Shown: positions 1 through 64,000 of the stretch, piece by piece
Layout: every line of letters starts with the position of its first letter
Numbering within the stretch: position 1 is the stretch's first letter
NCBI RefSeq assembly: GCF_009908265.2
Contig: NZ_JAAATX020000003.1
Location: 248,001-312,000 of the forward strand
Reading direction: 5' to 3'
DNA length: 64,000 nucleotides
Origin: Paragemmobacter amnigenus
Lineage (GTDB): Bacteria; Pseudomonadota; Alphaproteobacteria; Rhodobacterales; Rhodobacteraceae
Position numbers and translations under genes: made by a program
Notes under the pieces: generated by a model
The model's input: the letters and a program-made list of their open reading frames with translations, nothing else
Told to the model about the DNA's origin: nothing
Database searches by the model: none

Positions 1-1627
1 TCCGGACGGGCAGGTTCTGCTCGGGCCGCACCGCCTGCCGCATGTCACCCAGCACCGACAGAAGCTGGTCGCTCACCGCCCGCAGGCGCGACCCCATCGC
101 ATCCCATGTCGCGCCGTTGTCCAGTTCCTCGACCAGCATCGAGATGACCGAGGCAGGCGTCCGCAACTCGTGCGAGACGATCGAGAACATCTGCGTCTGC
201 CGGTCCTGCTGTTCCGACAGCGTGGCAAGCGCGGACCCCAGCGCCACCTCCCGCCGGTGGTCTGCCGTCAGGTCGATCAACGCGCCATAGGCCAGCATCG
301 CCCCGCCGGACTGCGCCTCGTACCACGCATGGACGACGATATAGCGCGCCTCGCCCTCGTCCGACCACGCGGCGTGGGGGGACAGAAGGAAGGACAGGGT
401 GCGCGACGACTGCGTCCGGTCGGCCAGTGCCGCAAGGATCGCCGCGGCATCGGCGGGACGGACCCGCCGTAGGAAGGCCGCGATGCCGAACCCCTTGTCC
501 GTGCCCAGTATCGTCGCGGCGACCGGATCGACCCGCACCTCGCCACGGTCCAGATCGACGACGAAATATCCGATCGTCGCCAGAGCCTGCACCCGTGCCA
601 GCCGGTCGATGGTCGCCCGCTGCCGCGCCCGTTCGGCCATGCCGGCATGGCGCTGCAACAGCAGCAGATAGATCAGCACAAGCAGCACCAGCGACACGAT
701 CTCCAGCCGCAGCACATCGACCGATGTCACGCTGATCTGCACAAGGAATTCGCCCGTCACCACAACATAGGCACAGACCCCCGCGATCAGCGCCGGAATG
801 GCCACCGCCGTCGGGGCAAGCAGCGCGACCGCCAGCGCCAGCAGTTCCACATCCAGCGTCGGATGCACCGAAAAGCCCCAGGCCCGCAGCAGGCCAAGCC
901 CCACGAACAGCGGCAAGACCGCCATCGCCGCCATCCCCTGCCGCCGGTCCGGCCGGTTCAGCATGTAAAGCAGCAGCACCGCCCCGCAGACCCCGATCCT
1001 GACCGCACGGATCAGTCCGGCCTGCACCACCGACAGGTCGCCGAAATCGGCCATCGGCCAGTCGGGCCGGTAGACCCCGTGGACAACAACCGTGACCCCC
1101 GCTCCGGCCAGCAGCACATAGGCCAGCGTCGTCGACAGCGACAGCACGACATCCCGCCGCACCGGCGCCGCATGGAAGCGGCCCGCCAGCGCCCGCCCCG
1201 CGAGCGCCGCACCCAGTGCGGGCAGCGCGTTCAGCACCATCGCCCAGAGATAGACCTTTACCGGCGCGACGGCGGCGGGCAGATAGCCCGGCTCGACATG
1301 TGCGCGCAGCAGGAAGCACAGCGTGAAGCAGAGGGCGTAGATCAGGACGGGAACCGCCAGCATCCGCAACGGAAAGACGGCCGTCCCGACCAGCAGCGCA
1401 AAGACCGCCTCGCTGGGCAGAAGATCGACAAGGGCGCCATTGTCCCGCGCCTCGAGCTGGCCAAGCGTCAGCAGAAGCGAGAAAAGGATGGCAACCAGCG
1501 CGAAGATTGCCGATCCTGCAAGGGGACGCTGGGCAAGATGCAGCGGGACATAGGGATGGCGCGGCCCGGAAATGGCCGAAAACAGACCCTCCGGCCCCGA
1601 AGCCGGAGGCCTCACATCCGTCAGCAT
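1..1627 (-). CDS. Membrane sensor histidine kinase, 3' end cut by window
   Basis: The gene runs off the left edge, so about 542 N-terminal residues are seen. The start at 1627 (ATG) is the first in-frame methionine of the frame that encodes the H-box. The N-terminal ~330 residues are a series of hydrophobic segments suggesting 7-8 membrane helices. A PAS-like stretch follows (about 360-460), then an H-box SHELRTPASVISML with the phosphoacceptor His near residue 486. The ATP-binding half lies outside the window. It should autophosphorylate on His and pass phosphate to an unseen response regulator. The membrane domain resembles no sensor family I can name, so the signal is unknown. The kinase assignment rests on the clear H-box. 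Confidence 0.85.
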   Translation of the reverse strand, partial: MLTDVRPPASGPEGLFSAISGPRHPYVPLHLAQRPLAGSAIFALVAILFSLLLTLGQLEARDNGALVDLLPSEAVFALLVGTAVFPLRMLAVPVLIYALCFTLCFLLRAHVEPGYLPAAVAPVKVYLWAMVLNALPALGAALAGRALAGRFHAAPVRRDVVLSLSTTLAYVLLAGAGVTVVVHGVYRPDWPMADFGDLSVVQAGLIRAVRIGVCGAVLLLYMLNRPDRRQGMAAMAVLPLFVGLGLLRAWGFSVHPTLDVELLALAVALLAPTAVAIPALIAGVCAYVVVTGEFLVQISVTSVDVLRLEIVSLVLLVLIYLLLLQRHAGMAERARQRATIDRLARVQALATIGYFVVDLDRGEVRVDPVAATILGTDKGFGIAAFLRRVRPADAAAILAALADRTQSSRTLSFLLSPHAAWSDEGEARYIVVHAWYEAQSGGAMLAYGALIDLTADHRREVALGSALATLSEQQDRQTQMFSIVSHELRTPASVISMLVEELDNGATWDAMGSRLRAVSDQLLSVLGDMRQAVRPEQNLPVR

Positions 1628-1976
1628 GTGCTCACTCGTATCCCTCTGCCGGGGAACATTCCTTAAGACACCACCTAGGCCGTCGGATCATGGCGGTAAA
1701 TGTCGCCAAAAGGATGCCTTGCATACCGTGGTTTGGCAGCCGCCTGCGCGCCGTCCGGCCGGGCGGGAAAAGACACGCCGCGCCCTCTTTTTGCAGTTGC
1801 AGCATGGGGCGTGATGAAAAAACAGGCACCCGCTGCGTCTGGCTGCGGCAGAATTGCGCCGCCGCGTTCACGGCCGGTTGAACCCACCTTGCAGTCCGCT
1901 TCACCTCTCACCTATATGCCGCGCTGAGTCGCGCACGTATCAGGCGCGGGTAAAAACCGTTGGGTTATAGACCTCT
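1628..1976. other. Divergent intergenic region, kinase / opg operon
   Basis: This 349-base region separates the leftward kinase from the rightward opg operon. No convincing coding frame was found. A weak sigma-70-like promoter can be proposed for opgG: TTGCAG at 1889-1894 and TATATG at 1913-1918, 18 bases apart. Both hexamers are imperfect. Nothing else recognisable was seen. Confidence 0.35.
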
Positions 1977-3599
1977 ATGACGATGCAAGCCCCCCTGTCC
2001 TCGCGGCTGTCCCGCCGGGCGCTCCTGTCGGTTGCGGGCGCCACCCTTCCGCTCGGCCTCGTCGCGCTGCCGGTGCGTCTGGCTGCACAGGAAACGGACA
2101 CGGCCGCCACTCCCGCCGAAGCCCCCGTTGCGGCAGCGCAGCAATTCAGCTTCGACCTTCTGGCCGAAGAGATGCGCGCGCTTTCCGCCCAGCCGCACAC
2201 CACCGCCCCCGCGCCCGAGGGGTTTCTGGGCGATCTGACCTATGACGATTACCGCCTGATCCGCTTCCGCGACGACCGCTCGCGCTGGGCCGGTGAAGAG
2301 ACGCGCTTCCGCCTTGCCGCCTTCCACATGGGCTGGCTCTTTCCCGAACCCGTGCGCCTGTTCGACGTGCAGGACGGCATGGCGACCGAGATGCTGTTTT
2401 CCACCGACGATTTCGAATATCTCAACGAACTCGTCGAACGCGTACCCGAACATGCCGAACTGCCGGGTGTGGCGGGCTTCCGCCTGAACCACCCGCTGAA
2501 CCGCCCCGACAAGTGGGACGAACTGGTGGCCTTTGTCGGCGCGTCCTACTTCCGCGCCCTTGGCCGCAACTCCGCCTATGGCCTGTCGGCGCGCGGCCTT
2601 GCGCTGAATACGGCAACGGCGCAGGGCGAGGAGTTCCCCCGCTTCTCGCGCTTCTACATGGAGCGCGACACCACGGGCGGCCCGTCGATCACCGTCTATG
2701 CCACGCTGGAAAGTCCCTCTGTCACCGGCGCATACCGCTTCGTCATCACGCCCGGCACGGAAACCGTGATGGACGTGACCTGCCGTCTCTTCTTCCGTCA
2801 GGACGTGGCCGAACTGGGCATTGCGCCGCTGACGTCGATGTTCCTCTTCTCGGAAAAGAACCGCGCGGAATTCGACGACTACCGCCCCAACGTGCATGAC
2901 AGCGACGGCCTGCGCATCGTCCGCGCCGATGGCGACGTGATCTGGCGCCCGCTGAACAACCCGCCGCAACTGACCGGCAGCTACTTTGCCGAGGTTGCCC
3001 CCCGCCGCTTCGGCCTGCACCAGCGCGACCGCGACTTCGACAGCTATCAGGACACCGGCGCGCGCTATGAACGCCGCCCCTCGCTGGACGTGGAACCGCT
3101 GGGCGACTGGGGCAAGGGGAACGTGCGTCTGGTCGAGATCCCCTCGGATCTGGAAGCCAACGACAACATCGTCGCCTACTGGGTGCCCGAAGTGCCCGCC
3201 AAGGCCGGCGACGCGCGCGAATTCGCCTACCGCCTGCACTGGGGCGACCTGCCCCATGACGCGGGCGAACCCTTGGCCTATGTGCACGAGACGCGCTCGG
3301 GCCACGGCGGCTTTGCCGGGGTCGAGGCGAAGCAGGGCACCCGCAAGTTCGTCGTGGACTACAAGGGCGGCCTGATCGGCAGCATGGAACCCGATACGGA
3401 ACTGCAACCTGTCGTGACGATTGCGAATGGTGAAATCACGGGGACGGTGCTGGAAAAGATCGCCGGAACCGATATCTGGCGGCTCGTCATCGACATCTCC
3501 GCAGCCGAAGGCGCGGTGGTGGAAATGGCGGCCCATCTGGCGGGCTTCGACCGCCGTCTGACCGAAAACTGGCTCTATCAGTGGATCAACGCGAAATGA
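1977..3599 (+). CDS. opgG: Periplasmic glucan biosynthesis protein OpgG/MdoG
   Basis: Periplasmic protein needed for making osmoregulated periplasmic glucans; family members are thought to act on the glucan backbone or its beta-1,6 branching. The 540-residue length is normal for the family. The N-terminus has a twin-arginine signal (SRRALL, RR at residues 13-14, then a hydrophobic stretch ending near LAAQ), so export by Tat is likely, as for OpgD-type members. The mature part starts with the family-typical segment FSFDLLAEEMRALS and later has TYDDYRLIRFR. It heads an opgG-opgI-opgH-opgC order like that reported for Rhodobacter sphaeroides. Its stop overlaps the next start (ATGA). OpgG and OpgD are hard to separate by sequence; the operon favours OpgG. 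Confidence 0.93.
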   Translation: MTMQAPLSSRLSRRALLSVAGATLPLGLVALPVRLAAQETDTAATPAEAPVAAAQQFSFDLLAEEMRALSAQPHTTAPAPEGFLGDLTYDDYRLIRFRDDRSRWAGEETRFRLAAFHMGWLFPEPVRLFDVQDGMATEMLFSTDDFEYLNELVERVPEHAELPGVAGFRLNHPLNRPDKWDELVAFVGASYFRALGRNSAYGLSARGLALNTATAQGEEFPRFSRFYMERDTTGGPSITVYATLESPSVTGAYRFVITPGTETVMDVTCRLFFRQDVAELGIAPLTSMFLFSEKNRAEFDDYRPNVHDSDGLRIVRADGDVIWRPLNNPPQLTGSYFAEVAPRRFGLHQRDRDFDSYQDTGARYERRPSLDVEPLGDWGKGNVRLVEIPSDLEANDNIVAYWVPEVPAKAGDAREFAYRLHWGDLPHDAGEPLAYVHETRSGHGGFAGVEAKQGTRKFVVDYKGGLIGSMEPDTELQPVVTIANGEITGTVLEKIAGTDIWRLVIDISAAEGAVVEMAAHLAGFDRRLTENWLYQWINAK

Positions 3600-3775
3600 T
3601 GGATCTCGCGAAGCCGGAACAATTCGATCTCGACCGTCTGGCCGAGGAACTGGGCGCCCTTCCCGACGCCCCGCTGGCCATGCCGGTGCAGCAACTGGAA
3701 TCCCGCCCCGTCACGGGCGGGCTCCTGTCCCTCCTGCGTCCCCGCTTCGGACGCATGGGCAAGGCCGGGCACTAG
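3596..3775 (+). CDS. opgI: Small protein between opgG and opgH, OpgI-like
   Basis: A 59-residue frame starts at ATG 3596 inside the opgG stop (ATGA overlap) and ends 3 bases before the opgH start, which argues for translational coupling. The protein begins MMDLAKPEQFDLDRLAEELG and has no membrane segment or signal peptide. By position it matches opgI of the Rhodobacter sphaeroides opgGIHC operon. Its function is not known to me; it may be the detached cytoplasmic N-terminal region of an OpgH-like transferase. The symbol rests on position rather than on a domain. Conservation in related genomes would settle whether it is real. Confidence 0.6.
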   Translation: MMDLAKPEQFDLDRLAEELGALPDAPLAMPVQQLESRPVTGGLLSLLRPRFGRMGKAGH

Positions 3776-3778
3776 GGC

Positions 3779-5539
3779 GTGGGGGCCGCTGACGCCCCTC
3801 AGACCCGGGTGTATGTCACACGCACCCTGACCCTGACGGCCTCGCTCCTTGCCGCCGGGCTGGGTTTCATCGTCTTTCTGCAATTCGGCGCGTCCGACGG
3901 CTTTGACGCCTTCGACGTGCTGCGCGCCGTGCTCATCTTCGCCTCGACCTTCTGGCTGGCATGGGGGGCCTTCACCGCGCTGGCGGGCCTGACCACGCGC
4001 CCCCCCGCCGTTCCCCGCGACGCAGGCCCGATCCGCGCCATGACCGCCGTTCTGGTGCCGGTCTACAACGAAGACCCCGTCGCCACCTTCGCCCGCATCG
4101 CGGCGATGGACGCCTCGCTCCGCGCCACCGGCTTTGGCGAGCGGTTCCACTTCGCCATCCTCTCGGACACCCGCAACGACGAGGTGGCGGCGCGCGAGCG
4201 CATCTGGTTCCTGCGGCTTCTGGCCGACACCCATGGCGAGGGGCGGATGTTCTACCGCCGCCGCACCAGCAACAAGGGCCGCAAGGCCGGCAATATCGAG
4301 GATTTCATCAAGCGCGCAGGTGCGGCCTACAAATACGCCATCATCCTTGACGCCGACAGCCTGATGGAAGGCGCGACCATGGTGGAAATGGTCCGCCGGA
4401 TGGAGGCCGCGCCCGACCTCGGCCTGCTGCAGACCCTGCCGACGATCATCCGCGCCAAGTCCCGCTTCGGCCGCACGATGCAATTCGCGGGCTCGTTCTA
4501 TTCCCCCATCTTCGCGCGTGGCCTTGCCATGATGCAGGGCCGCACCGGCCCCTTCTGGGGCCACAACGCCATCGTCCGGATGCATGCCTTCGCCGAAAGC
4601 TGCGCCCTGCCGGAACTGTCGGGCAAGCCCCCCTTCGGTGGCCACATCCTGTCGCATGACTATGTCGAGGCGGCGCTGCTGGCCCGCGCGGGCTGGACCG
4701 TCCGCGTCGATGACGACCTGACCGGCAGCTACGAGGAAGCGCCCGAAAACATCATCGACCACGCCAAACGCGACCGCCGCTGGTGTCAGGGCAACCTGCA
4801 GCATTCCCGCCTCCTCCTCGCCCCCGGCCTGAAGGCATGGAGCCGCTTCGTCTTTCTGCAGGGCATCCTCGCCTATATCGCGCCGGGCTTCTGGCTGGCC
4901 TTCCTTGCCGCCTCGATCGCGGCCCCGCTCTTTGCCCCGCCGATCGACTATTTCCCCATCGAATACTGGCCCTTCCCCGTGATCCCCGTCAGTCAGGTGT
5001 CCAAGGCGCTGGGTCTGGCCGTGGGCATCGGCGGGCTTCTGTTCCTGCCGAAGATGCTGATCCTGCTCGACGCCGCCCTGCGCGGGCGCACCCGCCGCTT
5101 CGGCGGCACCATCCGCGCGCTGCAATCGACACTGACCGAGCTTCTCTTCTCCTCCATCACCGCGCCCATCTTCCTGATGTTCCAGACCCGCTCGGTGCTT
5201 CAGGTGCTGCGCGGGGCCGATGGCGGTTGGCCCGCCCAGACGCGCGGCGACGGCACGCTGTCCTTCGGCGATGCTTGGGCGGCCTCGCACTGGATCGTGA
5301 CGACGGGCGGGGTGGTGCTGGTGATGGCGCAATGGCTCTCGCCCCAGCTCGTGCCGTGGCTTCTGCCGGTGGCCCTGCCCATGGCGCTGGCCCCCGTCAT
5401 CATCGCGTGGTCCTCGCGTGCCTCGACCTCGGCGCTGTTCACCGTGGAAACCGAACTTGCCGCCGCGCCCGTGATGCTGCTTGCCGACCGCACCCTGACC
5501 CGCTGGCAGGACTTCGAGGCCGACGCCACCGCCGCCTGA
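3779..5539 (+). CDS. opgH: Glucan glucosyltransferase OpgH/MdoH
   Basis: Inner-membrane processive family 2 glucosyltransferase that polymerises the glucan backbone from UDP-glucose and passes it to the periplasm. The 586-residue protein has two N-terminal membrane helices (about 12-35 and 45-70) and a cytoplasmic GT2 domain with PVYNEDP (about 95-100), the DAD metal/UDP motif (191-193) and an RRWCQGN segment (about 333-339) matching the family (Q/R)xxRW signature. Several C-terminal membrane helices follow. The start is a GTG at 3779, three bases after the opgI stop, with only a weak ribosome-binding sequence. It is shorter at the N-terminus than the enterobacterial enzyme, consistent with a separate small OpgI. 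Confidence 0.93.
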   Translation: MGAADAPQTRVYVTRTLTLTASLLAAGLGFIVFLQFGASDGFDAFDVLRAVLIFASTFWLAWGAFTALAGLTTRPPAVPRDAGPIRAMTAVLVPVYNEDPVATFARIAAMDASLRATGFGERFHFAILSDTRNDEVAARERIWFLRLLADTHGEGRMFYRRRTSNKGRKAGNIEDFIKRAGAAYKYAIILDADSLMEGATMVEMVRRMEAAPDLGLLQTLPTIIRAKSRFGRTMQFAGSFYSPIFARGLAMMQGRTGPFWGHNAIVRMHAFAESCALPELSGKPPFGGHILSHDYVEAALLARAGWTVRVDDDLTGSYEEAPENIIDHAKRDRRWCQGNLQHSRLLLAPGLKAWSRFVFLQGILAYIAPGFWLAFLAASIAAPLFAPPIDYFPIEYWPFPVIPVSQVSKALGLAVGIGGLLFLPKMLILLDAALRGRTRRFGGTIRALQSTLTELLFSSITAPIFLMFQTRSVLQVLRGADGGWPAQTRGDGTLSFGDAWAASHWIVTTGGVVLVMAQWLSPQLVPWLLPVALPMALAPVIIAWSSRASTSALFTVETELAAAPVMLLADRTLTRWQDFEADATAA

Positions 5540-5641
5540 CCCCCGCGCGGCATTCTGCCAGCCGCCGCGGCGCACCCTTGCGAAACCGCAACAGAGCGGG
5601 CATTAGCCCCGCCGTGCCGAACCCCGGCCCTGCGGTGACCC

Positions 5642-6808
5642 ATGCCTGACGCGACCACGCCCGCCCCCACCCTTGTCGCAAGGGCAACCTCGACGCGCGA
5701 CCCGCGCCTCGATGTCTTCCGCGGGCTCTGCCTCGTGATGATCTTCATCAACCACGTCCCGGGGAACGTCTACGAAAACCTCACCAGCCGGAATTTCGGC
5801 TTTTCCGACGCGGCCGAGGGATTCGTCCTGATGTCCGGCATCGCCGCCGGTCTGGCCTATTCCGCCGATTTCCGCGACCGCTCCCTGCGGCTCTGGACTG
5901 GCCTTGCCCGCGTCTGGCGCAGGGTCTGGACGCTCTATCTCGTGCATATCACGACGACGCTGGCGGCACTGGCCGCGGCCTCCGCCGTGGCGCTCTGGCT
6001 GAACGATTCCGAGATCCTGTTCGAGAACCAGATGAAATGGGTCTGGATGGACCCGCTCCGCACCTTCGTCGGGCTGACCCTGCTGACCCACCAGTTCGGC
6101 TATATCAACATCCTGCCGCTCTACCTCGTGCTGCTGGCCGCCTCGCCGCTCCTGCTCTTTGCGGCATGGCGCAGGCCGCTTCTGCTCATGGGCGCATCGG
6201 TCCTGCTCTGGCTCTGTGCGGGGATCTTCCACCTCAGCCTGCCCAACTTTCCGTCAAAGGGCGGCTGGTTCTTCAACCCGCTCACATGGCAGGTGATTTT
6301 CGTCACGGGCCTGCTGACGGGTGTCGCCCTGCGCGACGGGCGCCGCTTTGTGCCGGTCCGCCGCTGGCTCCAGATCGCGACGGGCCTCTTCCTGCTCTAT
6401 GCCGCCGTGTCGGTGCAGGTTCCGGCCGTGTCCAAGATGACAGGCTACACCCTCTGGCTCGCAAAAGAGACGTTCCACCTGCCGTGGAACCTCACCGCCT
6501 TCGACAAGACCTTCGTCACCGCCCCGCGCCTGCTGCACATCCTTGCGCTGGCCTATTTCCTGTCCACCTTCCCTGCCATCCGCCGCGCCTGCGCCCACCG
6601 CCTCGCCGCCCCTTTCGAACTGCTGGGCCGTCAGGCGCTGCCCGTCTTCGCGCTGGGATCGGTGCTCTGCATCGGGCTTCAGGGGATCAAGCATGTCACC
6701 GGTCAGGACCTTCTGACCGACACGGCCCTGATCGGCGGCGGGCTAGCGGCGCAATTCGCCCTCGCCGCCGCGCGCCAATACTGGCCCAAACCGCCCAAGG
6801 TCAGCTGA
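5642..6808 (+). CDS. opgC: OpgC membrane acyltransferase (glucan succinylation)
   Basis: Multi-pass membrane protein of 388 residues with the OpgC-domain opening RLDVFRGLCLVMIFINHVPG and about ten hydrophobic helices. OpgC-type proteins transfer succinyl groups to periplasmic glucans. It closes the opg operon, 102 bases after opgH. Its last 8 bases overlap the convergent aldo/keto reductase gene, so no terminator fits between them. The family match is clear from the first 70 residues; the acyl donor and exact modification are inferred from Rhodobacter sphaeroides. Confidence 0.9.
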   Translation: MPDATTPAPTLVARATSTRDPRLDVFRGLCLVMIFINHVPGNVYENLTSRNFGFSDAAEGFVLMSGIAAGLAYSADFRDRSLRLWTGLARVWRRVWTLYLVHITTTLAALAAASAVALWLNDSEILFENQMKWVWMDPLRTFVGLTLLTHQFGYINILPLYLVLLAASPLLLFAAWRRPLLLMGASVLLWLCAGIFHLSLPNFPSKGGWFFNPLTWQVIFVTGLLTGVALRDGRRFVPVRRWLQIATGLFLLYAAVSVQVPAVSKMTGYTLWLAKETFHLPWNLTAFDKTFVTAPRLLHILALAYFLSTFPAIRRACAHRLAAPFELLGRQALPVFALGSVLCIGLQGIKHVTGQDLLTDTALIGGGLAAQFALAAARQYWPKPPKVS

Positions 6809-7628
6809 ACACCGCCGGATCGGGCCCCGTCCGCTCGCCCGCCTCCAGCGTCGCGATGGCGGCCATCTCGGCATCGGTCAGCGCGAAATCGAAGACCGCC
6901 GCATTCTCGGCCAGCCCCGCCGCGCGGGTGGATCGCGGGATCACCGAACAGCCAAGCTGCACATGCCAGCGCAGGATCACCTGCGCCGCCGTCCGCCCCG
7001 TCCGCTCTGCCGCCGCCAGAACCGGCGCCGCCCCGAAGGACCGCCCCTGCCCCAGCGGCGTCCAGCTCTGCGTGACGATCCCGTGCGCGGCATGGAAGGC
7101 GCGCAACTCCGCCTGCTGCAGGCGCGGGTGCAGCTCGATCTGGTTCAGCACCGGCACCACCCCCGTCTCTCCGATGATCCGCTCAAGATCCGCCACGCGG
7201 AAATTCGACACCCCGATCGACGTGACAATCCCCTCCTCCCGCAGCGCGATCAGCTCCTTCCACGTCTCGACGAACAATCCCTGCGCGGGGCAGGGCCAGT
7301 GGATCAGCATCAGGTCCACCCGCTCGGTCGCGATGCGCCGCAGGCTTTCCTGCACCGCCGCCCGCGTTTCCGCCCGCCCCTGACGGTCGTTCCAGACCTT
7401 GGTCGTGACAAAGACCTGATCGCGCGGCACCTCCATGTCGCGCAGCCCCTCGCCCAGCCCGATCTCGTTGCCATAGATCGCCGCCCCGTCGATCAGCCGG
7501 TATCCCGCCGCCACCCCCTCGCGCACCACCCGCGCGGTCTGGTCGGCGGGCACCTGCCACAGGCCGAAGCCAAGCTGCGGCATCGTCTTTCCGTCATTCA
7601 GCGCAAGGCGCGGCTGCTCTGCGGTCAT
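6801..7628 (-). CDS. Aldo/keto reductase, 2,5-diketogluconate reductase type
   Basis: NADPH-dependent (alpha/beta)8-barrel oxidoreductase of 275 residues, normal for the family, in the cytosol. The catalytic set is visible: Asp and Tyr in DGAAIYGNE, Lys in TTKVWND and His in LIHWPCP. The C-terminal cofactor region holds VIPRSTR, the usual 2'-phosphate-binding segment. DkgA/DkgB-like enzymes reduce small aldehydes and keto sugars, but the substrate cannot be told from sequence. It converges on opgC with an 8-base overlap. The usual DTA of the first motif reads DGA here, a mild difference. Confidence 0.9.
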   Translation of the reverse strand: MTAEQPRLALNDGKTMPQLGFGLWQVPADQTARVVREGVAAGYRLIDGAAIYGNEIGLGEGLRDMEVPRDQVFVTTKVWNDRQGRAETRAAVQESLRRIATERVDLMLIHWPCPAQGLFVETWKELIALREEGIVTSIGVSNFRVADLERIIGETGVVPVLNQIELHPRLQQAELRAFHAAHGIVTQSWTPLGQGRSFGAAPVLAAAERTGRTAAQVILRWHVQLGCSVIPRSTRAAGLAENAAVFDFALTDAEMAAIATLEAGERTGPDPAVFS

Positions 7629-7695
7629 GTCACTCTCCCCCTTGGCATCGCTGTGCCGCCAATTGACAGCACCCGCCCGCCATTTGCCACCCCGT

Positions 7696-7932
7696 TCAGC
7701 CGATCCCCAGCCGCTTCAGCCGCCGGATCTGCTCTTCCGCCGTGCCCCAGACGGCGCGGCCATCCACCAGCACGACCGGACTGATCCCGATCCGTACCCT
7801 CTGGCGCAGCGCCGCCGACACCTCAGGGTCCGACAGGTCGCGGTCGCCATGCGCCACCCCCTGCTGCCACAGCCATTGCGCCACCCGCTGCCCGTCGGTG
7901 CAGCTCCGCGTCCGGTACAGTTCCACCCGCAT
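7696..7932 (-). CDS. Glutaredoxin-like protein with a single active-site cysteine
   Basis: A 78-residue thioredoxin-fold protein beginning MRVELYRTRSC. The start at 7932 is preferred because a GGTGGAGG sequence sits five bases upstream. Only one cysteine is present, in RSCTDGQR, where dithiol glutaredoxins have CPYC. The later GISPVVLVDG segment matches the cis-proline part of the fold. This suggests a monothiol redox or glutathione-binding role. It is transcribed the same way as the aldo/keto reductase, which starts 67 bases downstream, and may share its transcript. Partner and substrate are unknown. Confidence 0.7.
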   Translation of the reverse strand: MRVELYRTRSCTDGQRVAQWLWQQGVAHGDRDLSDPEVSAALRQRVRIGISPVVLVDGRAVWGTAEEQIRRLKRLGIG

Positions 7933-7958
7933 GGCATCCTCCACCTTTGCCTGCACAG

Positions 7959-7983
7959 GGAACGTCCTTGGCCCTTGCGGGTT
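7959..7983 (+). promoter_or_regulatory. Possible EcfG-type stress promoter upstream of receiver gene
   Basis: GGAAC at 7959-7963 and GTT at 7981-7983 are separated by 17 bases, close to the GGAAC-N16/17-cGTT consensus of alphaproteobacterial EcfG sigma factors. A transcript from here would have a leader of about 150 bases before the receiver gene at 8152. The match is short and could be chance; the neighbouring HWE kinase makes it plausible. Confidence 0.25.
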
Positions 7984-8151
7984 TCCTTGGGACGAAAAAC
8001 CGCAGGGGGACCTTGGTCCATGTCAATTTTCGGGAATTTCATCCGTATGATCATGCCAGAGGGGATTCCGCCGCACCCCGTGGTGCAGGGGCAGGATCAC
8101 GAGACGTAGAGCGCGGCCCCCGCCGCCGAACCCGGGAACGAAGCGCAGACC

Positions 8152-8565
8152 ATGACACAGACCGACCTGACCGGCCTTCGCGCCCTTGTGGCCGATGACA
8201 ACCCGATCAACCTGCAGATCATCGACTCCTTCCTGCGCCGCCTCGGCCTGCAGACCACCCTCGTCGAGAACGGGCGTCAGGCGGTCGAGGCATGGGCACC
8301 GGGACGCTTCGACATCCTCTGCCTCGACATCGCCATGCCGGAAATGGATGGCACGACCGCGCTCCAGACCATCCGCAACCGCGCCCGCGCCAGCGGCACG
8401 CAGATGACGCCGGCGGTGGCGATCACGGCCAATGCCCTGCCGCAGCAGATGTCGGAATATCTGGCCGCAGGCTTTGACGGCTGCATCGCCAAACCCGTCC
8501 GCCGCACCCAGATCGGCGAGGAATTCACCCGCATCCTGCACCGCAGCGACTGCATCCCCGTCTGA
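8152..8565 (+). CDS. Single-domain response regulator (receiver only)
   Basis: A 137-residue CheY-like receiver with no output domain. The acidic pocket is DD at 15-16, the phosphoacceptor Asp59 lies in LCLDIAMPEMDG, and the conserved Lys114 in AKPVR. Such proteins act through protein contacts or as phosphate shuttles in phosphorelays. The HWE kinase gene follows, so the two are probably co-transcribed and functionally linked. The AMPEMDG...KP pattern is the type often seen in receiver domains of hybrid kinases, so this could be a detached hybrid-kinase receiver. Confidence 0.9.
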   Translation: MTQTDLTGLRALVADDNPINLQIIDSFLRRLGLQTTLVENGRQAVEAWAPGRFDILCLDIAMPEMDGTTALQTIRNRARASGTQMTPAVAITANALPQQMSEYLAAGFDGCIAKPVRRTQIGEEFTRILHRSDCIPV

Positions 8566-8654
8566 CAGGCGCGGCGCAGGGAACCGTGACGCGCCCCCGC
8601 GCGTTTCCCGCCAGACCGGACCGCAGACACCGGATCGCAGACAGGGGGGCGTGC

Positions 8655-10076
8655 GTGACGTCGCACAGCAGCACGGGCAGGCCGCAGGGGCCCGCGTCCG
8701 GAACCGCAGACCGGCCTGCGGCAGATACCGCATTGCCTTGGGCCATCCTCGAAACCGTTCCGGCGATGATCTGGCTGGGCGACCCGCAGGGGCGCTGCGT
8801 CCTTCTGAACCGCGCGCTGCGCGATCATTGGGGCGTCGCGGATGCCGACAGTTTCGAATGGTCCGACACCCTGCATCCCGACGACGCCCCGCGCATCGCA
8901 GGCCCCTACAGCCAGGCGATGGAGCACCGCCAGCCCTTCCGGATCGAGGCCCGCTATCGCCGCGCCGACGGCGAATGGCGCATCCTGCAAACCGACGCCT
9001 GCCCCCATTTCGACAGTTCGGGGCAGTTTCTGGGTATGGTGGGCGTCAACACCGACATCACCGAACAGCGCCGGACCGAACGTGACCTGCGCCTGTCCAA
9101 GGAAAACCTCGAATTCGCCATCGAGGCCGCGGGCGAGGTCGGCACATGGATCTGGGATGTGCAGAACGACGTCCTGACCGGCGACAGCCGGACATGGTGC
9201 GGGATCGGGGACGGCGACGGGCGCCATTCCACCGGACGTTTCGCGGATTTCCTTGCCCTCGTGCATGAAGAGGACCGCGCCCGCGTCTGCGCCGCCATCA
9301 CCCGAACGCTGGAAGAGGGCAGGGATTTCCGGCTGGAATACCGGCTCTGGCAGGGCGGACATCTGCGCTGGGTCTTTGCCCTTGGCCGCTGCGAGAGGGA
9401 TGCGCTGGACAGGCCCGTCATCTTTGCCGGCGTCACCGTCGACGTGACCGACCGCCGCACGCGCGAGGATGCGGCACGGATGCTGGCGCATGAACTGTCG
9501 CACCGGCTGAAGAATGTCTTTGGCGTGATGCAGGTTTTGACGGCCCAGACCGCGCGCTGCCATCCCGACGCCACCCCCGCGCTGGACCAGCTCGCCCGTC
9601 GCATACAGGCGCTCGGCGTGGCGCAGATGCTGTCCTTTCCGGCCACCGACGCGCCCCGCGGGGAATCCGGCCTGCGCCATCTGGCCGAACGCGTCCTTGC
9701 CCCCTATGCGGTCCGCGGCGACCGTCTGGACTGGGACGGTCCCGACCTGCCCCTCTCGCCCGAAAGGGCAACGGCCCTTGCGCTGATCCTGCATGAACTG
9801 GCAACCAATTCGGCGAAATACGGCAGCCTGTCGACGAATGGCAAGGTCCGCATCACCCTGTCCACGACACCGGAGGGGGTCAGGATCGAATGGTCCGAAA
9901 CCGGTGGCCCGCCCGTTAGCACGCCCCAGACCAGCGGTTTCGGCAGCCGCCTGATCCGGCAAAGCGCGGCCAGCCTTGGCGCGCAGGACCGGTGGTTATG
10001 GCTTCCCGAAGGTCTGCTCTGGACAGTCGTCCTGCCTGCCGCAGGGCATGACGGCGGGGCCGAGACGGTCGATTAG
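8655..10076 (+). CDS. PAS-PAS HWE-family histidine kinase
   Basis: Soluble sensor kinase of about 473 residues from the preferred GTG at 8655, which has AGGGGGG six bases upstream; a GTG at 8586 would add 23 residues. Two PAS domains are present: one around ILETVPAMIWLGDPQG with a PAC end DGEWRILQTD, and one around GEVGTWIWDV with HLRWVFALGR. The HisKA_2/HWE core follows, with HELSHRLKNVFGVMQ (phosphoacceptor His about 283) and an N-box HELATNSAKYGSLS. No membrane segment is seen, so it senses a cytoplasmic signal. HWE kinases in alphaproteobacteria often feed the general stress response or light/redox sensing. It lies between two receiver proteins; its 3' end overlaps the convergent one by 81 bases. 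Confidence 0.92.
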   Translation: MTSHSSTGRPQGPASGTADRPAADTALPWAILETVPAMIWLGDPQGRCVLLNRALRDHWGVADADSFEWSDTLHPDDAPRIAGPYSQAMEHRQPFRIEARYRRADGEWRILQTDACPHFDSSGQFLGMVGVNTDITEQRRTERDLRLSKENLEFAIEAAGEVGTWIWDVQNDVLTGDSRTWCGIGDGDGRHSTGRFADFLALVHEEDRARVCAAITRTLEEGRDFRLEYRLWQGGHLRWVFALGRCERDALDRPVIFAGVTVDVTDRRTREDAARMLAHELSHRLKNVFGVMQVLTAQTARCHPDATPALDQLARRIQALGVAQMLSFPATDAPRGESGLRHLAERVLAPYAVRGDRLDWDGPDLPLSPERATALALILHELATNSAKYGSLSTNGKVRITLSTTPEGVRIEWSETGGPPVSTPQTSGFGSRLIRQSAASLGAQDRWLWLPEGLLWTVVLPAAGHDGGAETVD

Positions 10077-10412
10077 CCGCGCCAGATCGCGCGGCATATA
10101 GGGCTTTGGCACCCAGCCCAGCGGTTCCGCCGCCTCAGCCCTGCGGACATTGGCCAGATGGTCGCTGCCGGTCGCCAGAACCGACGGAATGTCCAATTCG
10201 CGGCGCAAGGTCAGCGCGACGTCGATCCCGTCCCGCACCGATGCCAGCCGCACATCGACAATCGCCAGATCGGGCCTCTCGGCACGGGCCATGGCGACCG
10301 CCGTCTCGTATCGCGCGGCGATCCCCACAACCTCGTGTCCGGCTTCCCTGAGCTCGTCCTCAATGCACATCGCAATCAGGAACTCGTCCTCGACGATCAA
10401 TATGCGCGCCAT
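9996..10412 (-). CDS. Receiver-only response regulator, convergent with HWE kinase
   Basis: A 138-residue receiver starting MARILIVEDEFLIAMCIEDEL; GGAGAGG lies just upstream of the ATG at 10412 (an upstream ATG at 10427 is possible). VEDE gives the acidic pocket, the phospho-Asp is in LAIVDVRLASVRDG and the Lys in VPKPY. There is no output domain. This subtype, with LIAMCIEDEL and DVRL..DG, is typically paired with HWE kinases. The last 81 bases lie antisense to the 3' end of the kinase gene, so mutual interference between transcripts is possible. It probably receives phosphate from that kinase. Confidence 0.88.
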   Translation of the reverse strand: MARILIVEDEFLIAMCIEDELREAGHEVVGIAARYETAVAMARAERPDLAIVDVRLASVRDGIDVALTLRRELDIPSVLATGSDHLANVRRAEAAEPLGWVPKPYMPRDLARLIDRLGPAVMPCGRQDDCPEQTFGKP

Positions 10413-10532
10413 ATCCTCTCCGATCATCAGGCCGATCCGGCCACGATGCCCCGTGCACCCCGTATTCAACGCATGAGGAGGCGGACGGTTCCGGCGGACG
10501 GGAATTTCCTGTCCGGCCCGCCGCAAGGGGGA

Positions 10533-11294
10533 TCAGGCCGCGTCCTGCCCGCCCTTCACGCCGGTGATATAGGACACGATGTCATTGCCATCCGTCTCGT
10601 CCCGCCGCAGCGACGCCACGATCCGCCCGCGCCGGAACACCACGATCCGGTCCACCAGATCGAAGACCTGCCGCAGGTTGTGGGAAATCAGGATCAGCGG
10701 CACGCCGCGGTCCTTCAGCCCGCGGATGATGTTCTCCACCTGCGCCGTCTCCTGCACGCCCAGCGCGGCGGTGGGTTCGTCCATGATCACCAGCTTCGAT
10801 GCAAAGGCCGCCGTCCGCGCGATCGACACGCATTGCCGCTGCCCACCCGACATGTTGCGGATCGGGTTGTCCACGTTCGGGATCTTCACCGCCGTGGTCT
10901 TCAGCGCCTCCAGCGTCCGCTCGCGCATCGCCTTGCGGTCCAGCCACGAAAACGGCCCCAGCCGGAACTTGAACAGCTCGCGCCCCAGAAACAGGTTCGA
11001 CGGCACGTCCAGATCGTCGGCCAGCGCCAGCGTCTGGAAGACGGTCTCGATCCCCGCCTCGCGCGCCTCCAGAGGGCCTGCGAAATTCACCGGCTGCCCG
11101 TCGAACAGGATTTCCCCCGCCGTCCGCTGCTCTACCGCCGTGACCTGCCGGACGAAGGTGGACTTGCCCGCCCCGTTATCGCCCACGACGGCCACATGCT
11201 CGCCCTCGTGCAGCACGAAATCCGCATCCTCCAGCGCATGCACGCCGCCATAGCGCTTGGTCAGGCCACGGGTTTCCAGAATGATCTTCGACAT
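10533..11294 (-). CDS. Sugar ABC transporter ATPase, single-domain FrcA type
   Basis: ATP-hydrolysing subunit of a CUT2-type importer, 253 residues. Walker A is GDNGAGKST, the signature MSGGQRQCVSIART, Walker B KLVIMDEPTAAL, and the switch His is in ISHN. Most CUT2 ATPases carry two fused nucleotide-binding domains (about 500 residues); this one has a single domain, like FrcA of the rhizobial fructose system, so it would act as a homodimer. It is the last gene of an isomerase, binding protein, permease, ATPase operon, 11 bases after the permease. The GGAA-N6-TTCC operators at the operon head suggest an inositol-type substrate rather than fructose. Confidence 0.9.
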   Translation of the reverse strand: MSKIILETRGLTKRYGGVHALEDADFVLHEGEHVAVVGDNGAGKSTFVRQVTAVEQRTAGEILFDGQPVNFAGPLEAREAGIETVFQTLALADDLDVPSNLFLGRELFKFRLGPFSWLDRKAMRERTLEALKTTAVKIPNVDNPIRNMSGGQRQCVSIARTAAFASKLVIMDEPTAALGVQETAQVENIIRGLKDRGVPLILISHNLRQVFDLVDRIVVFRRGRIVASLRRDETDGNDIVSYITGVKGGQDAA

Positions 11295-11305
11295 GGTGTC
11301 CCCCC

Positions 11306-12418
11306 TCAGCCTCGTACCCGCCGGCGTTGCCGCCACTGGTCCAGAACGACAGCCCCCACGATGATCGCGCCCTTCACCATCTCCTGGTAATAGGCATCCA
11401 GCCGGATCGAGGTGAAGCCCGAGATGATGACGGAAAAGATCGCAGCCCCCAGCACGGTACCGATGATCGACCCGCGCCCGCCCGCCAGCGACACGCCCCC
11501 GATCACCGCCATGGCGATGGCGTCGAGTTCGTACATCACCCCCATCCCCGCTTGCGCGGTCAGGTTCTTCGACGTCAGCAGCACCGCCGCCACGGCGGCC
11601 AGCATCCCCGCGATGGCATAGACCAGCACCTTGTGCCGGTCGACATTGATCCCCGACATCCGCGCCGCCGCCTCGTTCGATCCGATGGCATAGCTGCGCT
11701 TGCCGTAAAGCGTATAGGTCATGATCAGGTGGAACAGCACCGCAAGGATCACGAAGACCACCGCCGGATTCTGCCCCTGCCATGACAGAAGGCCAAAGGT
11801 CATGCCCCCCAAGAGATCGCCATTGGCAAGAGAGCCATAGCTTTCGGTCGGAAAGCTCACCGGTTGTCCGTTCGACCACCACCGCGCCGCGCCGCGCGCC
11901 GACACCATCATCCCCAGCGTCGCGATGAAGGGCGGGATGCGCGTATAGGCCACCAGCAGCCCGTTCACCAACCCCGCAAACAGCCCGCAGGCCAGCCCCA
12001 CGGCAATCGGCACGATCACCGGCAAATCCATCGCCCAGTCGCCAAAGATCGCCTTGGGGTTCGGGTTGCCGTTCACCGTCGCCGTCTGGGCAAAGCTCAT
12101 CACGATCATGGCGGTGGCCCCGACGACCGATCCCGACGACAGGTCGATCCCCCCGATGATGATGACCTGCGTCACACCCAGCGCGATGATCCCGATGATC
12201 GCCACCTGAAGGATCATGATATCCAGCCGCTGCTGGTTGAAGATCGCGTCGACATTGTCGCGCGTGTTGAACAGGAAGGAGCCCCCGTTCAACCGGTTCA
12301 GGATCTCGAAGATCAGGACGATCAGCACCAGGGCGCCAAAGACGTTCCACTCCGGTGCGCGCGTCCTTTTCGCCGGATCGTATTTCAGGCCCCCAAGGCC
12401 ATGGGTCGCATCGGCCAC
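11306..12418 (-). CDS. Sugar ABC transporter permease, CUT2/FrcC type
   Basis: Inner-membrane permease of about 370 residues with eight or more hydrophobic helices and the RbsC-family segments GGIDLSSGSVVGATAMIV and VIGGVSLAGGRGSIIG. The start is taken as the GTG at 12418, because GGGGAGGAG lies six bases upstream; an ATG at 12475 would add an unlikely, charged extension. It pairs with the ATPase and with the binding protein encoded upstream. A strong hairpin lies between the binding-protein gene and this one and should lower permease expression relative to the binding protein. Confidence 0.9.
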   Translation of the reverse strand: MADATHGLGGLKYDPAKRTRAPEWNVFGALVLIVLIFEILNRLNGGSFLFNTRDNVDAIFNQQRLDIMILQVAIIGIIALGVTQVIIIGGIDLSSGSVVGATAMIVMSFAQTATVNGNPNPKAIFGDWAMDLPVIVPIAVGLACGLFAGLVNGLLVAYTRIPPFIATLGMMVSARGAARWWSNGQPVSFPTESYGSLANGDLLGGMTFGLLSWQGQNPAVVFVILAVLFHLIMTYTLYGKRSYAIGSNEAAARMSGINVDRHKVLVYAIAGMLAAVAAVLLTSKNLTAQAGMGVMYELDAIAMAVIGGVSLAGGRGSIIGTVLGAAIFSVIISGFTSIRLDAYYQEMVKGAIIVGAVVLDQWRQRRRVRG

Positions 12419-12493
12419 GGCGTGCTCCTCCCCGCTTGCTTGTACTTTGCTGCTGTCCTGCCGATGGTGACACATCCGGCGCAGGAATAAAGC

Positions 12494-12518
12494 GGGGCGG
12501 CGGTTGGCCCGCCGCCCC
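12494..12518. terminator. Intra-operon hairpin between binding protein and permease
   Basis: Perfect ten-base arms GGGGCGGCGG and CCGCCGCCCC enclose a five-base loop. It lies just past the binding-protein stop. There is no T-tract on the coding strand, so it probably acts as a partial terminator or as a 3' stabiliser that keeps the binding protein in excess. Confidence 0.6.
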
Positions 12519-12537
12519 TGTCATCCCCGCGGGGGGA

Positions 12538-13479
12538 TCAGTTCTTCGCCAGATAGTTTTCGATATTGGCGGGCGTCACCAGTTCGAAGGGCACATAGAC
12601 CTTCTGTTCCACCGCCTCGCCCGCCGACAGCTTGACCGCCGCGTCCAGCGCGCCGCCGCCCTGTGCCGCTGCGTTCTGGAACACCGTGATGTCCAGTTCG
12701 CCCGCCTGCATCGACGCCAGCGCGTCCTGCGTCGCGTCCACGCCCGACACGATCACCGACCCCATGTCGATGCCCGCAGCCTTCATCGCCTGGATCGCGC
12801 CCAGCGCCATCTCGTCATTGTTGGCCAGCACGCCGTCAAAGGCCGCGCCGGTCGACAGCCAGTTGGTCATCAGCGTCTGCGCCTGATCGCGCGACCAGTT
12901 GGCGGTCTGCTGGTCGATCACATTGACCTTCACCGCGCACTCGCCCGCTTCCATCACATCGTAATAGTTCTGCGTGCGCTGCACGGCGGCCTGATTGGAC
13001 AGCTCGCCCTGCATGACATAGACGCTCACCTCGGTCTTGCCGGCGGCGGCCCACTGGTTGCACTGCTCGATGAAACCCTGACGCGAGGATTCCGACTCGT
13101 TCGACGCCACGAAGGCCTGATTGTCAGGCAGCGTGTCCACGTTGATCGGCTGGCGGTTCACATAGACCAGCGGCACGCCCGCGGCAGCGGCGGCATCCGT
13201 CATCGCCTGCGTGGCCGACGTGTCGACGGGGTTCACGATGATCGCATCCACGCCCGACGCGATGAAGTTGTTGATCTGGTCGAGCTGCTTGGCCACGTCG
13301 TTCTGCGCGTCCTCGATCTGCACCGACAGGCCCGCGGCATCTGCCTGCGCCTGAATCCCGTTGCGCAGCACGGTCAGGAAGTTGTCGTCGAACAGCGCCA
13401 TCGACACGCCGATCCCGTCGGCCATCGCGGTGCTGCCCATCAGCGAGACGAAGCCCGCGGCGATAAGGGTCTTTTTCAT
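12538..13479 (-). CDS. Periplasmic sugar/polyol-binding protein, RbsB/IbpA/MocB-like
   Basis: Substrate-binding protein of 313 residues with a Sec signal peptide (MKKTLIAAGFVSLMGSTAMA). The mature part has the peripla_BP_4 fold: IGVSMALFDDNFLTVLRNGI at its start, a VDAIIVNPVDTSATQAM segment, and GVLANNDEMALGAIQAM, the usual ligand-contact helix. Family members bind ribose, fructose, inositols or rhizopine. Two inositol-type operators upstream of the operon favour an inositol or inositol derivative. The ligand is not proven by sequence. Confidence 0.9.
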   Translation of the reverse strand: MKKTLIAAGFVSLMGSTAMADGIGVSMALFDDNFLTVLRNGIQAQADAAGLSVQIEDAQNDVAKQLDQINNFIASGVDAIIVNPVDTSATQAMTDAAAAAGVPLVYVNRQPINVDTLPDNQAFVASNESESSRQGFIEQCNQWAAAGKTEVSVYVMQGELSNQAAVQRTQNYYDVMEAGECAVKVNVIDQQTANWSRDQAQTLMTNWLSTGAAFDGVLANNDEMALGAIQAMKAAGIDMGSVIVSGVDATQDALASMQAGELDITVFQNAAAQGGGALDAAVKLSAGEAVEQKVYVPFELVTPANIENYLAKN

Positions 13480-13559
13480 TTGTTTTCTCCTCCACTGTCG
13501 GTGTCCGGCACACCGTTCTCCCTGCCGGACCGCCCATATGCGGGCGGTAGTCCCTCCGC

Positions 13560-14366
13560 TCAGGCCTCCACGCCCTTGCGGATGAATTCCATCGAAGCTG
13601 CCAGCGCCGCCTTCGGATCGGCCATGTCATGGACCGACGGCGCGAAGGGCTCATAGCTGATCGGGCCTTCATATCCTGCACGGCGCAGCGCGCGGATCTG
13701 GGCCACGTTGCCCAGCACGTCATCGCCATCCACCAGCACGCGATGCGGATCCCGCATGTCATCCAGCGCGATCATGTCCTTGACGCCCGAGACATGGACG
13801 ATCCCCGTCAACTCCGGATAGATCGGCCCGAACCCCGCCAGCGCGTGGTGGAAGGTGTCATGCACCATGAAATAGGTACCCACCCCACCGACCGCGTCGA
13901 TCGCATCCGCCAGCACTTCCTTGTAACGCAGCGAACAGACGGCAAAGCCAAGGGGTTCCACCATCGCGCGCAGCCCGTGCGCCTTAAGCATCGGCAGGAT
14001 TTCCCGCAGCGCGGTTTCGGTCACCTTCCGGCTCTCGCCCCGCTCCGTCGCCACGCCATCGTTGCGCGGGATCAGGCTGACCGCCTCGGCCCCCGCCGCC
14101 GCCGCGACCTGCATCAACGCCTCGGCCTCCGCCGCCTTGGCATCGGACCAGTCGTTGAACATCTTGACCTCGGCCAAGGCCAGAAAGCGCAGGCCCCGCG
14201 CCCTCACCGCCGCCCCCACCGCCGCCGGATCGGCCCCGCCGAACAGCGGCCCCGTCAGGTCGTTGCGGTATTCCACCCCGACGCAGCCCAGACCGGCTGC
14301 CAGATCGGCAAACCCCTCCCAGCCCATCTTCGGTGCAGTCATGTGGTTCAGGGCAAAGGGCAGCAT
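13560..14366 (-). CDS. TIM-barrel sugar isomerase/epimerase, IolI-like
   Basis: First gene of the sugar transporter operon, 268 residues from ATG 14366 with AAGGAAG upstream. It has the xylose-isomerase-like TIM-barrel layout: LALAEVKMF, ..VEPLGFAVCSLR.. (a metal-ligand Glu), MVHDTFHH (Asp/His ligands) and a late SYEPF glutamate. Homologues include 2-keto-myo-inositol isomerase (IolI), IolE-type dehydratases and hydroxypyruvate isomerases. The two GGAA-N6-TTCC sites in front support an inositol pathway role, probably on a keto-inositol. Which of these reactions it performs cannot be decided here. Confidence 0.75.
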   Translation of the reverse strand: MLPFALNHMTAPKMGWEGFADLAAGLGCVGVEYRNDLTGPLFGGADPAAVGAAVRARGLRFLALAEVKMFNDWSDAKAAEAEALMQVAAAAGAEAVSLIPRNDGVATERGESRKVTETALREILPMLKAHGLRAMVEPLGFAVCSLRYKEVLADAIDAVGGVGTYFMVHDTFHHALAGFGPIYPELTGIVHVSGVKDMIALDDMRDPHRVLVDGDDVLGNVAQIRALRRAGYEGPISYEPFAPSVHDMADPKAALAASMEFIRKGVEA

Positions 14367-14422
14367 CTGTCGGTCTTCCTTGGCAGGTATATGGTAGACG
14401 ACGTTCTGTTTCTGATTGGTAT

Positions 14423-14438
14423 TGGAACGTTCATTCCA
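14423..14438. promoter_or_regulatory. IolR-type operator 1 (GGAA-N6-TTCC)
   Basis: TGGAACGTTCATTCCA, containing GGAA-N6-TTCC, 57 bases upstream of the isomerase start. The same pattern is reported for the RpiR-family inositol repressor IolR of Sinorhizobium meliloti. A second copy lies 51 bases further upstream, close to five helical turns. Confidence 0.7.
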
Positions 14439-14473
14439 AGTCAACCGCAACGACCGCCGCCACACTTGAATAA

Positions 14474-14489
14474 TGGAATATTCATTCCA
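14474..14489. promoter_or_regulatory. IolR-type operator 2 (GGAA-N6-TTCC)
   Basis: TGGAATATTCATTCCA differs from operator 1 at two positions only. The 51-base spacing puts both sites on nearly the same face of the helix, as expected for cooperative or looping repression of the isomerase-transporter operon. Confidence 0.7.
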
Positions 14490-14553
14490 CAAAAGGGCCA
14501 TGGCCGGACCGCCCGCCCCTGCGACGAAGATTCATCGCGGCGCTGATCGTTTT

Positions 14554-14569
14554 TGATGAATTATCATCA
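14554..14569. promoter_or_regulatory. Palindrome of unknown role in AT-rich island
   Basis: TGATGA-ATTA-TCATCA has perfect six-base arms, between the operon head and the lacI-type gene. The size fits an operator for a dimeric repressor. The rest of 14367-14709 holds no gene; a short GGCACAGGCGGC tandem is seen near 14645-14670. Confidence 0.4.
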
Positions 14570-14709
14570 GACAGCCCACCCGACAGGGTTGGCCAAAGCC
14601 TACCCCACCGCCCGCTGCGTGCTGACAGTTTGCGGCACAGCCTTCGGCACAGGCGGCGGCACAGGCGGCGGTCGTGTCGAATCCGGCGCGGGCGGGACCT
14701 GAACGGCGA

Positions 14710-15741
14710 TCAGACCGACTCGGCCACGTGCAACTGGATCGGCAGAAACACCTGCCCCGCCCCGCCCGCGCCGCCGTCCCGCACCGCGCGGACCATCAAC
14801 CCCAGCACCTCGCGGCACAGATCGGGCAGCGGCGTCGCATCGACCAGCGTCACCCATCCCTGCGCCAGTCCTGCCCGCGATTCCGTCGTCAACTCGTTGA
14901 CCACCAAGGCCACCTCGCCCGGCTTGCGCGCCTGTTGCAGCGCGGCGATGGCGCCCTCCATCCCGCCGCCCGCGACATAGATGCCCCGCAGATCGGGATG
15001 GCGGTTCAGAAGACCCCGCGTGGTTTCCAAGGTCAGTTGACGCGTCTCGAGGTTGACGATCGTGTCCAGAACATCCAGATCGGGCCGCTCCTCGCGCAGA
15101 AAGGTGCGGAACCCCGTCTCGCGCAGGTCATGCCCATGCCAGCGCGCCCCGCCGACGATCAGTGCGACCTTGCCCGCTCCCTTGGCCGACAGGGAAATCA
15201 TCCATCCCGCCGTCCGCCCGACCTTCAGATTGTTCAGCCCGACATAACCCGCGCGCACGCCTTGGGCGAAATCGGACAGCAGGGAAAAGACGGGCACGCC
15301 CCGCGCGCGCAACTCCTCGACCGTCGCGGTGATCTCGGGGTGGTTGACCGCCGTCGCGGCAATGACGTCACAACGCCCCGCCATGGCGCGCAGCAGACCT
15401 GCCACCTCGCTGGGCGACTGGCTGGCCGCAAAGTCGAGCTCCATCTGCCCCTTCACCCCCGGCAACAGCGACATGGCCGCGCGGAACTCGGCCGCCATGT
15501 TCTGGTAGAATTCCTGCCCCTGCTTGTGCAGCAGAACCCCGAAGCGGATCGTCGGAACCGAAACCCCGCCCCCCGCCATCAACCGCGCCGCCGCCGGATG
15601 CCCGATCCGCAGCGCGGCCTCCAGCACCAGCGTCCGGGTCGCGGCCGACACCTGCTCGCGCCCGTTTAGTAGCCGGTCCACCGTCGCCACCGACACACCC
15701 GCCGCCGCCGCCAGCGCGGCCATTCCCGGACGTCTTGCCAT
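14710..15741 (-). CDS. LacI-family transcriptional regulator
   Basis: A 343-residue repressor with an N-terminal helix-turn-helix (MAALAAAAGVSVATVDRLLN) and a periplasmic-binding-protein-like ligand domain. The usual LacI second motif VSxxTVSRVLN reads VSVATVDRLLN here, as in regulators of rhizobial sugar and polyol operons. It is divergent from the mocD-mocE-panB-like operon, with 138 bases between, and lies downstream of the inositol-type transporter operon on the other side. It probably controls the divergent operon through the inverted repeat at 15757-15790. The effector is likely a sugar or polyol. Confidence 0.88.
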   Translation of the reverse strand: MARRPGMAALAAAAGVSVATVDRLLNGREQVSAATRTLVLEAALRIGHPAAARLMAGGGVSVPTIRFGVLLHKQGQEFYQNMAAEFRAAMSLLPGVKGQMELDFAASQSPSEVAGLLRAMAGRCDVIAATAVNHPEITATVEELRARGVPVFSLLSDFAQGVRAGYVGLNNLKVGRTAGWMISLSAKGAGKVALIVGGARWHGHDLRETGFRTFLREERPDLDVLDTIVNLETRQLTLETTRGLLNRHPDLRGIYVAGGGMEGAIAALQQARKPGEVALVVNELTTESRAGLAQGWVTLVDATPLPDLCREVLGLMVRAVRDGGAGGAGQVFLPIQLHVAESV

Positions 15742-15756
15742 CCCGCACCTGATGTT

Positions 15757-15790
15757 TTTTCGTCAAACCTGCCCACCACTATGACGAAAA
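15757..15790. promoter_or_regulatory. Inverted repeats in the lacI / mocD divergent promoter
   Basis: TTTTCGTCA (15757-15765) and TGACGAAAA (15782-15790) are perfect nine-base arms 16 bases apart. A second pair, GCCGTCC (15798-15804) and GGACGGC (15820-15826), follows. One of these is the probable operator of the adjacent LacI protein; which one is not known. Confidence 0.5.
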
Positions 15791-15879
15791 CGTCCCTGCC
15801 GTCCAGCAATCCTCCTACCGGACGGCGGAACGACTGTTCTAATCTTCCCCGAAAGCGCCCCCCAGAGGAGAGCACAGAG

Positions 15880-16974
15880 ATGTCCAAGAGAGATTATAGC
15901 CTTCTCGGCCCCGATGGTGCCCGCGCCGTCGAGACCGGACTTGCCGCGGCGGAGTGGTATCACACAGATGTCCCCCGCAAGGTGATGAAAGAGTTGATGC
16001 AGCGCTCGGACCAGCCCGCGATCCGCGACACGATGATCCTTTACGGCTGCATGATCGCCTTTGCCGCCGGTGGCATCGCGTTCTGGGGGACGTGGTGGTG
16101 CGTTCCCTTCTGGGCTGCCTATGGCGTCCTCTACGGGTCTGCCTCCGATTCGCGCTGGCACGAATGCGGCCACGGCACCGCCTTCCGGACTGCGTGGATG
16201 AACAACGCCGTCTATGAAATTGCCTCCTTCATGATCATGCGCAATTCGGCGACATGGCGGTGGAGCCATGCCCGCCACCACACCGACACCTACATCGTCG
16301 GCCGCGACCCCGAAATCGCCATCATGCGCCCCCCCGCCTTCGTCAGGCTGATCGGCGCCTTCTTCGGCATCCCGGACGTGATCGACTTCTTCCCCCGCAT
16401 GATCCGCAACGCCCTGTCCGGCCCCACGGCGGAAGAACGCACCTTCGTCCCGCAATCCGAATGGGCCAAGGTGCAGCGTGTGGCGATCGTCTACACCGCG
16501 ATCTACGCGGCCACCGCCGCCACCGCGGTTGCGACCGGCTCCATCCTGCCGCTGATGGTGATCGGCCTGCCCCGCATGTATGGCGCATGGCACCACATCA
16601 TGACGGGCCTGCTGCAGCACGGCGGGCTGGCCGACAACGTCATCGACCACCGGCTGAATTCCCGCACCGTCTACATGAACCCGATCAGCCGCTTCATCTA
16701 CTGGAACATGAACTACCACGTGGAACACCACATGTTCCCGATGGTCCCCTATCACGCTCTCCCGCGCCTGCACGAGGTCATCAAGCACGACCTGCCCGCG
16801 CCCAACCGCTCCATCGCGTCGGCCTTCGCCGAGATGTGGCCCGCCCTGCGCCGCCAGTTGGCTTACGAGGATTACTTCCTCAAACGCGACCTGCCCCCCA
16901 CCGCGAAACCCTATCGCGAGGATTTCCACCGCGCCGCCTTGGGCGACCTGCCCGACGCCCTTCCCGCCGAATGA
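15880..16974 (+). CDS. mocD: MocD-like membrane di-iron oxygenase (desaturase family)
   Basis: Fatty-acid-desaturase-superfamily protein of 364 residues with the three histidine boxes: HECGH (94-98), HARHH (130-134) and HVEHH (280-284). Hydrophobic segments flank them (about 51-88 and 205-235). The start at 15880 has AGAGGAG upstream. MocD of rhizobia, with ferredoxin MocE and a reductase MocF, is linked to demethylation of the inositol derivative 3-O-methyl-scyllo-inosamine. A MocE-type Rieske protein follows after 10 bases, so a MocDE oxygenase is likely. No MocF gene is seen nearby. A true fatty-acid desaturase is the alternative, but the dedicated Rieske partner argues against it. Confidence 0.8.
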   Translation: MSKRDYSLLGPDGARAVETGLAAAEWYHTDVPRKVMKELMQRSDQPAIRDTMILYGCMIAFAAGGIAFWGTWWCVPFWAAYGVLYGSASDSRWHECGHGTAFRTAWMNNAVYEIASFMIMRNSATWRWSHARHHTDTYIVGRDPEIAIMRPPAFVRLIGAFFGIPDVIDFFPRMIRNALSGPTAEERTFVPQSEWAKVQRVAIVYTAIYAATAATAVATGSILPLMVIGLPRMYGAWHHIMTGLLQHGGLADNVIDHRLNSRTVYMNPISRFIYWNMNYHVEHHMFPMVPYHALPRLHEVIKHDLPAPNRSIASAFAEMWPALRRQLAYEDYFLKRDLPPTAKPYREDFHRAALGDLPDALPAE

Positions 16975-16984
16975 GGACCACCCA

Positions 16985-17299
16985 ATGCCCCAATGGATCC
17001 GCGCCTGCGCCACCGATGACATCGACGAAGAGGATCTGATCCGCTTCGACCATGGCGGTGCGACCTATGCCATCTACCATTCCCCCGAAGGCGACTTCTT
17101 CGCCACCGCCGGGCTTTGCACGCACGAGAACATCCACCTCTGCGACGGCCTCGTGATGGGCCACCTGATCGAATGCCCAAAACATAACGGCCAGTTCGAC
17201 TATCGCACGGGCGAAGCCAAACGCGCCCCCGTCTGCGTCAACCTGCGGACCTATCCGGTCAGGGTCGACGGCACCGACGTCTATATCGAGGTGCCGTGA
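16985..17299 (+). CDS. mocE: MocE-type Rieske [2Fe-2S] ferredoxin
   Basis: A 104-residue Rieske protein with both cluster motifs: CTH (Cys45, His47) and CPKH (Cys64, His67). It starts MPQWIRACATDDIDEEDLI and resembles ferredoxins of aromatic dioxygenases and MocE. Its role is to pass single electrons to the adjacent MocD-like di-iron oxygenase. Its stop overlaps the next start by one base (TGATG). The electron donor is not in this cluster; a general ferredoxin reductase must be supplied elsewhere. Confidence 0.88.
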   Translation: MPQWIRACATDDIDEEDLIRFDHGGATYAIYHSPEGDFFATAGLCTHENIHLCDGLVMGHLIECPKHNGQFDYRTGEAKRAPVCVNLRTYPVRVDGTDVYIEVP

Positions 17300-18099
17300 T
17301 GCCCGCCCGCCTGACCGTCCGCGACCTCTTGGACCAGCGCGGCAAGCACCAGTTCGCCATGCTCCGCGTCGAAACGCTGGAAGAGGCAGAGGCCGCCGAA
17401 AAGGCCGGCGTCGAACTCCTGTCGGTGCCACCGTCGATGATCCTCGACCGCCGCTTCCGCGAGGTGGCCCCCACCGCCTTCGCCTTTCCGGGCGAAAACT
17501 TCTACGAAATCGGGGATACTGCCGATTTCCTGAAATGGGCCTTCCCGCTTTATAAACACGGGGCAGACGGCTTTTACTGCTCGGGCTCGCTGCAAACCGT
17601 GCGCGCCATGGCCGATCACGGCCTTCCCGTCTGCGGCCATGTCGGGCTGATCCCGTCGAAACGCACTTGGACCGGCGGGTTCAAGGCGGTGGGCAAGACG
17701 CTGGAAACCGCGCAACTTGTCTGGAACCAGTGCAAGGCTCTGGAAGAGGCGGGCGCCTTCGCGGTCGAGATCGAGGTCGTCCCCCATTCCATCACGCAGG
17801 CCATCGCGGAACGGACGGGCCTTTTCCTCATCTCGATGGGCGCGGGCGCGGGCGGGCACGCGCAATACCTGTTCACCGATGACGTGCTGGGCCAGAACAC
17901 CGGCCACATCCCGCGCCACGCCAAGGTCTATGCCGATTTCGCGGGCGAATACGCACGGCTTCAGGACAAGCGCATCGCGGCCATGCGCGCCTTTGCCGAC
18001 GACGTGCATGGCGGCGACTATCCCGCCCCCCAGCATCTTGTCGACAGCGATGCCGATGTCGTCGCAGCCTTCCGCGACTGGCTGGACCGCGTCGCCTGA
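17299..18099 (+). CDS. PanB-family protein with altered metal site
   Basis: A 266-residue homologue of ketopantoate hydroxymethyltransferase, the TIM-barrel enzyme that adds a one-carbon unit from methylene-tetrahydrofolate to ketoisovalerate. Clear family segments are PVCGHVGLIP (110-119), GGFKAVGKT (126-134), ALEEAGAFAVEIEVVP (147-162) with a Glu at the catalytic-base position, and SMGAGAGG. The metal-binding motifs have changed: VGDS reads SVPPS (42-46), KLEGG reads YCSGS (93-97), and no DLPF motif is seen. It is therefore unlikely to be an ordinary PanB. It is coupled to mocE by a one-base overlap, so it probably serves the MocDE pathway, perhaps in one-carbon or aldol chemistry. Function unproven. 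Confidence 0.75.
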   Translation: MPARLTVRDLLDQRGKHQFAMLRVETLEEAEAAEKAGVELLSVPPSMILDRRFREVAPTAFAFPGENFYEIGDTADFLKWAFPLYKHGADGFYCSGSLQTVRAMADHGLPVCGHVGLIPSKRTWTGGFKAVGKTLETAQLVWNQCKALEEAGAFAVEIEVVPHSITQAIAERTGLFLISMGAGAGGHAQYLFTDDVLGQNTGHIPRHAKVYADFAGEYARLQDKRIAAMRAFADDVHGGDYPAPQHLVDSDADVVAAFRDWLDRVA

Positions 18100-18112
18100 C
18101 GGTTCCTCCCTG

Positions 18113-18144
18113 CCGGTGTGCGGGCAGCCCTGCCCGTGCACCGG
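18113..18144. terminator. Bidirectional hairpin between convergent genes
   Basis: Fifteen-base arms (18113-18127 and 18130-18144) with two mismatches and a two-base loop, followed by CCCCTTTT on the plus strand. It lies between the PanB-like and PfkB genes, which converge. Confidence 0.7.
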
Positions 18145-18185
18145 CCCCTTTTCCGCAACCGGACAGGCACCAGTGCCCGACCCGT

Positions 18186-19058
18186 TCAGGGTGCCGCGCG
18201 CGAGACGTGCCGCGCCGCGGCCTCGGCCGCGCGGTCACAGGCGGGACGCAGCCCCGCCCCGCCCGCCAAGGCAGCGGCAAGCGTGCCGATGAAGCAATCC
18301 CCCGCCCCGTGGCTGCTGACCACGTCGACCTTGCGCGCGGGCAGGTCGAAGGCCTCTCCGCCGACCATCACCGCGGCCAGCCCCTGCCCGCCTGCCGTCA
18401 CGATCACATCCCCCCCCGCCGCCGCCAGCACCCGTGCCGCCGCCAGCGCGCCCGCGCGGTCCGACACCGCCCCGCCGCCCATCATCTCGGCCTCGACGGC
18501 ATTCACGACCAGCACATCCACCAGCCGCCGCAGCGGAATGGACAGGCTCCGCGCGGGGGCAGCGTTCAGGATCACCCGCACACCCCGCCCCCGCGCCGCC
18601 TGCGCCGCGGCAAGGTTGATCGCCTCGGGCACCTCGTTCTGCAGGACCAGAACCGCCACGCCCTCCCAGAGCGCGGGGTCTTCCAGACCCGCCACGTCCA
18701 GATGCAGGTTTGCGCCCGACACGATCGTCGCGGCATAGTCCCCGCCGGCTTCGACCACCGCGACGCTCATCCCCGACCCGACGCCCGCGACCGTCTGTAC
18801 AAAGCGGCGGTCCACCCCGCCGGTATCCAGCGCGGCCAGAAGATAGTCCCCGAACCCGTCGCGCCCCACCGCCCCGAACATCCGCCCGCGCGCGCCTGCC
18901 GCAACCGCAGCCACGGCCTGATTGCCGCCCTTTCCGCCGAATTTCGGATACCACCGCCGCCCCACCGCCGTTTCGTCGACACGCGGCAGGCGGTCCGCCT
19001 CGATCATGATGTCATGGTGCAGCGATCCCGCGACCAGAACGACAGCGCCTGTGGACAT
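18186..19058 (-). CDS. PfkB-family carbohydrate kinase, ribokinase-like
   Basis: A 290-residue cytosolic sugar kinase. The N-terminal signature is GGKGGNQAVAAV; the C-terminal anion-hole and catalytic base region is GAGDCFIGTLAAAL (catalytic Asp in GAGD). The overall form is closest to ribokinase. It converges on the mocD-mocE-panB-like operon and may phosphorylate a sugar or keto-polyol of the same pathway, but the substrate cannot be read from the sequence. The start ATG 19058 gives the usual beta-strand VVLVAGSLHHDIM at the N-terminus. Confidence 0.88.
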   Translation of the reverse strand: MSTGAVVLVAGSLHHDIMIEADRLPRVDETAVGRRWYPKFGGKGGNQAVAAVAAGARGRMFGAVGRDGFGDYLLAALDTGGVDRRFVQTVAGVGSGMSVAVVEAGGDYAATIVSGANLHLDVAGLEDPALWEGVAVLVLQNEVPEAINLAAAQAARGRGVRVILNAAPARSLSIPLRRLVDVLVVNAVEAEMMGGGAVSDRAGALAAARVLAAAGGDVIVTAGGQGLAAVMVGGEAFDLPARKVDVVSSHGAGDCFIGTLAAALAGGAGLRPACDRAAEAAARHVSRAAP

Positions 19059-19160
19059 GCTTCCCTCCGGACCCCGCCCGTCGCGGGGCGGATACGCGCA
19101 GGATCATGCCCGCGCGCGCGCACAAAGAACAGGCCCGCGCGGCGGGTTTCGACACCCGCC

Positions 19161-19634
19161 TCAGGCGGCCGCGTAGCTGGCAAAGACCTCGGACGACCCG
19201 TCCGCGCGGATCAGGAACACGTCATAGGCCTCGCGCTGGTCCTCGGGCCCCATCCCCGGTGATCCGAAGGGCATGCCCGGCACGGCCAGACCGACAGCCT
19301 CCGGACGCTCGTCCAGCAGGCGCAGGATGTCGCGGACGGGCACATGCCCCTCGACCGCATACCCCTCGATCAGGCCCGTATGGCAGGACCGCATCGCCTC
19401 CGGTATCCCCGCGGCGGCCTTGCGGTCCTGCAGCGCGGCGGGATCCATCTCCTCCACCGACACGGCAAAGCCCGCCTCTTGCAGTATCGCGACCCAGTCG
19501 GCGCAACAGCCGCAGTCGGGGTCTTTGGCCACCTGCATCGCAAGGGCCCCCGCCCGCACCGGCAAGGCCGGTGCAATGGCCAGCGCAAGACCGGTCAGGA
19601 TCACAGAGCGGCGGTTCGGTCGGATCGGGTTCAT
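19161..19634 (-). CDS. DUF411 metal-binding protein, exported
   Basis: A 157-residue protein with an N-terminal signal containing arginines (RRSVILTGLALAIAPALPVRA), fitting Tat or Sec export. The mature part has the DUF411 start KDPDCGCCADW, with three closely spaced cysteines, and RSCHTGLIEGYAVEGHVP, with a Cys/His pair. DUF411 proteins are often found with copper-handling genes; here no copper gene is adjacent. A hairpin with seven-base arms (19141-19160) overlaps the end of the gene and may terminate it. Confidence 0.85.
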   Translation of the reverse strand: MNPIRPNRRSVILTGLALAIAPALPVRAGALAMQVAKDPDCGCCADWVAILQEAGFAVSVEEMDPAALQDRKAAAGIPEAMRSCHTGLIEGYAVEGHVPVRDILRLLDERPEAVGLAVPGMPFGSPGMGPEDQREAYDVFLIRADGSSEVFASYAAA

Positions 19635-19706
19635 GGCATACCTCGCATCGGGCCATCAGGCTAACCCATGCCCGCGCCAAGCGCGATACACAGCCGCTTT
19701 ACCGGC

Positions 19707-20870
19707 TCAGCCCGCCGGTGCCGTCCTCGCCTCGGCAATCCGCGCCAGCAGCGTCGCCCCGACGGGGATCACCGCATCGTTGAAATCATAGGCCGGATTG
19801 TGCAGCGGCGGCCCCTCCCCCTGCCCCAGCAGCAGATAGGCCCCCGGTACGACCTGCAGCATGTCGGCGAAATCCTCGCTGCCGGTCTTGGGCTCGTCAT
19901 CATAAAGGGCCAGCCCCTCGCCCACGATGGCGCGCGCCACGTCCATCGCCGCCTCTGCCTGTGGTTCGGAATTCACCAGCGCGGAAAAGCGGCTTGTCAC
20001 CTCCACCTCGGCCCGCGCGCCAAAGCCCCGCGCGATGCCTTCCGCCAGCTCGGCCAGTCGCCCCACGACAAGCGCGCGCGTTGCGGCGTCAAAGGTGCGG
20101 ATCGTGCCACCGACATGTGCCGTTTCGGGGATCACGTTATAGGCCGATCCCGCCAGCAGCCGCGTGACCGACAGGATCGCCGTCCGCAACGGATCGACAT
20201 TCCGGCTGACGATGGTCTGCAGGGCCTGCGTCACGGCTGTCGCCACCATGACAGGATCGACCGCGTTCTGCGGCTGGGCACCATGCGCGCCCCGCCCTCG
20301 GATCGTGATGTCGAAGGAATCCGCCGCCGCCATGGCCACGCCGCGCTTCAGGGTGATCTGCCCCAGCGGCGCACTGGGCCAGTTGTGCAGGCCATAGATC
20401 TCGTCACAGGGAAAGCGCGCGAAAAGCCCGTCCGCGATCATGCGCGCCGCGCCGCCCAGCCCTTCCTCGGCGGGTTGGAAGATCACCACCACCTCGCCCG
20501 CAAAGCGCCGCGTCTGCGCCAGATAGCGCGCCGCGCCCAGCAGCATGACCGTATGCCCGTCATGCCCGCAGCCATGGAACCGCCCCGCAATGCGAGAGGC
20601 ATGGGCAACCCCCGTCGCCTCCTCCATCGGCAGCGCGTCCATGTCGGCACGCAGCCCGACCCGACGCCCCGCGCCTGCGCCGCGGATCACGCCGACGACG
20701 CCCGTCCCGCCGATGCCGCGATGGACCTCGACCCCCCAGCCCTCCAGCGCCGCGGCGACAAGACCCGCCGTGCGGACCTCTTCGAAGCCGATCTCCGGAT
20801 GGGCGTGCAGGTCACAGCGCAGCGCCGTCAGGTCTTCTGCAAAGCCCGCGATTTCCGGGATGATGTTCAT
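19707..20870 (-). CDS. M20-family amidohydrolase, hippurate hydrolase type
   Basis: A 387-residue metallo-amidohydrolase. Metal-site segments are RADMDALPM, HGCGHDGHTVMLLG and FQPAEEG with GGAARMI, followed by the dimerisation domain and the C-terminal GSEDFADML. Family members cleave N-acyl amino acids, hippurate or indole-acetyl amino acids in the cytosol. It follows the MHS transporter gene in the same direction, 71 bases downstream past a hairpin. Transporter and hydrolase probably handle one amide substrate under the divergent MarR regulator. Confidence 0.9.
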   Translation of the reverse strand: MNIIPEIAGFAEDLTALRCDLHAHPEIGFEEVRTAGLVAAALEGWGVEVHRGIGGTGVVGVIRGAGAGRRVGLRADMDALPMEEATGVAHASRIAGRFHGCGHDGHTVMLLGAARYLAQTRRFAGEVVVIFQPAEEGLGGAARMIADGLFARFPCDEIYGLHNWPSAPLGQITLKRGVAMAAADSFDITIRGRGAHGAQPQNAVDPVMVATAVTQALQTIVSRNVDPLRTAILSVTRLLAGSAYNVIPETAHVGGTIRTFDAATRALVVGRLAELAEGIARGFGARAEVEVTSRFSALVNSEPQAEAAMDVARAIVGEGLALYDDEPKTGSEDFADMLQVVPGAYLLLGQGEGPPLHNPAYDFNDAVIPVGATLLARIAEARTAPAG

Positions 20871-20896
20871 GGGACCGCGCCTCCGGTGCAAAGTCC

Positions 20897-20920
20897 GCCT
20901 GCGGGGTCGCCCCCGCAGGC
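20897..20920. terminator. Hairpin between transporter and hydrolase genes
   Basis: Perfect ten-base arms GCCTGCGGGG and CCCCGCAGGC around a TCGC loop. It may partly end the transporter transcript or protect its 3' end. Confidence 0.6.
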
Positions 20921-20941
20921 AGGGTTCAGGATGCGACCCTC

Positions 20942-22234
20942 TCAGGTCAGCTTGATGCGCGAGGTTTCGGGCAGTGCCCGCAGCGCCACGAGCGAGCAGA
21001 TGCAGCAGGCCGTCACATACCACGCAGGGGCGAGCGGGCTGCCCGTCGCTGCGATCAGCCAGGTCACGATGAACTGGCCAAAGCCGCCGAACACCGCCAC
21101 ACCCAGCGCATAGACCAGCGACATGCCCGTGGCGCGCACCTCGACGGGGAAGATTTCCGCCGTCGTCAGGATGACCGGCGCTGCCCCCGCCGCGTTCAGC
21201 GCGCCCAGCACGATCACGACCGCCAGCAGCGTCTCGACCGTCGGAAAGGCGTTCAGGACGAGGAAGGCCGGATAGATCAGCAGCGCGATAAGCGCATAGG
21301 CCGTCGCGATCACCACCTTGCGACCGATCCGGTCGGTCAGGGCACCGGCAAGGGGGGCCACCGCAAAGGTGACGAAGCCAGCCGTGATCCCCGCCAGAAG
21401 CGCGGTCGTGGGTGCCATGCCAAGCTGGCGGATGGCATAGGTGGACATGTAAAGCACGATCACCGCATTGGCCGCCGTGCCCCCGATGATGACGGCCACG
21501 CCGACCGTGATCTTCGACAGATGTGCCTTCAGGGCCACCGAAACCGCGCTGACCTTCTTGGTCTGCTCGTTCGCTTCGTTGGCATGGGTTTCCTTCAGCG
21601 CGCGGCGCAGCCACAGGCCGACCGGAACGATCATCACGCCCAGAAGGAACGGCACGCGCCAGCCCCAGTCCTGCACCTGCTCGGGCGTCAGCAGCGTGTT
21701 GATCGACAGCGCCAGACCCGCCGCCACCATCACCGCGATCCCCTGGCTTGCCAGTTGCCAGCTTCCGAAGAACCCGCGCTCGGCCGGTGGCGCGCATTCG
21801 GCCAGAAGCGTGGTCGAGGCCCCGATTTCGCCGCCCGCCGAAAAGCCCTGGATCAGGCGGCCCAGCACCACCAGCATCGGCCCGTAGACGCCGATATCGG
21901 CATAGGTCGGCGCAAGCCCGATCATGCCGGTGCCCAGCGCCATCAGGAACAGCGTCAGGATCGTCGCGGCCTTGCGACCCTTGCGGTCGGCATAAGAGCC
22001 AAGGATCATCCCGCCCAGCGGACGCAGGAAGAAGCCCACGCCATAGGTGGCAAAGGACAGCAACAGCTGCACCGTCGGGTTCTCCGACGGAAAGAACAGC
22101 GCGCCGATCGTGGCGGCGAAGAAGCTGTAGATCACGAAGTCGTAGAATTCGAGTGCATTGCCGATGGTGCAGGCCGCGATCAGGCGCGTCTTGCCCACGG
22201 TCGGGGCCGCCTTGGCCCCCATCATGGCTGTCAT
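20942..22234 (-). CDS. MFS transporter, metabolite:H+ symporter family
   Basis: A 430-residue permease with twelve predicted helices. MHS-family marks are IGNALEFYDFVIYSF in helix 1, GSYADRKGRK in the 2-3 loop and GRLIQGFSAGGEIGAS in helix 4. The start at 22234 is chosen because GGGAGG lies upstream at a normal distance. Relatives carry carboxylates, shikimate, proline/betaine or aromatic acids. The next gene is an M20 amidohydrolase, so an N-acyl or amide substrate is plausible. Confidence 0.9.
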   Translation of the reverse strand: MTAMMGAKAAPTVGKTRLIAACTIGNALEFYDFVIYSFFAATIGALFFPSENPTVQLLLSFATYGVGFFLRPLGGMILGSYADRKGRKAATILTLFLMALGTGMIGLAPTYADIGVYGPMLVVLGRLIQGFSAGGEIGASTTLLAECAPPAERGFFGSWQLASQGIAVMVAAGLALSINTLLTPEQVQDWGWRVPFLLGVMIVPVGLWLRRALKETHANEANEQTKKVSAVSVALKAHLSKITVGVAVIIGGTAANAVIVLYMSTYAIRQLGMAPTTALLAGITAGFVTFAVAPLAGALTDRIGRKVVIATAYALIALLIYPAFLVLNAFPTVETLLAVVIVLGALNAAGAAPVILTTAEIFPVEVRATGMSLVYALGVAVFGGFGQFIVTWLIAATGSPLAPAWYVTACCICSLVALRALPETSRIKLT

Positions 22235-22385
22235 ATCATGTCCTCCCAAGACCGCACGCTCCTCAAGACGTGCGAATGGGGTCAGTTGCTACCCGATATT
22301 GTTGGTTTTTGCAATTATCTCGTTTGGCAAATATATCTTCCAGAGATCATTTTCGCAGGCTACTGTGCCGAAAAGGAGAAATCCC

Positions 22386-22844
22386 ATGCTGCGGGAAAGC
22401 GTCACCTACCAGTTGGCTTCCATTTCCGAAGACGCGGTCGGCGCTGCGGCCCGTCTGTTCAAGGACCGATTCGGTCTGAACGTCCACGAATTGCGCGTCC
22501 TGCGCCTGATTGACGACCAGCCGGGCGTGACCTTCACAAGCCTTGCGCGGCAGACGAAATTCGAACGTTCCGCCACCTCGCGCATCCTGTCGCGGCTGAT
22601 CAAGCAGGGCCTTGTCCGGCGCGAGATCGACGAGGCCGACGCCCGCCATTTCCTGCTCCACGTGACACCCGCCGGAAAATCCCTGCGCGAGGCGGCAGAC
22701 CCCCTCAGCCGCGAGATGGAAAACCTTGTCCTCTCGGCGCTCAGCGATGCCGAACGGACCGAATTCCGCCAGATGCTGGACAAGCTCAGCGGCTGGCTGG
22801 CCACAGGTTTCCCCAAGGAAGTCAAACGCCGCTATACGAAGTGA
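22386..22844 (+). CDS. MarR-family transcriptional regulator
   Basis: A 152-residue winged-helix regulator: LNVHELRVLRLIDDQPG, then the recognition region SLARQTKFERSATSRILSRLIKQGLV and the wing DEADARHFLLHVTPAG. AAAAGGAG precedes the ATG. It diverges from the MHS transporter and hydrolase genes across a 151-base AT-rich region (22235-22385) that includes TTTGC/GCAAA arms near 22305-22330, a possible operator. It probably represses that pair and itself, with a small carboxylate or aromatic ligand as inducer. Confidence 0.88.
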   Translation: MLRESVTYQLASISEDAVGAAARLFKDRFGLNVHELRVLRLIDDQPGVTFTSLARQTKFERSATSRILSRLIKQGLVRREIDEADARHFLLHVTPAGKSLREAADPLSREMENLVLSALSDAERTEFRQMLDKLSGWLATGFPKEVKRRYTK

Positions 22845-22848
22845 CCGC

Positions 22849-22867
22849 GAACCCCGTGGCGGGGTTC
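22849..22867. terminator. Hairpin between convergent marR and fadJ-like genes
   Basis: GAACCCCG and CGGGGTTC are perfect eight-base arms around TGG, just past the marR stop and 35 bases beyond the fadJ-like stop. Confidence 0.6.
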
Positions 22868-22901
22868 CGCTCCGGCTGCGCTGCGCCCTTGGGGCGGCCG
22901 T

Positions 22902-24842
22902 TTACCGGCCCAACTCCGCCTTGAACATCGGCCCGCCCTGCCAGCGCGGAAAGCCGTAGCCGTGAACCTCGACAAGATCGATGTCCGACGCCTTCAGCGC
23001 GATCCCTTCGGCAAGAATGGCCTTGCCCTCTTCCGCCATCGCGGCCGTCAGATGCGCGGCAATCGCCCCGCCATCCATCTCGCTGCGTCCCGTGATCCGC
23101 TCGGCCAGCAGGGCCGCGACGCGGTCCGACACCACGGGCTTGCGGTCACCCGGCGCATAGTCGTACCAGCCGCCCCCCGTCTTTTGCCCCTTGCGTCCCG
23201 CACGGACCAGCACGTCGCCCAGCGTTTCCGGCACATGCTGCCCCGCCGCCCGCGCGCCCTCGCGCTGCAGAAAGGCGATGTCCAGCCCGCCCAGATCCTG
23301 CGCCTCGAAGGGCCCCATGGCAAAACCATCGGCCCGCATCGCCGCATCGATGGCCGCAATCGCCACCCCCTGCCGCACCAGAGCCTCGGCCTCGGCGCGA
23401 TAGCGCTTCAGGATACGGTTGCCGATGAACCCCTCGCAGATGCCGGCCTGCACGGGGATTTTGCCCAGACTGCGCGCAAGGGCAAAGCCCGTCGCCAGCG
23501 TGTCAATCGACGTCTCGGGCGTGGGCACGATCTCCAGCAGCTTCATCACATTGGCGGGGCTGAAGAAATGCAGCCCGATGAAGCGCGCAGCGTTCGGCAG
23601 GCCCTCGGCGATCAGGCGCGGGTCGAGATAGGACGTATTCGTCGCCAGCACCGCATCCGCGCGGCACACCTGCCCCAACCGGTCAAAGACCGCGCGCTTC
23701 ACCGACAACTCCTCGAACACCGCCTCGATCACCAGATCGGTATCGGCCAGCGCCGCGTAATCGCTGCCTGCCGTGACACCGGCCATCCGCTCTGCCGCCT
23801 GCGCCTCGGTCAGCTTGCCGCGCTTCACCCCGCCCTCGAAGATGCCGCGCAGGTTCGCAAGGCCCCGCGCCACCGCCTCGTCATCACGTTCGATCAGCAC
23901 GACAGGAATCCCCGCATCGCGCAGCGCGGCGGCGATCCCCGCCCCCATCGTGCCCCCGCCGATCACAGCGGCGGACCGGATCGGATGTGCCGTGGCACCG
24001 GCCAGATGGGCAGGACGCGGCGCGGCTCGTTCGGCAAAGAAGATATGGCGCAGGGCCGCCGCCTGATCCGATCCGCGCAGGTCAAGGAAGGTCGCCCGCT
24101 CATGCGCCATCGCCTCGGCAAAGGGCCGCTCCGCCGCGACACGCAGACAGTCCAGCGCGCGCAGCGGCGCCACCTCGCCCTTCGCCCGCTTGGCAACGGC
24201 AGCGCGCTGCGCCTCCCACCACGCCGCATCGGGCGAGGCCACGGGACGCGCGGAAACCGCGGGTGGCAACGGCTTTGCCAGCGCGGCGCGGGCAAACCCA
24301 ACCGCGCCCCCGCGCAGATCGCCCGCAACCACCGCATCGACCAGCCCCAGCGCCAGCGCCTTCGCCGCCTTCACCGGCCGCCCCGTGGTGACCAGATCCA
24401 CCGCGGCCTCGCTCCCCGCCAGACGCGGCGTCCTGACCGTCCCCGACGCACCCGGCACGATGCCCAGCGTCACTTCGGGCAGCCCGACCGAGGCGCCCTC
24501 GACAGCCACGCGGAACCGGCAGCCCATCGCCACCTCGAACCCGCCGCCCAGTGCCGATCCGTGGATCGCCGCCACCCACGGCTTCGCCGCGCCCTCGATC
24601 CGGTCCACCACATCGGGCAGATGCGGCGGCACGGGGGGCTTGCCGAATTCGGTCACATCCGCCCCCGCGATGAAGGTGCGCCCCGCGCAGACCAGCACGA
24701 CCGCCCGCACCGCCGGATCGGCGTCCAGCGCGCCCACCGCATCCCACAGCCCCTGCCGCAGCGCCTGACCCAGCGCGTTAACCGGCGGGTTGTCCACGGT
24801 GACGACGGCGATATCGCCCTCGCGCTCGATGCTGACGACCAT
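22902..24842 (-). CDS. Fused enoyl-CoA hydratase / 3-hydroxyacyl-CoA dehydrogenase
   Basis: A 646-residue bifunctional beta-oxidation enzyme of the FadJ/FadB type. The N-terminal crotonase domain has GADVTEFG and HGSALGGGFEVAMGCRFRVA (oxyanion hole). From about residue 290 the NAD-binding domain shows the GGGTMGAGIA motif and FFSPANVMKLLEIV. It is the last gene of a leftward operon headed by paaN and the LIV-type transporter. The phenylacetate route needs a hydratase (PaaF) and a dehydrogenase (PaaH), and no separate genes for these are in the window. This protein can supply both steps. That role is inferred from context. Confidence 0.9.
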   Translation of the reverse strand: MVVSIEREGDIAVVTVDNPPVNALGQALRQGLWDAVGALDADPAVRAVVLVCAGRTFIAGADVTEFGKPPVPPHLPDVVDRIEGAAKPWVAAIHGSALGGGFEVAMGCRFRVAVEGASVGLPEVTLGIVPGASGTVRTPRLAGSEAAVDLVTTGRPVKAAKALALGLVDAVVAGDLRGGAVGFARAALAKPLPPAVSARPVASPDAAWWEAQRAAVAKRAKGEVAPLRALDCLRVAAERPFAEAMAHERATFLDLRGSDQAAALRHIFFAERAAPRPAHLAGATAHPIRSAAVIGGGTMGAGIAAALRDAGIPVVLIERDDEAVARGLANLRGIFEGGVKRGKLTEAQAAERMAGVTAGSDYAALADTDLVIEAVFEELSVKRAVFDRLGQVCRADAVLATNTSYLDPRLIAEGLPNAARFIGLHFFSPANVMKLLEIVPTPETSIDTLATGFALARSLGKIPVQAGICEGFIGNRILKRYRAEAEALVRQGVAIAAIDAAMRADGFAMGPFEAQDLGGLDIAFLQREGARAAGQHVPETLGDVLVRAGRKGQKTGGGWYDYAPGDRKPVVSDRVAALLAERITGRSEMDGGAIAAHLTAAMAEEGKAILAEGIALKASDIDLVEVHGYGFPRWQGGPMFKAELGR

Positions 24843-24844
24843 CT

Positions 24845-25546
24845 TCAAATCCCCAGATAGGCTTCGCGGATGCGCGGGTCGGCGATCAGTTCCGCCGCCG
24901 GCCCTTCCATCGTGATCCGCCCCGTTTCCATCACATAGCCCCGATCCGCGATCTTCAGCGCACCATAGGCATTCTGTTCCACCAGCAGCACGGTCACGTC
25001 CAGCGCCTTCAGACCCTTCACCACGTCGAAGATCTGCGCCACGATGATCGGCGCAAGTCCCATGGACGGTTCGTCCAGCAACAGGCACGACGGCCGCCCC
25101 ATCAGCGCCCGCGCCATGGCCAGCATCTGCTGCTGCCCGCCCGACAGGCCGCCCGCCGCCAGATTGCGCTTTTCCTTCAGGATGGGGAACATCTGGAAGG
25201 CGTCCTCCATGTCCTTCTCCACGCGCCCGTCTGCGAAAAGATAGGCGCCCAGACGCAGGTTTTCCTCAACCGTTAGGTTGGTGAAGATCTGCCGCCCCTC
25301 GGGCGACTGCGCCAGCCCGCGCCCCACACGCCGCCATGCGGGCACGCCCGCCATCCCCTCGCCGCGAAAGGTCACCGATCCGCCCGCCACCGGATGCACC
25401 CCCGACAGACAGCGCAGAAGCGTCGTCTTGCCGGCGCCATTCGCCCCGATCACCGTGACGATCTCGCCCGAATTCACCGCAAGGTCGATCCCGTGCAGCA
25501 CCTCGATCCGCCCGTAGCGGGCGCGCAGACCTTCAACCAGCAGCAT
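24845..25546 (-). CDS. LIV-type ABC transporter ATPase (LivF-like)
   Basis: A 233-residue ATPase: Walker A GANGAGKTT, signature LSGGQQQMLAMARALM, Walker B LLLDEPSMGLAP. The start at ATG 25546 overlaps the end of the LivG-like gene by 14 bases, so translation is probably coupled. It forms a heterodimeric ATPase with the upstream LivG-like subunit. The operon links it with paaN and the fadJ-like gene, so the cargo is more likely phenylacetate or a related aromatic acid than a branched-chain amino acid. Confidence 0.9.
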   Translation of the reverse strand: MLLVEGLRARYGRIEVLHGIDLAVNSGEIVTVIGANGAGKTTLLRCLSGVHPVAGGSVTFRGEGMAGVPAWRRVGRGLAQSPEGRQIFTNLTVEENLRLGAYLFADGRVEKDMEDAFQMFPILKEKRNLAAGGLSGGQQQMLAMARALMGRPSCLLLDEPSMGLAPIIVAQIFDVVKGLKALDVTVLLVEQNAYGALKIADRGYVMETGRITMEGPAAELIADPRIREAYLGI

Positions 25547-26303
25547 CTTCGGCCCCCAGATAGGCGGCAATCACCGCCGGATTGCGGCTGACCGAGGCAG
25601 GGTCGCCCTCGGCAATCTTCTCGCCATGGTCCAGCACGACGATATGGTTGGAAATCCGCATCACCATCTTCATGTCATGCTCCACCAGCAGGATCGCCAC
25701 GCCCGAGGCCGCGATCTCTGCGATCAGGTGGTCGATTTCCTCGGTCTCCACGGCATTGCAGCCCGCCGCCGGTTCGTCCAGCAGCAGCACCTTGGGCTTC
25801 AGAGCCATCGCCCGCGCGATCTCCAGCCGCTTGAGCGACCCGTAGGACAGGCTTCCCGCCTCGCGCTCTGCCGCCCGCTCAAGCCCGACACGCCCGAGCA
25901 GCGCGCGCGCCCCCTCCTCTGCCGCCCGCGCGCGGCGGCGCGAGGCAGGCAGGTTCAGAAGATCTGCCAGCACCGACCCGCTTTCCTGCAGGTGATAGCC
26001 CGAAATCACGTTCTCCAGCACCGTCATCGTCTGGAAGACCTGCAGGTTCTGGAAGGTCCGGCACATACCCCGCCGCGCCAGCAGATGCGGCGACATGGCG
26101 GTGACGTCCTCGCCCTCCAGCACGACCTTGCCCGCGCCGGGCTGATAGACGCCCGAGATCATGTTGAACAGCGTGGTCTTGCCCGCGCCGTTCGGCCCGA
26201 TCACCGACACGATCTCTCCCGGCCTGACGCCAAAGGACACGTCATGCACGGCCCGCACCCCGCCAAAGCTGATGCCCAGCCCCTCGATCGACAGCAGCGT
26301 CAT
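25533..26303 (-). CDS. LIV-type ABC transporter ATPase (LivG-like)
   Basis: A 256-residue ATPase: Walker A GPNGAGKTT, signature LSYGSLKRLEIARAMA, Walker B LLLDEPAAGCN, and the LivG-type C-terminus with EGDPASVSRNPAVIAAYLG. Its signature has Y for the usual second Gly, as is common in LivG proteins. Its start overlaps the LivM-like stop by four bases (ATGA). Confidence 0.9.
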   Translation of the reverse strand: MTLLSIEGLGISFGGVRAVHDVSFGVRPGEIVSVIGPNGAGKTTLFNMISGVYQPGAGKVVLEGEDVTAMSPHLLARRGMCRTFQNLQVFQTMTVLENVISGYHLQESGSVLADLLNLPASRRRARAAEEGARALLGRVGLERAAEREAGSLSYGSLKRLEIARAMALKPKVLLLDEPAAGCNAVETEEIDHLIAEIAASGVAILLVEHDMKMVMRISNHIVVLDHGEKIAEGDPASVSRNPAVIAAYLGAEDAAG

Positions 26304-27256
26304 TCCCCACCCCCCCGGATTTTCCGCAGGATCGACGGCACGACTCCCTCGCGCAGGAAGATCATCACCAGCACCATCACGGCGCCCAGAACCAGTTGCT
26401 CGTATTCGGCAAAGACCGTCAGCACCTGCGGCAACAGCGTCAGCACCGCCGCCCCGAAGATCGCCCCGAACACCGACCCGACCCCGCCCAGCACGGCCAT
26501 GGTCACCATCTCGACCGAATGCATGAACCCCGCGACATCCGGCGTGATGAACTTGTTCTGCAAGGCCAGCAGCGACCCCGACACCGACGCATAGACCGCC
26601 GAGATGACAAAGGCCTGCAGCTTCAGCCGCGCCACATCCATTCCCACCGTCCGCGCCGCGACCTCGGACCCGTGCAGCGCCCGCAGCGCCCGCCCCGTCG
26701 GGCTGTCATGCAGGTTCAGCGCCAGCCACGCCCCCGCCAGCAGGACGAGGCCACACAGGAAATACCAGAACTGCCCGTTCGACAGCTCCAGCCCCGCATC
26801 CTTCAGCACGGCCCGCAACCCCAGCTCGGCCACCTCGATCCCGTCCGGCCCCCGCGTCAGCGCGCGTTCGTTGTTCAGGACCATGGAAATCAGGATGCCC
26901 ATCCCCAGCGAGGCGACGGCCAGATAATAGCCCTTCAGCCGCAGGATGGGCCGCCCCACCAGCCATGCCAGAACCGCCGACACCCCCGCGCCCAGCACGA
27001 CGGCCAGCGCCGGATGCAGGCCCCAATGCACCGGCGCCAGCGCGCAGGCATAGGCCCCGATCCCCGCAAATCCCGCATGGCCAAGGCTGATCTGCCCCGC
27101 CCATCCGGTCAGGATCACGATCCCCGTCACGGCCAGCCCGTTGACAAAGATCAGCGCCCCCACGCGATAGTAAAAGCCCGAAGGAAAGAACAGCGGTGCC
27201 AGCGCGATCAGCGCGACAAGGCCCAGCAATGTAGCCGATTTCACGGTCAGTCGCAT
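26300..27256 (-). CDS. LIV-type ABC transporter permease (LivM-like)
   Basis: A 318-residue inner-membrane permease with about ten helices. The family segment GWAGQISLGHAGFAGIGAYA is near residues 52-70, and the cytoplasmic ATPase-coupling loop lies around SGSLLALQNKFITPDVAGF. It starts 2 bases after the LivH-like stop. It forms the channel with the LivH-like subunit. Confidence 0.9.
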   Translation of the reverse strand: MRLTVKSATLLGLVALIALAPLFFPSGFYYRVGALIFVNGLAVTGIVILTGWAGQISLGHAGFAGIGAYACALAPVHWGLHPALAVVLGAGVSAVLAWLVGRPILRLKGYYLAVASLGMGILISMVLNNERALTRGPDGIEVAELGLRAVLKDAGLELSNGQFWYFLCGLVLLAGAWLALNLHDSPTGRALRALHGSEVAARTVGMDVARLKLQAFVISAVYASVSGSLLALQNKFITPDVAGFMHSVEMVTMAVLGGVGSVFGAIFGAAVLTLLPQVLTVFAEYEQLVLGAVMVLVMIFLREGVVPSILRKIRGGGE

Positions 27257-27258
27257 GG

Positions 27259-28131
27259 TCACACCCGATCCGTCGATTTGCGTCCGAACAGGCCCTGCGG
27301 CAGGAAGAACAGCACGGCCAGAATGACGATGAAGGCCGCCGCATCCTTGTACTGGGACGAGATGTATCCCGCCGTCAGCCCCTCCAGCAGGCCAAGGCAA
27401 AGCCCCCCCACCAGCGCGCCCTTGGGATTGCCCATGCCGCCCAGCATCGCCGCGGCAAAGCCCTTCAGCGCCAGCGCAAGCCCGACGTCATACGAGGTCA
27501 TGGTGATGGGCGTCACCAGCACCCCCGCCAGCGCCCCGATCCCCGCCGACAGCGCGAAGGACAGCGTCATGACGAAGGGCGTGTTGATCCCCACAAGCTG
27601 CGCCGCAAGCCGGTTGTTCGACGTGGCCAGCACCGCGCGCCCCAGCAGCGTGCGGGTGAAGAACAGCCACAGCCCGATGAACACCGCCACCGCCCCGCCG
27701 ATCACCCACAGGCTCTGGGGCAGGATCGTCGCGCCAAGGATGCGGAACGGATCATCGCCCGAAAAGGCCGGAAAGCTGTGGATCTGCTTGTCAAAGACCA
27801 GTTGCGCCGCGCCGCGGATGAAGATCGACGCCCCGATGGTGATGATGACCAGCGACACGACCGGCGCGCCCCGCGCAGGCTCGATCGCCAGCTTGTTCAT
27901 CGCCACGCCAAGGCCCGCCGTCGCCACCACCGCCGCCAGCGCGGCCAGCGGCAGCGGCGCCCCCGCGGCATGGGCAAAGACCGTGATCATCCCGCCCAGC
28001 ATGACAAATTCGCCCTGCGCGAAATTCACCACGTCCGACGCATTGTAGATGATCGTGAACCCGAGGGCCACCAGCGCATAGACCGCGCCGACCGTCACCC
28101 CCGAAAGAAGGAATTGCAGCAGTTCCGACAT
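27259..28131 (-). CDS. LIV-type ABC transporter permease (LivH-like)
   Basis: A 290-residue permease with about eight helices. Family segments are VGAVYALVALGFTIIYNASD, VVNFAQGEFVMLGG and AAMLGGMGNPKGALVGGL. ATG 28131 is preferred, with GGGGAGCG upstream. It follows the binding-protein gene after an 87-base gap containing a strong hairpin. Confidence 0.9.
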   Translation of the reverse strand: MSELLQFLLSGVTVGAVYALVALGFTIIYNASDVVNFAQGEFVMLGGMITVFAHAAGAPLPLAALAAVVATAGLGVAMNKLAIEPARGAPVVSLVIITIGASIFIRGAAQLVFDKQIHSFPAFSGDDPFRILGATILPQSLWVIGGAVAVFIGLWLFFTRTLLGRAVLATSNNRLAAQLVGINTPFVMTLSFALSAGIGALAGVLVTPITMTSYDVGLALALKGFAAAMLGGMGNPKGALVGGLCLGLLEGLTAGYISSQYKDAAAFIVILAVLFFLPQGLFGRKSTDRV

Positions 28132-28187
28132 CGTCGCTCCCCAGCCTCTCGCCGCGATGGCCCCCGAACGGGTTGCCATATGGGTTG

Positions 28188-28210
28188 CCGCGCCCCCGTC
28201 AGGGGCGCGG
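28188..28210. terminator. Hairpin between binding-protein and livH-like genes
   Basis: CCGCGCCCC and GGGGCGCGG are perfect nine-base arms around CGTCA. Its place, directly after the binding-protein gene, matches that of the hairpin in the sugar transporter operon and suggests it keeps binding protein in excess. Confidence 0.6.
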
Positions 28211-28218
28211 CGGATGGA

Positions 28219-29355
28219 TCACTCCACCAGCGTCCACTGGCCGCCCTTGATCTCCAGCATCCGGAAGGCCGACAGATCCAGCCCGAGGTGGTCTTCCGCC
28301 GTGAAGCTGTAGACGCCCGTGGTGCCCGCAAGGCCGGTCGTCGCCTCGATCGCGTCGCGGATCGCCGCCGGTTCGGCCTCGCCCGCCCGCGCGATGGCAT
28401 CGGTCAGGATCAGGAAGGCGTCATGGGCATAGCCGCCGAAGGTGCCGACCGGCGTGCCCGTCTTTTCCTCGAAGGCCGCCTTGTAGGCATCGACCACCGG
28501 CTTTTGCGGATCGTCCGCCGCCAGCAGCCCCGCCACCAGCAGCGCCGTCCCCGGCAGGCGCACGCCTTCCGCCGCCTCGGCCCCGGCCAGTTCGATGAAC
28601 CCGTCCGATGCCACACCATGCGACTGGTAGAAGGGCAGGCCCACATCCAGCTGCTTGTAGTTGCGCGTCACGATGGACGGCCCCTGCCCGAAACCGGGGT
28701 TCAGCACGGCCTGCACGCCCTCGGTGCCCTTGATCTTGGTCAGCTGCGCCGTCATGTCGGCGTCCTTCGGATCATAGGTCTCGTCCGCGACGATCTCGAT
28801 CCCGTAATCCGGCGCCACCGCCTTGCACTGCGCCTGCATCGACGCACCGAACCCGTCGGTGCCCGAGATCATGCCGATCTTCGTGATCGCGTTCTTCTGC
28901 ATGTCCTCAAAGATCTTCTGGCAGGCCATGCGGTCGGTATGCGGCGTCTTGAAGGTGAAGGGCTTGACGGGGTCGATGATGTCGATGGCCCCGGCCAGCG
29001 AGATGAAGGGGATTTCCGCATCTTCCGCCACGGCAAGGATCGACATCGTGGTGCCCGTGGTGGTGCCCCCGATGATCGCCACGACCTCGTCATCCTCGAC
29101 CAGACGGGTGGCGAAGGTGCGCGCCTTGTTCGGATCGCCATTGTCGTCATAGGCGACCAGAACGATCTCCTCGCCATTGATGCCGCCCTTGGCGTTCAGC
29201 TCCTCGACCAGCATCTCCAGCGTCTTCAGTTCCGGATCGCCAAGGAACGCCGCCGGACCGGTGGCCGAGATCGACGCCCCGATCCGGATTTCGGCCAGCG
29301 CCGGTGCGGCAAGGCCAAGCGCGACAAGGGCGGTTGTGGTCAGAAAGGTCTTCAT
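28219..29355 (-). CDS. Periplasmic binding protein of LIV-type transporter
   Basis: A 378-residue type-I binding protein with signal peptide MKTFLTTTALVALGLAAPALA. The mature start EIRIGASISATGPAAFLGDPELKTLEMLVEEL is typical of peripla_BP_6 proteins; IGGTTTGTTMSILAVAEDAEIPFISLAGA is the first ligand lobe. It follows paaN after 35 bases and precedes the four other transporter genes. Related proteins bind branched-chain amino acids or aromatic acids; co-operonic paaN suggests phenylacetate. Confidence 0.88.
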   Translation of the reverse strand: MKTFLTTTALVALGLAAPALAEIRIGASISATGPAAFLGDPELKTLEMLVEELNAKGGINGEEIVLVAYDDNGDPNKARTFATRLVEDDEVVAIIGGTTTGTTMSILAVAEDAEIPFISLAGAIDIIDPVKPFTFKTPHTDRMACQKIFEDMQKNAITKIGMISGTDGFGASMQAQCKAVAPDYGIEIVADETYDPKDADMTAQLTKIKGTEGVQAVLNPGFGQGPSIVTRNYKQLDVGLPFYQSHGVASDGFIELAGAEAAEGVRLPGTALLVAGLLAADDPQKPVVDAYKAAFEEKTGTPVGTFGGYAHDAFLILTDAIARAGEAEPAAIRDAIEATTGLAGTTGVYSFTAEDHLGLDLSAFRMLEIKGGQWTLVE

Positions 29356-29390
29356 GATCTCCTCCCAGAGATGTTGGAAAAAAGGGGATG

Positions 29391-31028
29391 TCAGGCCGCC
29401 ACCGGCCGCCGCGACATCACGCGGCGGAAACGGGTGGCGACAAAGGCGGTGTCGGTCAGGCTGGCATTGCCCGCGGGATTGGCTCCCGTGACGTGAAAAT
29501 CGCTGAAAGCGGCCGACTGGTTGACGAAGATGTTGCCCGTCAGGTTGACCGACAGGTTCACCCCCGCCGCCGCAAAGGCCGCCTCGGCCCGCGAAATGCG
29601 CGCGGCATCGGTGTCGTAAAGCGCCGCCGTGATGGCACCCTTCTCGGCGGCCAGATCGGCCGCGCTCCGGATGCCTGCATCGGCATCGGCACAGGCGATG
29701 ACAAAGGCCACGGGGCCGAAACATTCCTCGCGTGCGACCGGATCATCGGCCTCGACCGCAAGGACCAGCGGCCCCGCCCCGCCCGTCGCGGCACCCGCGC
29801 GCAGGACGCGGCCCGCAGCGACCGCCTCCACCCGCGCCCGCGTGGCCGGATTGGCGATCGCCCCGCAGATGCCCGCCGCCCGCACCGGATCGGCCAGCAG
29901 CCCGTCGATGGCCGCGACCAGCGCCGCCGCCACAGCGTCAAAGCCCAGATGCCCCTTGTCCGTGTCGATCCCGCCCGCCGGCACATAGATGTTCTGCGGC
30001 GAGGTGCACATCTGCCCCGAATAGAGCGACAGCGCGAAGGCCAGATTGGCGCACATCCCGTCCAGATCATCCGTCGCGGCGATCACCACGGAATTGACAC
30101 CCGTCTCCTCGGTGAACAGCTGCGCCTGCCGCGCATGCCCGCGCAGCCAGTCGCCAAAGGCCTGCGATCCCGTGTAGTCGATCAGCTTCACCTCGACCCG
30201 CACCGCCAGCGCCTTGGTCACCTCGGCGCCCGGCTCGTCCACGGCCAGCAGCACTGCATCGGCAGGCAGGCCCGCCTCGGCCAGCACCTCACGCAGCACC
30301 CGCACCGTCAGCGCCAGCGGCAGGATCGCCCGCGGATGGGGCTTCACGATCACCGGATTGCCCGTCGCAAGGCTTGCAAACAGCCCCGGATAGGAATTCC
30401 ACGTCGGAAAGGTGTTGCAGCCGATGGTCAGCGCGATCCCCGCAGGGCGCAGGGTCCAGCGCTTTTCCATCACCAAGGGCGCGGCCTTGCCCTGCGGCTT
30501 TTCCCAGCGCGCATGATCGGCAAAGCGCGTCATCTCGGCATAGGCGGCGGCGACAGCCTCCAGCCCGCGGTCCTGTGCATGCGGCCCGCCCGCCTGAAAG
30601 GCCATGGCAAAGGCCTGCCCCGTGGTGTGCATCGTCGCATTTGCGATGGTGAAACTCATCCGGTTCAGCCGCGCCAGCGCCTCCAGACAGACGCCCACCC
30701 GCGCCTCGACCGTCGCCCCCGCCAGAGCGGGCGCCGCCGCCACCGCCGCCGCGATCAGCGCGTCGGGCGCAGCCACAGGATATCGGATGCCCAGCACGGA
30801 ACCGAAGGGCGATACCTCCGCCCCCGCCTGCCCTTCCGCCGGATGGCCCGACAGGTCGAAGACCCCGCCGCACAGCGCGGCGAAATCCGCCTCGCCTTCG
30901 GCCTTGGCCGTCTCGCCATAGATCCTGCCGCTGGGCACCTCGGGATAAGGCGTCCAGTATTCACGGCAAAACAGGGCCTTGACGGCCGACTCGAGCGTCG
31001 GCCGATGCAGGTCAAAGAAACCCGACAT
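29391..31028 (-). CDS. paaN: PaaN-type aldehyde dehydrogenase
   Basis: A 545-residue aldehyde-dehydrogenase-superfamily protein of the type annotated as phenylacetic acid degradation protein PaaN. Visible parts are the cofactor segment GCNTFPTWNSYPG...NPVIVKPHP, the Glu region FTEETGVNSVVI and the probable catalytic Cys in SGQMCTSPQNIY. It lacks the C-terminal hydratase domain of PaaZ. It heads a leftward operon with the LIV-type transporter and the fadJ-like gene, and faces paaG across a 114-base promoter region with a PaaR-type palindrome. Its exact substrate is uncertain; phenylacetaldehyde or a ring-opened aldehyde are candidates. Confidence 0.85.
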   Translation of the reverse strand: MSGFFDLHRPTLESAVKALFCREYWTPYPEVPSGRIYGETAKAEGEADFAALCGGVFDLSGHPAEGQAGAEVSPFGSVLGIRYPVAAPDALIAAAVAAAPALAGATVEARVGVCLEALARLNRMSFTIANATMHTTGQAFAMAFQAGGPHAQDRGLEAVAAAYAEMTRFADHARWEKPQGKAAPLVMEKRWTLRPAGIALTIGCNTFPTWNSYPGLFASLATGNPVIVKPHPRAILPLALTVRVLREVLAEAGLPADAVLLAVDEPGAEVTKALAVRVEVKLIDYTGSQAFGDWLRGHARQAQLFTEETGVNSVVIAATDDLDGMCANLAFALSLYSGQMCTSPQNIYVPAGGIDTDKGHLGFDAVAAALVAAIDGLLADPVRAAGICGAIANPATRARVEAVAAGRVLRAGAATGGAGPLVLAVEADDPVAREECFGPVAFVIACADADAGIRSAADLAAEKGAITAALYDTDAARISRAEAAFAAAGVNLSVNLTGNIFVNQSAAFSDFHVTGANPAGNASLTDTAFVATRFRRVMSRRPVAA

Positions 31029-31073
31029 GATAATCCTCCCGCCAGACCACTCCGGCTCGGCAGGTTTATCATT

Positions 31074-31085
31074 GACCGGCCGGTC
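31074..31085. promoter_or_regulatory. Probable PaaR operator 1, paaN / paaG divergent promoter
   Basis: GACCG-GC-CGGTC, a perfect palindrome, within TGACCGGCCGGTCGG. The TGACCG-NN-CGGTCGG pattern recurs at 33724-33735 and, inverted, at 43025-43036. All three lie at paa transcription units, and a TetR-type PaaR is encoded in the cluster. Confidence 0.75.
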
Positions 31086-31142
31086 GGTTTATGCAAGAGT
31101 TTTTTCAAGGCGTCCGCAGCAAGGCGGGCGGGGGAGAAGACC

Positions 31143-31937
31143 ATGACCACATCCGAAACCGTGCTTGCCAGCCTCGAGTCTGGCGTCCTGCGCCTGACGC
31201 TGAACCGTCCGGAAAAGCTCAATTCCTTTAACGAGGAAATGCATCTCGCCCTGCGCGCCCAACTCACCCGCGCGCATGAGGAGGACGCGATCCGCGCCGT
31301 CCTGCTGACCGGTGCGGGACGTGGTTTCTGCGCCGGACAGGACCTTGGCGACCGCGACCCCCGCAAGGGCGGCCCTGCCCCCGATCTCGGCGCGACGCTG
31401 GAGCGATTCTATAACCCGACGCTGCGCCTGATTCGCACTTTGGAAAAGCCGGTGATCTGCGCCGTGAACGGCGTGGCGGCAGGCGCGGGCGCGAATATCG
31501 CACTGGCCTGCGACATCGTCCTTGCCGCGAAATCCGCGAAATTCATCCAGGCCTTCGCGAAGATCGGCCTCATCCCCGACGCGGGCGGCAGCTGGTCGCT
31601 TACCCGCATCCTCGGCGAACCCCGCGCCAAGGCGCTGGCCATGACCGCAGAACCGCTGCCCGCCGAGCGCGCCGCCGACTGGGGCCTGATCTGGAAAGCC
31701 GTCGACGACGCCGACCTGTTGGCTGAGGCGACGGCCCTTGCCACCTCGCTCGCCGCCGGTCCCACGCTGGGCCTCGGGCTGACCAAGCGGCTGATCCAGT
31801 CCGCCGCAGGCAACAGCCTCGACGAACAGCTCGACATGGAACGCGACCTGCAACGCCTCGCCGGCCGCAGCGCCGACTATGCCGAAGGCGTCACCGCCTT
31901 CCTCGAAAAGCGCCCCGCAAGGTTCACCGGCAAATGA
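31143..31937 (+). CDS. paaG: Ring-1,2-epoxyphenylacetyl-CoA isomerase PaaG
   Basis: A 264-residue crotonase-family enzyme that converts the ring epoxide of phenylacetyl-CoA to oxepin-CoA. It has the oxyanion motif GRGFCAGQDLGDRD and the second motif NGVAAGAGANIALACDIV, with Asp in LIPDAGGSW, all typical of PaaG. First gene of the rightward paaG-paaI-paaK-paaR unit; GGGGGAGAAG precedes the ATG and a PaaR-type site lies 58 bases upstream. Its stop overlaps paaI (ATGA). Confidence 0.92.
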   Translation: MTTSETVLASLESGVLRLTLNRPEKLNSFNEEMHLALRAQLTRAHEEDAIRAVLLTGAGRGFCAGQDLGDRDPRKGGPAPDLGATLERFYNPTLRLIRTLEKPVICAVNGVAAGAGANIALACDIVLAAKSAKFIQAFAKIGLIPDAGGSWSLTRILGEPRAKALAMTAEPLPAERAADWGLIWKAVDDADLLAEATALATSLAAGPTLGLGLTKRLIQSAAGNSLDEQLDMERDLQRLAGRSADYAEGVTAFLEKRPARFTGK

Positions 31938-32383
31938 AACCCGTCTCCGACATGACCCCGCAGGAACTGGCCGAAGCCTCGGCCCGCGCGCTCTGGGATG
32001 GCGATTCCACCAGCCAGCGCCTCGGCATGACCCTCGACCACATCGCCCCGGGCGCGGCGACGCTGACCATGACCGTGACGCCCGCCATGTCGAACGGCCA
32101 CGGCACCTGCCACGGCGGCTATATCTTCACGCTCGCCGACAGCGCCTTCGCCTTCGCCTGCAACGGCTACAACCAGCGCACCGTGGGCCAGCACGCCTCG
32201 ATCACCTATCTCGCGCCGGGCCGCATCGGCGACCGGCTGACCGCCACCGCCACCGAATGCGCGCGGCAGGGCCGGTCGGGCGTCTACGACGTCCGCGTCA
32301 CCAATCAGGACGGCACGCATATCGCCGAATTCCGCGGCCATTCGCGCACCGTCAAGGGCACCCATCTTCCGGTCGAAGGCTGA
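31934..32383 (+). CDS. paaI: Hydroxyphenylacetyl-CoA thioesterase PaaI
   Basis: A 149-residue hotdog-fold thioesterase. GTCHGGYIFTLADSAFAFACN carries the family HGG and catalytic Asp region. In phenylacetate catabolism PaaI hydrolyses dead-end CoA esters and frees trapped CoA. Four-base overlap with paaG; 31 bases before paaK. Confidence 0.92.
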   Translation: MKPVSDMTPQELAEASARALWDGDSTSQRLGMTLDHIAPGAATLTMTVTPAMSNGHGTCHGGYIFTLADSAFAFACNGYNQRTVGQHASITYLAPGRIGDRLTATATECARQGRSGVYDVRVTNQDGTHIAEFRGHSRTVKGTHLPVEG

Positions 32384-32414
32384 CCGGTCTACCGTATTCT
32401 CAGGGAGGAACACC

Positions 32415-33725
32415 GTGGAAGACCTTACCCCCCGCAAGCAGGATCTCGACCCGATCGAGATCGCCTCGCGCGACGAGATCGAGGCGCTGCAATTCCACCG
32501 CATGAAGCGGTCGCTGAAGCACGCCTACGAAAACTCGCCCTTCTACCGCAACCGCTTCATCGAGGCGGACGTCCACCCCGAAGAGCTGAAATCGCTCAAG
32601 GACATCGCCAAATTCCCCTTCACCACGAAGCAGGACCTGCGCGACACCTATCCCTTCGGCATGTTCGCCGTCCCGCGCAACAAACTGGTGCGCGTGCACG
32701 GTTCCTCGGGCACCACGGGCAAGCCGACCGTGGTGGGATATACGGCGGGTGACATCGACGTCTGGGCCAACCTGATCGCGCGCTCCATCCGCGCGGCGGG
32801 CGGCCGTCCGGGCGACATGCTGCACAACGCCTACGGCTACGGCCTCTTCACCGGCGGGCTTGGCGCGCATTACGGCGCGGAACGTCTGGGCTGCACGGTC
32901 GTGCCGATCTCGGGCGGCCAGACCGAACGTCAGGTGACGCTCATCAGCGACTTCCAGCCGCAGATCATCATGGTCACCCCCTCCTACATGCTGTCGATCC
33001 TCGACGAATTCCGCCGTCAGGGGCTGGACCCGCGGCAATCCTCGCTGAAGGTAGGCATCTTCGGGGCCGAACCCTGGACCAACGCCATGCGGCAGGAAAT
33101 CGAAGAGGCCTTCGACATGCACGCCGTCGACATCTATGGCCTGTCCGAGATCATGGGCCCCGGCGTCGCGCAGGAATGCGTGGAGACCAAGGACGGGCTG
33201 CACATCTGGGAAGACCACTTCTACCCCGAAATCATCGACCCCGTGACGGGCGAGCCGCTGCCGGATGGCGAGATGGGCGAACTCGTCTTCACCACGCTGA
33301 CCAAGGAAGGTCTGCCGATGGTGCGCTACCGCACCCGCGACCTGACCCGCCTCCTGCCCGGCACGGCACGCTCCATGCGCCGGATCGAAAAGATCACGGG
33401 GCGCAGCGATGACATGATGATCCTGCGCGGCGTCAACGTCTTCCCGACCCAGATCGAGGAGCAGATCCTGAAATGCCGCGGCCTTGCCCCGCATTTCCAG
33501 ATCGAACTCACGCGCGAGGGGCGGATGGACAACATGACCGTCCATGTCGAAGCCGCCCCCGACAGGGTCGATGCCGATGCCCGCGCGAAATCGGCCAAGG
33601 AACTCGCCCATCACATCAAGGCCATCGTGGGCGTCTCGACGCGCATCAACGTGACCGATCCGAACGCGATTGCCCGTTCCGAAGGCAAGGCGAAGCGGGT
33701 GGTGGACAACCGCCCCAAAGGCTGA
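32415..33725 (+). CDS. paaK: Phenylacetate-CoA ligase PaaK
   Basis: A 436-residue ATP-dependent ligase that makes phenylacetyl-CoA, the first committed step. Family marks are the start LKHAYENSPFYRNRF, the P-loop GSSGTTGKPTVVGYT, the aromatic-acid pocket region IYGLSEIMGPGVAQEC and the C-terminal ITGRSDDMMILRGVNVFPTQIE. Length is normal. GGGAGG precedes the GTG start at 32415. A PaaR-type palindrome overlaps its stop, serving the next gene. Confidence 0.94.
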   Translation: MEDLTPRKQDLDPIEIASRDEIEALQFHRMKRSLKHAYENSPFYRNRFIEADVHPEELKSLKDIAKFPFTTKQDLRDTYPFGMFAVPRNKLVRVHGSSGTTGKPTVVGYTAGDIDVWANLIARSIRAAGGRPGDMLHNAYGYGLFTGGLGAHYGAERLGCTVVPISGGQTERQVTLISDFQPQIIMVTPSYMLSILDEFRRQGLDPRQSSLKVGIFGAEPWTNAMRQEIEEAFDMHAVDIYGLSEIMGPGVAQECVETKDGLHIWEDHFYPEIIDPVTGEPLPDGEMGELVFTTLTKEGLPMVRYRTRDLTRLLPGTARSMRRIEKITGRSDDMMILRGVNVFPTQIEEQILKCRGLAPHFQIELTREGRMDNMTVHVEAAPDRVDADARAKSAKELAHHIKAIVGVSTRINVTDPNAIARSEGKAKRVVDNRPKG

Positions 33726-33735
33726 CCGTCCGGTC
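33724..33735. promoter_or_regulatory. Probable PaaR operator 2, paaR promoter
   Basis: GACCG-TC-CGGTC within TGACCGTCCGGTCGG, overlapping the paaK stop and 78 bases before the paaR start. The position suggests that paaR regulates itself. Confidence 0.72.
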
Positions 33736-33812
33736 GGTGACAAATTCGCCTGTTTGCGCTAAAGGGGGCAGCAATGCCCCCTTTTCGCGGGGCACCCAAC
33801 GGGAAGAATGCC

Positions 33813-34412
33813 ATGGCTCGGACACGGGCAGCAGATTTCGAAGAAAAGCAGCGCGTCATCCTCGACCACGCCGCACAGGTCTTTGCCGATCAGGGGATGG
33901 AGAAGGCCTCCATGTCCCAGATCGCGACCGTGGCGCAGGTGTCCAAGGCGCTGCTCTACCACTACTACCCCAGCAAGGACGCGCTGATCTTCGCGATCAT
34001 CATGAGCCATCTGGACGAACTCGACGCGGCCATCGAAGCCGCCGACGACCCCGACCTGCCACCCGAAAAGCGGCTTCGCAAGCTGGTCGGCACGGTGCTG
34101 GAAAACTACCGCGGTGCCGACAACCAGCACAAGGTCCAGCTCAACGCCACCGCCGCGCTGTCCGACGATCAGAAGGCCGAGATCACGGCGATGGAACGCC
34201 GCATCGTGCGCCGCTTCTCTGCCGTGCTCGACCAGATCAACCCCGACCTGAACACGAAGGACCGCCCGCTGCTGATGCCCGTCACCATGTCGCTCTTCGG
34301 CATGATGAACTGGGTCTACATGTGGTTCCGCGACGGTGGCCGCATCAGCCGCGAGGATTACGCCGATGTGGCAACGACCCTGATCCTCGAAGGGATCAAG
34401 GCGGTCAGGTGA
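33813..34412 (+). CDS. paaR: TetR-family repressor of phenylacetate genes, PaaR-like
   Basis: A 199-residue TetR regulator. The helix-turn-helix is ASMSQIATVAQVSKALLYHYYPSKDAL (about 31-57); the C-terminal ligand domain is unremarkable in length. It lies directly after paaK. Three matching palindromes in the cluster, one in front of this gene, support a local repressor relieved by phenylacetyl-CoA, as known for TetR-type PaaR proteins. A GntR-like PaaX is also present, so control may be dual. Confidence 0.85.
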   Translation: MARTRAADFEEKQRVILDHAAQVFADQGMEKASMSQIATVAQVSKALLYHYYPSKDALIFAIIMSHLDELDAAIEAADDPDLPPEKRLRKLVGTVLENYRGADNQHKVQLNATAALSDDQKAEITAMERRIVRRFSAVLDQINPDLNTKDRPLLMPVTMSLFGMMNWVYMWFRDGGRISREDYADVATTLILEGIKAVR

Positions 34413-34450
34413 CGGCGGCACGGCGGCCAATGGGCGCGGCCCGGACAGGA

Positions 34451-34480
34451 CCGCCAAACCCTCACCCGCCAAACCCTCAC
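34451..34480. repeat. Tandem 15-base duplication at the end of paaY
   Basis: CCGCCAAACCCTCAC occurs twice without a gap (34451-34465, 34466-34480). The second copy contains the paaY stop codon; the first would give another stop in the same frame 15 bases on. Probably a small slippage event. Confidence 0.7.
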
Positions 34481-35094
34481 CCGTCGGACCGCGCCAGCCC
34501 CGCCAGCACCTTGGGATCATAATCCGGCGCGACCGCCCGCCTGCGGTCCGGCTCCACCGCCGCCAGCGGCTCCACCGCGCGCAGCTTCCCCCGCGCCTCC
34601 AGCGCCAGCCGCTGGTAGACCGCCGTGCCCCGCGATTTCCACGCGATCTCCTCCGCCGACAGTTCCCGCAGCACCCGCGCGGGCGATCCTACGGCCAGCG
34701 AACCGGCGGGGATCACCGCCCCCGCCTTCACGAAGGCCAGCGCGCCGATGATGCTGTCCTCGCCCACCACCGCCTCGTCCATCACCACGGCATTCATGCC
34801 GACCATGGCATTGCGCCCGATCCGGCAGCCATGCAGCACCGCGCCGTGGCCCACATGCCCCGCCTCCGCGATCACCACGTCACGGCCCGGAAAGGCATGG
34901 ACCACGCAGGTCTCCTGAAGGTTCGACCCCGTCTCCATCACGATCCGCCCGAAATCCCCGCGCAGAACCGCACCGGGGCCGACGTAACAGGCAGGCCCGA
35001 TGATCACGTCCCCGATCACCACCGCGTCGGGATGGACAAAGGCCCGCGGATCGACCACCGGCACGATGCCATCCCACGCATAGATGCGGCTCAT
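34477..35094 (-). CDS. paaY: PaaY hexapeptide-repeat protein
   Basis: A 205-residue left-handed beta-helix protein of the gamma-carbonic-anhydrase-like type. Repeats such as [26 protein letters not shown] and the metal-ligand histidines in [27 protein letters not shown] are visible. PaaY proteins act as thioesterases that hydrolyse inhibitory CoA esters formed in the pathway. It overlaps paaZ by four bases and ends the long leftward paa operon. It converges on paaR, 64 bases apart. Confidence 0.9.
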
Positions 35095-37169
35095 TCCGCC
35101 GCCACCGCCGCCGCCGGCGGCCAGACCTTTGCCACCATGGTCAGCACGTCATATTGCGCCACGACCGCGCCCGTCTGCTTGGTCACCTGGCAATCCCAGC
35201 GCACCTCGCCATGCTCGGCATTGGCGCGCGGGTTGATCTCCTTGCAGGTCAGCCGCACCTGCAGACTGTCCCCGAAATAGACCGGCGTCAGGAAGCGCAG
35301 GTTGTCGACGCCGTAATTCGCCAGCACCGGACCCGGCGCGGGGTCCACGAACAGCCCCGCCGCGAAAGAGGCGATCAGATAGCCATGCGCCACGCGGTCG
35401 TCGAAGAACGGGTTGGCCTTGGCCGCCGCACTGTCCATATGGGCATAGAAGGTATCGCCTGTGAAATGGGCGAAATGCTCCACATCGGCCTCGGTCACCT
35501 GCCGCGTGGCGGTCACCAGCTGGTCCCCGATCCGCAACTCGGCCAGCGACTTGCGGAAGGGATGCACACCCCCCTGCGCCGCGGCCCCCTCGATCCACCG
35601 CCCCGTCACCGCAGACAGCAGGCGCGGGCTGCCCTGCACGGCGGTGCGCTGCATGTAATGCTTCACCCCGCGCATGCCCCCCATCTCCTCGCCGCCGCCC
35701 GCACGGCCCGGCCCGCCATGCACCAGCGGCGCAAGGGGCGACCCGTGGCCGGTGGACGACTTCGCCGTCTCGCGATTGCCCAACAGCACCCGCCCGTGAT
35801 GCGGCGCAAGCCCCGTCACCACGGCCGCCGCCACCGCCGGATCGTCCGTAAAGACCGACGCCACCAGCGATCCCTTGCCCTTCGCGGCCAGCACCACCGC
35901 CTCCTCGACATCGTCATAGGGCATCACGGTCGACACCGGACCGAAGGCTTCCACGTCATGCACCGCACCCGCCGCGAAAGGCCGGTCGCAATACATCAGC
36001 ACGGGGTTCAGGAAGGCCCCCGCCGCCGCATCGCCCGACACGACGCGCACCGCATCGGGATCGCCCGCCACAATCTCGGCATCGGCCTGCAACTCGCGGA
36101 TGCGCGCCCGCACCTCGTCACGCTGGTCAAGGCTCGCCAGCGGACCCATCCGCACCGCCTCGTCCCCCGGCAGGCCCAGCGGCACCTTGCCCAGCCGCTC
36201 GCCCAGCGCGGCGACCACCGCCTGCACCTGCGCGCGGGGGACAAAGACCCGCCGGATCGCGGTGCATTTCTGCCCCGCCTTCGCCGTCATCTCGCGCGCG
36301 ACCTCGCGCACGAACAGATCGAACTCCGCCGTCCCCGCCACCGCATCGGGGCCAAGGACCGACGCGTTCAGACTGTCCGCCTCCATCGTGAAACGGGTGG
36401 AATTCTCCACCACCGCCGGATGCGATTTCAGCTTCCGCCCTGTCCATGCCGACCCCGTGAAGGTCACCGCATCCTGTCCCGTCACATGGTCCAGCAGATC
36501 CCCCACCGACCCCGACACCAGTTGCAGCGCCCCCTCGGGCAGGATGCCGGTCTCCACGATCCGCCGCACCACCAGTTCGGTCAGATAGGCCGTCTGGCTG
36601 GCGGGTTTCACGATACAGGGCACCCCCGCGATCAGCGTGGGCGCGATCTTCTCCAGCATCCCCCAGACCGGAAAGTTGAAGGCGTTGATATGCACCGCCA
36701 CCCCTTGCAGGGGCGAGAAGACATGCTGCGCCACGAAGGACCCGTCCTTGGACAGCACCTCCACCTCGCCATCGGTCAGCACGCGCGTATTGGGCAATTC
36801 CCGCCGCGCCTTGGACGCGAAGGTCAGCATCGTGCCGATGCCCCCCTCGATGTCGATCCAGCCATCCGCCCGCGTCGCGCCCGTATGCAGGCTCTCGGCG
36901 TAGAACTCTTCCTTCATCTCCATCAGGCGCAGGCCCAGCGCCTTCAGCATCCCCGCACGGTCATGGAAGGACATGGCGCGCAGCCGCGTCCCCCCCACCT
37001 CGCGCCCGTAGGCCAGCGCACCGGCAAAATCGACGCCGGTCGAATCGATCGTTGCCACCACCTGACCGGTGGCAGCATCGCAAAGCGGCTGGCCGTCGCG
37101 GGCGCCGGGCGTCCAGCGGCCGGAGACAAAGCTTTCCAGACGGCGCGGGGTGCGGGCCGGGGTGGTCAT
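35091..37169 (-). CDS. paaZ: PaaZ: oxepin-CoA hydrolase / semialdehyde dehydrogenase
   Basis: A bifunctional protein of about 692 residues. The N-terminal ~520 residues are an aldehyde dehydrogenase ([29 protein letters not shown], catalytic Cys in [14 protein letters not shown]). The C-terminal part is an (R)-hydratase MaoC domain ([28 protein letters not shown]) that opens the oxepin-CoA ring. The start is taken at ATG 37169, with AAGG upstream; ATGs at 37175 and 37178 are alternatives. It overlaps paaY by four bases. Confidence 0.93.
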
Positions 37170-37236
37170 GGGCATCATCCTTGGATTCGTTCGCGCAAGT
37201 GACAGGCGGGGCACGACCGCGCCCCGCCCCGTGATC

Positions 37237-38007
37237 TCAGTTCAGTCCGGCAGGACCCAGCGTTTCGGCCACCATGGCCTGCCACCGCGCCAGCAATTCC
37301 GCATTGGTGGCATGGCGCAGGCCGAAGCGGGCCAGCATCCCGTGCCGCGCCGATCCCGCAACCCCGAAGGTCGCGGCGACGCGGGGCCGCCAATAGGCCA
37401 CGGCCGCCACCGCCGCGGCACGCCCCGCCTGATCCGCGACCAGACGCTCCAGCCCCTCGACACCCAGCGCGGCATGGCGCGCCTCGCGCGGGGCGATCCC
37501 GCGGAAAACCTCGGCCAGCGGCGCATAGGACAGCCGCGTCAGCTCGGTCATCTGCACACCCGTCGCCAGCCCCATCAGCACGTTCATCACCACCGCATCG
37601 GCCCAGCCGTCGATCGGGTAATGGAACACCGACAGGCGCATGTCCCCGCCCGTCCGCACCGCGCCCAGATCGGCATCGCGGGCCACACGCGCGGCCCAGT
37701 CATGCTGGCGCTGGTAGCGCGCCGTATCCGTGCCGAACTCGGCCATCACGGCCAGCACGCGTTCCGCGTGATCGGCCTTCTCCAGCGTGATCCGGCTGGC
37801 CGCGATCCGCTCCTTGATCCCCGGCGCGAAATTGATCGACGCCGCAAACCCCGCCGATGCCGCCAGCTCGCTGTCCACAAAGGACGCCATCAGCCGCAAC
37901 AGCTCGCCCCGATAGCGCGCCGGCACATTGGCGGGCGAGGTCAGGACGCCCCCCTGCGCCAGATAATCCTCGATATCCATCGCTCCGGCCAAGGCCCCCT
38001 CACTCAT
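37237..38007 (-). CDS. PaaA/PaaC-related ferritin-like protein of unknown role
   Basis: A 256-residue protein of the phenylacetic acid catabolic (PaaA/PaaC) ferritin-like superfamily, additional to the normal paaA and paaC genes. Possible di-iron ligands are seen in SRITLEKADHAERVLAVMAEFG and APREARHAALG (E..H pairs). The start ATG 38007 overlaps paaE by eight bases; ATG 37980 with GGAG just upstream is an alternative. Placed between paaE and paaZ, it could be a second oxygenase subunit, an assembly factor or a repair protein. I do not know of an assigned function. Confidence 0.75.
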   Translation of the reverse strand: MSEGALAGAMDIEDYLAQGGVLTSPANVPARYRGELLRLMASFVDSELAASAGFAASINFAPGIKERIAASRITLEKADHAERVLAVMAEFGTDTARYQRQHDWAARVARDADLGAVRTGGDMRLSVFHYPIDGWADAVVMNVLMGLATGVQMTELTRLSYAPLAEVFRGIAPREARHAALGVEGLERLVADQAGRAAAVAAVAYWRPRVAATFGVAGSARHGMLARFGLRHATNAELLARWQAMVAETLGPAGLN

Positions 38008-39076
38008 CGAAGGTCACCACAACCTTGTCGGTCAGCGGGAAGCTCTGGCAGGACAGGACATAGCCCGCGCGCACCTCGTAATCCTCCAGCGCGTGGTTGG
38101 TCAGCATCTCCACCTCGCCCTCGATCACCTTGCAGCGGCAGGTCGAACAGACGCCCGCCTTGCAGGAATAGGGCGCGTCCAGCGCATTGCCGATCACGGC
38201 ATCAAGGATGCTCTGCCCCTGACGCGGCATGGCAAAGCTGCGGGTCGTCCCGTCCAGCGTCACCGTCGCCGTGGTGGCATCGCCCGCCGCCAGATCGGCC
38301 TTCGACACCGGCTTGGCCTTGGCCCGCCCGGGCTGGCCACTTGCAAACAGCTCGAACTTGATCTGCCCCTCGGACAGCCCGTGCTCGCGCAAGCTCGCGG
38401 CAATGGCCAGCATCATCGGCTCGGGCCCGCAGATAAAGGCGGTATCCACCGACTTGGGATCGATCCAGCCCGCAAACAGCGCCTTCATCTTCGCCGCATC
38501 CACCCGCCCCGTGAACAGGTCGATCTCCTGCGCCTCGGTCTCCAGCACATGGATGACCGAAAACCGGCCCAGATAGGTATTCTTCAGATCCTCCAGCTCC
38601 TCGCGGAACATGATCGTGCCCACCGCGCGGTTGGCATAGACCAGCGTGAAGCGCGAGGCAGGCTCGTCCGCCAGAACGGTCTTGATGATCGACAGCACCG
38701 GCGTGATCCCCGACCCGCCCGCAAAGCCAAGGTAATGCTTCTCGGCCGCCGGATCGACGGGGGTGAAGAACTTGCCCATCGGCGGCATCGCCTCGATCTC
38801 GTCGCCGGGCGCAAGGTTCTCGTTCGCCCAGGTGGAAAAGGCCCCGCCCTCCACCCGCTTGATCCCGACCTTCAGCACGCCCTCGTGCCGGCCCGCGCAG
38901 ATCGAATAGGACCGGCGCAACTCCTCGCCGTCAAAGGCGCGGCGGAAGGTCAGGTACTGGCCCTGCATGAAATCGAACAGCGCGCGGTCCTCCTCGCGCG
39001 GGGCCAGCGTCACCACCACGGCGTCGCGGGTTTCGCGGCGGACCTCGGTGACCTTCAGCGGATGAAAGCGAGACAT
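38000..39076 (-). CDS. paaE: Phenylacetyl-CoA epoxidase reductase PaaE
   Basis: A 358-residue NADPH:flavin-[2Fe-2S] reductase feeding electrons to the PaaABC oxygenase. The flavin motif is RRSYSIC, the NADPH motif GFAGGSGITPVLSIIKTVL, and the C-terminal plant-type ferredoxin domain has YSCKAGVCSTCRCKV with the distal Cys in LSCQSFP. Domain order FNR then ferredoxin is that of PaaE. It lies 37 bases after paaD. Confidence 0.94.
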   Translation of the reverse strand: MSRFHPLKVTEVRRETRDAVVVTLAPREEDRALFDFMQGQYLTFRRAFDGEELRRSYSICAGRHEGVLKVGIKRVEGGAFSTWANENLAPGDEIEAMPPMGKFFTPVDPAAEKHYLGFAGGSGITPVLSIIKTVLADEPASRFTLVYANRAVGTIMFREELEDLKNTYLGRFSVIHVLETEAQEIDLFTGRVDAAKMKALFAGWIDPKSVDTAFICGPEPMMLAIAASLREHGLSEGQIKFELFASGQPGRAKAKPVSKADLAAGDATTATVTLDGTTRSFAMPRQGQSILDAVIGNALDAPYSCKAGVCSTCRCKVIEGEVEMLTNHALEDYEVRAGYVLSCQSFPLTDKVVVTFDE

Positions 39077-39113
39077 GGGTTCCTCCCGGATATTCTGTCC
39101 ATCGGGCGCATCC

Positions 39114-39638
39114 TCAGATGCATTTGAAATAGTCGAAGGGTTCCAGACAGTCGGTGCAGCGGTAGCTGGCCTTGCAGGGGGTCGATCCGAACTGGCTCAC
39201 CTTTTCGGTTGCCGCCGATCCGCAGCGCGGGCAGGCGATCACCAGATTGGACGTCCCCGCCAGCCGCGAGATGCGCCCCGCCAGCCGCCCGTCGGCGGCG
39301 GTGCCGTCCACGGGGGGCGCGATGCCATAGGCGCGCAGCTTCGCGCGCCCCTCGGCGCTGATCCAGTCGGTGGTCCATGGCGGCGACAGACGGCGCTCCA
39401 GCCGGACCTTCGCCACCCCCCGCGCGCGCAGGGCGGTCTCGATGTCCAGATTGATCACCCCTGTCGCGGGGCAGCCCGAATAGGTGGGCGTCACCGTCAC
39501 GACCAGCGTGTCATCCTGCCATGCGACATCGCGGACGATGCCCAGATCGGTCAGGCTGATCACCGGAATCTCCGGATCGGGCACAAGGCTCAGCCAGTGC
39601 CACACCGTGTCCGGATCGGGACGCACCACCCCGTCCAT
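39114..39638 (-). CDS. paaD: Phenylacetyl-CoA epoxidase assembly protein PaaD
   Basis: A 174-residue protein with an N-terminal DUF59/MIP18-like domain (VPDPEIPVISLTDLGIVRDV, PTYSGCPATGVI) and a C-terminal cysteine-rich zinc-ribbon-like tail (CPRCGS...YRCTDCLEPFDYFKC). PaaD is thought to help maturation of the iron centre of the epoxidase. Three bases after paaC. Confidence 0.93.
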   Translation of the reverse strand: MDGVVRPDPDTVWHWLSLVPDPEIPVISLTDLGIVRDVAWQDDTLVVTVTPTYSGCPATGVINLDIETALRARGVAKVRLERRLSPPWTTDWISAEGRAKLRAYGIAPPVDGTAADGRLAGRISRLAGTSNLVIACPRCGSAATEKVSQFGSTPCKASYRCTDCLEPFDYFKCI

Positions 39639-39641
39639 GGC

Positions 39642-40406
39642 TTACCACACACCGCCCGGATAGGCGCGCTGCAGGAACTGCATGTCGGCAAGGATGAAGC
39701 CCAGCGCCTCGGTATGCCGCCCCGCCTTGCCGCCCTTGTGCTGGAAGGGCGCGGTCGGAACCGTCAGCGTCGCCTCGGCCATCACCTCGGCCACCAGCGT
39801 GGTCCAGCCCGCCTTCAGGCTGGCCGGATCGGGGGCGATCCCCGCCGCCGCCACGGCCTGATCGACCGCATCGCCCATGAACAGCTCGCCCGTATAGGGC
39901 CAGAGCAGGTCCAGCGCCTTCTGCATCCGGCGGTGGCTTTCCTCGGTCCCGTCGCCCAGACGGATCACCAGATCGGCCGACCGTTCCAGATGGTAGGCCA
40001 CCTCTTTCGCCGCCTTCGCCGCGATCTCGGCCACCCGCGCATCGCTCGATCCCTGCAACGCGCGCAGCATCTCCATATGCCATGCGTCGAACAGGAACTG
40101 CCGCATCAGCGTATTGCCGAAATCGCCGTTCGGCCGCTCCACCAGCAGCACGTTGCGGAATTGCGCCGCGTCACGGTGATAGGCCAGACGGTCCGCATCG
40201 CGCCCCGCCCCCTCGACCTCGCCCGCCAGACCCAGCCACAGCTGCGTCTGCCCGATCAGGTCCAGCGCCGTGTTCGCCAGCGCGATATCCTCTTCCAGCA
40301 CGGGGCTGTGCCCGCACCATTCCGACACGCGATGGCCAAGGATCAGGCAGTTGTCGCCCATCCGGCACAGCCAGTCGAACAGCGCCTTCTGCTCCACGCC
40401 CGACAT
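39642..40406 (-). CDS. paaC: Phenylacetyl-CoA epoxidase structural subunit PaaC
   Basis: A 254-residue ferritin-like subunit that supports PaaA in the epoxidase. It shows DNCLILGHRVSEWCGHSPVLEEDIALANTALDLIGQ and AYHRDAAQFRNVLLVERPNGDF, both typical. Its ATG at 40406 overlaps the paaB stop by one base (a GTG at 40409 is an alternative), so translation is coupled. Confidence 0.93.
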   Translation of the reverse strand: MSGVEQKALFDWLCRMGDNCLILGHRVSEWCGHSPVLEEDIALANTALDLIGQTQLWLGLAGEVEGAGRDADRLAYHRDAAQFRNVLLVERPNGDFGNTLMRQFLFDAWHMEMLRALQGSSDARVAEIAAKAAKEVAYHLERSADLVIRLGDGTEESHRRMQKALDLLWPYTGELFMGDAVDQAVAAAGIAPDPASLKAGWTTLVAEVMAEATLTVPTAPFQHKGGKAGRHTEALGFILADMQFLQRAYPGGVW

Positions 40407-40690
40407 CACATATGCCCCACTTCGGCGGGGATGTCGAAGAAGGTCGGGTGACGGTAGACCTTGGAATTCGACGGCTCGAACAGCGGGCCCTTTTCCGACG
40501 GGGCCGAGGCGGTGATGTCATTCGACTTCACGACCCAGATCGACACGCCCTCGTTGCGGCGGGTATAGACGTCGCGCGCATTGCAGATCGCCATTTCGGC
40601 ATCCGGCGCGTGCAGGCTGCCGACATGGCGGTGGTTCAGGCCATGCTGGCCGCGGATGAAGACTTCCCACAGGGGCCATTCGCTGGACAT
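40406..40690 (-). CDS. paaB: Phenylacetyl-CoA epoxidase subunit PaaB
   Basis: A 94-residue subunit beginning MSSEWPLWEVFIRGQHGLNH, normal in size and sequence for PaaB, which stabilises the PaaAC complex. GGGAGG precedes ATG 40690. It lies 61 bases after paaA. Confidence 0.93.
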   Translation of the reverse strand: MSSEWPLWEVFIRGQHGLNHRHVGSLHAPDAEMAICNARDVYTRRNEGVSIWVVKSNDITASAPSEKGPLFEPSNSKVYRHPTFFDIPAEVGHM

Positions 40691-40751
40691 CGGTATTTCC
40701 TCCCGTCTCGGGTCAAAGGGAAAGGGCGGGCGCGGCGGCCCGCCCGGTGTT

Positions 40752-41753
40752 TCACTCGGCCGCCATGCGCGCGCTGGCGCGGCGGGCTTCCTGCTTCTTC
40801 GCATGGGCCATCAGCCCGTCGCGGAACCACGCGCCGTCCTCCCATGCGGTGACACGCGCCTCCATGCGCTCGGCATTGCAGGGGCCGTTGCCGTTGATCA
40901 CCTCGAAGAACTCGTCCCAGTCCGGCTCGCTGAAATCGTAGCCGCCCTTCTCCTCGTTCCACTTCAGGTTCGCATCGGGGATCGTCAGGCCAAGATATTC
41001 CGCCTGCGGCACCGTCTGGTCGACGAATTTCTGCCGCAGCTCGTCATTGGTGTTGATCTTGATCTTCCACTGCATCGACTGCGCGGAATGGACGCTGTCC
41101 TTGTCAGACGGCCCGAACATCATCAGCGCGGGATACCAGAAGCGGTTCATGGCATCCTGTGCCATCTCCTTCTGCTCGGCCGTCCCCTGCAGGCACATCT
41201 TCAGAAGTATGTCGTAGCCCTGCCGCTGGTGGAAGCTTTCCTCCTTGCAGATGCGGATCATCGCGCGGCTGTAGGGCCCGTAGGACGTCTTCTGCAACTG
41301 CACCTGGTTCATGATGGCCGCACCATCGACCAGCCAGCCCACGGTGCCGATATCGGCCCAGTTCAGCGTGGGATAGTTGAAGATCGAGGAATACTTCATC
41401 TTGCCGTTGTGCAGCAGCTCCAGCAGCTCGTCGCGGCTGACGCCCAGCGTCTCGGCGGCGGAATAGAGGTAAAGGCCATGCCCCGCCTCGTCCTGCACCT
41501 TGGCCAGCAGGATCGCCTTGCGCTCCAGCGTCGGCGCGCGGGTGATCCAGTTGCCCTCGGGCAATTGCCCCACGATTTCCGAATGGGCGTGCTGCCCGAT
41601 CTGGCGGATCAGCGTCTTGCGATAGCCCTCGGGCATCCATTCCTTCGGCTCGATCTTCTCGCCACGGTCGATACGGTCCTGAAAGGCACGCTCCTGCTCG
41701 GACATCTCCTCGCGGGACTTGGCGCCCTCGGCCTTCACCAGCTGTGCATACAT
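40752..41753 (-). CDS. paaA: Phenylacetyl-CoA epoxidase catalytic subunit PaaA
   Basis: A 333-residue ferritin-like di-iron oxygenase subunit that epoxidises the ring of phenylacetyl-CoA. Typical segments are [40 protein letters not shown] (iron ligands E and H) and [17 protein letters not shown] (the second EExxH pair). GAGGGAGG precedes ATG 41753. It follows paaJ after 14 bases. Confidence 0.95.
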
Positions 41754-41767
41754 GGATCGATCCTCCC

Positions 41768-42973
41768 TCAGACTTTCTCGATGATGATGGCGATGCCCTG
41801 CCCCACGCCGATGCACATGGTGCACAGCGCATAGCGCCCGCCCGTGCGGTGCAGCTGGTACATGGCCGTGGTGACCAGACGCGCCCCCGACATGCCCAGC
41901 GGATGGCCAAGCGCGATGGCCCCCCCGTTCGGGTTCACATGCGGCGCGTCATCCGGCAGCCCCAGATCGCGCAGCGTGGCCAGCGCCTGCGAGGCGAAGG
42001 CCTCGTTCAGCTCGATCACATCCATCTGCCCGATGGTCAGCCCCGCCCGCGCCAGCACCTTCTTGGCCGCCGGAGCAGGCCCGATCCCCATGATCCGCGG
42101 CTCCACACCCGCCGCCGCCATGGCCACGATCCGCGCGCGCGGGATCAGCCCCTGCGCCGCCGCCGCCTGTTCCGACAGGATCGCCAGCGCCGCCGCCCCG
42201 TCATTCACGCCCGAGGCATTGCCCGCCGTGACCGAAAGCTCCGGCCCGTTCACACCCTTCAGCTTCGCCAGCTGCTCGACCGTCGTGCCGGGGCGCGGAT
42301 GCTCGTCCGTATCCACGACCAGCGCGTCGCCCTTCTTCTGCGGGATGGTCACCGCCGCGATCTCGTCGCGGAACAGCCCCGCCGCCTGCGCCGCGGCCCA
42401 GCGCGCCTGCGAGCGTGCGGCAAAGGCATCCTGATCCGCGCGGCTGATGCCGAAATCCGCCGCCACGTTATCCGCCGTCTGCGGCATGGAATCGACGCCG
42501 AAGGCCGCCTTCATCTTCGGGTTCACGAAACGCCAGCCGATCGTCGTGTCATAGACCGCATTGGCCCGCGAAAAGGCGCTTTCCGCCTTGGGCATGACAA
42601 AGGGGGCGCGGCTCATGCTTTCCACCCCGCCCGCGATGACGAAATCGCAGTCACCGGCCTTGATCGACCGCGCCGCCAGCCCGACCGCATCCATCCCCGA
42701 CCCGCACAGCCGGTTGACCGTCGTGCCCGGCACGCCCACGGGCATCCCCGCCAGCAGCACCGCCATACGGCCCACGTTTCGGTTGTCCTCGCCCGCCTGA
42801 TTGGCGCAGCCATAGATCAGATCGTCGACCGCCGACCAATCCACACCCGGATTGCGCGCCATCAGCGCCTTCAGCGGTTCCGCCGCCAGATCGTCGGCCC
42901 GCACCTGCGCCAAGGCCCCGCCATAGCGCCCCACCGGCGTCCTGACCGCATCGCATATGAAGGCGTCGCGCAT
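41768..42973 (-). CDS. paaJ: 3-oxoadipyl-CoA / dehydrosuberyl-CoA thiolase PaaJ
   Basis: A 401-residue thiolase for the last steps of the pathway, giving acetyl-CoA and succinyl-CoA. The nucleophile Cys is in [28 protein letters not shown] and the C-terminal [12 protein letters not shown] complete the active site. PcaF of the beta-ketoadipate path is nearly the same enzyme; the operon decides for PaaJ. It is the first gene of the nine-gene leftward operon and has PaaR-type and other repeats upstream. Confidence 0.93.
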
Positions 42974-43024
42974 CCTTCCCCCTCGCTCTGTCCGTGGATG
43001 GAGACCGGCGATTCCCTATTCGCC

Positions 43025-43036
43025 GACCGCTCGGTC
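43025..43036. promoter_or_regulatory. Probable PaaR operator 3, paaJABCDE promoter
   Basis: GACCG-CT-CGGTC; read on the minus strand it gives TTGACCGAGCGGTCGG, matching the TGACCG-NN-CGGTCGG pattern of the other two sites. It lies about 50 bases upstream of the paaJ start. Confidence 0.72.
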
Positions 43037-43052
43037 AATCTTATACACCGCG

Positions 43053-43097
43053 AAACATCACACGAAAAGTGGGAATTTTGATTCTTCTGTGATGTTT
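43053..43097. promoter_or_regulatory. Long-spaced inverted repeat upstream of paaJ, PaaX site candidate
   Basis: AAACATCACA (43053-43062) and TGTGATGTTT (43088-43097) are perfect ten-base arms 25 bases apart. A TGATTC, the core of PaaX sites in Escherichia coli, lies between them. It sits between the PaaR-type site and the end of paaX and is a likely second control site. Confidence 0.55.
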
Positions 43098-43141
43098 TGT
43101 GCCGTGCGGAAATACTCAAATTCAGTCAGAGACTTACTCCG

Positions 43142-44014
43142 TCAGGAATTCCCCAGAAGCCCCGCGCGCCGCGCCTCGGTCGCTGCCGTTTCGGCGGGCA
43201 GCAGACCGTCCACCCCCTCGCAACAGGCCGCCACATGGCGATGCGCGGCGGGCGTCAGCGCCTCGTAAAGCCGCCGGAACAGCGCCCGCGCCTCGGCCCC
43301 GTTCCAGTCCGGCGGCAGATGCTCCTCGGGCAGGCGCGGGTCGCGCAGCAGCACGAAACGATAGGCATGGACCAGAAGCAGCCGCGCCACCAAAGCCTCG
43401 GCATCGCCCATCCCGCGCGCATCCACCCCGCGGAACAGCGACAGGAACCGCTCATACCCCTCCTGCAAGGCGCGCAGGTCCCAGAACCCCGCGACAGACC
43501 CCGCCGAACTGACCCGCCCGGCATGGAACACCGTCGCCCCCTCGGGCGCGGGCTGGCCACGGTCGGGACGGATGAACACCGGCCCGCCCATATGCCCGAT
43601 CCGCCGCCGCCGCGCCTCGTCCGGCCGCAGCGTCGCATCATGGATGATCTGCCAGCCCTGTGCCGGACGGTCGGTCCCGTAAAGCAGGTCCGCCGCTTCC
43701 AGAAAGGCCGCCTGCGCGCTTTGCCGCAACCGGTAATAGCTGCGCCGCCCGATCCGCTCGCCAGCCAGCTGCTCGGCCGCGACCAGCCGCGACACGGCGG
43801 TCCGGACCAGCGACTCGTTGATCCCCACCTCGGCGCAAAGCGCGATCAGCGTGCCGGTCCACAGGATCCCCCCGCGCGGCACCACCACATCGCCATAGAT
43901 CGTGACGATGAACGCAGCCGCATTCAGCCGCAGCTCGCGCAGCGTCTCATCCCTCCACGAAGGCGATTGTCCGACCAAGTCCCATCCCCTGCGCCACCGG
44001 CGAAGCAAGGCCAT
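43142..44014 (-). CDS. paaX: PaaX-family transcriptional regulator
   Basis: A 290-residue regulator of the PaaX family. The N-terminal winged helix covers AAAFIVTIYGDVVVPRGGILWTGTLIALCAEVGINESLVRTAVSRLV, with the typical ESLVRTAVSRL recognition helix; SYYRL and the C-terminal PaaX domain follow. PaaX represses phenylacetate genes and is released by phenylacetyl-CoA. It is transcribed towards paaJ with 168 bases between. Having both PaaX and TetR-type PaaR in one island is redundant and suggests layered control. Confidence 0.9.
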   Translation of the reverse strand: MALLRRWRRGWDLVGQSPSWRDETLRELRLNAAAFIVTIYGDVVVPRGGILWTGTLIALCAEVGINESLVRTAVSRLVAAEQLAGERIGRRSYYRLRQSAQAAFLEAADLLYGTDRPAQGWQIIHDATLRPDEARRRRIGHMGGPVFIRPDRGQPAPEGATVFHAGRVSSAGSVAGFWDLRALQEGYERFLSLFRGVDARGMGDAEALVARLLLVHAYRFVLLRDPRLPEEHLPPDWNGAEARALFRRLYEALTPAAHRHVAACCEGVDGLLPAETAATEARRAGLLGNS

Positions 44015-44105
44015 TAGCGCAAGCCGCGAAACCTGTCACCCCTCACGACCGCGCGCAACAGACCGCCCCGGTCCCGAGCGCGTCAAACCGTCAGATGAAG
44101 GAAGA

Positions 44106-44182
44106 TGGTGGCGAGGGGGGGACTCGAACCCCCGACCCTGCGATTATGAGTCGCATGCTCTAACCAACTGAGCTACCTAGCC
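44106..44182 (-). tRNA. tRNA-Met (CAT), elongator type
   Basis: A 77-base cloverleaf with encoded CCA, read on the minus strand from GGCTAGGTAGCTCAGTTGG. The anticodon loop CTCATAA gives CAT. D-arm, anticodon stem TGCGA/TCGCA and T-arm GGGGG/CCCCC pair fully. The acceptor stem GGCTAGG/CCTCGCC has one T4-C69 mismatch. The start resembles elongator tRNA-Met of Escherichia coli; a lysidine-type tRNA-Ile2 is less likely. It is not an initiator tRNA. Confidence 0.92.
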
Positions 44183-44244
44183 ACTGGCGCGCTGCCTACA
44201 GACTCCCCCCGATGGCGTCAAGACACGATAAGCAGCGATCGTGA

Positions 44245-46260
44245 TCAGGAATGCGCCACCCTCGGCCGCCCCGAAGCCGTGGCGCTGACCGTGGCCTCGA
44301 TGAACATGGCGCGCCCCTCCACCTCGGCCTCGCGGATGTCGCGCGCCACGCGGACCTGCACCTCCTCGGCCCCTGCCGCGCGGGCCCGCGCGTCCGCCTC
44401 GGCCACCAGCGCGGCCTCCAGCGCCGCCAGCGCCGCGTCGCGGTCGGCAAAGGTGCTGACGCCCCCCGCCAGATGCACCACGAACCGCCCCTCGGCGGGC
44501 GAGGTCACGGTCCCCGTCACCCTCTGGCTGACCTGACCCACCACCGCGCCGATGGCATTGGCCACGCCCGCATGCTCGGGCAGCACCATGCGGCAGCCCA
44601 GCCGTTCGCCCACCGCCCCGTAATAGGACGGCGCGCTTGCCCCCAGACCGATCACCGGCACGCCCAGCCGCGCCGTGATCTCCACGATCCCGCGATGCCC
44701 CGACAGCCCCGCCGCCACCAGCGGATGCCGCGCCAGCGCCTCGGGCACCTCGCCCGCGAAACCGCCATCCTCGGCAAAGGCGGCCTCCAGCAGGCAATCC
44801 ACCGTCTGCCGCGTCAACTGGTCCACGATCGCCTGCGCCAGCGTCTCGGCATCCGGCGCGAACCGCTCACCCCGCCCGTTGCGCCGCCGCGCCAGCAGCC
44901 GCACCGCCTTTTCCGCAGCCAGCCCGTCCCATGCGGACAGCCGCCCCAGAACATGGCTCGCATCCGATGGCGTGACGCCCGCCACCATCACCAGCCCCCG
45001 CGCCACCAGCCGCTCCAGCGCCGCCACCTCGAGACGCGATGTCAGCGCCGCCCCCACCGGCATCGGCTCCGTCACCCGCTCCAGCACCGCCCGGTCGCGC
45101 GGGCCAAGCCCGCCCGCATTGCCGCCCATCGGGATGACGAAACGCCCGTCATGTTCGCCCACCGCATCGGCCGACAGCCAGCGGTCCAGCGCCGCATGCA
45201 CCATCGCCGCATGCTTGCCGCCATGATCCGCCGCCAAGAGAGACACCGGCACCAGCCGCCGCGGACCCAGCCGCAACCCGCCCTCCAGCCCCTCGGTGAC
45301 CAGATGCACCTCGCTGTCGCCGCCAAGGCCCGTGGTCCGCATCGCCACCGCCTCGACCATGGTGCGGAACCCGCCCACCCGCGCGCCCAGCGGGTCGATC
45401 TCGGGCAAACCGTCGCGCAAGAGCGCGACATCCGTCGTCGTCCCCCCGATGTCCGACACCAGCGCGTCCTTCTCGCCCGTCAGCCAGCGCGCCCCCACGA
45501 TACTTGCCGCAGGCCCGCTCAGGATCGTCTCGATCGGCCGCTCGCGCACCATCGCGGCGGAAATCAGCGCGCCATCCCCGCGCACCACCATCAGCGGCGC
45601 GTCGATCCCCACCGCGGCCAGATGCCGTTCACAGGCCGCGACCAGCCGGTCGATCATCCCGATCAGCCGCGCGTTCAGGACCGCCGTCAACGCCCGTTTC
45701 GGCCCGTTCAGATTGGCTGATAGCTCGTGCGAACAGGTCACCGGCCGCCCCGTCACCCGCCGGATCAGATCGCGCGCCGCCACCTCATGCGCGGGATTGC
45801 GCGTGGCAAAACTCGCCGCCACCGCGAAACCCATCACCTGATCGCCCAGCGCCGCCACCTCGGCCTCCAGCCGCGCAAGGTCCAGCGCCGCCACCTCGGT
45901 GCCCGCATGGCTATGCCCGCCCGCCAGCCGGATCACCGGATCGCCCTTCAGCGCCTCGACCAGCCCGCCCCGCTCCAGATCCGCCTCGGAAAATCCGATG
46001 AAGACCAGCGCCACGCGGCCCCCCTGCCCTTCGACCAGCGCATTGGTGGCCAGCGTGGTCGACAGCGACACCAGCGACACCTCGCGCGGCGCAACCCCCG
46101 CCTGCGCCAGCGCGGCATCCACCGCCCGCCCCACGCCCAGCGCCAGATCGCCCCGCGTGGTCAGCGACTTGGCGCTGCCGATCACCCGCGTCGCGGCCTC
46201 GTCCACGATCACCGCATCGGTATAGGTCCCGCCGGTGTCCACACCCAGAAAATACGCCAT
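44245..46260 (-). CDS. Hydantoinase/oxoprolinase-family protein (HyuA-like)
   Basis: A 671-residue protein of the hydantoinase A/oxoprolinase family, ATP-dependent enzymes that open lactam or hydantoin rings or carboxylate acetone/acetophenone. The N-terminal ASKHA-like ATP segment FLGVDTGGTYTDAVIVDE and the SDIGGTTTDVALLRDG repeat are clear, as is LSGPAASIVGARWL. The usual partner HyuB is not next to it, so it either works alone or has a partner elsewhere. Start ATG 46260 is chosen for the family-typical N-terminus. Confidence 0.88.
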   Translation of the reverse strand: MAYFLGVDTGGTYTDAVIVDEAATRVIGSAKSLTTRGDLALGVGRAVDAALAQAGVAPREVSLVSLSTTLATNALVEGQGGRVALVFIGFSEADLERGGLVEALKGDPVIRLAGGHSHAGTEVAALDLARLEAEVAALGDQVMGFAVAASFATRNPAHEVAARDLIRRVTGRPVTCSHELSANLNGPKRALTAVLNARLIGMIDRLVAACERHLAAVGIDAPLMVVRGDGALISAAMVRERPIETILSGPAASIVGARWLTGEKDALVSDIGGTTTDVALLRDGLPEIDPLGARVGGFRTMVEAVAMRTTGLGGDSEVHLVTEGLEGGLRLGPRRLVPVSLLAADHGGKHAAMVHAALDRWLSADAVGEHDGRFVIPMGGNAGGLGPRDRAVLERVTEPMPVGAALTSRLEVAALERLVARGLVMVAGVTPSDASHVLGRLSAWDGLAAEKAVRLLARRRNGRGERFAPDAETLAQAIVDQLTRQTVDCLLEAAFAEDGGFAGEVPEALARHPLVAAGLSGHRGIVEITARLGVPVIGLGASAPSYYGAVGERLGCRMVLPEHAGVANAIGAVVGQVSQRVTGTVTSPAEGRFVVHLAGGVSTFADRDAALAALEAALVAEADARARAAGAEEVQVRVARDIREAEVEGRAMFIEATVSATASGRPRVAHS

Positions 46261-46428
46261 CACCCGCGCCCGTCGCTGTTTCCTGCCCCGCACCTAATGC
46301 GCCACGGCGAAAAGATCAGCCCCGAAGGCGACGTTTGCGCGTCGCCCGCCGCCGCCCGCCGCCTTTCCGCTGGATTGCCGCGCGGTTTCACGCCAGACTT
46401 CGGCCTGTAACAAGTGTTCCGGTTCCCC

Positions 46429-46725
46429 ATGTCCATCCCGGCCCTGATCGCCCTTGCCTGTCTGGCCCTTGCCGCCCTCCTGCGCGGTCCGCTGCGGATC
46501 ATCCCGCTCGTAGTGGCCGTGCCCCTCCTGCTGGCGCTCACGGGCAGTTTCCTGCGCACCGAATTCGGCCTGTCCATCGCGGCGGCGCTGCTCGGCTCGG
46601 CCCTGCTCCTGATGATCCTTCTCGGCCTGCCCGCGCTGGCGGTCCGCATCCTCCGCCGCAAGACCCGCGCCGCGACCGAGCAGCGCAACCGCCGCCTCGC
46701 CGCGATCCGCCGCTCACAGGGCTGA
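46429..46725 (+). CDS. Small two-to-three-helix membrane protein, unknown
   Basis: A 98-residue protein starting MSIPALIALACLALAALLRG. Hydrophobic helices lie at about 1-18, 25-40 and 46-70, with a basic tail RRKTRAATEQRNRRLAAIRR. No family was recognised. Its 3' end overlaps rpoN by 12 bases on the opposite strand. The hydrophobic pattern and positive-inside tail suggest a real inner-membrane protein. A GTG at 46414 would add five residues. The 168 bases upstream (46261-46428) separate it from the divergent HyuA-like gene; no clear signals were seen there. Confidence 0.6.
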   Translation: MSIPALIALACLALAALLRGPLRIIPLVVAVPLLLALTGSFLRTEFGLSIAAALLGSALLLMILLGLPALAVRILRRKTRAATEQRNRRLAAIRRSQG

Positions 46726-48000
46726 CCGGCCCCGCGCCCCCGCCCCCTCGCGCGCCGGACCGCGCGACCGCCGCCTGTGGGCGGGCGGAATCCCCAGCAT
46801 CGCGCGGTATTTCGCCACCGTGCGCCGCGCCACCACCACACCCTCGGCCCCAAGCGCCGCGACCAGCGCCTCGTCCGACAAGGGCCGCGCCCTGTCCTCG
46901 CGCGCCACCATCGCCGCCAGCCGCGCCCGCAATGCCGCCGCCGACGGCCCCTCCTCGCCCACCGCCCCCGAAAACAGCGCCCGCAGCCACAGCGTGCCAT
47001 GCGGCGTGTCCACGCTCGTGCCCGCCACGATCCGGCTGACCGTGCTCTGGTGCAGGCCCACCGCCTCGGCCACCGACGCCATCGTCATCGGCACCAGCCG
47101 CGCCATGCCCCCTGCCAGCACCGCCTCCTGCCGCCGCAGCACCTCGCGCCCCACCTCCAGCAGGGTCGAATTCCGCGCCTCCACCAGCCGGATCAGCGCC
47201 CGCGCCGCCCCCTGCCCCTCGCCCCGCCCCGCGCGCACCGACAGCGACGGCAGCGCCGACCGGTTCAGCGACACCATCCACCCCGTCTCGCCCGGCCGCG
47301 CGATCAGGTCCGGCTCGCGCACGGGGGCGGCAAAGGCATCGAACTGCGCCCCGGGCTTGGGGTCCAGTCCGCGCAACTGCCGCACCGCCTCCTCAACCTC
47401 CGCCTCGGCCACGCCAAGCCGCCGCGCGATCCGCCCCGTCTCGCCCGCCGCCACCGCCGCCAGATCCCCGATCACGCCCAGCATCACCGGCCCCGCGATC
47501 CCCTCCGCCTCGGCCTGAAGCCGCAGACACTCTGCCAGCGACCGCGCGAACAGCCCCGCAGGTTCCAGCCGCTGCAACCGTGCCAGCACCGCCGCGACCG
47601 CCGCCTCCGTCGCCCCCGCCTCGGCCGCCACCGCCGCCACCGTCACCCCCAGCCAGCCCGACGGCTCCAGCCCCTCGACCAACCGCTCCGCGATCCGCGC
47701 CTCGGCAGGCGCCAGCCGCAGCGCCGCGATCCGCTCGGCCAGATGCGCCATCAGGCTCGGCCCCGCGCCCGCCACCCGTTCCGCCACGCCCCCGTCGCGC
47801 AGCACCCCGTCCCAGCGCGGCAGCCAATCCCCCACAGGCGGCGGCCCCAGTTGCAGCGCCGGATTCTCCGCCGCCTGCTCCTCCAGATAGCGCGTCAGCC
47901 CCACCGCATCCGCCTTCAGCACGCGGATCGACGCCTGCAAGGCCAGCGTCAGGTTCAGACGCTGCGTGGTGGTGACATTGATCCTCTGGCGCGACGGCAT
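46714..48000 (-). CDS. rpoN: RNA polymerase sigma-54 factor RpoN
   Basis: A 428-residue sigma-54. The N-terminal activator-interaction region has LNLTLALQASIRVLKADAVGLTRYLEEQAAENPAL; the DNA-binding helix-turn-helix is SVAEAVGLHQSTVSRIVAGTSVDTPHGTLWLRALF; the RpoN box ARRTVAKYRAMLGIP is intact. It is shorter than the 470-500 residues common in other proteobacteria. The usual neighbours (lptB, hpf, ptsN) are absent, which fits one of the several rpoN paralogues found in Rhodobacter-type genomes. Which regulon it serves is not shown here. Confidence 0.93.
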   Translation of the reverse strand: MPSRQRINVTTTQRLNLTLALQASIRVLKADAVGLTRYLEEQAAENPALQLGPPPVGDWLPRWDGVLRDGGVAERVAGAGPSLMAHLAERIAALRLAPAEARIAERLVEGLEPSGWLGVTVAAVAAEAGATEAAVAAVLARLQRLEPAGLFARSLAECLRLQAEAEGIAGPVMLGVIGDLAAVAAGETGRIARRLGVAEAEVEEAVRQLRGLDPKPGAQFDAFAAPVREPDLIARPGETGWMVSLNRSALPSLSVRAGRGEGQGAARALIRLVEARNSTLLEVGREVLRRQEAVLAGGMARLVPMTMASVAEAVGLHQSTVSRIVAGTSVDTPHGTLWLRALFSGAVGEEGPSAAALRARLAAMVAREDRARPLSDEALVAALGAEGVVVARRTVAKYRAMLGIPPAHRRRSRGPAREGAGARGRSAL

Positions 48001-48113
48001 GGCCGGACCCTAGGCCCGCTGCCGCCACCGACGCAACAGGCGACATCCCGCCCCCTCGCCATTCCCCGCGCCAGCGCCTAGTGTCCGGCGCGGAAACAGG
48101 ACAGACGCAGGCC

Positions 48114-50297
48114 ATGCAAGACCCCCTTCCCCTCGTGCAGGACATCGTCCTCGTCGGCGGCGGCCACGCCCACGCCCTCGTCCTGCGTATGTGGGCGATG
48201 GACCCGCTGCCCGGCATCCGCCTGACCGTCATCAACCCCGCCCCCGCCGCCCCCTATACCGGCATGCTCCCCGGCCTGATCGCAGGGCATTACCGGCAGG
48301 ACGAGATCATGATCGACCTCGTCCGCCTCGCCCGTTTCGCAGGGGCCCGCGTAATCCTCGACTGCGCCACCGGCCTCGATCCGGCCGCGAAACGCATCCA
48401 CCTCGCGCAGCGCCCGCCCCTGCGCTACGACCTCGCCTCCATCGACATCGGCATCGGCTCGGGCCTTCCCGACATCGCGGGCTTCTCCGCCCACGCCACG
48501 GCGGCGAAACCGCTGGGCGACTATGCCCGCCGGTGGGAGAGCTTCCTCGCCACCGCCCCGCAAGCGCCCCGCATCACCATCATCGGCGCAGGCATCGGCG
48601 GGGTGGAACTCGCCCTCGCCTCGGCCCACCGCCTGCGCGCCACGGGACGCGACCCGCAGGTCACGCTGCTCGACCTTGCCCCCGAAGCCCTGCCCAATAT
48701 CGGCCCCCGCGCCCGCGCCACCCTGCTGGACCGCCTCGCCCGCGACGGCATCCGCCTGCTCACCGGCACCACGGCGACAGCGATCGGCGCGACCGACATC
48801 ACCCTCTCCGACGGCACCACCCTGCCCTCCGACTTCACCCTCTCCACCGCCGGCACCCGCCCGCAGACATGGCTCGCGGAAACCGGTCTCGCGCTCCATG
48901 ACGGCTTCCTCGCCGTCACCGAAGCGCTGCAAACCTCCGACCCCGCCATCTTCGCCGCGGGCGACTGCGCCCACCTCACCCACGCCCCCCGCCCCAAGGC
49001 CGGCGTCTACGCCGTCCGCGCCGCGCCGGTCCTGCTGCACAACCTGCGCGCCGCCGCCACCGGCCGCCCCCTGCAACCCTTCCACCCCCAGCGCGACTAC
49101 CTCAAACTCGTCTCGCTGGGCCGGCGCGAAGCCGTGGCCGACAAGTTCGGCCTCCGCTCCGGCGGTGCATGGCTCTGGCGGCTGAAGGACCGGATCGACC
49201 GCAAGTTCATGGCGAAGTTCGAAGACTACCCCGCCATGCCCCGCCCCCTCCCCTCCCCCGCCCCCACCGGACTGGCCGAGGCGCTGGGCACCAAACCCCT
49301 CTGCGGCGGCTGCGGTGCCAAGGTCGGCCCCGCCGCCCTGTCACAGGCGCTGGGCACCCTCACCCGCCCCGCCCGACCCGATGTCATCGCAGGCGCGGGC
49401 GACGACGCCGCCATCCTGTGCCACGGTCAGGGCCTGCAGGTCATCACCACCGACCACCTGCGCGCCACCTGCGCCGACCCGCGCCTCATGTCCCGCATCA
49501 CCGCCATCCACGCGCTGGGCGACATCTGGGCCATGGGCGCCGCCCCGCAGGCGGCTCTGGCCCAGATCACCCTCCCCCGCCTCTCGCCCGCCCTGCAATC
49601 CGACATGCTGGCCGAGATCATGGAGGAAGCCGCCGCCATCTTCCGCGCCGAAGGGGCCGATATCGTGGGCGGCCACACCACCATGGGCGCCGAACTCACC
49701 ATCGGCTTCACCCTCACCGGCCTGACCGACCGCGCCATCACCAAGGCGGGCGCCCGCGCGGGCGACGCCCTGATCCTGACCAAACCGCTCGGCTCCGGCA
49801 CGATCATGGCCGCCGACATGGCACTTGCCCGCCCGCCCGAAGGGCTGCTCGGCGACCACGTCGCCGCCGCCTATGCCAGCATGTCCCGCCCGCAGGGCAA
49901 CGCCGCCCGCCTCCTCGCCCGCCACGCCACGGCCATGACGGATGTCACGGGCTTCGGCCTCGCAGGCCACCTGCTCGAAATGCTCGAAGCCTCCGGCTGC
50001 GCCGCCACCCTCGACCTTTCCGCCCTCCCCCTCCTCCCGGGGGCCGAGGCTCTGGCGCGCATGGGCATCGCCTCCTCCATCGCCCCCGCCAACCGCGCCG
50101 CGGTGGACTGGCGCCTCACCGCCCCCGCCACCCCGCGCGCGGCCCTCCTCTTCGACCCCCAGACCGCAGGCCCCCTTCTGGCCGCGATCCCCGCAGATCA
50201 GGCCGAAAAGACCCTCGCCGCCCTCCATGCCACGGGCGAACCCGCCACGATCATCGGCCACGTCACCGCAGGCCCCCCGCACCTGACCGCGCGCTGA
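48114..50297 (+). CDS. selD: FAD oxidoreductase fused to selenophosphate synthetase SelD
   Basis: A 727-residue fusion. The first ~370 residues are a two-dinucleotide-fold NAD(P)H/FAD oxidoreductase (IVLVGGGHAHALVL; second GxGxxG in IIGAGIGGVELAL; FAAGDCAHL). The SelD part follows from about residue 385, with LCGGCGAKVG near its start, AGAGDDAAIL, and DIVGGHTTMGAEL. SelD makes selenophosphate from selenide and ATP. The oxidoreductase domain may deliver or reduce the selenium substrate; this fusion exists in other bacteria but the role of the first domain is not settled. MnmH is encoded nearby on the other strand, so selenouridine in tRNA is the likely use. Confidence 0.92.
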   Translation: MQDPLPLVQDIVLVGGGHAHALVLRMWAMDPLPGIRLTVINPAPAAPYTGMLPGLIAGHYRQDEIMIDLVRLARFAGARVILDCATGLDPAAKRIHLAQRPPLRYDLASIDIGIGSGLPDIAGFSAHATAAKPLGDYARRWESFLATAPQAPRITIIGAGIGGVELALASAHRLRATGRDPQVTLLDLAPEALPNIGPRARATLLDRLARDGIRLLTGTTATAIGATDITLSDGTTLPSDFTLSTAGTRPQTWLAETGLALHDGFLAVTEALQTSDPAIFAAGDCAHLTHAPRPKAGVYAVRAAPVLLHNLRAAATGRPLQPFHPQRDYLKLVSLGRREAVADKFGLRSGGAWLWRLKDRIDRKFMAKFEDYPAMPRPLPSPAPTGLAEALGTKPLCGGCGAKVGPAALSQALGTLTRPARPDVIAGAGDDAAILCHGQGLQVITTDHLRATCADPRLMSRITAIHALGDIWAMGAAPQAALAQITLPRLSPALQSDMLAEIMEEAAAIFRAEGADIVGGHTTMGAELTIGFTLTGLTDRAITKAGARAGDALILTKPLGSGTIMAADMALARPPEGLLGDHVAAAYASMSRPQGNAARLLARHATAMTDVTGFGLAGHLLEMLEASGCAATLDLSALPLLPGAEALARMGIASSIAPANRAAVDWRLTAPATPRAALLFDPQTAGPLLAAIPADQAEKTLAALHATGEPATIIGHVTAGPPHLTAR

Positions 50298-50309
50298 TCC
50301 CCGCCGCCA

Positions 50310-50419
50310 GCGGGGGCCAGCCCCCGCACCCCCGGGATATTTGGGAACGGATGAAATCAGGGCGCGACAAAGCCCGCTCCTTCACCTGTTCCGAAATATC
50401 CCACGGGGGCGCGGGGGTG
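50310..50419. repeat. Large inverted repeat of a dispersed GC-rich element
   Basis: The left arm (about 50318-50348, ending CCCCGGGATATTTGGGAAC) and the right arm (about 50388-50419, inverted copy) pair over some 30 bases with few mismatches. A GC hairpin GCGGGGGC/GCCCCCGC (50310-50327) overlaps the left edge and a small GGGC/GCCC hairpin lies in the spacer. A third copy is at 60338-60400. It lies between the convergent selD and mnmH genes and may end both transcripts. The rest of 50298-50503 holds no gene. Confidence 0.75.
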
Positions 50420-50503
50420 TGAAACCCCCGCCGCCGAGCCAAGCGGCAATCCGCCGCGCAGGCGAGACGAAAGAAACGCGCCGCGCCTGCGCGGCGCTCC
50501 GCT

Positions 50504-51544
50504 TCACTGACCGGAAACCAGCCCCGCGATCCGGTCGGCCAGCGCGCCCAGATCGTCCAGCCCCTCGACCGCCACCTCGGTAAAGGGCACCTCCATCCGC
50601 GCGCGGTGCTTGCCATAGCGCGGGTCGTAATGGTGCTCCATCAACCCGTCGGCCAGCGCGGCGAACTCCCCCGCCGCGGCCATCGCGCGCCACTCCGCGA
50701 TCCGCTCGCGCGGATGGGCCAGCGCAAGCTGCGCCACGACCGCATCCAGCCGCGCCACATCCGCCACCAGATCGGCATAGGCCCGCACCAGATACCCCGC
50801 CCGTGCCGCCCGCGGGGCCGCGATCGCCACGCGGGGCGCGGCCACCATCGCCCGCCACAGCTTGGGCGGCAGGCGGCAATCGCCGACCTTGGCGCTCTCC
50901 GCCTCCACCACCACCGGCCGCGCCGGATCAAGCCGCGCCAGCGCCAGCGCCAGCCGCCCTTCAAAGGCCTTCTGGCTCGGCTGTTCGCCCATCGACCCGA
51001 AGAGCGACCCGCGATGGTTCGCCAGCCCCTCCAGATCGATGACCTGCACCCCCCGCGCGGGCAAAAGGTTCAGCACCTCGGTCTTGGCCGACCCCGTATT
51101 CCCGTCCAGCACGACCAGCCGATGCGCGAAGGGCTGGTTGTAGAGCGCATCCACCACCAGCCGCCGCCAGGTCTTGTAGCCGCCCGCGACCACCTCCACC
51201 CGCCAGCCGATCTGGCTCAGGATCGACGCGAAACTCCCCGACCGCTGCCCCCCGCGCCAGCAATAGACCAAGGGCCGCCACCCGCCGGGCTTGTCGGCCA
51301 AGGGCCCCTCCAGATGCCGCGCCGCGTTCTTGGCCACCAGCGCCGCCCCGATCTTGCGCGCCGAAAAGGGGCTGACCTGCTTGTAGATCGTGCCCACCCG
51401 CGCCCGTTCCTCGTCATCCAGAACGGGCAGGGATATCGCGCCGGGCACATGATCCTCGGCCCATTCGGCAGGCGCGCGCACGTCGATGATATCGTCGAAA
51501 TCCAGCGCCAGCACATCCGCCAGCGAATTGAGTACCACCGCCAT
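50504..51544 (-). CDS. mnmH: tRNA 2-selenouridine synthase MnmH
   Basis: A 346-residue enzyme that replaces sulfur by selenium at the wobble uridine of some tRNAs, using selenophosphate. The N-terminal rhodanese domain has the catalytic Cys in LVYCWRGGQRSGS; the P-loop domain has LDGNTGSAKTEVLN. It converges on selD across a repeat-rich region. Its ATG overlaps the stop of the ArgE-like gene (ATGA), so it is translated from the same transcript. No selA, selB or tRNA-Sec gene is in the window. Confidence 0.93.
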   Translation of the reverse strand: MAVVLNSLADVLALDFDDIIDVRAPAEWAEDHVPGAISLPVLDDEERARVGTIYKQVSPFSARKIGAALVAKNAARHLEGPLADKPGGWRPLVYCWRGGQRSGSFASILSQIGWRVEVVAGGYKTWRRLVVDALYNQPFAHRLVVLDGNTGSAKTEVLNLLPARGVQVIDLEGLANHRGSLFGSMGEQPSQKAFEGRLALALARLDPARPVVVEAESAKVGDCRLPPKLWRAMVAAPRVAIAAPRAARAGYLVRAYADLVADVARLDAVVAQLALAHPRERIAEWRAMAAAGEFAALADGLMEHHYDPRYGKHRARMEVPFTEVAVEGLDDLGALADRIAGLVSGQ

Positions 51545-52698
51545 CAGAACCCCGCCTCGCAGCGCGCGACCAGCGCCGCCAGCATCGCCTCGCACCGCGC
51601 CATCTGCTCGACCGTGACGAACTCGTCCGGCTTGTGCCCCTGCGCCATAGACCCCGGCCCGCAGATCACCGTGGGCACCCCCAGCCGCGCATCGAACAGA
51701 CCCCCTTCCGTGCCGAAGGCCACCTTGATCGTGCCATTCGCCCCCGTCAGCCCCTTCACGAAATTCACCACATCCGCATCCGACGGCGTGCCCAGCCCGG
51801 GATAATCCCACAACCGCTCGATCCGGATCTCCGCCTCGGGGAATTCCGCCCGCAGCGGCGCGACAACCGCCTCGCAACCCGCGCGGACCTCCTCGATCAG
51901 CCCCGCCACATCCTCGCCCGCCAGCGACCGGATCTCCCAATCCGCCACCGCGCCGTTGGGCACGATGTTCACCTGCACCCCGCCCGACATCTTGCCCACA
52001 TGCAACGTCGTATAGGGCACGTCATAATCCCCATCCCGCAGCCCCTCTGCCGCCACCCGCGCCTGAACGCCGCGCAGCACCCCCACGAAATCCGCCGCCA
52101 GATGCAGCGCGTTCAGCGCAAGGGGCGCCAGCGCCGAATGCCCCTCGCGCCCCACGCAGGTCGCGCGCAACGCGACCTTCCCCTTGTGCCCAGTCGCCAC
52201 CGCCATCCCCGTGGGTTCCCCCACGATGCACATCCGCGGCCGGACCGGCGCCGCTTCCAGCATCTCGATCATCGACCGCACGCCCATGCAGCCGATCTCC
52301 TCGTCATAGGACAGCGCCAGATGCAGCGGCACCCGCAACGGCCGCTTCGCCGCGTCCAGAACGGCGGCAATGGCACAGGCGACAAAGCCCTTCATGTCCG
52401 CCGTCCCGCGCCCGTAATAGCGCCCCTCCGCCTCGGTCAGTTCAAAGGGCGGATGCGTCCAGGCCTGCCCCTCCACCGGCACCACGTCGGTATGCCCCGA
52501 CAGCATCACCCCACCCGCGCCCGCAGGCCCGACCGTCGCGTAAAGATTGGCCTTCCCGCCCCCCGCATCGGGGATCAGCACCGCCTCCACCCCGGCCCCG
52601 GCCAGCAAACCCGCCACCCAGTCCATCAGCGCCCTGTTCGGGCGATGGCTCACCGTGTCAAAGGCGATCAGCCGTTCCAGTATCGCGCGCGCATCCAT
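51544..52698 (-). CDS. Acetylornithine deacetylase-like M20 peptidase (ArgE type)
   Basis: A 384-residue zinc-dependent M20 hydrolase. Metal-site segments are MLSGHTDVVPVEGQAW, GRGTADMKGF, SYDEEIGCMG and EPTGM; the dimerisation domain starts at GKVALRATCVGREGHSALAP. These match ArgE, which deacetylates N-acetylornithine. Rhodobacteria usually use the cyclic OAT route, so a more general N-acyl amino acid deacylase is possible. ATG 52698 begins MDARAILERLIAFDTVS. Its stop overlaps the mnmH start by four bases, an unexpected pairing. Confidence 0.88.
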   Translation of the reverse strand: MDARAILERLIAFDTVSHRPNRALMDWVAGLLAGAGVEAVLIPDAGGGKANLYATVGPAGAGGVMLSGHTDVVPVEGQAWTHPPFELTEAEGRYYGRGTADMKGFVACAIAAVLDAAKRPLRVPLHLALSYDEEIGCMGVRSMIEMLEAAPVRPRMCIVGEPTGMAVATGHKGKVALRATCVGREGHSALAPLALNALHLAADFVGVLRGVQARVAAEGLRDGDYDVPYTTLHVGKMSGGVQVNIVPNGAVADWEIRSLAGEDVAGLIEEVRAGCEAVVAPLRAEFPEAEIRIERLWDYPGLGTPSDADVVNFVKGLTGANGTIKVAFGTEGGLFDARLGVPTVICGPGSMAQGHKPDEFVTVEQMARCEAMLAALVARCEAGF

Positions 52699-52821
52699 GC
52701 CGGGGTCCTTCCGTATCGGCCCCCACCTAACCGCAAACCCGCGTGAAGCGGAACCCCCGCCCCTTCCCCATCGGCCCGTCCCGATGCAAAGGTCACATCC
52801 GCACATACGAAAGCGAATCCC

Positions 52822-53463
52822 ATGCGCCCCCTGCCTGCCGCCCTCCTGCTCCTCCTCGCCGCTGCGCCCGCCGCCGCGCAGGAAGAGACCCCGCCCAGCC
52901 CGCGCGACGGCGGCGCGGTCGCGCAACTGCTGCACGCCCATACGCTCTTCGACCTCGCGCTGGCGCGGAAAGACCCGCTCGCCACGCTCTCCGCCGCCCG
53001 CCTTGCCGCGGGCATCACCGCCACCGACGACGACCGCGCCCCCGTGCCTGCCGGCGAACCCGTCCCCGCCACCTATCCCACGGCGGATGTGATGTTCACC
53101 GCCGCCAAGGCACTGGCGCAGGAAGACGATCTCGTCACCGACCTTGCCGCCCGCACCATGGCGGAAACCACCCGCACCCCCACCCTCACCGTGATCCGCA
53201 GCACGCGCGGCATCGCGGCGGGCGAAGCACAGGTCTGGCAGATCGCCTTCTTTGCCGGCACCAGCGCCGAAGTCGGGCTTCTGGGCGACGGCAAATCGAA
53301 CCTCGACCTCTCGGTCACGCTGGGCGAAACGCCGCTCTGCCTCGACACGGCCCCCGCCGACCGCGCGCTCTGCACCTTCGCGCTGGTCGAGAATGCGACC
53401 GTCACCATCACCGTGACAAACCGCAGCGAAACCGCCGCGACCTACAGCCTGCTCACCAACTAA
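52822..53463 (+). CDS. Secreted protein of unknown function
   Basis: A 213-residue protein with a clear Sec signal (MRPLPAALLLLLAAAPAAAQ, cut after AAAQ or AAA). The first half of the mature part is alpha-helical (LLHAHTLFDLALARKDPLATLSAARLAAGI). The second half looks like a beta-rich domain with two cysteines (PLCLD, ALCTF) and ends in ATVTITVTNRSETAATYSLLTN, reminiscent of pre-peptidase C-terminal-like folds. No family was recognised. It is divergent from the ArgE-like gene and stands alone. Confidence 0.7.
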   Translation: MRPLPAALLLLLAAAPAAAQEETPPSPRDGGAVAQLLHAHTLFDLALARKDPLATLSAARLAAGITATDDDRAPVPAGEPVPATYPTADVMFTAAKALAQEDDLVTDLAARTMAETTRTPTLTVIRSTRGIAAGEAQVWQIAFFAGTSAEVGLLGDGKSNLDLSVTLGETPLCLDTAPADRALCTFALVENATVTITVTNRSETAATYSLLTN

Positions 53464-53520
53464 CCCCCTGATCCGGAACATTTGCTGCGCAGCGAAAACC
53501 GCGGCACGCCCGAAAGAAAA

Positions 53521-53564
53521 CGCCGCGCGAAACGCGCGGCGCACAGGGCGGGGTTCACCCCGCC
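53521..53564. terminator. Two hairpins between convergent genes
   Basis: CGCCGCGCG-AAA-CGCGCGGCG (53521-53541) has perfect nine-base arms. GGCGGGG-TTCA-CCCCGCC (53547-53564) follows with perfect seven-base arms. Together they probably end transcription of the secreted-protein gene and iolG from both sides. Confidence 0.7.
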
Positions 53565-53577
53565 AACCCGCAATGCC

Positions 53578-54579
53578 TCACATCACCTCGGACAGCTTCA
53601 CCACACGCCCCTCGGCCACCGACTTCACCGCAGCATCGGCCAGCGCCAGCGCGATCAGCCCGTCCTCACCCGAAGGCTCCGCCGCGCCCTTGCCGCCCAG
53701 CGCCGCGATGAAGGTCGCGATCTCGGCCGCATAGGCCTCGGTATAGCGCGTCATGAAGAAATCGTGCAGCGGCGGCCGCGTATAGCCCGCACCCGTGGCG
53801 ACCTCGATGGACACGGGGCGCTGGTTTTCCGCCGAAACCGCCCCCTTGGCCCCGTGCACCTCGATCCGCTGGTCATAGCCATAGGTCGCGCGGCGGCTGT
53901 TCGAAATCATCGCCTGCCTGCCCGACGCGGTCTTCAGCAGCACCTGCACGGAATCGAAATCCCCCGCCGTCCCGATGGCCGGATCGACCAGCACGGCGGC
54001 GGTTGCCACGACCTCGGTAATCTCTTCGCCCAGTAGGAAGCGCGCCATGTCGAAATCATGGATCGTCATGTCGCGGAAGATGCCGCCCGACCGCTTGATA
54101 TACTCGACCGGCGGCGCGCCGGGGTCGCGGCTGGTGATCACCACCATCTCCACCTCGCCCACGGTGCCCTTGTCGATCTCGGCCCGCACCGCGCGGAAAT
54201 GCGGGTCGAAGCGGCGGTTGAAACCCACCATCAGCGTCCCTTTGTGCGCCCGCACCACCTCGAGGCACTGCTTCACCCGCGCCAGCGACAGGTCGATCGG
54301 CTTTTCGCAGAACACCGCCTTGCCCGCCTTCACGAAGCGTTCGATCAGGTCGGCATGGGTATCGGTCGGCGTGCAGATCACCACCGCGTCGATATCCTTG
54401 GCCGACTCGATCGCCTCGATCGTGCGCACGTCGCAGCCATACTGGTCCGCAATCGCCTGCGCCGCGGCGGGCATGGCATCCGCCACCGCCACCAGCCTTG
54501 CATTCGCGTCGCCCGTCACCGCCTTTGCATGAACCTTGCCGATGCGCCCCGCGCCCAGCAGCCCGAACCTGATCGCCAT
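53578..54579 (-). CDS. iolG: myo-Inositol 2-dehydrogenase IolG (Gfo/Idh/MocA family)
   Basis: A 333-residue NAD-dependent dehydrogenase that oxidises myo-inositol to 2-keto-inositol. The Rossmann motif is GLLGAGRIGKVHAKAV; the catalytic EKP motif is in VFCEKPIDLS; SRDPGAPPVEYIKRSGGIFRDMTIHDFDMARFL carries the family catalytic Asp/His and is typical of IolG. AAGGAGTGAGG precedes ATG 54579. It follows the SDR gene after 35 bases; an IolR-type operator lies upstream of that pair. The wider family includes rhizopine MocA, so a related inositol could be the substrate. Confidence 0.9.
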   Translation of the reverse strand: MAIRFGLLGAGRIGKVHAKAVTGDANARLVAVADAMPAAAQAIADQYGCDVRTIEAIESAKDIDAVVICTPTDTHADLIERFVKAGKAVFCEKPIDLSLARVKQCLEVVRAHKGTLMVGFNRRFDPHFRAVRAEIDKGTVGEVEMVVITSRDPGAPPVEYIKRSGGIFRDMTIHDFDMARFLLGEEITEVVATAAVLVDPAIGTAGDFDSVQVLLKTASGRQAMISNSRRATYGYDQRIEVHGAKGAVSAENQRPVSIEVATGAGYTRPPLHDFFMTRYTEAYAAEIATFIAALGGKGAAEPSGEDGLIALALADAAVKSVAEGRVVKLSEVM

Positions 54580-54614
54580 TTGCCTCACTCCTTGTCTCTC
54601 CGGCCCGCAGGGGA

Positions 54615-55397
54615 TCACTCCCCGTAGGCACCATTCACATTCTGGTCGAAATCCACCATCGCGCCGGTCATCACGCCGGACTCCTCGGACAGCAGATAGG
54701 ACACCAGCCCCGCCACATGCGCGGGCTTCACCAGCATCCCGAAAGGTTGTGCCGCCTCGGCCTTGGCCAGCCAGTCATCCCCCGCGCCGTGGAACTGCCG
54801 CTGGATCGCGTCCTCGCCGGGCGTGTCCATCCAGCCCACATTCACCCCGTTCACGCGGATCCTGTGCGACCGCAGCGCATTGGCGCTGTTCTTGGTGATA
54901 TTGGCCAGCGCCGCCTTGCTGGCCGCATAACCGGCAAGGAAGGACTGCCCGCAATGGCTGCTCATCGTCACGATATTCACGGCCGATGCCGGATGCCCCG
55001 CCGCCACCGCCGCCTGCGCGAAACGCTGCAGCGCAAAGAAGGGCCCCTTGGCATTGGTATCCATCAACTCGTCCCACCCGTCCGGCGTGGTATCAAGGAT
55101 CGATCCCCGCACCGTGGACGCCGCCGCATTGACCAGCGCATTGACCGGCCCGAACCGCATCAGCGCCCGCTCGACCAGTTCCACCGCCTCGCCCGCATCC
55201 TTCATGTCGGCGGGCAGGAAGCGCACATCCGCCCCGCTTGCGCGCAAGCCTTCCGCCGCCGCCTCGCCCTTGGTGACATTGCGCCCCGAAATCACCAGCT
55301 TGCGGCACCCCTCCGCCACCAGCCGACGGGCAATTTCCAGCCCCAGACCCTGCGCCCCGCCAGTCACGACGGCCACGGTTTGCGAATGATCCGGCAT
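54615..55397 (-). CDS. Short-chain dehydrogenase/reductase with iolG
   Basis: A 260-residue classical SDR. The cofactor motif is TGGAQGLGLEIAR, the NAAA-type motif is VNAAAST, and the catalytic Ser is in VTMSSHCGQSF with YAASK four residues further. GGGGGGAG precedes ATG 55397. It is the first gene of an SDR-iolG pair with an IolR-type operator 33 bases upstream. It probably oxidises an inositol, a keto-inositol or a downstream sugar acid. The substrate is not known. Confidence 0.85.
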   Translation of the reverse strand: MPDHSQTVAVVTGGAQGLGLEIARRLVAEGCRKLVISGRNVTKGEAAAEGLRASGADVRFLPADMKDAGEAVELVERALMRFGPVNALVNAAASTVRGSILDTTPDGWDELMDTNAKGPFFALQRFAQAAVAAGHPASAVNIVTMSSHCGQSFLAGYAASKAALANITKNSANALRSHRIRVNGVNVGWMDTPGEDAIQRQFHGAGDDWLAKAEAAQPFGMLVKPAHVAGLVSYLLSEESGVMTGAMVDFDQNVNGAYGE

Positions 55398-55429
55398 GAC
55401 TCCCCCCATGGAACACCCAAGCCACCAAA

Positions 55430-55445
55430 CGGAACTTCTATTCCA
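55430..55445. promoter_or_regulatory. IolR-type operator 3 (GGAA-N6-TTCC) upstream of SDR-iolG
   Basis: CGGAACTTCTATTCCA contains GGAA-N6-TTCC and matches the two sites at 14.4 kb (TGGAACGTTCATTCCA, TGGAATATTCATTCCA). Extra half-sites TGGAAC (55409) and GTTCCA (near 55470) flank it. It is the third member of the family and ties iolG to the transporter operon. Confidence 0.7.
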
Positions 55446-55499
55446 TTTCCAAACAGCTTCAACCCGAATGTTCCACCCTGACGAGTTTCGTCACGCCCG

Positions 55500-56294
55500 T
55501 CAGACCAAGCCAAGCTCCGCGTCCGACGCGACGCGGTCATATTTGTCCTTCGGCGGCATCGGACGCCCCCGCCAATGCGGTTCGAAAACAAAGGAAGACC
55601 GCGCCCGCCCCTCGGGCAGCGCCCCGTTCCCCTTGCCAATGGCATAGTCGTAATAAAGCTTCACGATCTCTTCCGCCGTGACCTGCTGCGCGGCGGGATG
55701 GGCCAGACAGGCCGCCTTCCACCGTGCCACGCGGGCAAAGGCCGGATCGTCAGGCAAGGCAAACCCCTCATAATAGTCCAGAAACCAGAACCGCATCATC
55801 AGCGGCGTATAGACCGCCTCGGCCCAGCCGAACCGGTCGAACAGGAATACCCCGTCGGGATTGTGATGCCGCAGCATGTCATCCAGCCATGCATATTGGT
55901 CCAGAAGCGCCTGCCGCTTCGCCCCCGCCTGCGCGCGGTCGCGGTTCATCACGAAAGCATAGCCCGCGTTCCCGAATGGCCCCTCGCGCGAAATGAACAA
56001 CCGCTCCACTGCCCGCTCGTAAGGATCGGCCCGCGCCACCGGCACCTCCGGAAAGCGCTCCTCGAAATAGCGCATCAGGACAAGGCTCTCCTTCAGGATG
56101 CGCCCATCCTCCAGCTCCAGCACCGGCAGCGCGGTCGTCCCCCGCGTCTTGGCCAGCAGTGCCGGATCGCGCGGCGTCGTGATGTCCACCACCCGGAACT
56201 CCACCGCATCGCGCAGATCTTTCAGCGCCAGCAGGATTTCCACCCGCTGGGAAAAGGGGCAGACGGGGATGTGGTGGATGATGGGCTTGGTCAT
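55500..56294 (-). CDS. Glutathione S-transferase-like protein
   Basis: A 264-residue protein with an N-terminal thioredoxin-fold domain carrying a CPFSQR active site (HIPVCPFSQRVEILLAL), cis-Pro in TALPVLELEDGRIL and the glutathione-binding ESLVLMRYFEE. The C-terminal helical domain is longer than usual. The single Cys in CPF resembles omega-class or dehydroascorbate-reductase-type enzymes. The substrate is unknown. Its promoter would lie within or beside the hairpin array at 56333-56455. Confidence 0.85.
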   Translation of the reverse strand: MTKPIIHHIPVCPFSQRVEILLALKDLRDAVEFRVVDITTPRDPALLAKTRGTTALPVLELEDGRILKESLVLMRYFEERFPEVPVARADPYERAVERLFISREGPFGNAGYAFVMNRDRAQAGAKRQALLDQYAWLDDMLRHHNPDGVFLFDRFGWAEAVYTPLMMRFWFLDYYEGFALPDDPAFARVARWKAACLAHPAAQQVTAEEIVKLYYDYAIGKGNGALPEGRARSSFVFEPHWRGRPMPPKDKYDRVASDAELGLV

Positions 56295-56332
56295 GGCGTC
56301 CTCCGTGGCGGGGACATCATGCCCACCGCCTG

Positions 56333-56455
56333 CAACGATTTTCTAGCGAAAATCGTTGAAACGAAGATTCTGGCGAAGCTTCCGCCCGCCCCACCCGCAC
56401 GCCCCGATCCTTCGCCAGAAGGATCGCCCCCAAAATTCTTCGCAGAAGAATTTTG
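56333..56455. repeat. Array of four hairpins with TTC-TGGC-GAA loops, locus 1
   Basis: Four hairpins in 123 bases. H1 56333-56358: 11-base arms, loop TAGC. H2 56363-56382: 8-base arms, one mismatch, loop TGGC. H3 56405-56426: 9-base arms, loop GCCA. H4 56431-56455: 11-base arms, loop GCA. Stems differ, but each ends TTC before and begins GAA after the loop. H1 and H2 read TRGC on the plus strand; H3 and H4 read TGGC/TGC on the minus strand. H4 starts 2 bases past the permease stop. The same layout recurs at 63101-63215. Confidence 0.85.
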
Positions 56456-56457
56456 CC

Positions 56458-58965
56458 CTATTCCTGCGCCCGCAACACCTGCGCGGGCCTTGCCGCCAGC
56501 GGCCGCAGCGCGAACAAGAGCCCCGCCGCCATCGTGGCAAACACCCCCCCCGCCACGATCGCCACGGCCGAGACGGGTTCGAAGAAATACGTCCCCTCCA
56601 TCACCAGCACCATCACCGCCCATCCGGCCAGACCGCCCGCGACGATCGCCACGCCCCCCGCCGCCGCGCCCATCAGGGCAGAGCGCAAGGCAAAGCTGGC
56701 AAGGATCCGCCCCCGCGTCGCCCCCAGCGTCTTCATCACCGCCGCCTCGTAGACCCGCGCCCGCTCGCCCGCCGCCGCCGCGCCCACCAGCACGACAAAC
56801 CCCGTCACCAGCGTCGCCGCCGCCGCCCAGGCCGTCGCCGTCGCAATCGCCTCCAAGGCCTCGGTCACCCGCCCGATGGCATCGCGGATGCGGATCGCCG
56901 TCACATTGGGATAGGCCCGCGACACATCCCGCAGGATCGCCGCCTCTGCCTCCTCCTCGGCATAGACGGTGGAGATGAACGTATGCGGCGCGCCCTGCAG
57001 CGCGGCAGGGTTCATCGTCATCACAAACCCCATCCCCGCGCTGGAAAAATCCACCTGCCGGAAGGAGGTGATCGTCGCCGGAATGTCCCGCCCCAGCACA
57101 TTGACCACCAGCGCGTCCCCCAGCTTCAGCCCGATCTCCTCGGCCTCCTCGGCGGCAAAGGACACCTGCGCCTCACCCGCGTAATCCTTGGGCCACCACT
57201 CCCCTGCCACCACCTTTGCATTGGGCTGCGGTTCCTCGGAATAGGTGATGCCCCGATCCCCGCGCACCACCCAATGCTCGCCCGCCACCTCCTTCGCGGG
57301 CCGCCCGTTGATCTCGGTCAGCACGCCCCGCAACATCGGCGCGCTTTCCACCTTGGACACCTTAGGATCACCCTCCACCCGCGCCAGAAACCCTTCGATC
57401 TGGTCCGGCTGGATATCGACAAAGAAATAACTCGGCGCCCGCTCCGGCAAATCCGTCGCAATCGCCGCCCGCAGGTTGGCATCGATCTGCCCCACCGCCG
57501 CCAGCACCGACAGCCCCAGCCCCAGCGACAGCACCACCGCCCCCGCCTCTTCCCGCGGCCCCCCGATCGACGCCAGCGCCAACCGCAACGCCACCCGCCC
57601 GCGCGCCAGCCCCGCCCGCGCCGCCGCCCGCGCCGCCCGCCGCAAACCCCATGCCGCCAGCGCCAGCACCGCCAGCGCCGCCACCACGCCCCCCGCCGAT
57701 CCCAGCGTCAATTGCCACGTCCCCGAAAACCACACCGCGCCCCCGATCAGCAGCACCGCCAGCCCCGCAATCGCCACCAGATGCCGCGCCGCAGGCAAGC
57801 CCCCGCGCCCCGCCCCGCGATAGAGTGCCGCCGCCCGCACCCCTTCCGTCCGCGCCAAGGGCCAGAGCGTGAACAGGAACGCCGTCACCACCCCGTAAAA
57901 CGCCGCCTCGACCAAGGGCATCGGATATACCCCCACCTCCGCCGGAAAGGGCAAGGCCGCCTCGATCACCCCGCCAAACAGCACCGGCACCGCCGCGCCC
58001 AGCACAAGGCCCAGCGCCACACCCACCCCCGCCAGAACCGCAATCTGCAAAAGGTAGATGCGGAAAATCAGCCGCCCCTCCGCCCCCAGCGTCTTAAGCG
58101 TGGCAATCGTCGCAACCTTCCCCTCAAGATAGGCCCGCACCGCCGCCTGCACGCCCACGCCCCCCACGGCCAGACCCGCAATCCCCACGAGGATCAGGAA
58201 AGACCCGATCCGGTCCACGAACCGCTCCACCCCCGGCGCGGCGCGGCGGCTGTCCTGCCAGCGCATCCCCTTGTCGGCAAACTCCGCCTCGGCCCGCGCC
58301 TCCATAGCGGCAAGGTCCGTCCCCGCGGGCAGCACCAGCCGATACTCCGTCTCATAAAGCGACCCCGGCTCCAGCAGCCCCGACCCCGCCAGATCGGCCG
58401 TCCGAACGATGGTCCGCGGGCCCAGCGAAAAGCCGCCATTCGCACTGTCCGGCTCGCGCAGCAGCACCCCGCCCAGCCGGAATTCCTTCACCCCCATCCG
58501 GAACCGGTCACCCGGCGACAGCCCCAGCCGGTCCACCAGAACCTTGTCCATCACGGCACCGGGCACACCCCCCTCCGCCGCCAAAGCCCCCGGCAGATCG
58601 CCGCTTTCCAGAACCACCGACCCCAGCAGGGGATAGGCATCATCCACCCCCTTCACCTGCGTCAGCGCCGTCTCATCCCCCAGCACGACCATCGACCGGA
58701 AATCGACAACCTCGGAGAGACGTTCCGAAACCCCCTCCATCCACGCCCGCTCCGCCTCATCGGCAAAGCGATAGGTGAATTCCATCTGCGCATCCCCACC
58801 CAGCAGCACCGCGCCCTGATCGCTCAACCCCTGCTGGATCGACGCCCGCACCAACCCCACCGCGGCAATCGCCGCCACGCCCAGCGCAAGGCAGGCCAGA
58901 AACACCCGGAACCCGCGAAGCCCGCCCCGCAACTCCCGCCGCGCGATGCGCCATGCCAGACTCAC
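56458..58965 (-). CDS. FtsX-family ABC permease (YbbP-like)
   Basis: An 835-residue MacB/FtsX-type permease. One helix lies near the N-terminus (RGFRVFLACLALGVAAIAAVGL), then a large periplasmic domain, two groups of helices in the middle (duplicated permease) and three C-terminal helices. FtsX domains are at about 250-400 and 700-820. With the downstream ATPase partner it forms a YbbAP-type system, whose function is not well known; it may handle lipids or secondary metabolites. It overlaps the ATPase gene by four bases. Its TAG stop is part of a sequence shared with the hemC end. Confidence 0.9.
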   Translation of the reverse strand: MSLAWRIARRELRGGLRGFRVFLACLALGVAAIAAVGLVRASIQQGLSDQGAVLLGGDAQMEFTYRFADEAERAWMEGVSERLSEVVDFRSMVVLGDETALTQVKGVDDAYPLLGSVVLESGDLPGALAAEGGVPGAVMDKVLVDRLGLSPGDRFRMGVKEFRLGGVLLREPDSANGGFSLGPRTIVRTADLAGSGLLEPGSLYETEYRLVLPAGTDLAAMEARAEAEFADKGMRWQDSRRAAPGVERFVDRIGSFLILVGIAGLAVGGVGVQAAVRAYLEGKVATIATLKTLGAEGRLIFRIYLLQIAVLAGVGVALGLVLGAAVPVLFGGVIEAALPFPAEVGVYPMPLVEAAFYGVVTAFLFTLWPLARTEGVRAAALYRGAGRGGLPAARHLVAIAGLAVLLIGGAVWFSGTWQLTLGSAGGVVAALAVLALAAWGLRRAARAAARAGLARGRVALRLALASIGGPREEAGAVVLSLGLGLSVLAAVGQIDANLRAAIATDLPERAPSYFFVDIQPDQIEGFLARVEGDPKVSKVESAPMLRGVLTEINGRPAKEVAGEHWVVRGDRGITYSEEPQPNAKVVAGEWWPKDYAGEAQVSFAAEEAEEIGLKLGDALVVNVLGRDIPATITSFRQVDFSSAGMGFVMTMNPAALQGAPHTFISTVYAEEEAEAAILRDVSRAYPNVTAIRIRDAIGRVTEALEAIATATAWAAAATLVTGFVVLVGAAAAGERARVYEAAVMKTLGATRGRILASFALRSALMGAAAGGVAIVAGGLAGWAVMVLVMEGTYFFEPVSAVAIVAGGVFATMAAGLLFALRPLAARPAQVLRAQE

Positions 58966-59645
58966 GCCGCCACCTCCGGCGCGATCCGCCCATCCGCCAG
59001 CCGCACCACCCGGTCACAGCGCGCTGCCAGCTCCGGCGCATGGGTCACCAGAACCAGCGTCGCCCCGTGCCGGTCGCGCAAGCCGAACAGCAGCTCCATG
59101 ATCGCCGCCCCGTTCACCCCGTCCAAATTCCCAGTAGGCTCATCCGCCAGCAGGATCGCAGGCCGCGGCGCCGCCGCCCGCGCCAGCGCCACGCGCTGCT
59201 GCTCGCCCCCCGACATCTGGCTCGGGTAATGCCCCATCCGCGCGCCCAGACCCACGGCCACCAACTCCGCCTCTGCCCGCGCGAAAGCATCCGGCACCCC
59301 CATCAACTCCAAGGGCACCGCCACATTCTCCAAAGCCGTCATCGTGGGCATCAGATGAAAGGACTGGAACACCACCCCCATCTTCCCGCGCCGGAAGCGC
59401 GCCAGCCCGTCCTCGTCCATCGCCGTCAGGTCGTGGCCCAAGGCGCGCACCTCGCCCCCCGTGGCCCGCTCCAAGCCCCCCATCAGCATCAGAAGCGACG
59501 ACTTCCCCGATCCCGACGGCCCCACCAGCCCCACCGTCTCGCCCGCATGAACTTCCAGTGATATGCCTTTCAGGATATCGACCGGCCCCGCATTTCCAGC
59601 CAAAGTCAACCGCACATCCTTCAGCGCCAGAACCGTATCCGCCAT
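58962..59645 (-). CDS. ABC transporter ATPase (YbbA/LolD-like)
   Basis: A 227-residue ATPase of the MacB/LolD group. Walker A is GPSGSGKSS, the signature MSGGEQQRVALARA, Walker B ILLADEPTGNLD. It pairs with the FtsX-family permease. Its start codon (59645-59643) overlaps that of the divergent tesA gene (59644), so neither gene has its own leader between them. This close divergent pairing of tesA and ybbA is also known from Escherichia coli. Confidence 0.92.
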   Translation of the reverse strand: MADTVLALKDVRLTLAGNAGPVDILKGISLEVHAGETVGLVGPSGSGKSSLLMLMGGLERATGGEVRALGHDLTAMDEDGLARFRRGKMGVVFQSFHLMPTMTALENVAVPLELMGVPDAFARAEAELVAVGLGARMGHYPSQMSGGEQQRVALARAAAPRPAILLADEPTGNLDGVNGAAIMELLFGLRDRHGATLVLVTHAPELAARCDRVVRLADGRIAPEVAA

Positions 59646-60324
59646 GAAAATCGCCTTCCAACTGTCCAAAGCCAGATATGGCGCGCGCCGCAGGCTGCGC
59701 AACATCACATTGGCGTTGGCCCTCTGCCTCCCCGCCGCCGCGCAGGCAGAAACCACCATCGTGGCGCTGGGCGACAGCCTCACCGCAGGCTACGGCCTGC
59801 CCGAAGGTGACGGCCTCGTTCCCCAGATGCAAGCTTGGCTCACCGCCCAAGGGTCAGACATCACCCTCATCAATGCAGGCGTCTCCGGCGACACCTCGGC
59901 GGGCGGCCTCTCCCGCCTCGACTGGTCGCTGACCCCCGAAACCGACGCCCTCATCGTCACCTTGGGCGGCAACGACCTCCTGCGCGGCATCCAGCCATCC
60001 GAAACCCGCAGCAACATCGACAGTATCGTGAAACAGGCGACCGAGCGCGGCCTGAAAGTCCTGATCGTCCCGATGGAGGCGCCCGGCAATTTCGGCCCCG
60101 ACTACAAGGCCGACTTCGACGCCCTCTACCCCGCCATCGCCACCACCCACGGCGCGGCCATCACCCAACCCTTCTTCCGCCTCCTCGCCCCCGACGCCAC
60201 CGACCCGGGCCAGATCGCGGCCTTCATGCAACCCGACGGCCTGCACCCCAACAAGGACGGCGTGGCCGAAATCGTCGCCCGCCTCGGCCCCGCCGTGCTG
60301 GACCTCGCCAAGCCCACCCCCTGA
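59644..60324 (+). CDS. tesA: TesA-type SGNH esterase/thioesterase
   Basis: A 226-residue periplasmic SGNH hydrolase with a signal peptide (RRRLRNITLALALCLPAAAQA). The four blocks are visible: GDSLTAGYG (Ser), INAGVSGDTSAGG, TLGGNDLLRG (Asn) and PDGLHPNKDG (Asp and His). TesA enzymes hydrolyse acyl-CoA and esters and have lysophospholipase and protease I activity. It diverges from the YbbA-like ATPase with overlapping start codons. The mature enzyme length is normal. Confidence 0.92.
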   Translation: MKIAFQLSKARYGARRRLRNITLALALCLPAAAQAETTIVALGDSLTAGYGLPEGDGLVPQMQAWLTAQGSDITLINAGVSGDTSAGGLSRLDWSLTPETDALIVTLGGNDLLRGIQPSETRSNIDSIVKQATERGLKVLIVPMEAPGNFGPDYKADFDALYPAIATTHGAAITQPFFRLLAPDATDPGQIAAFMQPDGLHPNKDGVAEIVARLGPAVLDLAKPTP

Positions 60325-60337
60325 ACGCCGGGCAAGC

Positions 60338-60400
60338 CCCCCGGCTTCATCTCGGCCCAAATGCCCCGGGGGTCCGGGGGCAGCGCCCCCGGCGGCCTCC
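60338..60400 (-). repeat. Third copy of the dispersed GC-rich element
   Basis: Read on the minus strand, the core CCCCCGGGGCATTTGGG matches CCCCCGGGATATTTGGG of the two arms at 50.3 kb, and the following GATGAAG is like GGATGAAA there. It contains a CCGGGGGC/GCCCCCGG hairpin (about 60374-60392). It follows the tesA stop and probably acts as its terminator. Confidence 0.7.
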
Positions 60401-60405
60401 ACCCG

Positions 60406-60417
60406 CCCCCCCCCCCC
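60406..60417. repeat. Run of twelve C
   Basis: An uninterrupted 12-base C tract, 62 bases upstream of the next start. It could vary in length by slippage or be a sequencing artefact. Confidence 0.8.
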
Positions 60418-60479
60418 ACAACCCCCTTGCAACTCCCCCGCCCGCGTCCGATGACTCGGCGCACGACCGGAGCGCGCCC

Positions 60480-61904
60480 ATGTCCCTCATCCCCGCCCTG
60501 AAAACCCTGCTCGGTGACGCACACGTCCTCACCGGCCCCGACACCGCGCGCTACGCCCGTGACTGGATGGGCACCTACGAAGGCATCCCCCTCGCCGTCG
60601 CCCGCCCCGCCAACACCGCCGAAGTGGCCGCCACCGTCAAACTCGCCGCCGACCACGGCATCCCCGTCATCCCCGTCTCCGGCAACACGGGCCTCACGGG
60701 GGCCACCTACACCGAAGGTGGCCTGCTGCTGTCCACCGAACGCCTGAACCGTATCCGCGAGATCCGCCCCGCCTCGCGCATCGCCATCGTCGAGGCAGGC
60801 GTCATCCTCTCCACCCTCCACGACGCCGCAGAAACCCACGGCCTCTACTTCCCGCTCTGGTTCGGCGCGCGCGGCTCCGCCATGATCGGCGGCGTGCTCT
60901 CCACCAATGCAGGCGGCTCCAACGTCCTGCGCTACGGCTCCACCCGCGCGCTCTGTCTGGGGCTCGAAGTCGTCCTCCCCGACGGCCGCATCCTCGACCT
61001 CATGTCGGAACTCCACAAGGACAACTCCGGCTACGACCTGAAAAACCTTTTCATCGGTGCCGAGGGCACGCTCGGCATCATAACCGCCGCCGTGATGAAA
61101 CTCGTCCCCGCCCCCCTTGCCCATGCCACCGCCACGCTGGCCGTCCGCTCTCTCCCCGACGCGCTCACGCTCCTCAACCGCCTTCAGGCCGCGACCGGAG
61201 GGTTGGTGGAAGCCTTCGAATACATGCCCGCCGATTACATGCGCCGCCTCGTCGCCATCCGCCCCGACATCGGCCGCCCCTTCGCCACCCCCCATGACAC
61301 GACGATCCTCGTCGAACTCGCCGCCACCGCGCCCGCCCTTGCCACCCCCGCGCCCGACGGCACCGTCCCGCTGGCCGACCTGCTCGAATCCACCCTTGCC
61401 GACCTCATGGAAGACGGCCTCGTCCTCGACGCCACCATCGCCCGCTCCACCGCCCAGCGCAGCGCCATGTGGGCGCGGCGCGAGGCGGCGGCAGAAATCG
61501 GCGCCGCCGTCAAACCCATGATCGACAGCGACATCGCCGTCCCGCTGGACAAGGTTGCCACCTTCCTCGACCGCATCACCCCCCGCCTCGCCACCATCGC
61601 TCCGGGGGCCGATACCGTGACCGTGGCCCATCTGGGCGACGGCAACCTTCATTTCTCGGTCTATCCGGGCGACCCGTCGAAAGACCTCTACGACCGCGTC
61701 ATCACCGCGATCGAGGATATCGTGCAGGACCTCGGCGGCTCCTTCTCGGCCGAACACGGGGTGGGTCTGTCCAAGCTCAACTCCATGTCCCGCCGCAAGG
61801 ACCCCGTCGCGCTCGACCTCATGCGGACGATCAAATCCGCCATCGACCCCGCAGGCCTGATGAACCCCGGCAAGGTGATCCCCCCGAAAGACGCCAGAAA
61901 ATGA
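60480..61904 (+). CDS. FAD-linked oxidase, GlcD/D-lactate dehydrogenase type
   Basis: A 474-residue FAD-binding oxidoreductase of the FAD-linked oxidase C family. The FAD-binding PCMH domain has VIPVSGNTGLTGATYTEGGLLLS, IGGVLSTNAGGSNVLRYG and FIGAEGTLGIITAAVMKL; the C-terminal part has VTVAHLGDGNLHFSV and FSAEHGVGLSKL. Relatives oxidise glycolate, D-lactate or D-2-hydroxyglutarate. GGAG lies seven bases before ATG 60480. There are no glcE or glcF genes beside it, so a D-2-hydroxyacid dehydrogenase acting alone is likely. It overlaps the MFS gene by four bases. Confidence 0.9.
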   Translation: MSLIPALKTLLGDAHVLTGPDTARYARDWMGTYEGIPLAVARPANTAEVAATVKLAADHGIPVIPVSGNTGLTGATYTEGGLLLSTERLNRIREIRPASRIAIVEAGVILSTLHDAAETHGLYFPLWFGARGSAMIGGVLSTNAGGSNVLRYGSTRALCLGLEVVLPDGRILDLMSELHKDNSGYDLKNLFIGAEGTLGIITAAVMKLVPAPLAHATATLAVRSLPDALTLLNRLQAATGGLVEAFEYMPADYMRRLVAIRPDIGRPFATPHDTTILVELAATAPALATPAPDGTVPLADLLESTLADLMEDGLVLDATIARSTAQRSAMWARREAAAEIGAAVKPMIDSDIAVPLDKVATFLDRITPRLATIAPGADTVTVAHLGDGNLHFSVYPGDPSKDLYDRVITAIEDIVQDLGGSFSAEHGVGLSKLNSMSRRKDPVALDLMRTIKSAIDPAGLMNPGKVIPPKDARK

Positions 61905-63091
61905 CCACCCTCGCCGTGCTGCGCGACCCGACCCTGCGGCTCATCGCATGGGCGCTCCTGCTGATGGGGGCGCTCAATGCCTCGGTCTATCCCTACCAGT
62001 CGCTGGTGGGGATCGAACGCATCGGCCTGTCCGAACCCGCCTTCGCGCTCATCCTCGTCGCGGCCTCTGCCGTCTCGGTCAGCGCCTCGGTCCTTCTGGG
62101 CATCCTGTCGGATCAGAAGGCAAACCGCCGCCGCATCGCGCTGTTCACCGCCACCTCGGGCGCCACGGGCGTGGGGCTCATGCTGGTCGCCCCCTCGCCT
62201 CTCACCTTCACGCTCTGCCACGGGCTGCTCTTCCCCGTCGCCTCCTCGCTCTACGGACAGCTCTTCGCGCTGGCCCGCCTCGCCCGTTCCGACGACGGCG
62301 CTGCGCGCGACGCGATCCTGTCCACCATCCGCGCGGCCATGTCGGTCAGCTTCCTTGCCATGCTGGTCTTCTGGACCTTCGCCTTCGGCCGGGGTCTGGA
62401 TGTCACCGCCGTCTACCTCTCGGCCACCCTCGCCGCCGTGGCTCTGACCACGCTGCTCGCACTGAAATGGCCCAAGGACGGCACGACCGCATGGGACGAC
62501 CGCCCCTCCGGCCTCAACTTCACCCGCGCCATGGCCGAGATCGCCTCGCCCCCGATCCTCATCCGCCTCCTCCTGCTCGGGGCCATCGCCTCGGCAGGGA
62601 ACCTCTACATGATCCTCACCTCGCTGGTGTTCGAGGCCTCGCCCACCCGCGATTCCGGCACCACCGCGCTCTATATCGGCCTCGTCGCGGGGTGGGAGGT
62701 GCCCTTCATGCTCCTCCTTCCCCTCATCACCCACCGCTTGCGCCGCTCCACCCTGATCGCGGGCGGAACGCTGCTCTATGTCGCCCACCTCGCCCTGATG
62801 CCCGTGCTGACCGAAAGCGCGTGGCTCTGGCTCCTCCCCCTGCTCGCGGGGCTCGGCGGTACGGCGATCCTGACCCTGCCCATCGCCTATTATCAGGACC
62901 TGCTTGCCGGACGCCCCGGCACGGCGGGGGCGATGCTGGCGCTGCAACGGCTGGTGTCGGAACTGCTGGCCGCCTTCGCCTTCGCGGCGGGCAGCTTCTT
63001 CGGCAGCTACACCGCCACGGCCTTCCTCGGTGCAGGCGTGGCGGTCACGGGCGCGCTGGCGCTGCTGTGGATCGACCGCAACCGCACCTGA
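61901..63091 (+). CDS. MFS transporter
   Basis: A 396-residue permease with about twelve helices. Early segments are LRLIAWALLLMGALNASVYPYQSL and GILSDQKANRRRIALF, the latter a degenerate form of the MFS loop 2-3 motif. It looks like SetA/sugar-efflux or drug-efflux proteins. Coupled to the FAD oxidase gene by an ATGA overlap, so it may export or import the 2-hydroxyacid or its oxo product. Substrate not known. Confidence 0.85.
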   Translation: MTTLAVLRDPTLRLIAWALLLMGALNASVYPYQSLVGIERIGLSEPAFALILVAASAVSVSASVLLGILSDQKANRRRIALFTATSGATGVGLMLVAPSPLTFTLCHGLLFPVASSLYGQLFALARLARSDDGAARDAILSTIRAAMSVSFLAMLVFWTFAFGRGLDVTAVYLSATLAAVALTTLLALKWPKDGTTAWDDRPSGLNFTRAMAEIASPPILIRLLLLGAIASAGNLYMILTSLVFEASPTRDSGTTALYIGLVAGWEVPFMLLLPLITHRLRRSTLIAGGTLLYVAHLALMPVLTESAWLWLLPLLAGLGGTAILTLPIAYYQDLLAGRPGTAGAMLALQRLVSELLAAFAFAAGSFFGSYTATAFLGAGVAVTGALALLWIDRNRT

Positions 63092-63100
63092 CCGGACCGC

Positions 63101-63215
63101 GATTTTTCTGGCGAAAAATCCCGCCCCCGAATGTTCTGGCGAACATTCCCCAACCCTTGCGCCCCGAATTTTCGCCAGAAAATTCGCCCGCAAAATTCTT
63201 CGCAGATGAATTTTG
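63101..63215. repeat. Array of four hairpins with TTC-TGGC-GAA loops, locus 2
   Basis: Four hairpins in 115 bases. H1 63101-63120: GATTTTTC-TGGC-GAAAAATC. H2 63129-63148: GAATGTTC-TGGC-GAACATTC. H3 63165-63186: CGAATTTTC-GCCA-GAAAATTCG. H4 63191-63215: 11-base arms with one mismatch, loop GCA. The first three have perfect arms. Order and orientation match the locus at 56333-56455. Here it sits between a rightward and a leftward gene, so each transcript ends in two hairpins with a TGGC- or TGC-type loop. Confidence 0.85.
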
Positions 63216-63217
63216 CC

Positions 63218-64000
63218 CTATCGCCAGCTGAAGAACCCCGCAGGCGCGCGTCCCAGCAGCTCCTCCGCCAGATCGCGCCCCAGCGCCGCCGCATCCGCGA
63301 CCCCGCCCCGCCGCTCGCCCGTGATGGACTCGCTGCCATCGGGCCGCAGGATTTCCCCCCGCAGCCAAAGCCCGTTCCCCTCGATCACCGCAAGCCCCGC
63401 AATCGGCGTCTCGCAGGATCCATCCAGCCGCGCCAGCATGCCCCGCTCGGCGGCCAGCCGCACACCCGTCGGCCCGTCATGGATCGCCGCCAGCATCCAT
63501 TCCACCCGCGCATCCGCCGCGCGCCGCTCCACCCCGATCGCGCCTTGGGCGACCGCAGGCAGCATCTCTTCCGGGGCAATGGCCCCCCGCGCCACATGCG
63601 CCATGCCCAGCCGGTTCAAGCCCGCCATGGCAAGGAAGGTGGCCACCGCCACCCCGTCCTCCAGCTTCCTCATCCGCGTCTGCACATTGCCGCGGAACTC
63701 CACCAGCCGCAGGTCCGGCCGCCGCAGTGCCAGTTGCGCCCGCCGCCGCAAGCTTGACGACCCCACCACCGCCCCCTGCGGCAGATCGGCCAGCGAGGCG
63801 ACCGTGGGCGACACGAACCCGTCGCGCACATCCTCGCGCGGCAGAAAGCAGTCGAGGATCAACCCGTCCGGCTGCACCGTCGGCATGTCCTTCATCGAAT
63901 GGACGGCAATATCGATGCCGCCGTCGATCAGCGCCTCCTCGATCTCGCGCGTGAACAGCCCCTTGCCGCCGATCTCCTTCAACGGCTTGTCCAGAATCTG
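63218..64000 (-). CDS. hemC: Hydroxymethylbilane synthase HemC, 5' end beyond window
   Basis: The C-terminal 260 residues of porphobilinogen deaminase, which joins four porphobilinogen units into hydroxymethylbilane for haem and bacteriochlorophyll. The frame is open to the right edge (QILDKPLKEIGGKGLFTREIE). Seen are the catalytic Asp region DIAVHSMKDMPT, GSSSLRRRAQL, FRGNVQTRMRKLEDG and the dipyrromethane-cofactor Cys in DGSCETPIAG. The TAG stop lies two bases from a hairpin and is shared with the sequence at the end of the FtsX-type permease gene. Confidence 0.95.
   Translation of the reverse strand, partial: QILDKPLKEIGGKGLFTREIEEALIDGGIDIAVHSMKDMPTVQPDGLILDCFLPREDVRDGFVSPTVASLADLPQGAVVGSSSLRRRAQLALRRPDLRLVEFRGNVQTRMRKLEDGVAVATFLAMAGLNRLGMAHVARGAIAPEEMLPAVAQGAIGVERRAADARVEWMLAAIHDGPTGVRLAAERGMLARLDGSCETPIAGLAVIEGNGLWLRGEILRPDGSESITGERRGGVADAAALGRDLAEELLGRAPAGFFSWR

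Follow-up and report, generated by a model that had tools for sequence, protein, structure and literature searches.

The stretch of DNA analysed here (the window, 64,000 nucleotides from Paragemmobacter amnigenus) contains genes for a membrane oxygenase of the MocD type and a Rieske ferredoxin of the MocE type, which are directly followed by a gene for a homologue of the ketopantoate hydroxymethyltransferase PanB, and it thus raises the question of what such a protein would contribute to an oxygenase system. According to the available excerpts of the respective papers, mocDEF act in rhizopine catabolism (PMC10107442), with MocD being the oxygenase that leads from 3-O-MSI to SI (PMC2593844), and a neighbourhood of LacI, epimerase and mocDEF genes is already in print (PMC3538637). 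While these parts have been described, our literature searches found no paper on the PanB-like partner, and in the excerpts that they returned we found no description of what becomes of the methyl group when rhizopine or methyl-inositols are broken down. We lean, with moderate confidence, towards a reading in which an O-methylated inositol would be demethylated and its one-carbon unit passed to tetrahydrofolate (THF) by the PanB-like protein.

Organization of the locus

The genes mocD (15880–16974), mocE (16985–17299) and the PanB-like gene (17299–18099) form a tight operon on the forward strand, as described in the first-pass annotation, which had correctly assigned the families and the spacing: mocE starts 10 bases past the end of mocD, and its TGA shares one base with the ATG of the PanB-like gene. 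The annotation was equally right in placing a divergent LacI gene, located at 14710–15741 on the reverse strand and facing away from mocD, with a product that probably regulates the operon, and a transporter operon nearby. Latter is located to the left of LacI and consists, all on the reverse strand, of genes for a xylose-isomerase-like TIM barrel, an epimerase or isomerase (13560–14366, PF01261, 75.9 bits), and for the substrate-binding protein (12538–13479, PF13407, 163.6 bits), permease (11306–12475, PF02653, 150.6 bits) and ATPase (10533–11300, PF00005, 96 bits) of a sugar ABC transporter. The PfkB kinase gene noted next to the operon is real and adjacent (18186–19058, reverse strand), but it faces the operon and its linkage is not conserved, with a relative found within 7 kb in just 3 of 77 dereplicated PanB-like loci, and we have thus rejected it as a member of the operon.

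With the LacI proteins adjoining mocDEF on R. etli pA and on S. meliloti pSymB, which belong to a FixV-type neighbourhood, the window LacI shares 47.1 and 49.6% identity, respectively, and the TIM barrel is 47.7% identical to its counterpart on R. etli pA. With the FixV/Msi360 arrangement, where a LacI gene and the epimerase gene Msi119 accompany mocDEF (PMC3538637), the window shares LacI, the downstream TIM barrel and the divergent mocD, but the LacI identities to the two rhizobial proteins are modest and the window additionally contains the PanB-like gene, which is unnamed in the available text of that paper, and the ABC operon. Between LacI and mocD we find a perfect 9-base inverted repeat (TTTTCGTCA at 15757–15765 and TGACGAAAA at 15782–15790, with a 16-base spacer), which might tentatively be regarded as a LacI operator. 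It recurs only in part: paired arms with at most one mismatch each are found in 11 of 73 LacI-mocD intergenic regions including that of the window, and 47 of the 73 contain one or both half-sites as counted from the listing. A scan for promoters and terminators yielded nothing useful.

On the transporter side, the closest solved chain to the substrate-binding protein is 4yo7, which we take to hold myo-inositol. The protein scored 41.1 against a cut-off of 420 for rhizopine-type binding proteins, which is a weak test since the binding proteins of the MocR-bearing clusters L199, L203 and L236 also gave no match at the E-values used. The window's ABC operon does not contain iolG, the gene for inositol 2-dehydrogenase, which is located about 40 kb away (53578–54618, reverse strand; scored as G000:C3:301596-302573 with 416.9 bits, cut-off 355) and is paired with a gene for an SDR oxidoreductase (54615–55409, reverse strand), assigned from its position and a likeness by eye, without score, to the SDR of L058. 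The pair resembles the ABC-SDR-iolG operons of relatives, in many of which the same ABC operon has a gene of the IolG cluster at its far end; this cluster was found in 31 of 84 stretches, and one representative scored 433.4 against the cut-off of 355.

MocD and MocE

MocD matches PF00487, the family with the FA_desaturase fold, with 126.3 bits (cut-off 29.7) and contains the histidine boxes HECGH, HARHH and HVEHH at residues 94, 130 and 280, as expected for a membrane di-iron oxygenase, which we predict to be the component carrying out O-demethylation. MocE exceeds the cut-off of its family (TIGR02377, 167.8 against 136.15 bits) and carries the C-x-H...C-x-x-H motif of a Rieske [2Fe-2S] ferredoxin, making it the presumed electron donor of MocD. 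The window shares with rhizopine MocDEF systems the combination of a MocD with three histidine boxes and a MocE. Compared to MocR-bearing plasmid clusters, MocD is 68.0% (L203) and 70.9% (L199) identical, and MocD and MocE together span 62.5–70.9%, values that refer to these plasmid clusters and not to the strain L5-30 itself. There is no mocF within 15880–18099 or directly 3' of it; a MocF-like reductase with 49% identity to R. etli MocF is encoded at another locus of the same genome (G000:C14, L139), which is also a third PanB-like locus of this genome and contains PurU and FolD.

A PanB fold without the PanB metal site

The PanB-like protein matches PF02548 with 121.5 bits over residues 86–243 only, and it remains below the cut-offs of panB models (TIGR00222, 92.6 against 207.55; PRK00311, 110.5 against 272), whereas a true panB with 349.9 bits is found elsewhere in the same genome. 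In a phylogenetic tree, ten true PanBs are split from 56 PanB-like rows with a support of 100/100. The AlphaFold model (pLDDT 92.8) has PanB (1m3u, TM 0.69) as closest solved fold, followed by petal death protein, 2-methylisocitrate lyases and phosphonopyruvate hydrolase. Besides the fold, the protein shares with PanB the histidine of the GH-x-GL motif and the catalytic glutamate (E181 of PanB, here Glu159), which is kept in 54 of 54 PanB-like rows, and its Cys94 is near-invariant (52 of 54). The differences concern the metal ligands, which we take to be numbered D45, D84 and E114 in E. coli PanB. The E114 column holds Ser, Ala or Gly in all 54 rows and the D84 column Phe in 53 and His in one, while the D45 column is ambiguous, with Asp in 4 of 54 rows in the MAFFT alignment and Pro opposite in A1, and thus not conserved. 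These alignments left out L039, which contains a stop within its PanB-like reading. Since the PanB metal ligands are not conserved, the protein probably does not act as a plain ketopantoate hydroxymethyltransferase, and this label, carried by PanB-like proteins in plasmid records, looks wrong for the branch. A link to phages was rejected: among 11 phage records at E<=1e-10, none covered 80% of the query, and the five listed are 25.6–34.0% identical, the four annotated ones being labelled 3-methyl-2-oxobutanoate hydroxymethyltransferase.

Conservation of the linkage

The first-pass annotation had proposed that the operon may demethylate a methoxy-inositol or similar polyol ether, with the PanB-like protein handling the one-carbon unit or a product aldol, and the genomic predictions that follow from this proposal were borne out, except for the PfkB kinase, which does not belong. 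We have analysed 292 genomes of the same order, 35 of which contain 42 PanB-like loci. MocD is found within 5 kb of 26 of the 42 loci (25 MocD genes near compared to 0.12 expected, Poisson P 4e-49), and 16 of them have an IolG that exceeds its cut-off within 10 kb (0.26 expected, P 2e-23); MocD is present in 31 of the 35 genomes compared to 23 of 257 others (Fisher P 6e-23). Of 12 PurU genes over the cut-off, 3 have a PanB-like gene at a distance of up to 5 kb (0.04 expected, P 1e-5), one of them (G047) on the opposite strand. The linkage of MocD and IolG to PanB-like genes exceeds chance; all these P values are inflated by the relatedness of the genomes.

A second set contained 144 PanB-like ORFs, of which 106 had 7 kb on both sides and 77 remained at 85% identity. 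The loci collected from genome contigs are the best 80 of 565 relatives and lean to Rhodobacterales. MocD and MocE are each found within 7 kb in 60 of these 77 loci, with both present in 54; IolG or IolB is near 20, MocF near 15, PurU within 7 kb in 11 and FolD in 4. TIM-barrel isomerases and Gfo/Idh/MocA dehydrogenases are further frequent neighbours. The inositol link of the operon is strong. Other PanB-like genes are located near different oxygenases, including PF04116 proteins (L145, L148), PhyH (L162, L170) and Rieske oxygenases (L158, L166), a variety that would be expected if the common product were a one-carbon unit. In L146, L149 and L174 we found no MocD, sterol-desaturase-type or MocE relative nearby, and no oxygenase by eye. 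Conversely, 23 of 54 MocD genomes are without a PanB-like gene at E<=1e-40. L195 shows the order TIM-ABC-iolG-mocD-mocE, and L188 and L189 contain MocD relatives in a cluster of iol type, recognized partly by eye, all three without a PanB-like gene, in a listing of stretches that covered neither L172–L182 nor parts of L171 and L183. The PanB-like family occurs even in streamlined genomes of 1.4 Mb.

Related systems

Like the window, the rhizopine mocDEF systems known from Sinorhizobium meliloti L5-30 and Rhizobium leguminosarum, with mocR and mocABC, have a divergent regulator as well as genes for a sugar ABC transporter and for dehydrogenases, but the window has a LacI-type regulator instead of MocR, no mocF in the operon and no adjoining purU. 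The available parts of PMC10107442 and PMC3538637 do not mention a PanB-like partner. The rhizobial data come from plasmids and genome contigs, and the MocR-bearing plasmid records contain the same PanB-like gene downstream. A MocR-like gene was found at E<=1e-120 in 24 plasmid records, 14 of which reach at least 80% MocR identity. These 14, being near-copies that derive from few lineages, each carry a PanB-like gene no more than 3 kb away and show a DNA match running from mocD to the end of purU; four MocRs that were scored pass NF052281 (740–765 bits, cut-off 650). In the other 10 records, whose MocR-like gene is more distant (46–48%), none was found at up to 10 kb, judged from the 60 PanB-like records listed out of 252. 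In L037 and L201, purU and folD are located behind the PanB-like gene, whereas L200 contains mocDEF-purU without one in the stretch; on pSymB of S. meliloti 1021, the PanB-like gene is found at NC_003078.1:610001-610789. The 14 records thus indicate that the PanB-like gene travels with the oxygenase system associated with O-demethylation of an inositol derivative and with a folate one-carbon enzyme and, together with the conserved linkage, support a probable one-carbon role beside an inositol-ether demethylase.

In P. syringae, mocDEF adjoins a second xylose isomerase gene without a PanB-like partner in the available text (PMC5132102). The mocD of PMC6341043 was rejected as part of the same system since, in the excerpt, it belongs to mannopine catabolism.

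Proposed pathway and alternatives

We infer each chemical step of the following route from gene content and precedent. An O-methylated inositol of the pinitol or ononitol type would enter via the ABC transporter and presumably lift the control by LacI. MocD, taking electrons from MocE and in rhizobia also from MocF, would hydroxylate the O-methyl carbon to yield an unstable hemiacetal that decays to inositol and formaldehyde, with rhizopine MocDEF as precedent. IolG would then feed the freed inositol into the iol route, and the TIM barrel may isomerize a keto or epimeric form. The PanB-like protein would load the one-carbon unit, either formaldehyde or the hemiacetal, on THF to give 5,10-methylene-THF, and FolD and PurU, where present, would oxidize this unit to formate. 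The purU-mabO-folD operon of nicotine demethylation on pAO1 offers a parallel, where an oxidative demethylation places the methyl group on THF for FolD and PurU, with the difference that the oxidase MABO itself makes methylene-THF, whereas the candidate in the window is a separate protein (PMC3891541, as excerpted). In Rhizobium mesoamericanum, according to the excerpt of PMC5789663, mocDEF homologues are up 1.5–2.1-fold in Mimosa root exudate, where pinitol is the most concentrated component. Observations against this best reading are the addition of formaldehyde to THF, which also proceeds without enzyme (PMC4814558, excerpt), the scarcity of PurU and FolD beside PanB-like loci and the mocDE operons without a PanB-like gene.

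A broader version, in which the PanB-like family would be a dedicated formaldehyde-to-THF enzyme that accepts formaldehyde or the O-CH2OH hemiacetal from unrelated oxidative demethylases of the MocD, sterol-desaturase, PhyH and Rieske types, appears possible but doubtful to us. Cys94 might then form an S-hydroxymethyl adduct assisted by His114 and Glu157/Glu159, and the metal ligands by which PanB binds its keto acid would have been lost.

It is unlikely that the protein acts instead as lyase or retro-aldolase on a demethylated or oxidized cyclitol skeleton, with PurU and FolD merely sharing the regulon. The fold matches after PanB are members of the PEP-mutase/isocitrate-lyase superfamily, the loss of the PanB metal ligands suggests that the chemistry may differ, and the frequently adjoining TIM-barrel isomerases and Gfo/Idh/MocA dehydrogenases process skeletons. 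Yet lyases of this superfamily are likewise metal-dependent, PhyH- or Rieske-paired loci where no iol gene was found (L162, L166, L170) retain the protein, and a cyclitol lyase leaves purU directly behind it unexplained.

Rather improbable is a reversal of the PanB reaction, where hydroxylation of a C-methyl or another carbon by MocDE would yield a CH2OH group that the PanB-like protein then moves to THF. It would run PanB's own chemistry backwards with the invariant catalytic glutamate, but all 54 rows carry other residues at the E114 and D84 positions of the metal site by which PanB binds keto acids, the neighbours are inositol enzymes and the MocD precedent in print concerns an O-methyl substrate (PMC2593844, excerpt). 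We give very little credence to MocD being an ordinary lipid desaturase or hydroxylase with incidental inositol neighbours, as its PF00487 membership could suggest, in view of its identity to MocD of L203 and L199 and of the MocD relatives in iol-type clusters even without a PanB-like gene (L188, L189). The weakest alternative, a spare panB serving coenzyme A synthesis and located here by chance, is backed by the names in plasmid records and was rejected on account of the true panB elsewhere, the scores below panB cut-offs, the lost metal ligands, the separate branch and an oxygenase linkage far over chance.

Significance

For the fate of the methyl group, the succession of PanB-like gene and purU in the 14 MocR plasmid records provides a direct and testable answer. 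A transfer of formaldehyde to THF by the PanB-like protein, if confirmed, would fill a gap in the one-carbon metabolism of non-methylotrophs and be useful for formaldehyde detoxification and the engineering of methylated-sugar use; as dedicated enzyme, the family would parallel, on the folate side, the formaldehyde-activating enzyme of methylotrophs. The proposed route also bears on the signal of FixV-type LacI regulators in nodules, which contain pinitol and other cyclitols (PMC8730688, excerpt).

Organization of the mocD-mocE-PanB-like operon

The operon is located on the forward strand of the window (G000:C3:248001-312000, in a genome of 4.14 Mb and 37 contigs) and encodes the oxygenase MocD (15880-16974), which contains three histidine boxes and matches FA_desaturase with 126.3 bits, MocE (16985-17299), which scores above its family cut-off, and a PanB-like protein (17299-18099), whose PF02548 match is limited to residues 86-243 and whose score is far under the panB cut-off. 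A gap of 10 bases separates mocD from mocE, which overlaps the PanB-like gene by 1 base, and genes for a LacI regulator, a TIM-barrel protein and a sugar ABC transporter are divergent from the operon. Among the matches listed, the nearest relatives of the PanB-like gene belong to members of the Rhodobacterales, among them Rhodobacter, Tabrizicola and Gemmobacter. The system is a variant of the known moc oxygenase system, presumably under LacI control, with an undescribed PanB-like partner; a literature search of open-licence PMC papers found no publication joining mocDE to such a protein.

The gap between LacI and mocD (15757-15790) contains a perfect 9-base inverted repeat. TGACGAAAA half-sites recur in this segment and in related LacI-mocD gaps, often with a spacing of about 10 or about 42 bases, and constitute a possible FixV-type operator. 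FixV, as described in passages of PMC3538637, is a LacI regulator whose homologues are divergent from mocDEF with an epimerase downstream, and the signal proposed for such regulators is an inositol derivative.

Conserved linkage of PanB-like genes

In 292 genomes of the same order as the window's genome, we identified 42 PanB-like genes in 35 genomes (E<=1e-40) and MocD in 54 (E<=1e-60). MocD is found within 5 kb of 26 of the 42 PanB-like loci (25 MocD genes vs 0.12 expected from random positions) and IolG above its curated cut-off within 10 kb of 16 (0.26 expected), while 31 genomes contain both MocD and a PanB-like gene, 4 only the latter, 23 only MocD and 234 neither, with the significance of linkage and co-occurrence being overstated because genomes were treated as independent. 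The product of PurU is formate. The 35 genomes with PanB-like genes contain 12 PurU genes above cut-off; 3 of these are no more than 5 kb from a PanB-like gene, where 0.039 would be expected, and one of the 3 is encoded on the other strand.

In a wider set of 77 dereplicated PanB-like loci, each including 7 kb of sequence on either side, MocD and MocE are each found at 60 and both at 54, which agrees with the expectation in the first-pass annotation that the three genes would be kept together elsewhere. MocD or a sterol-desaturase type is present at 63 loci, LacI at 49, PurU at 11 and FolD at 4, and the neighbours to which the same annotation had pointed, inositol genes and a MocF reductase, at 20 (IolG or IolB) and 15. 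Relatives of the PfkB kinase, which had been noted beside the operon, are found at just 3/77 loci, and this gene is therefore placed outside.

Features of the PanB-like protein

In a phylogenetic tree containing some rows on long branches, 10 true PanBs are separated from 56 PanB-like rows by a branch with 100/100 support. The AlphaFold model, predicted with confidence (mean pLDDT 92.8, pTM 0.84), finds PanB structures as its top solved fold matches (1m3u, TM 0.69). The catalytic Glu159 is kept in 54/54 PanB-like rows and His114, common to PanB, is invariant or nearly so. The protein of the window falls short of the features that define PanB. In the PanB-like rows, the position of the metal ligand E114 holds Ser, Ala or Gly (54/54), D84 is replaced by Phe (53/54) or His (1/54), and the VGDS (D45) position, which is ambiguously aligned, has no conserved Asp. 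Ketopantoate chemistry is disfavoured because these ligands are lost. Tyr93, Cys94 (52/54), Trp124, Glu157, Arg206 and His207 are new invariant or near-invariant residues. The retained Glu and the fold would allow a tetrahydrofolate-linked C1 reaction. In Rhodobacter kunshanensis, the PanB-like gene (L039:10001-10798) is interrupted by an in-frame stop close to the C-terminal end.

Relation to rhizopine catabolism

Passages of published work implicate mocC and mocDEF in rhizopine catabolism, with a rhizopine-inducible mocD promoter (PMC10107442), and name MocD as the rhizopine oxygenase converting 3-O-MSI to SI (PMC2593844). Annotated plasmid records offer the strongest clue to such a putative link. 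In four such records, a MocR gene is followed by mocD, mocE, mocF, a PanB-like gene and purU, with MocR scores above the rhizopine MocR cut-off of 650 bits in R. leguminosarum A1 (L203, 751.3), Phyllobacterium zundukense (L199, 765.1), S. meliloti RCAM1115 (L236, 756.5) and R. lentis (L237, 740.1). In L236, mocD (about 8860-10125) carries no annotation and its frame is apparently broken near the 5' end, with the other moc genes present. Since the four clusters were found via the PanB-like gene or the L203 cluster, they are uninformative on frequency, and we therefore started a search from MocR. A MocR-like gene (E<=1e-120) is present in 24 of 72,556 plasmid records; in all 14 with at least 80% MocR identity, which are near-copies of one another and stem from a small number of lineages (R. 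leguminosarum/indicum/lentis, Phyllobacterium, S. meliloti/kummerowiae), a PanB-like gene lies within 3 kb and the mocD-to-purU DNA match reaches the purU end. For the other 10 (46-48% identity), the 60 listed of 252 PanB-like records reveal no such gene within 10 kb, and their MocR-like genes may not be rhizopine regulators.

The operon of the window differs from the rhizopine operon in having neither MocR nor, within the operon, mocF, and its MocD shares 68.0% identity with that of L203 and 70.9% with that of L199. LacI-headed arrangements comprise LacI-mocDEF-PanB-like-purU-folD in M. huakuii (L037) and A. tumefaciens HAMBI 105 (L201), LacI-mocDEF-PanB-like in R. etli (L036), R. leguminosarum WSM2304 (L038) and S. 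meliloti pSymB (L198), with no purU within the stretch, and LacI-mocD-mocE-PanB-like-ABC in Rhizobium sp. K102 (L202). In Nitratireductor rhodophyticola (L200), the order is iolG-ABC-TIM-LacI-mocDEF-purU, with no PanB-like gene within the stretch.

Probable link to inositol catabolism

An SDR gene and IolG often form the end of the ABC operon in relatives, the respective clusters occurring in 12 and 31 of 84 stretches, and the IolG representative scores 433.4 bits against an inositol 2-dehydrogenase cut-off of 355. In the window, an iolG and SDR pair (53578-55409; iolG 416.9 bits) is located apart from the transporter, and IolB exceeds its cut-off elsewhere in the genome (332.5 bits). The nearest solved chain of the transporter's binding protein is 4yo7, which we take to hold myo-inositol. 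MocD can also reside in an iol-type cluster: two loci with MocD and no PanB-like gene (L188, L189) contain a PfkB-DUF2090 kinase, presumably iol-type, a TIM barrel and Gfo/Idh genes, and L189 an IolB relative; in four others (L184-L187), Gfo/Idh-type dehydrogenases, an SDR and another TIM barrel are nearby. In passages of PMC5789663, mocDEF homologues of R. mesoamericanum increase 1.53-2.11-fold with Mimosa root exudate, where pinitol is the component at highest concentration, a rise its authors ascribe to rhizopine catabolism. It is likely that MocDE oxidatively demethylates an O-methyl inositol-type compound.

Two further PanB-like loci of the window's genome (L137, G000:C3:187500-205500; L139, G000:C14:41500-59500) both contain MocE, IolG or Gfo/Idh-type dehydrogenases, an ABC transporter and, by eye, a gene like the sterol-desaturase type of L142; L139 additionally holds MocF-like, FolD and PurU genes.

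Alternative oxygenases and a proposed C1 role

Distant PanB-like members adjoin other oxygenases, in hand-picked examples that give no frequency: FA_hydroxylase-type in L145 (also with MocE) and L148, PhyH-type in L162, L163 and L170, and Rieske oxygenases in L158 and L166. Three genomes of 1.4 Mb contain a PanB-like gene directly behind a MocD relative (35-37%). A trimethylamine-methyltransferase-type gene is found near the locus in L147. Neither reference search nor inspection by eye found these oxygenase types in L146, L149 and L174. Because the neighbours have in common the capacity to oxidise a methyl group, a C1 role is favoured over a cyclitol-specific one, and we regard it as reasonably probable. 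For the purU-mabO-folD operon, part of a review describes a methyl group loaded on tetrahydrofolate, with formaldehyde as end product (PMC3891541). We lean slightly towards the combined account, in which O-methyl-inositol demethylation would be coupled to C1 transfer through the PanB-like protein.

In L158, L159 and L160, from 1.4 Mb genomes, the PanB-like gene is beside a divergent MocD and near a glutamine-synthetase-like gene (scored in L160), with the Rieske oxygenase in L158, possibly pointing to a different methylated substrate. The operon of L161 (G450:C1:464500-482500), MocD-MocF-MocE-PanB-like-second MocD-sterol-desaturase type-SMP30 lactonase-IlvD-type dehydratase, with an ABC transporter encoded divergently next to it, suggests catabolism of an O-methyl aldose rather than inositol. 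In L194, molybdopterin and Complex1_51K-type genes (2055-6585), formate-dehydrogenase-like, are near a 76% identical MocD (8393-9514) with no PanB-like gene beside it. Elsewhere in the window, inspection by eye revealed a selD-like gene fused with an NADH-dehydrogenase-like part (48081-50297), adjoining a selU/mnmH-like gene (50504-51940).
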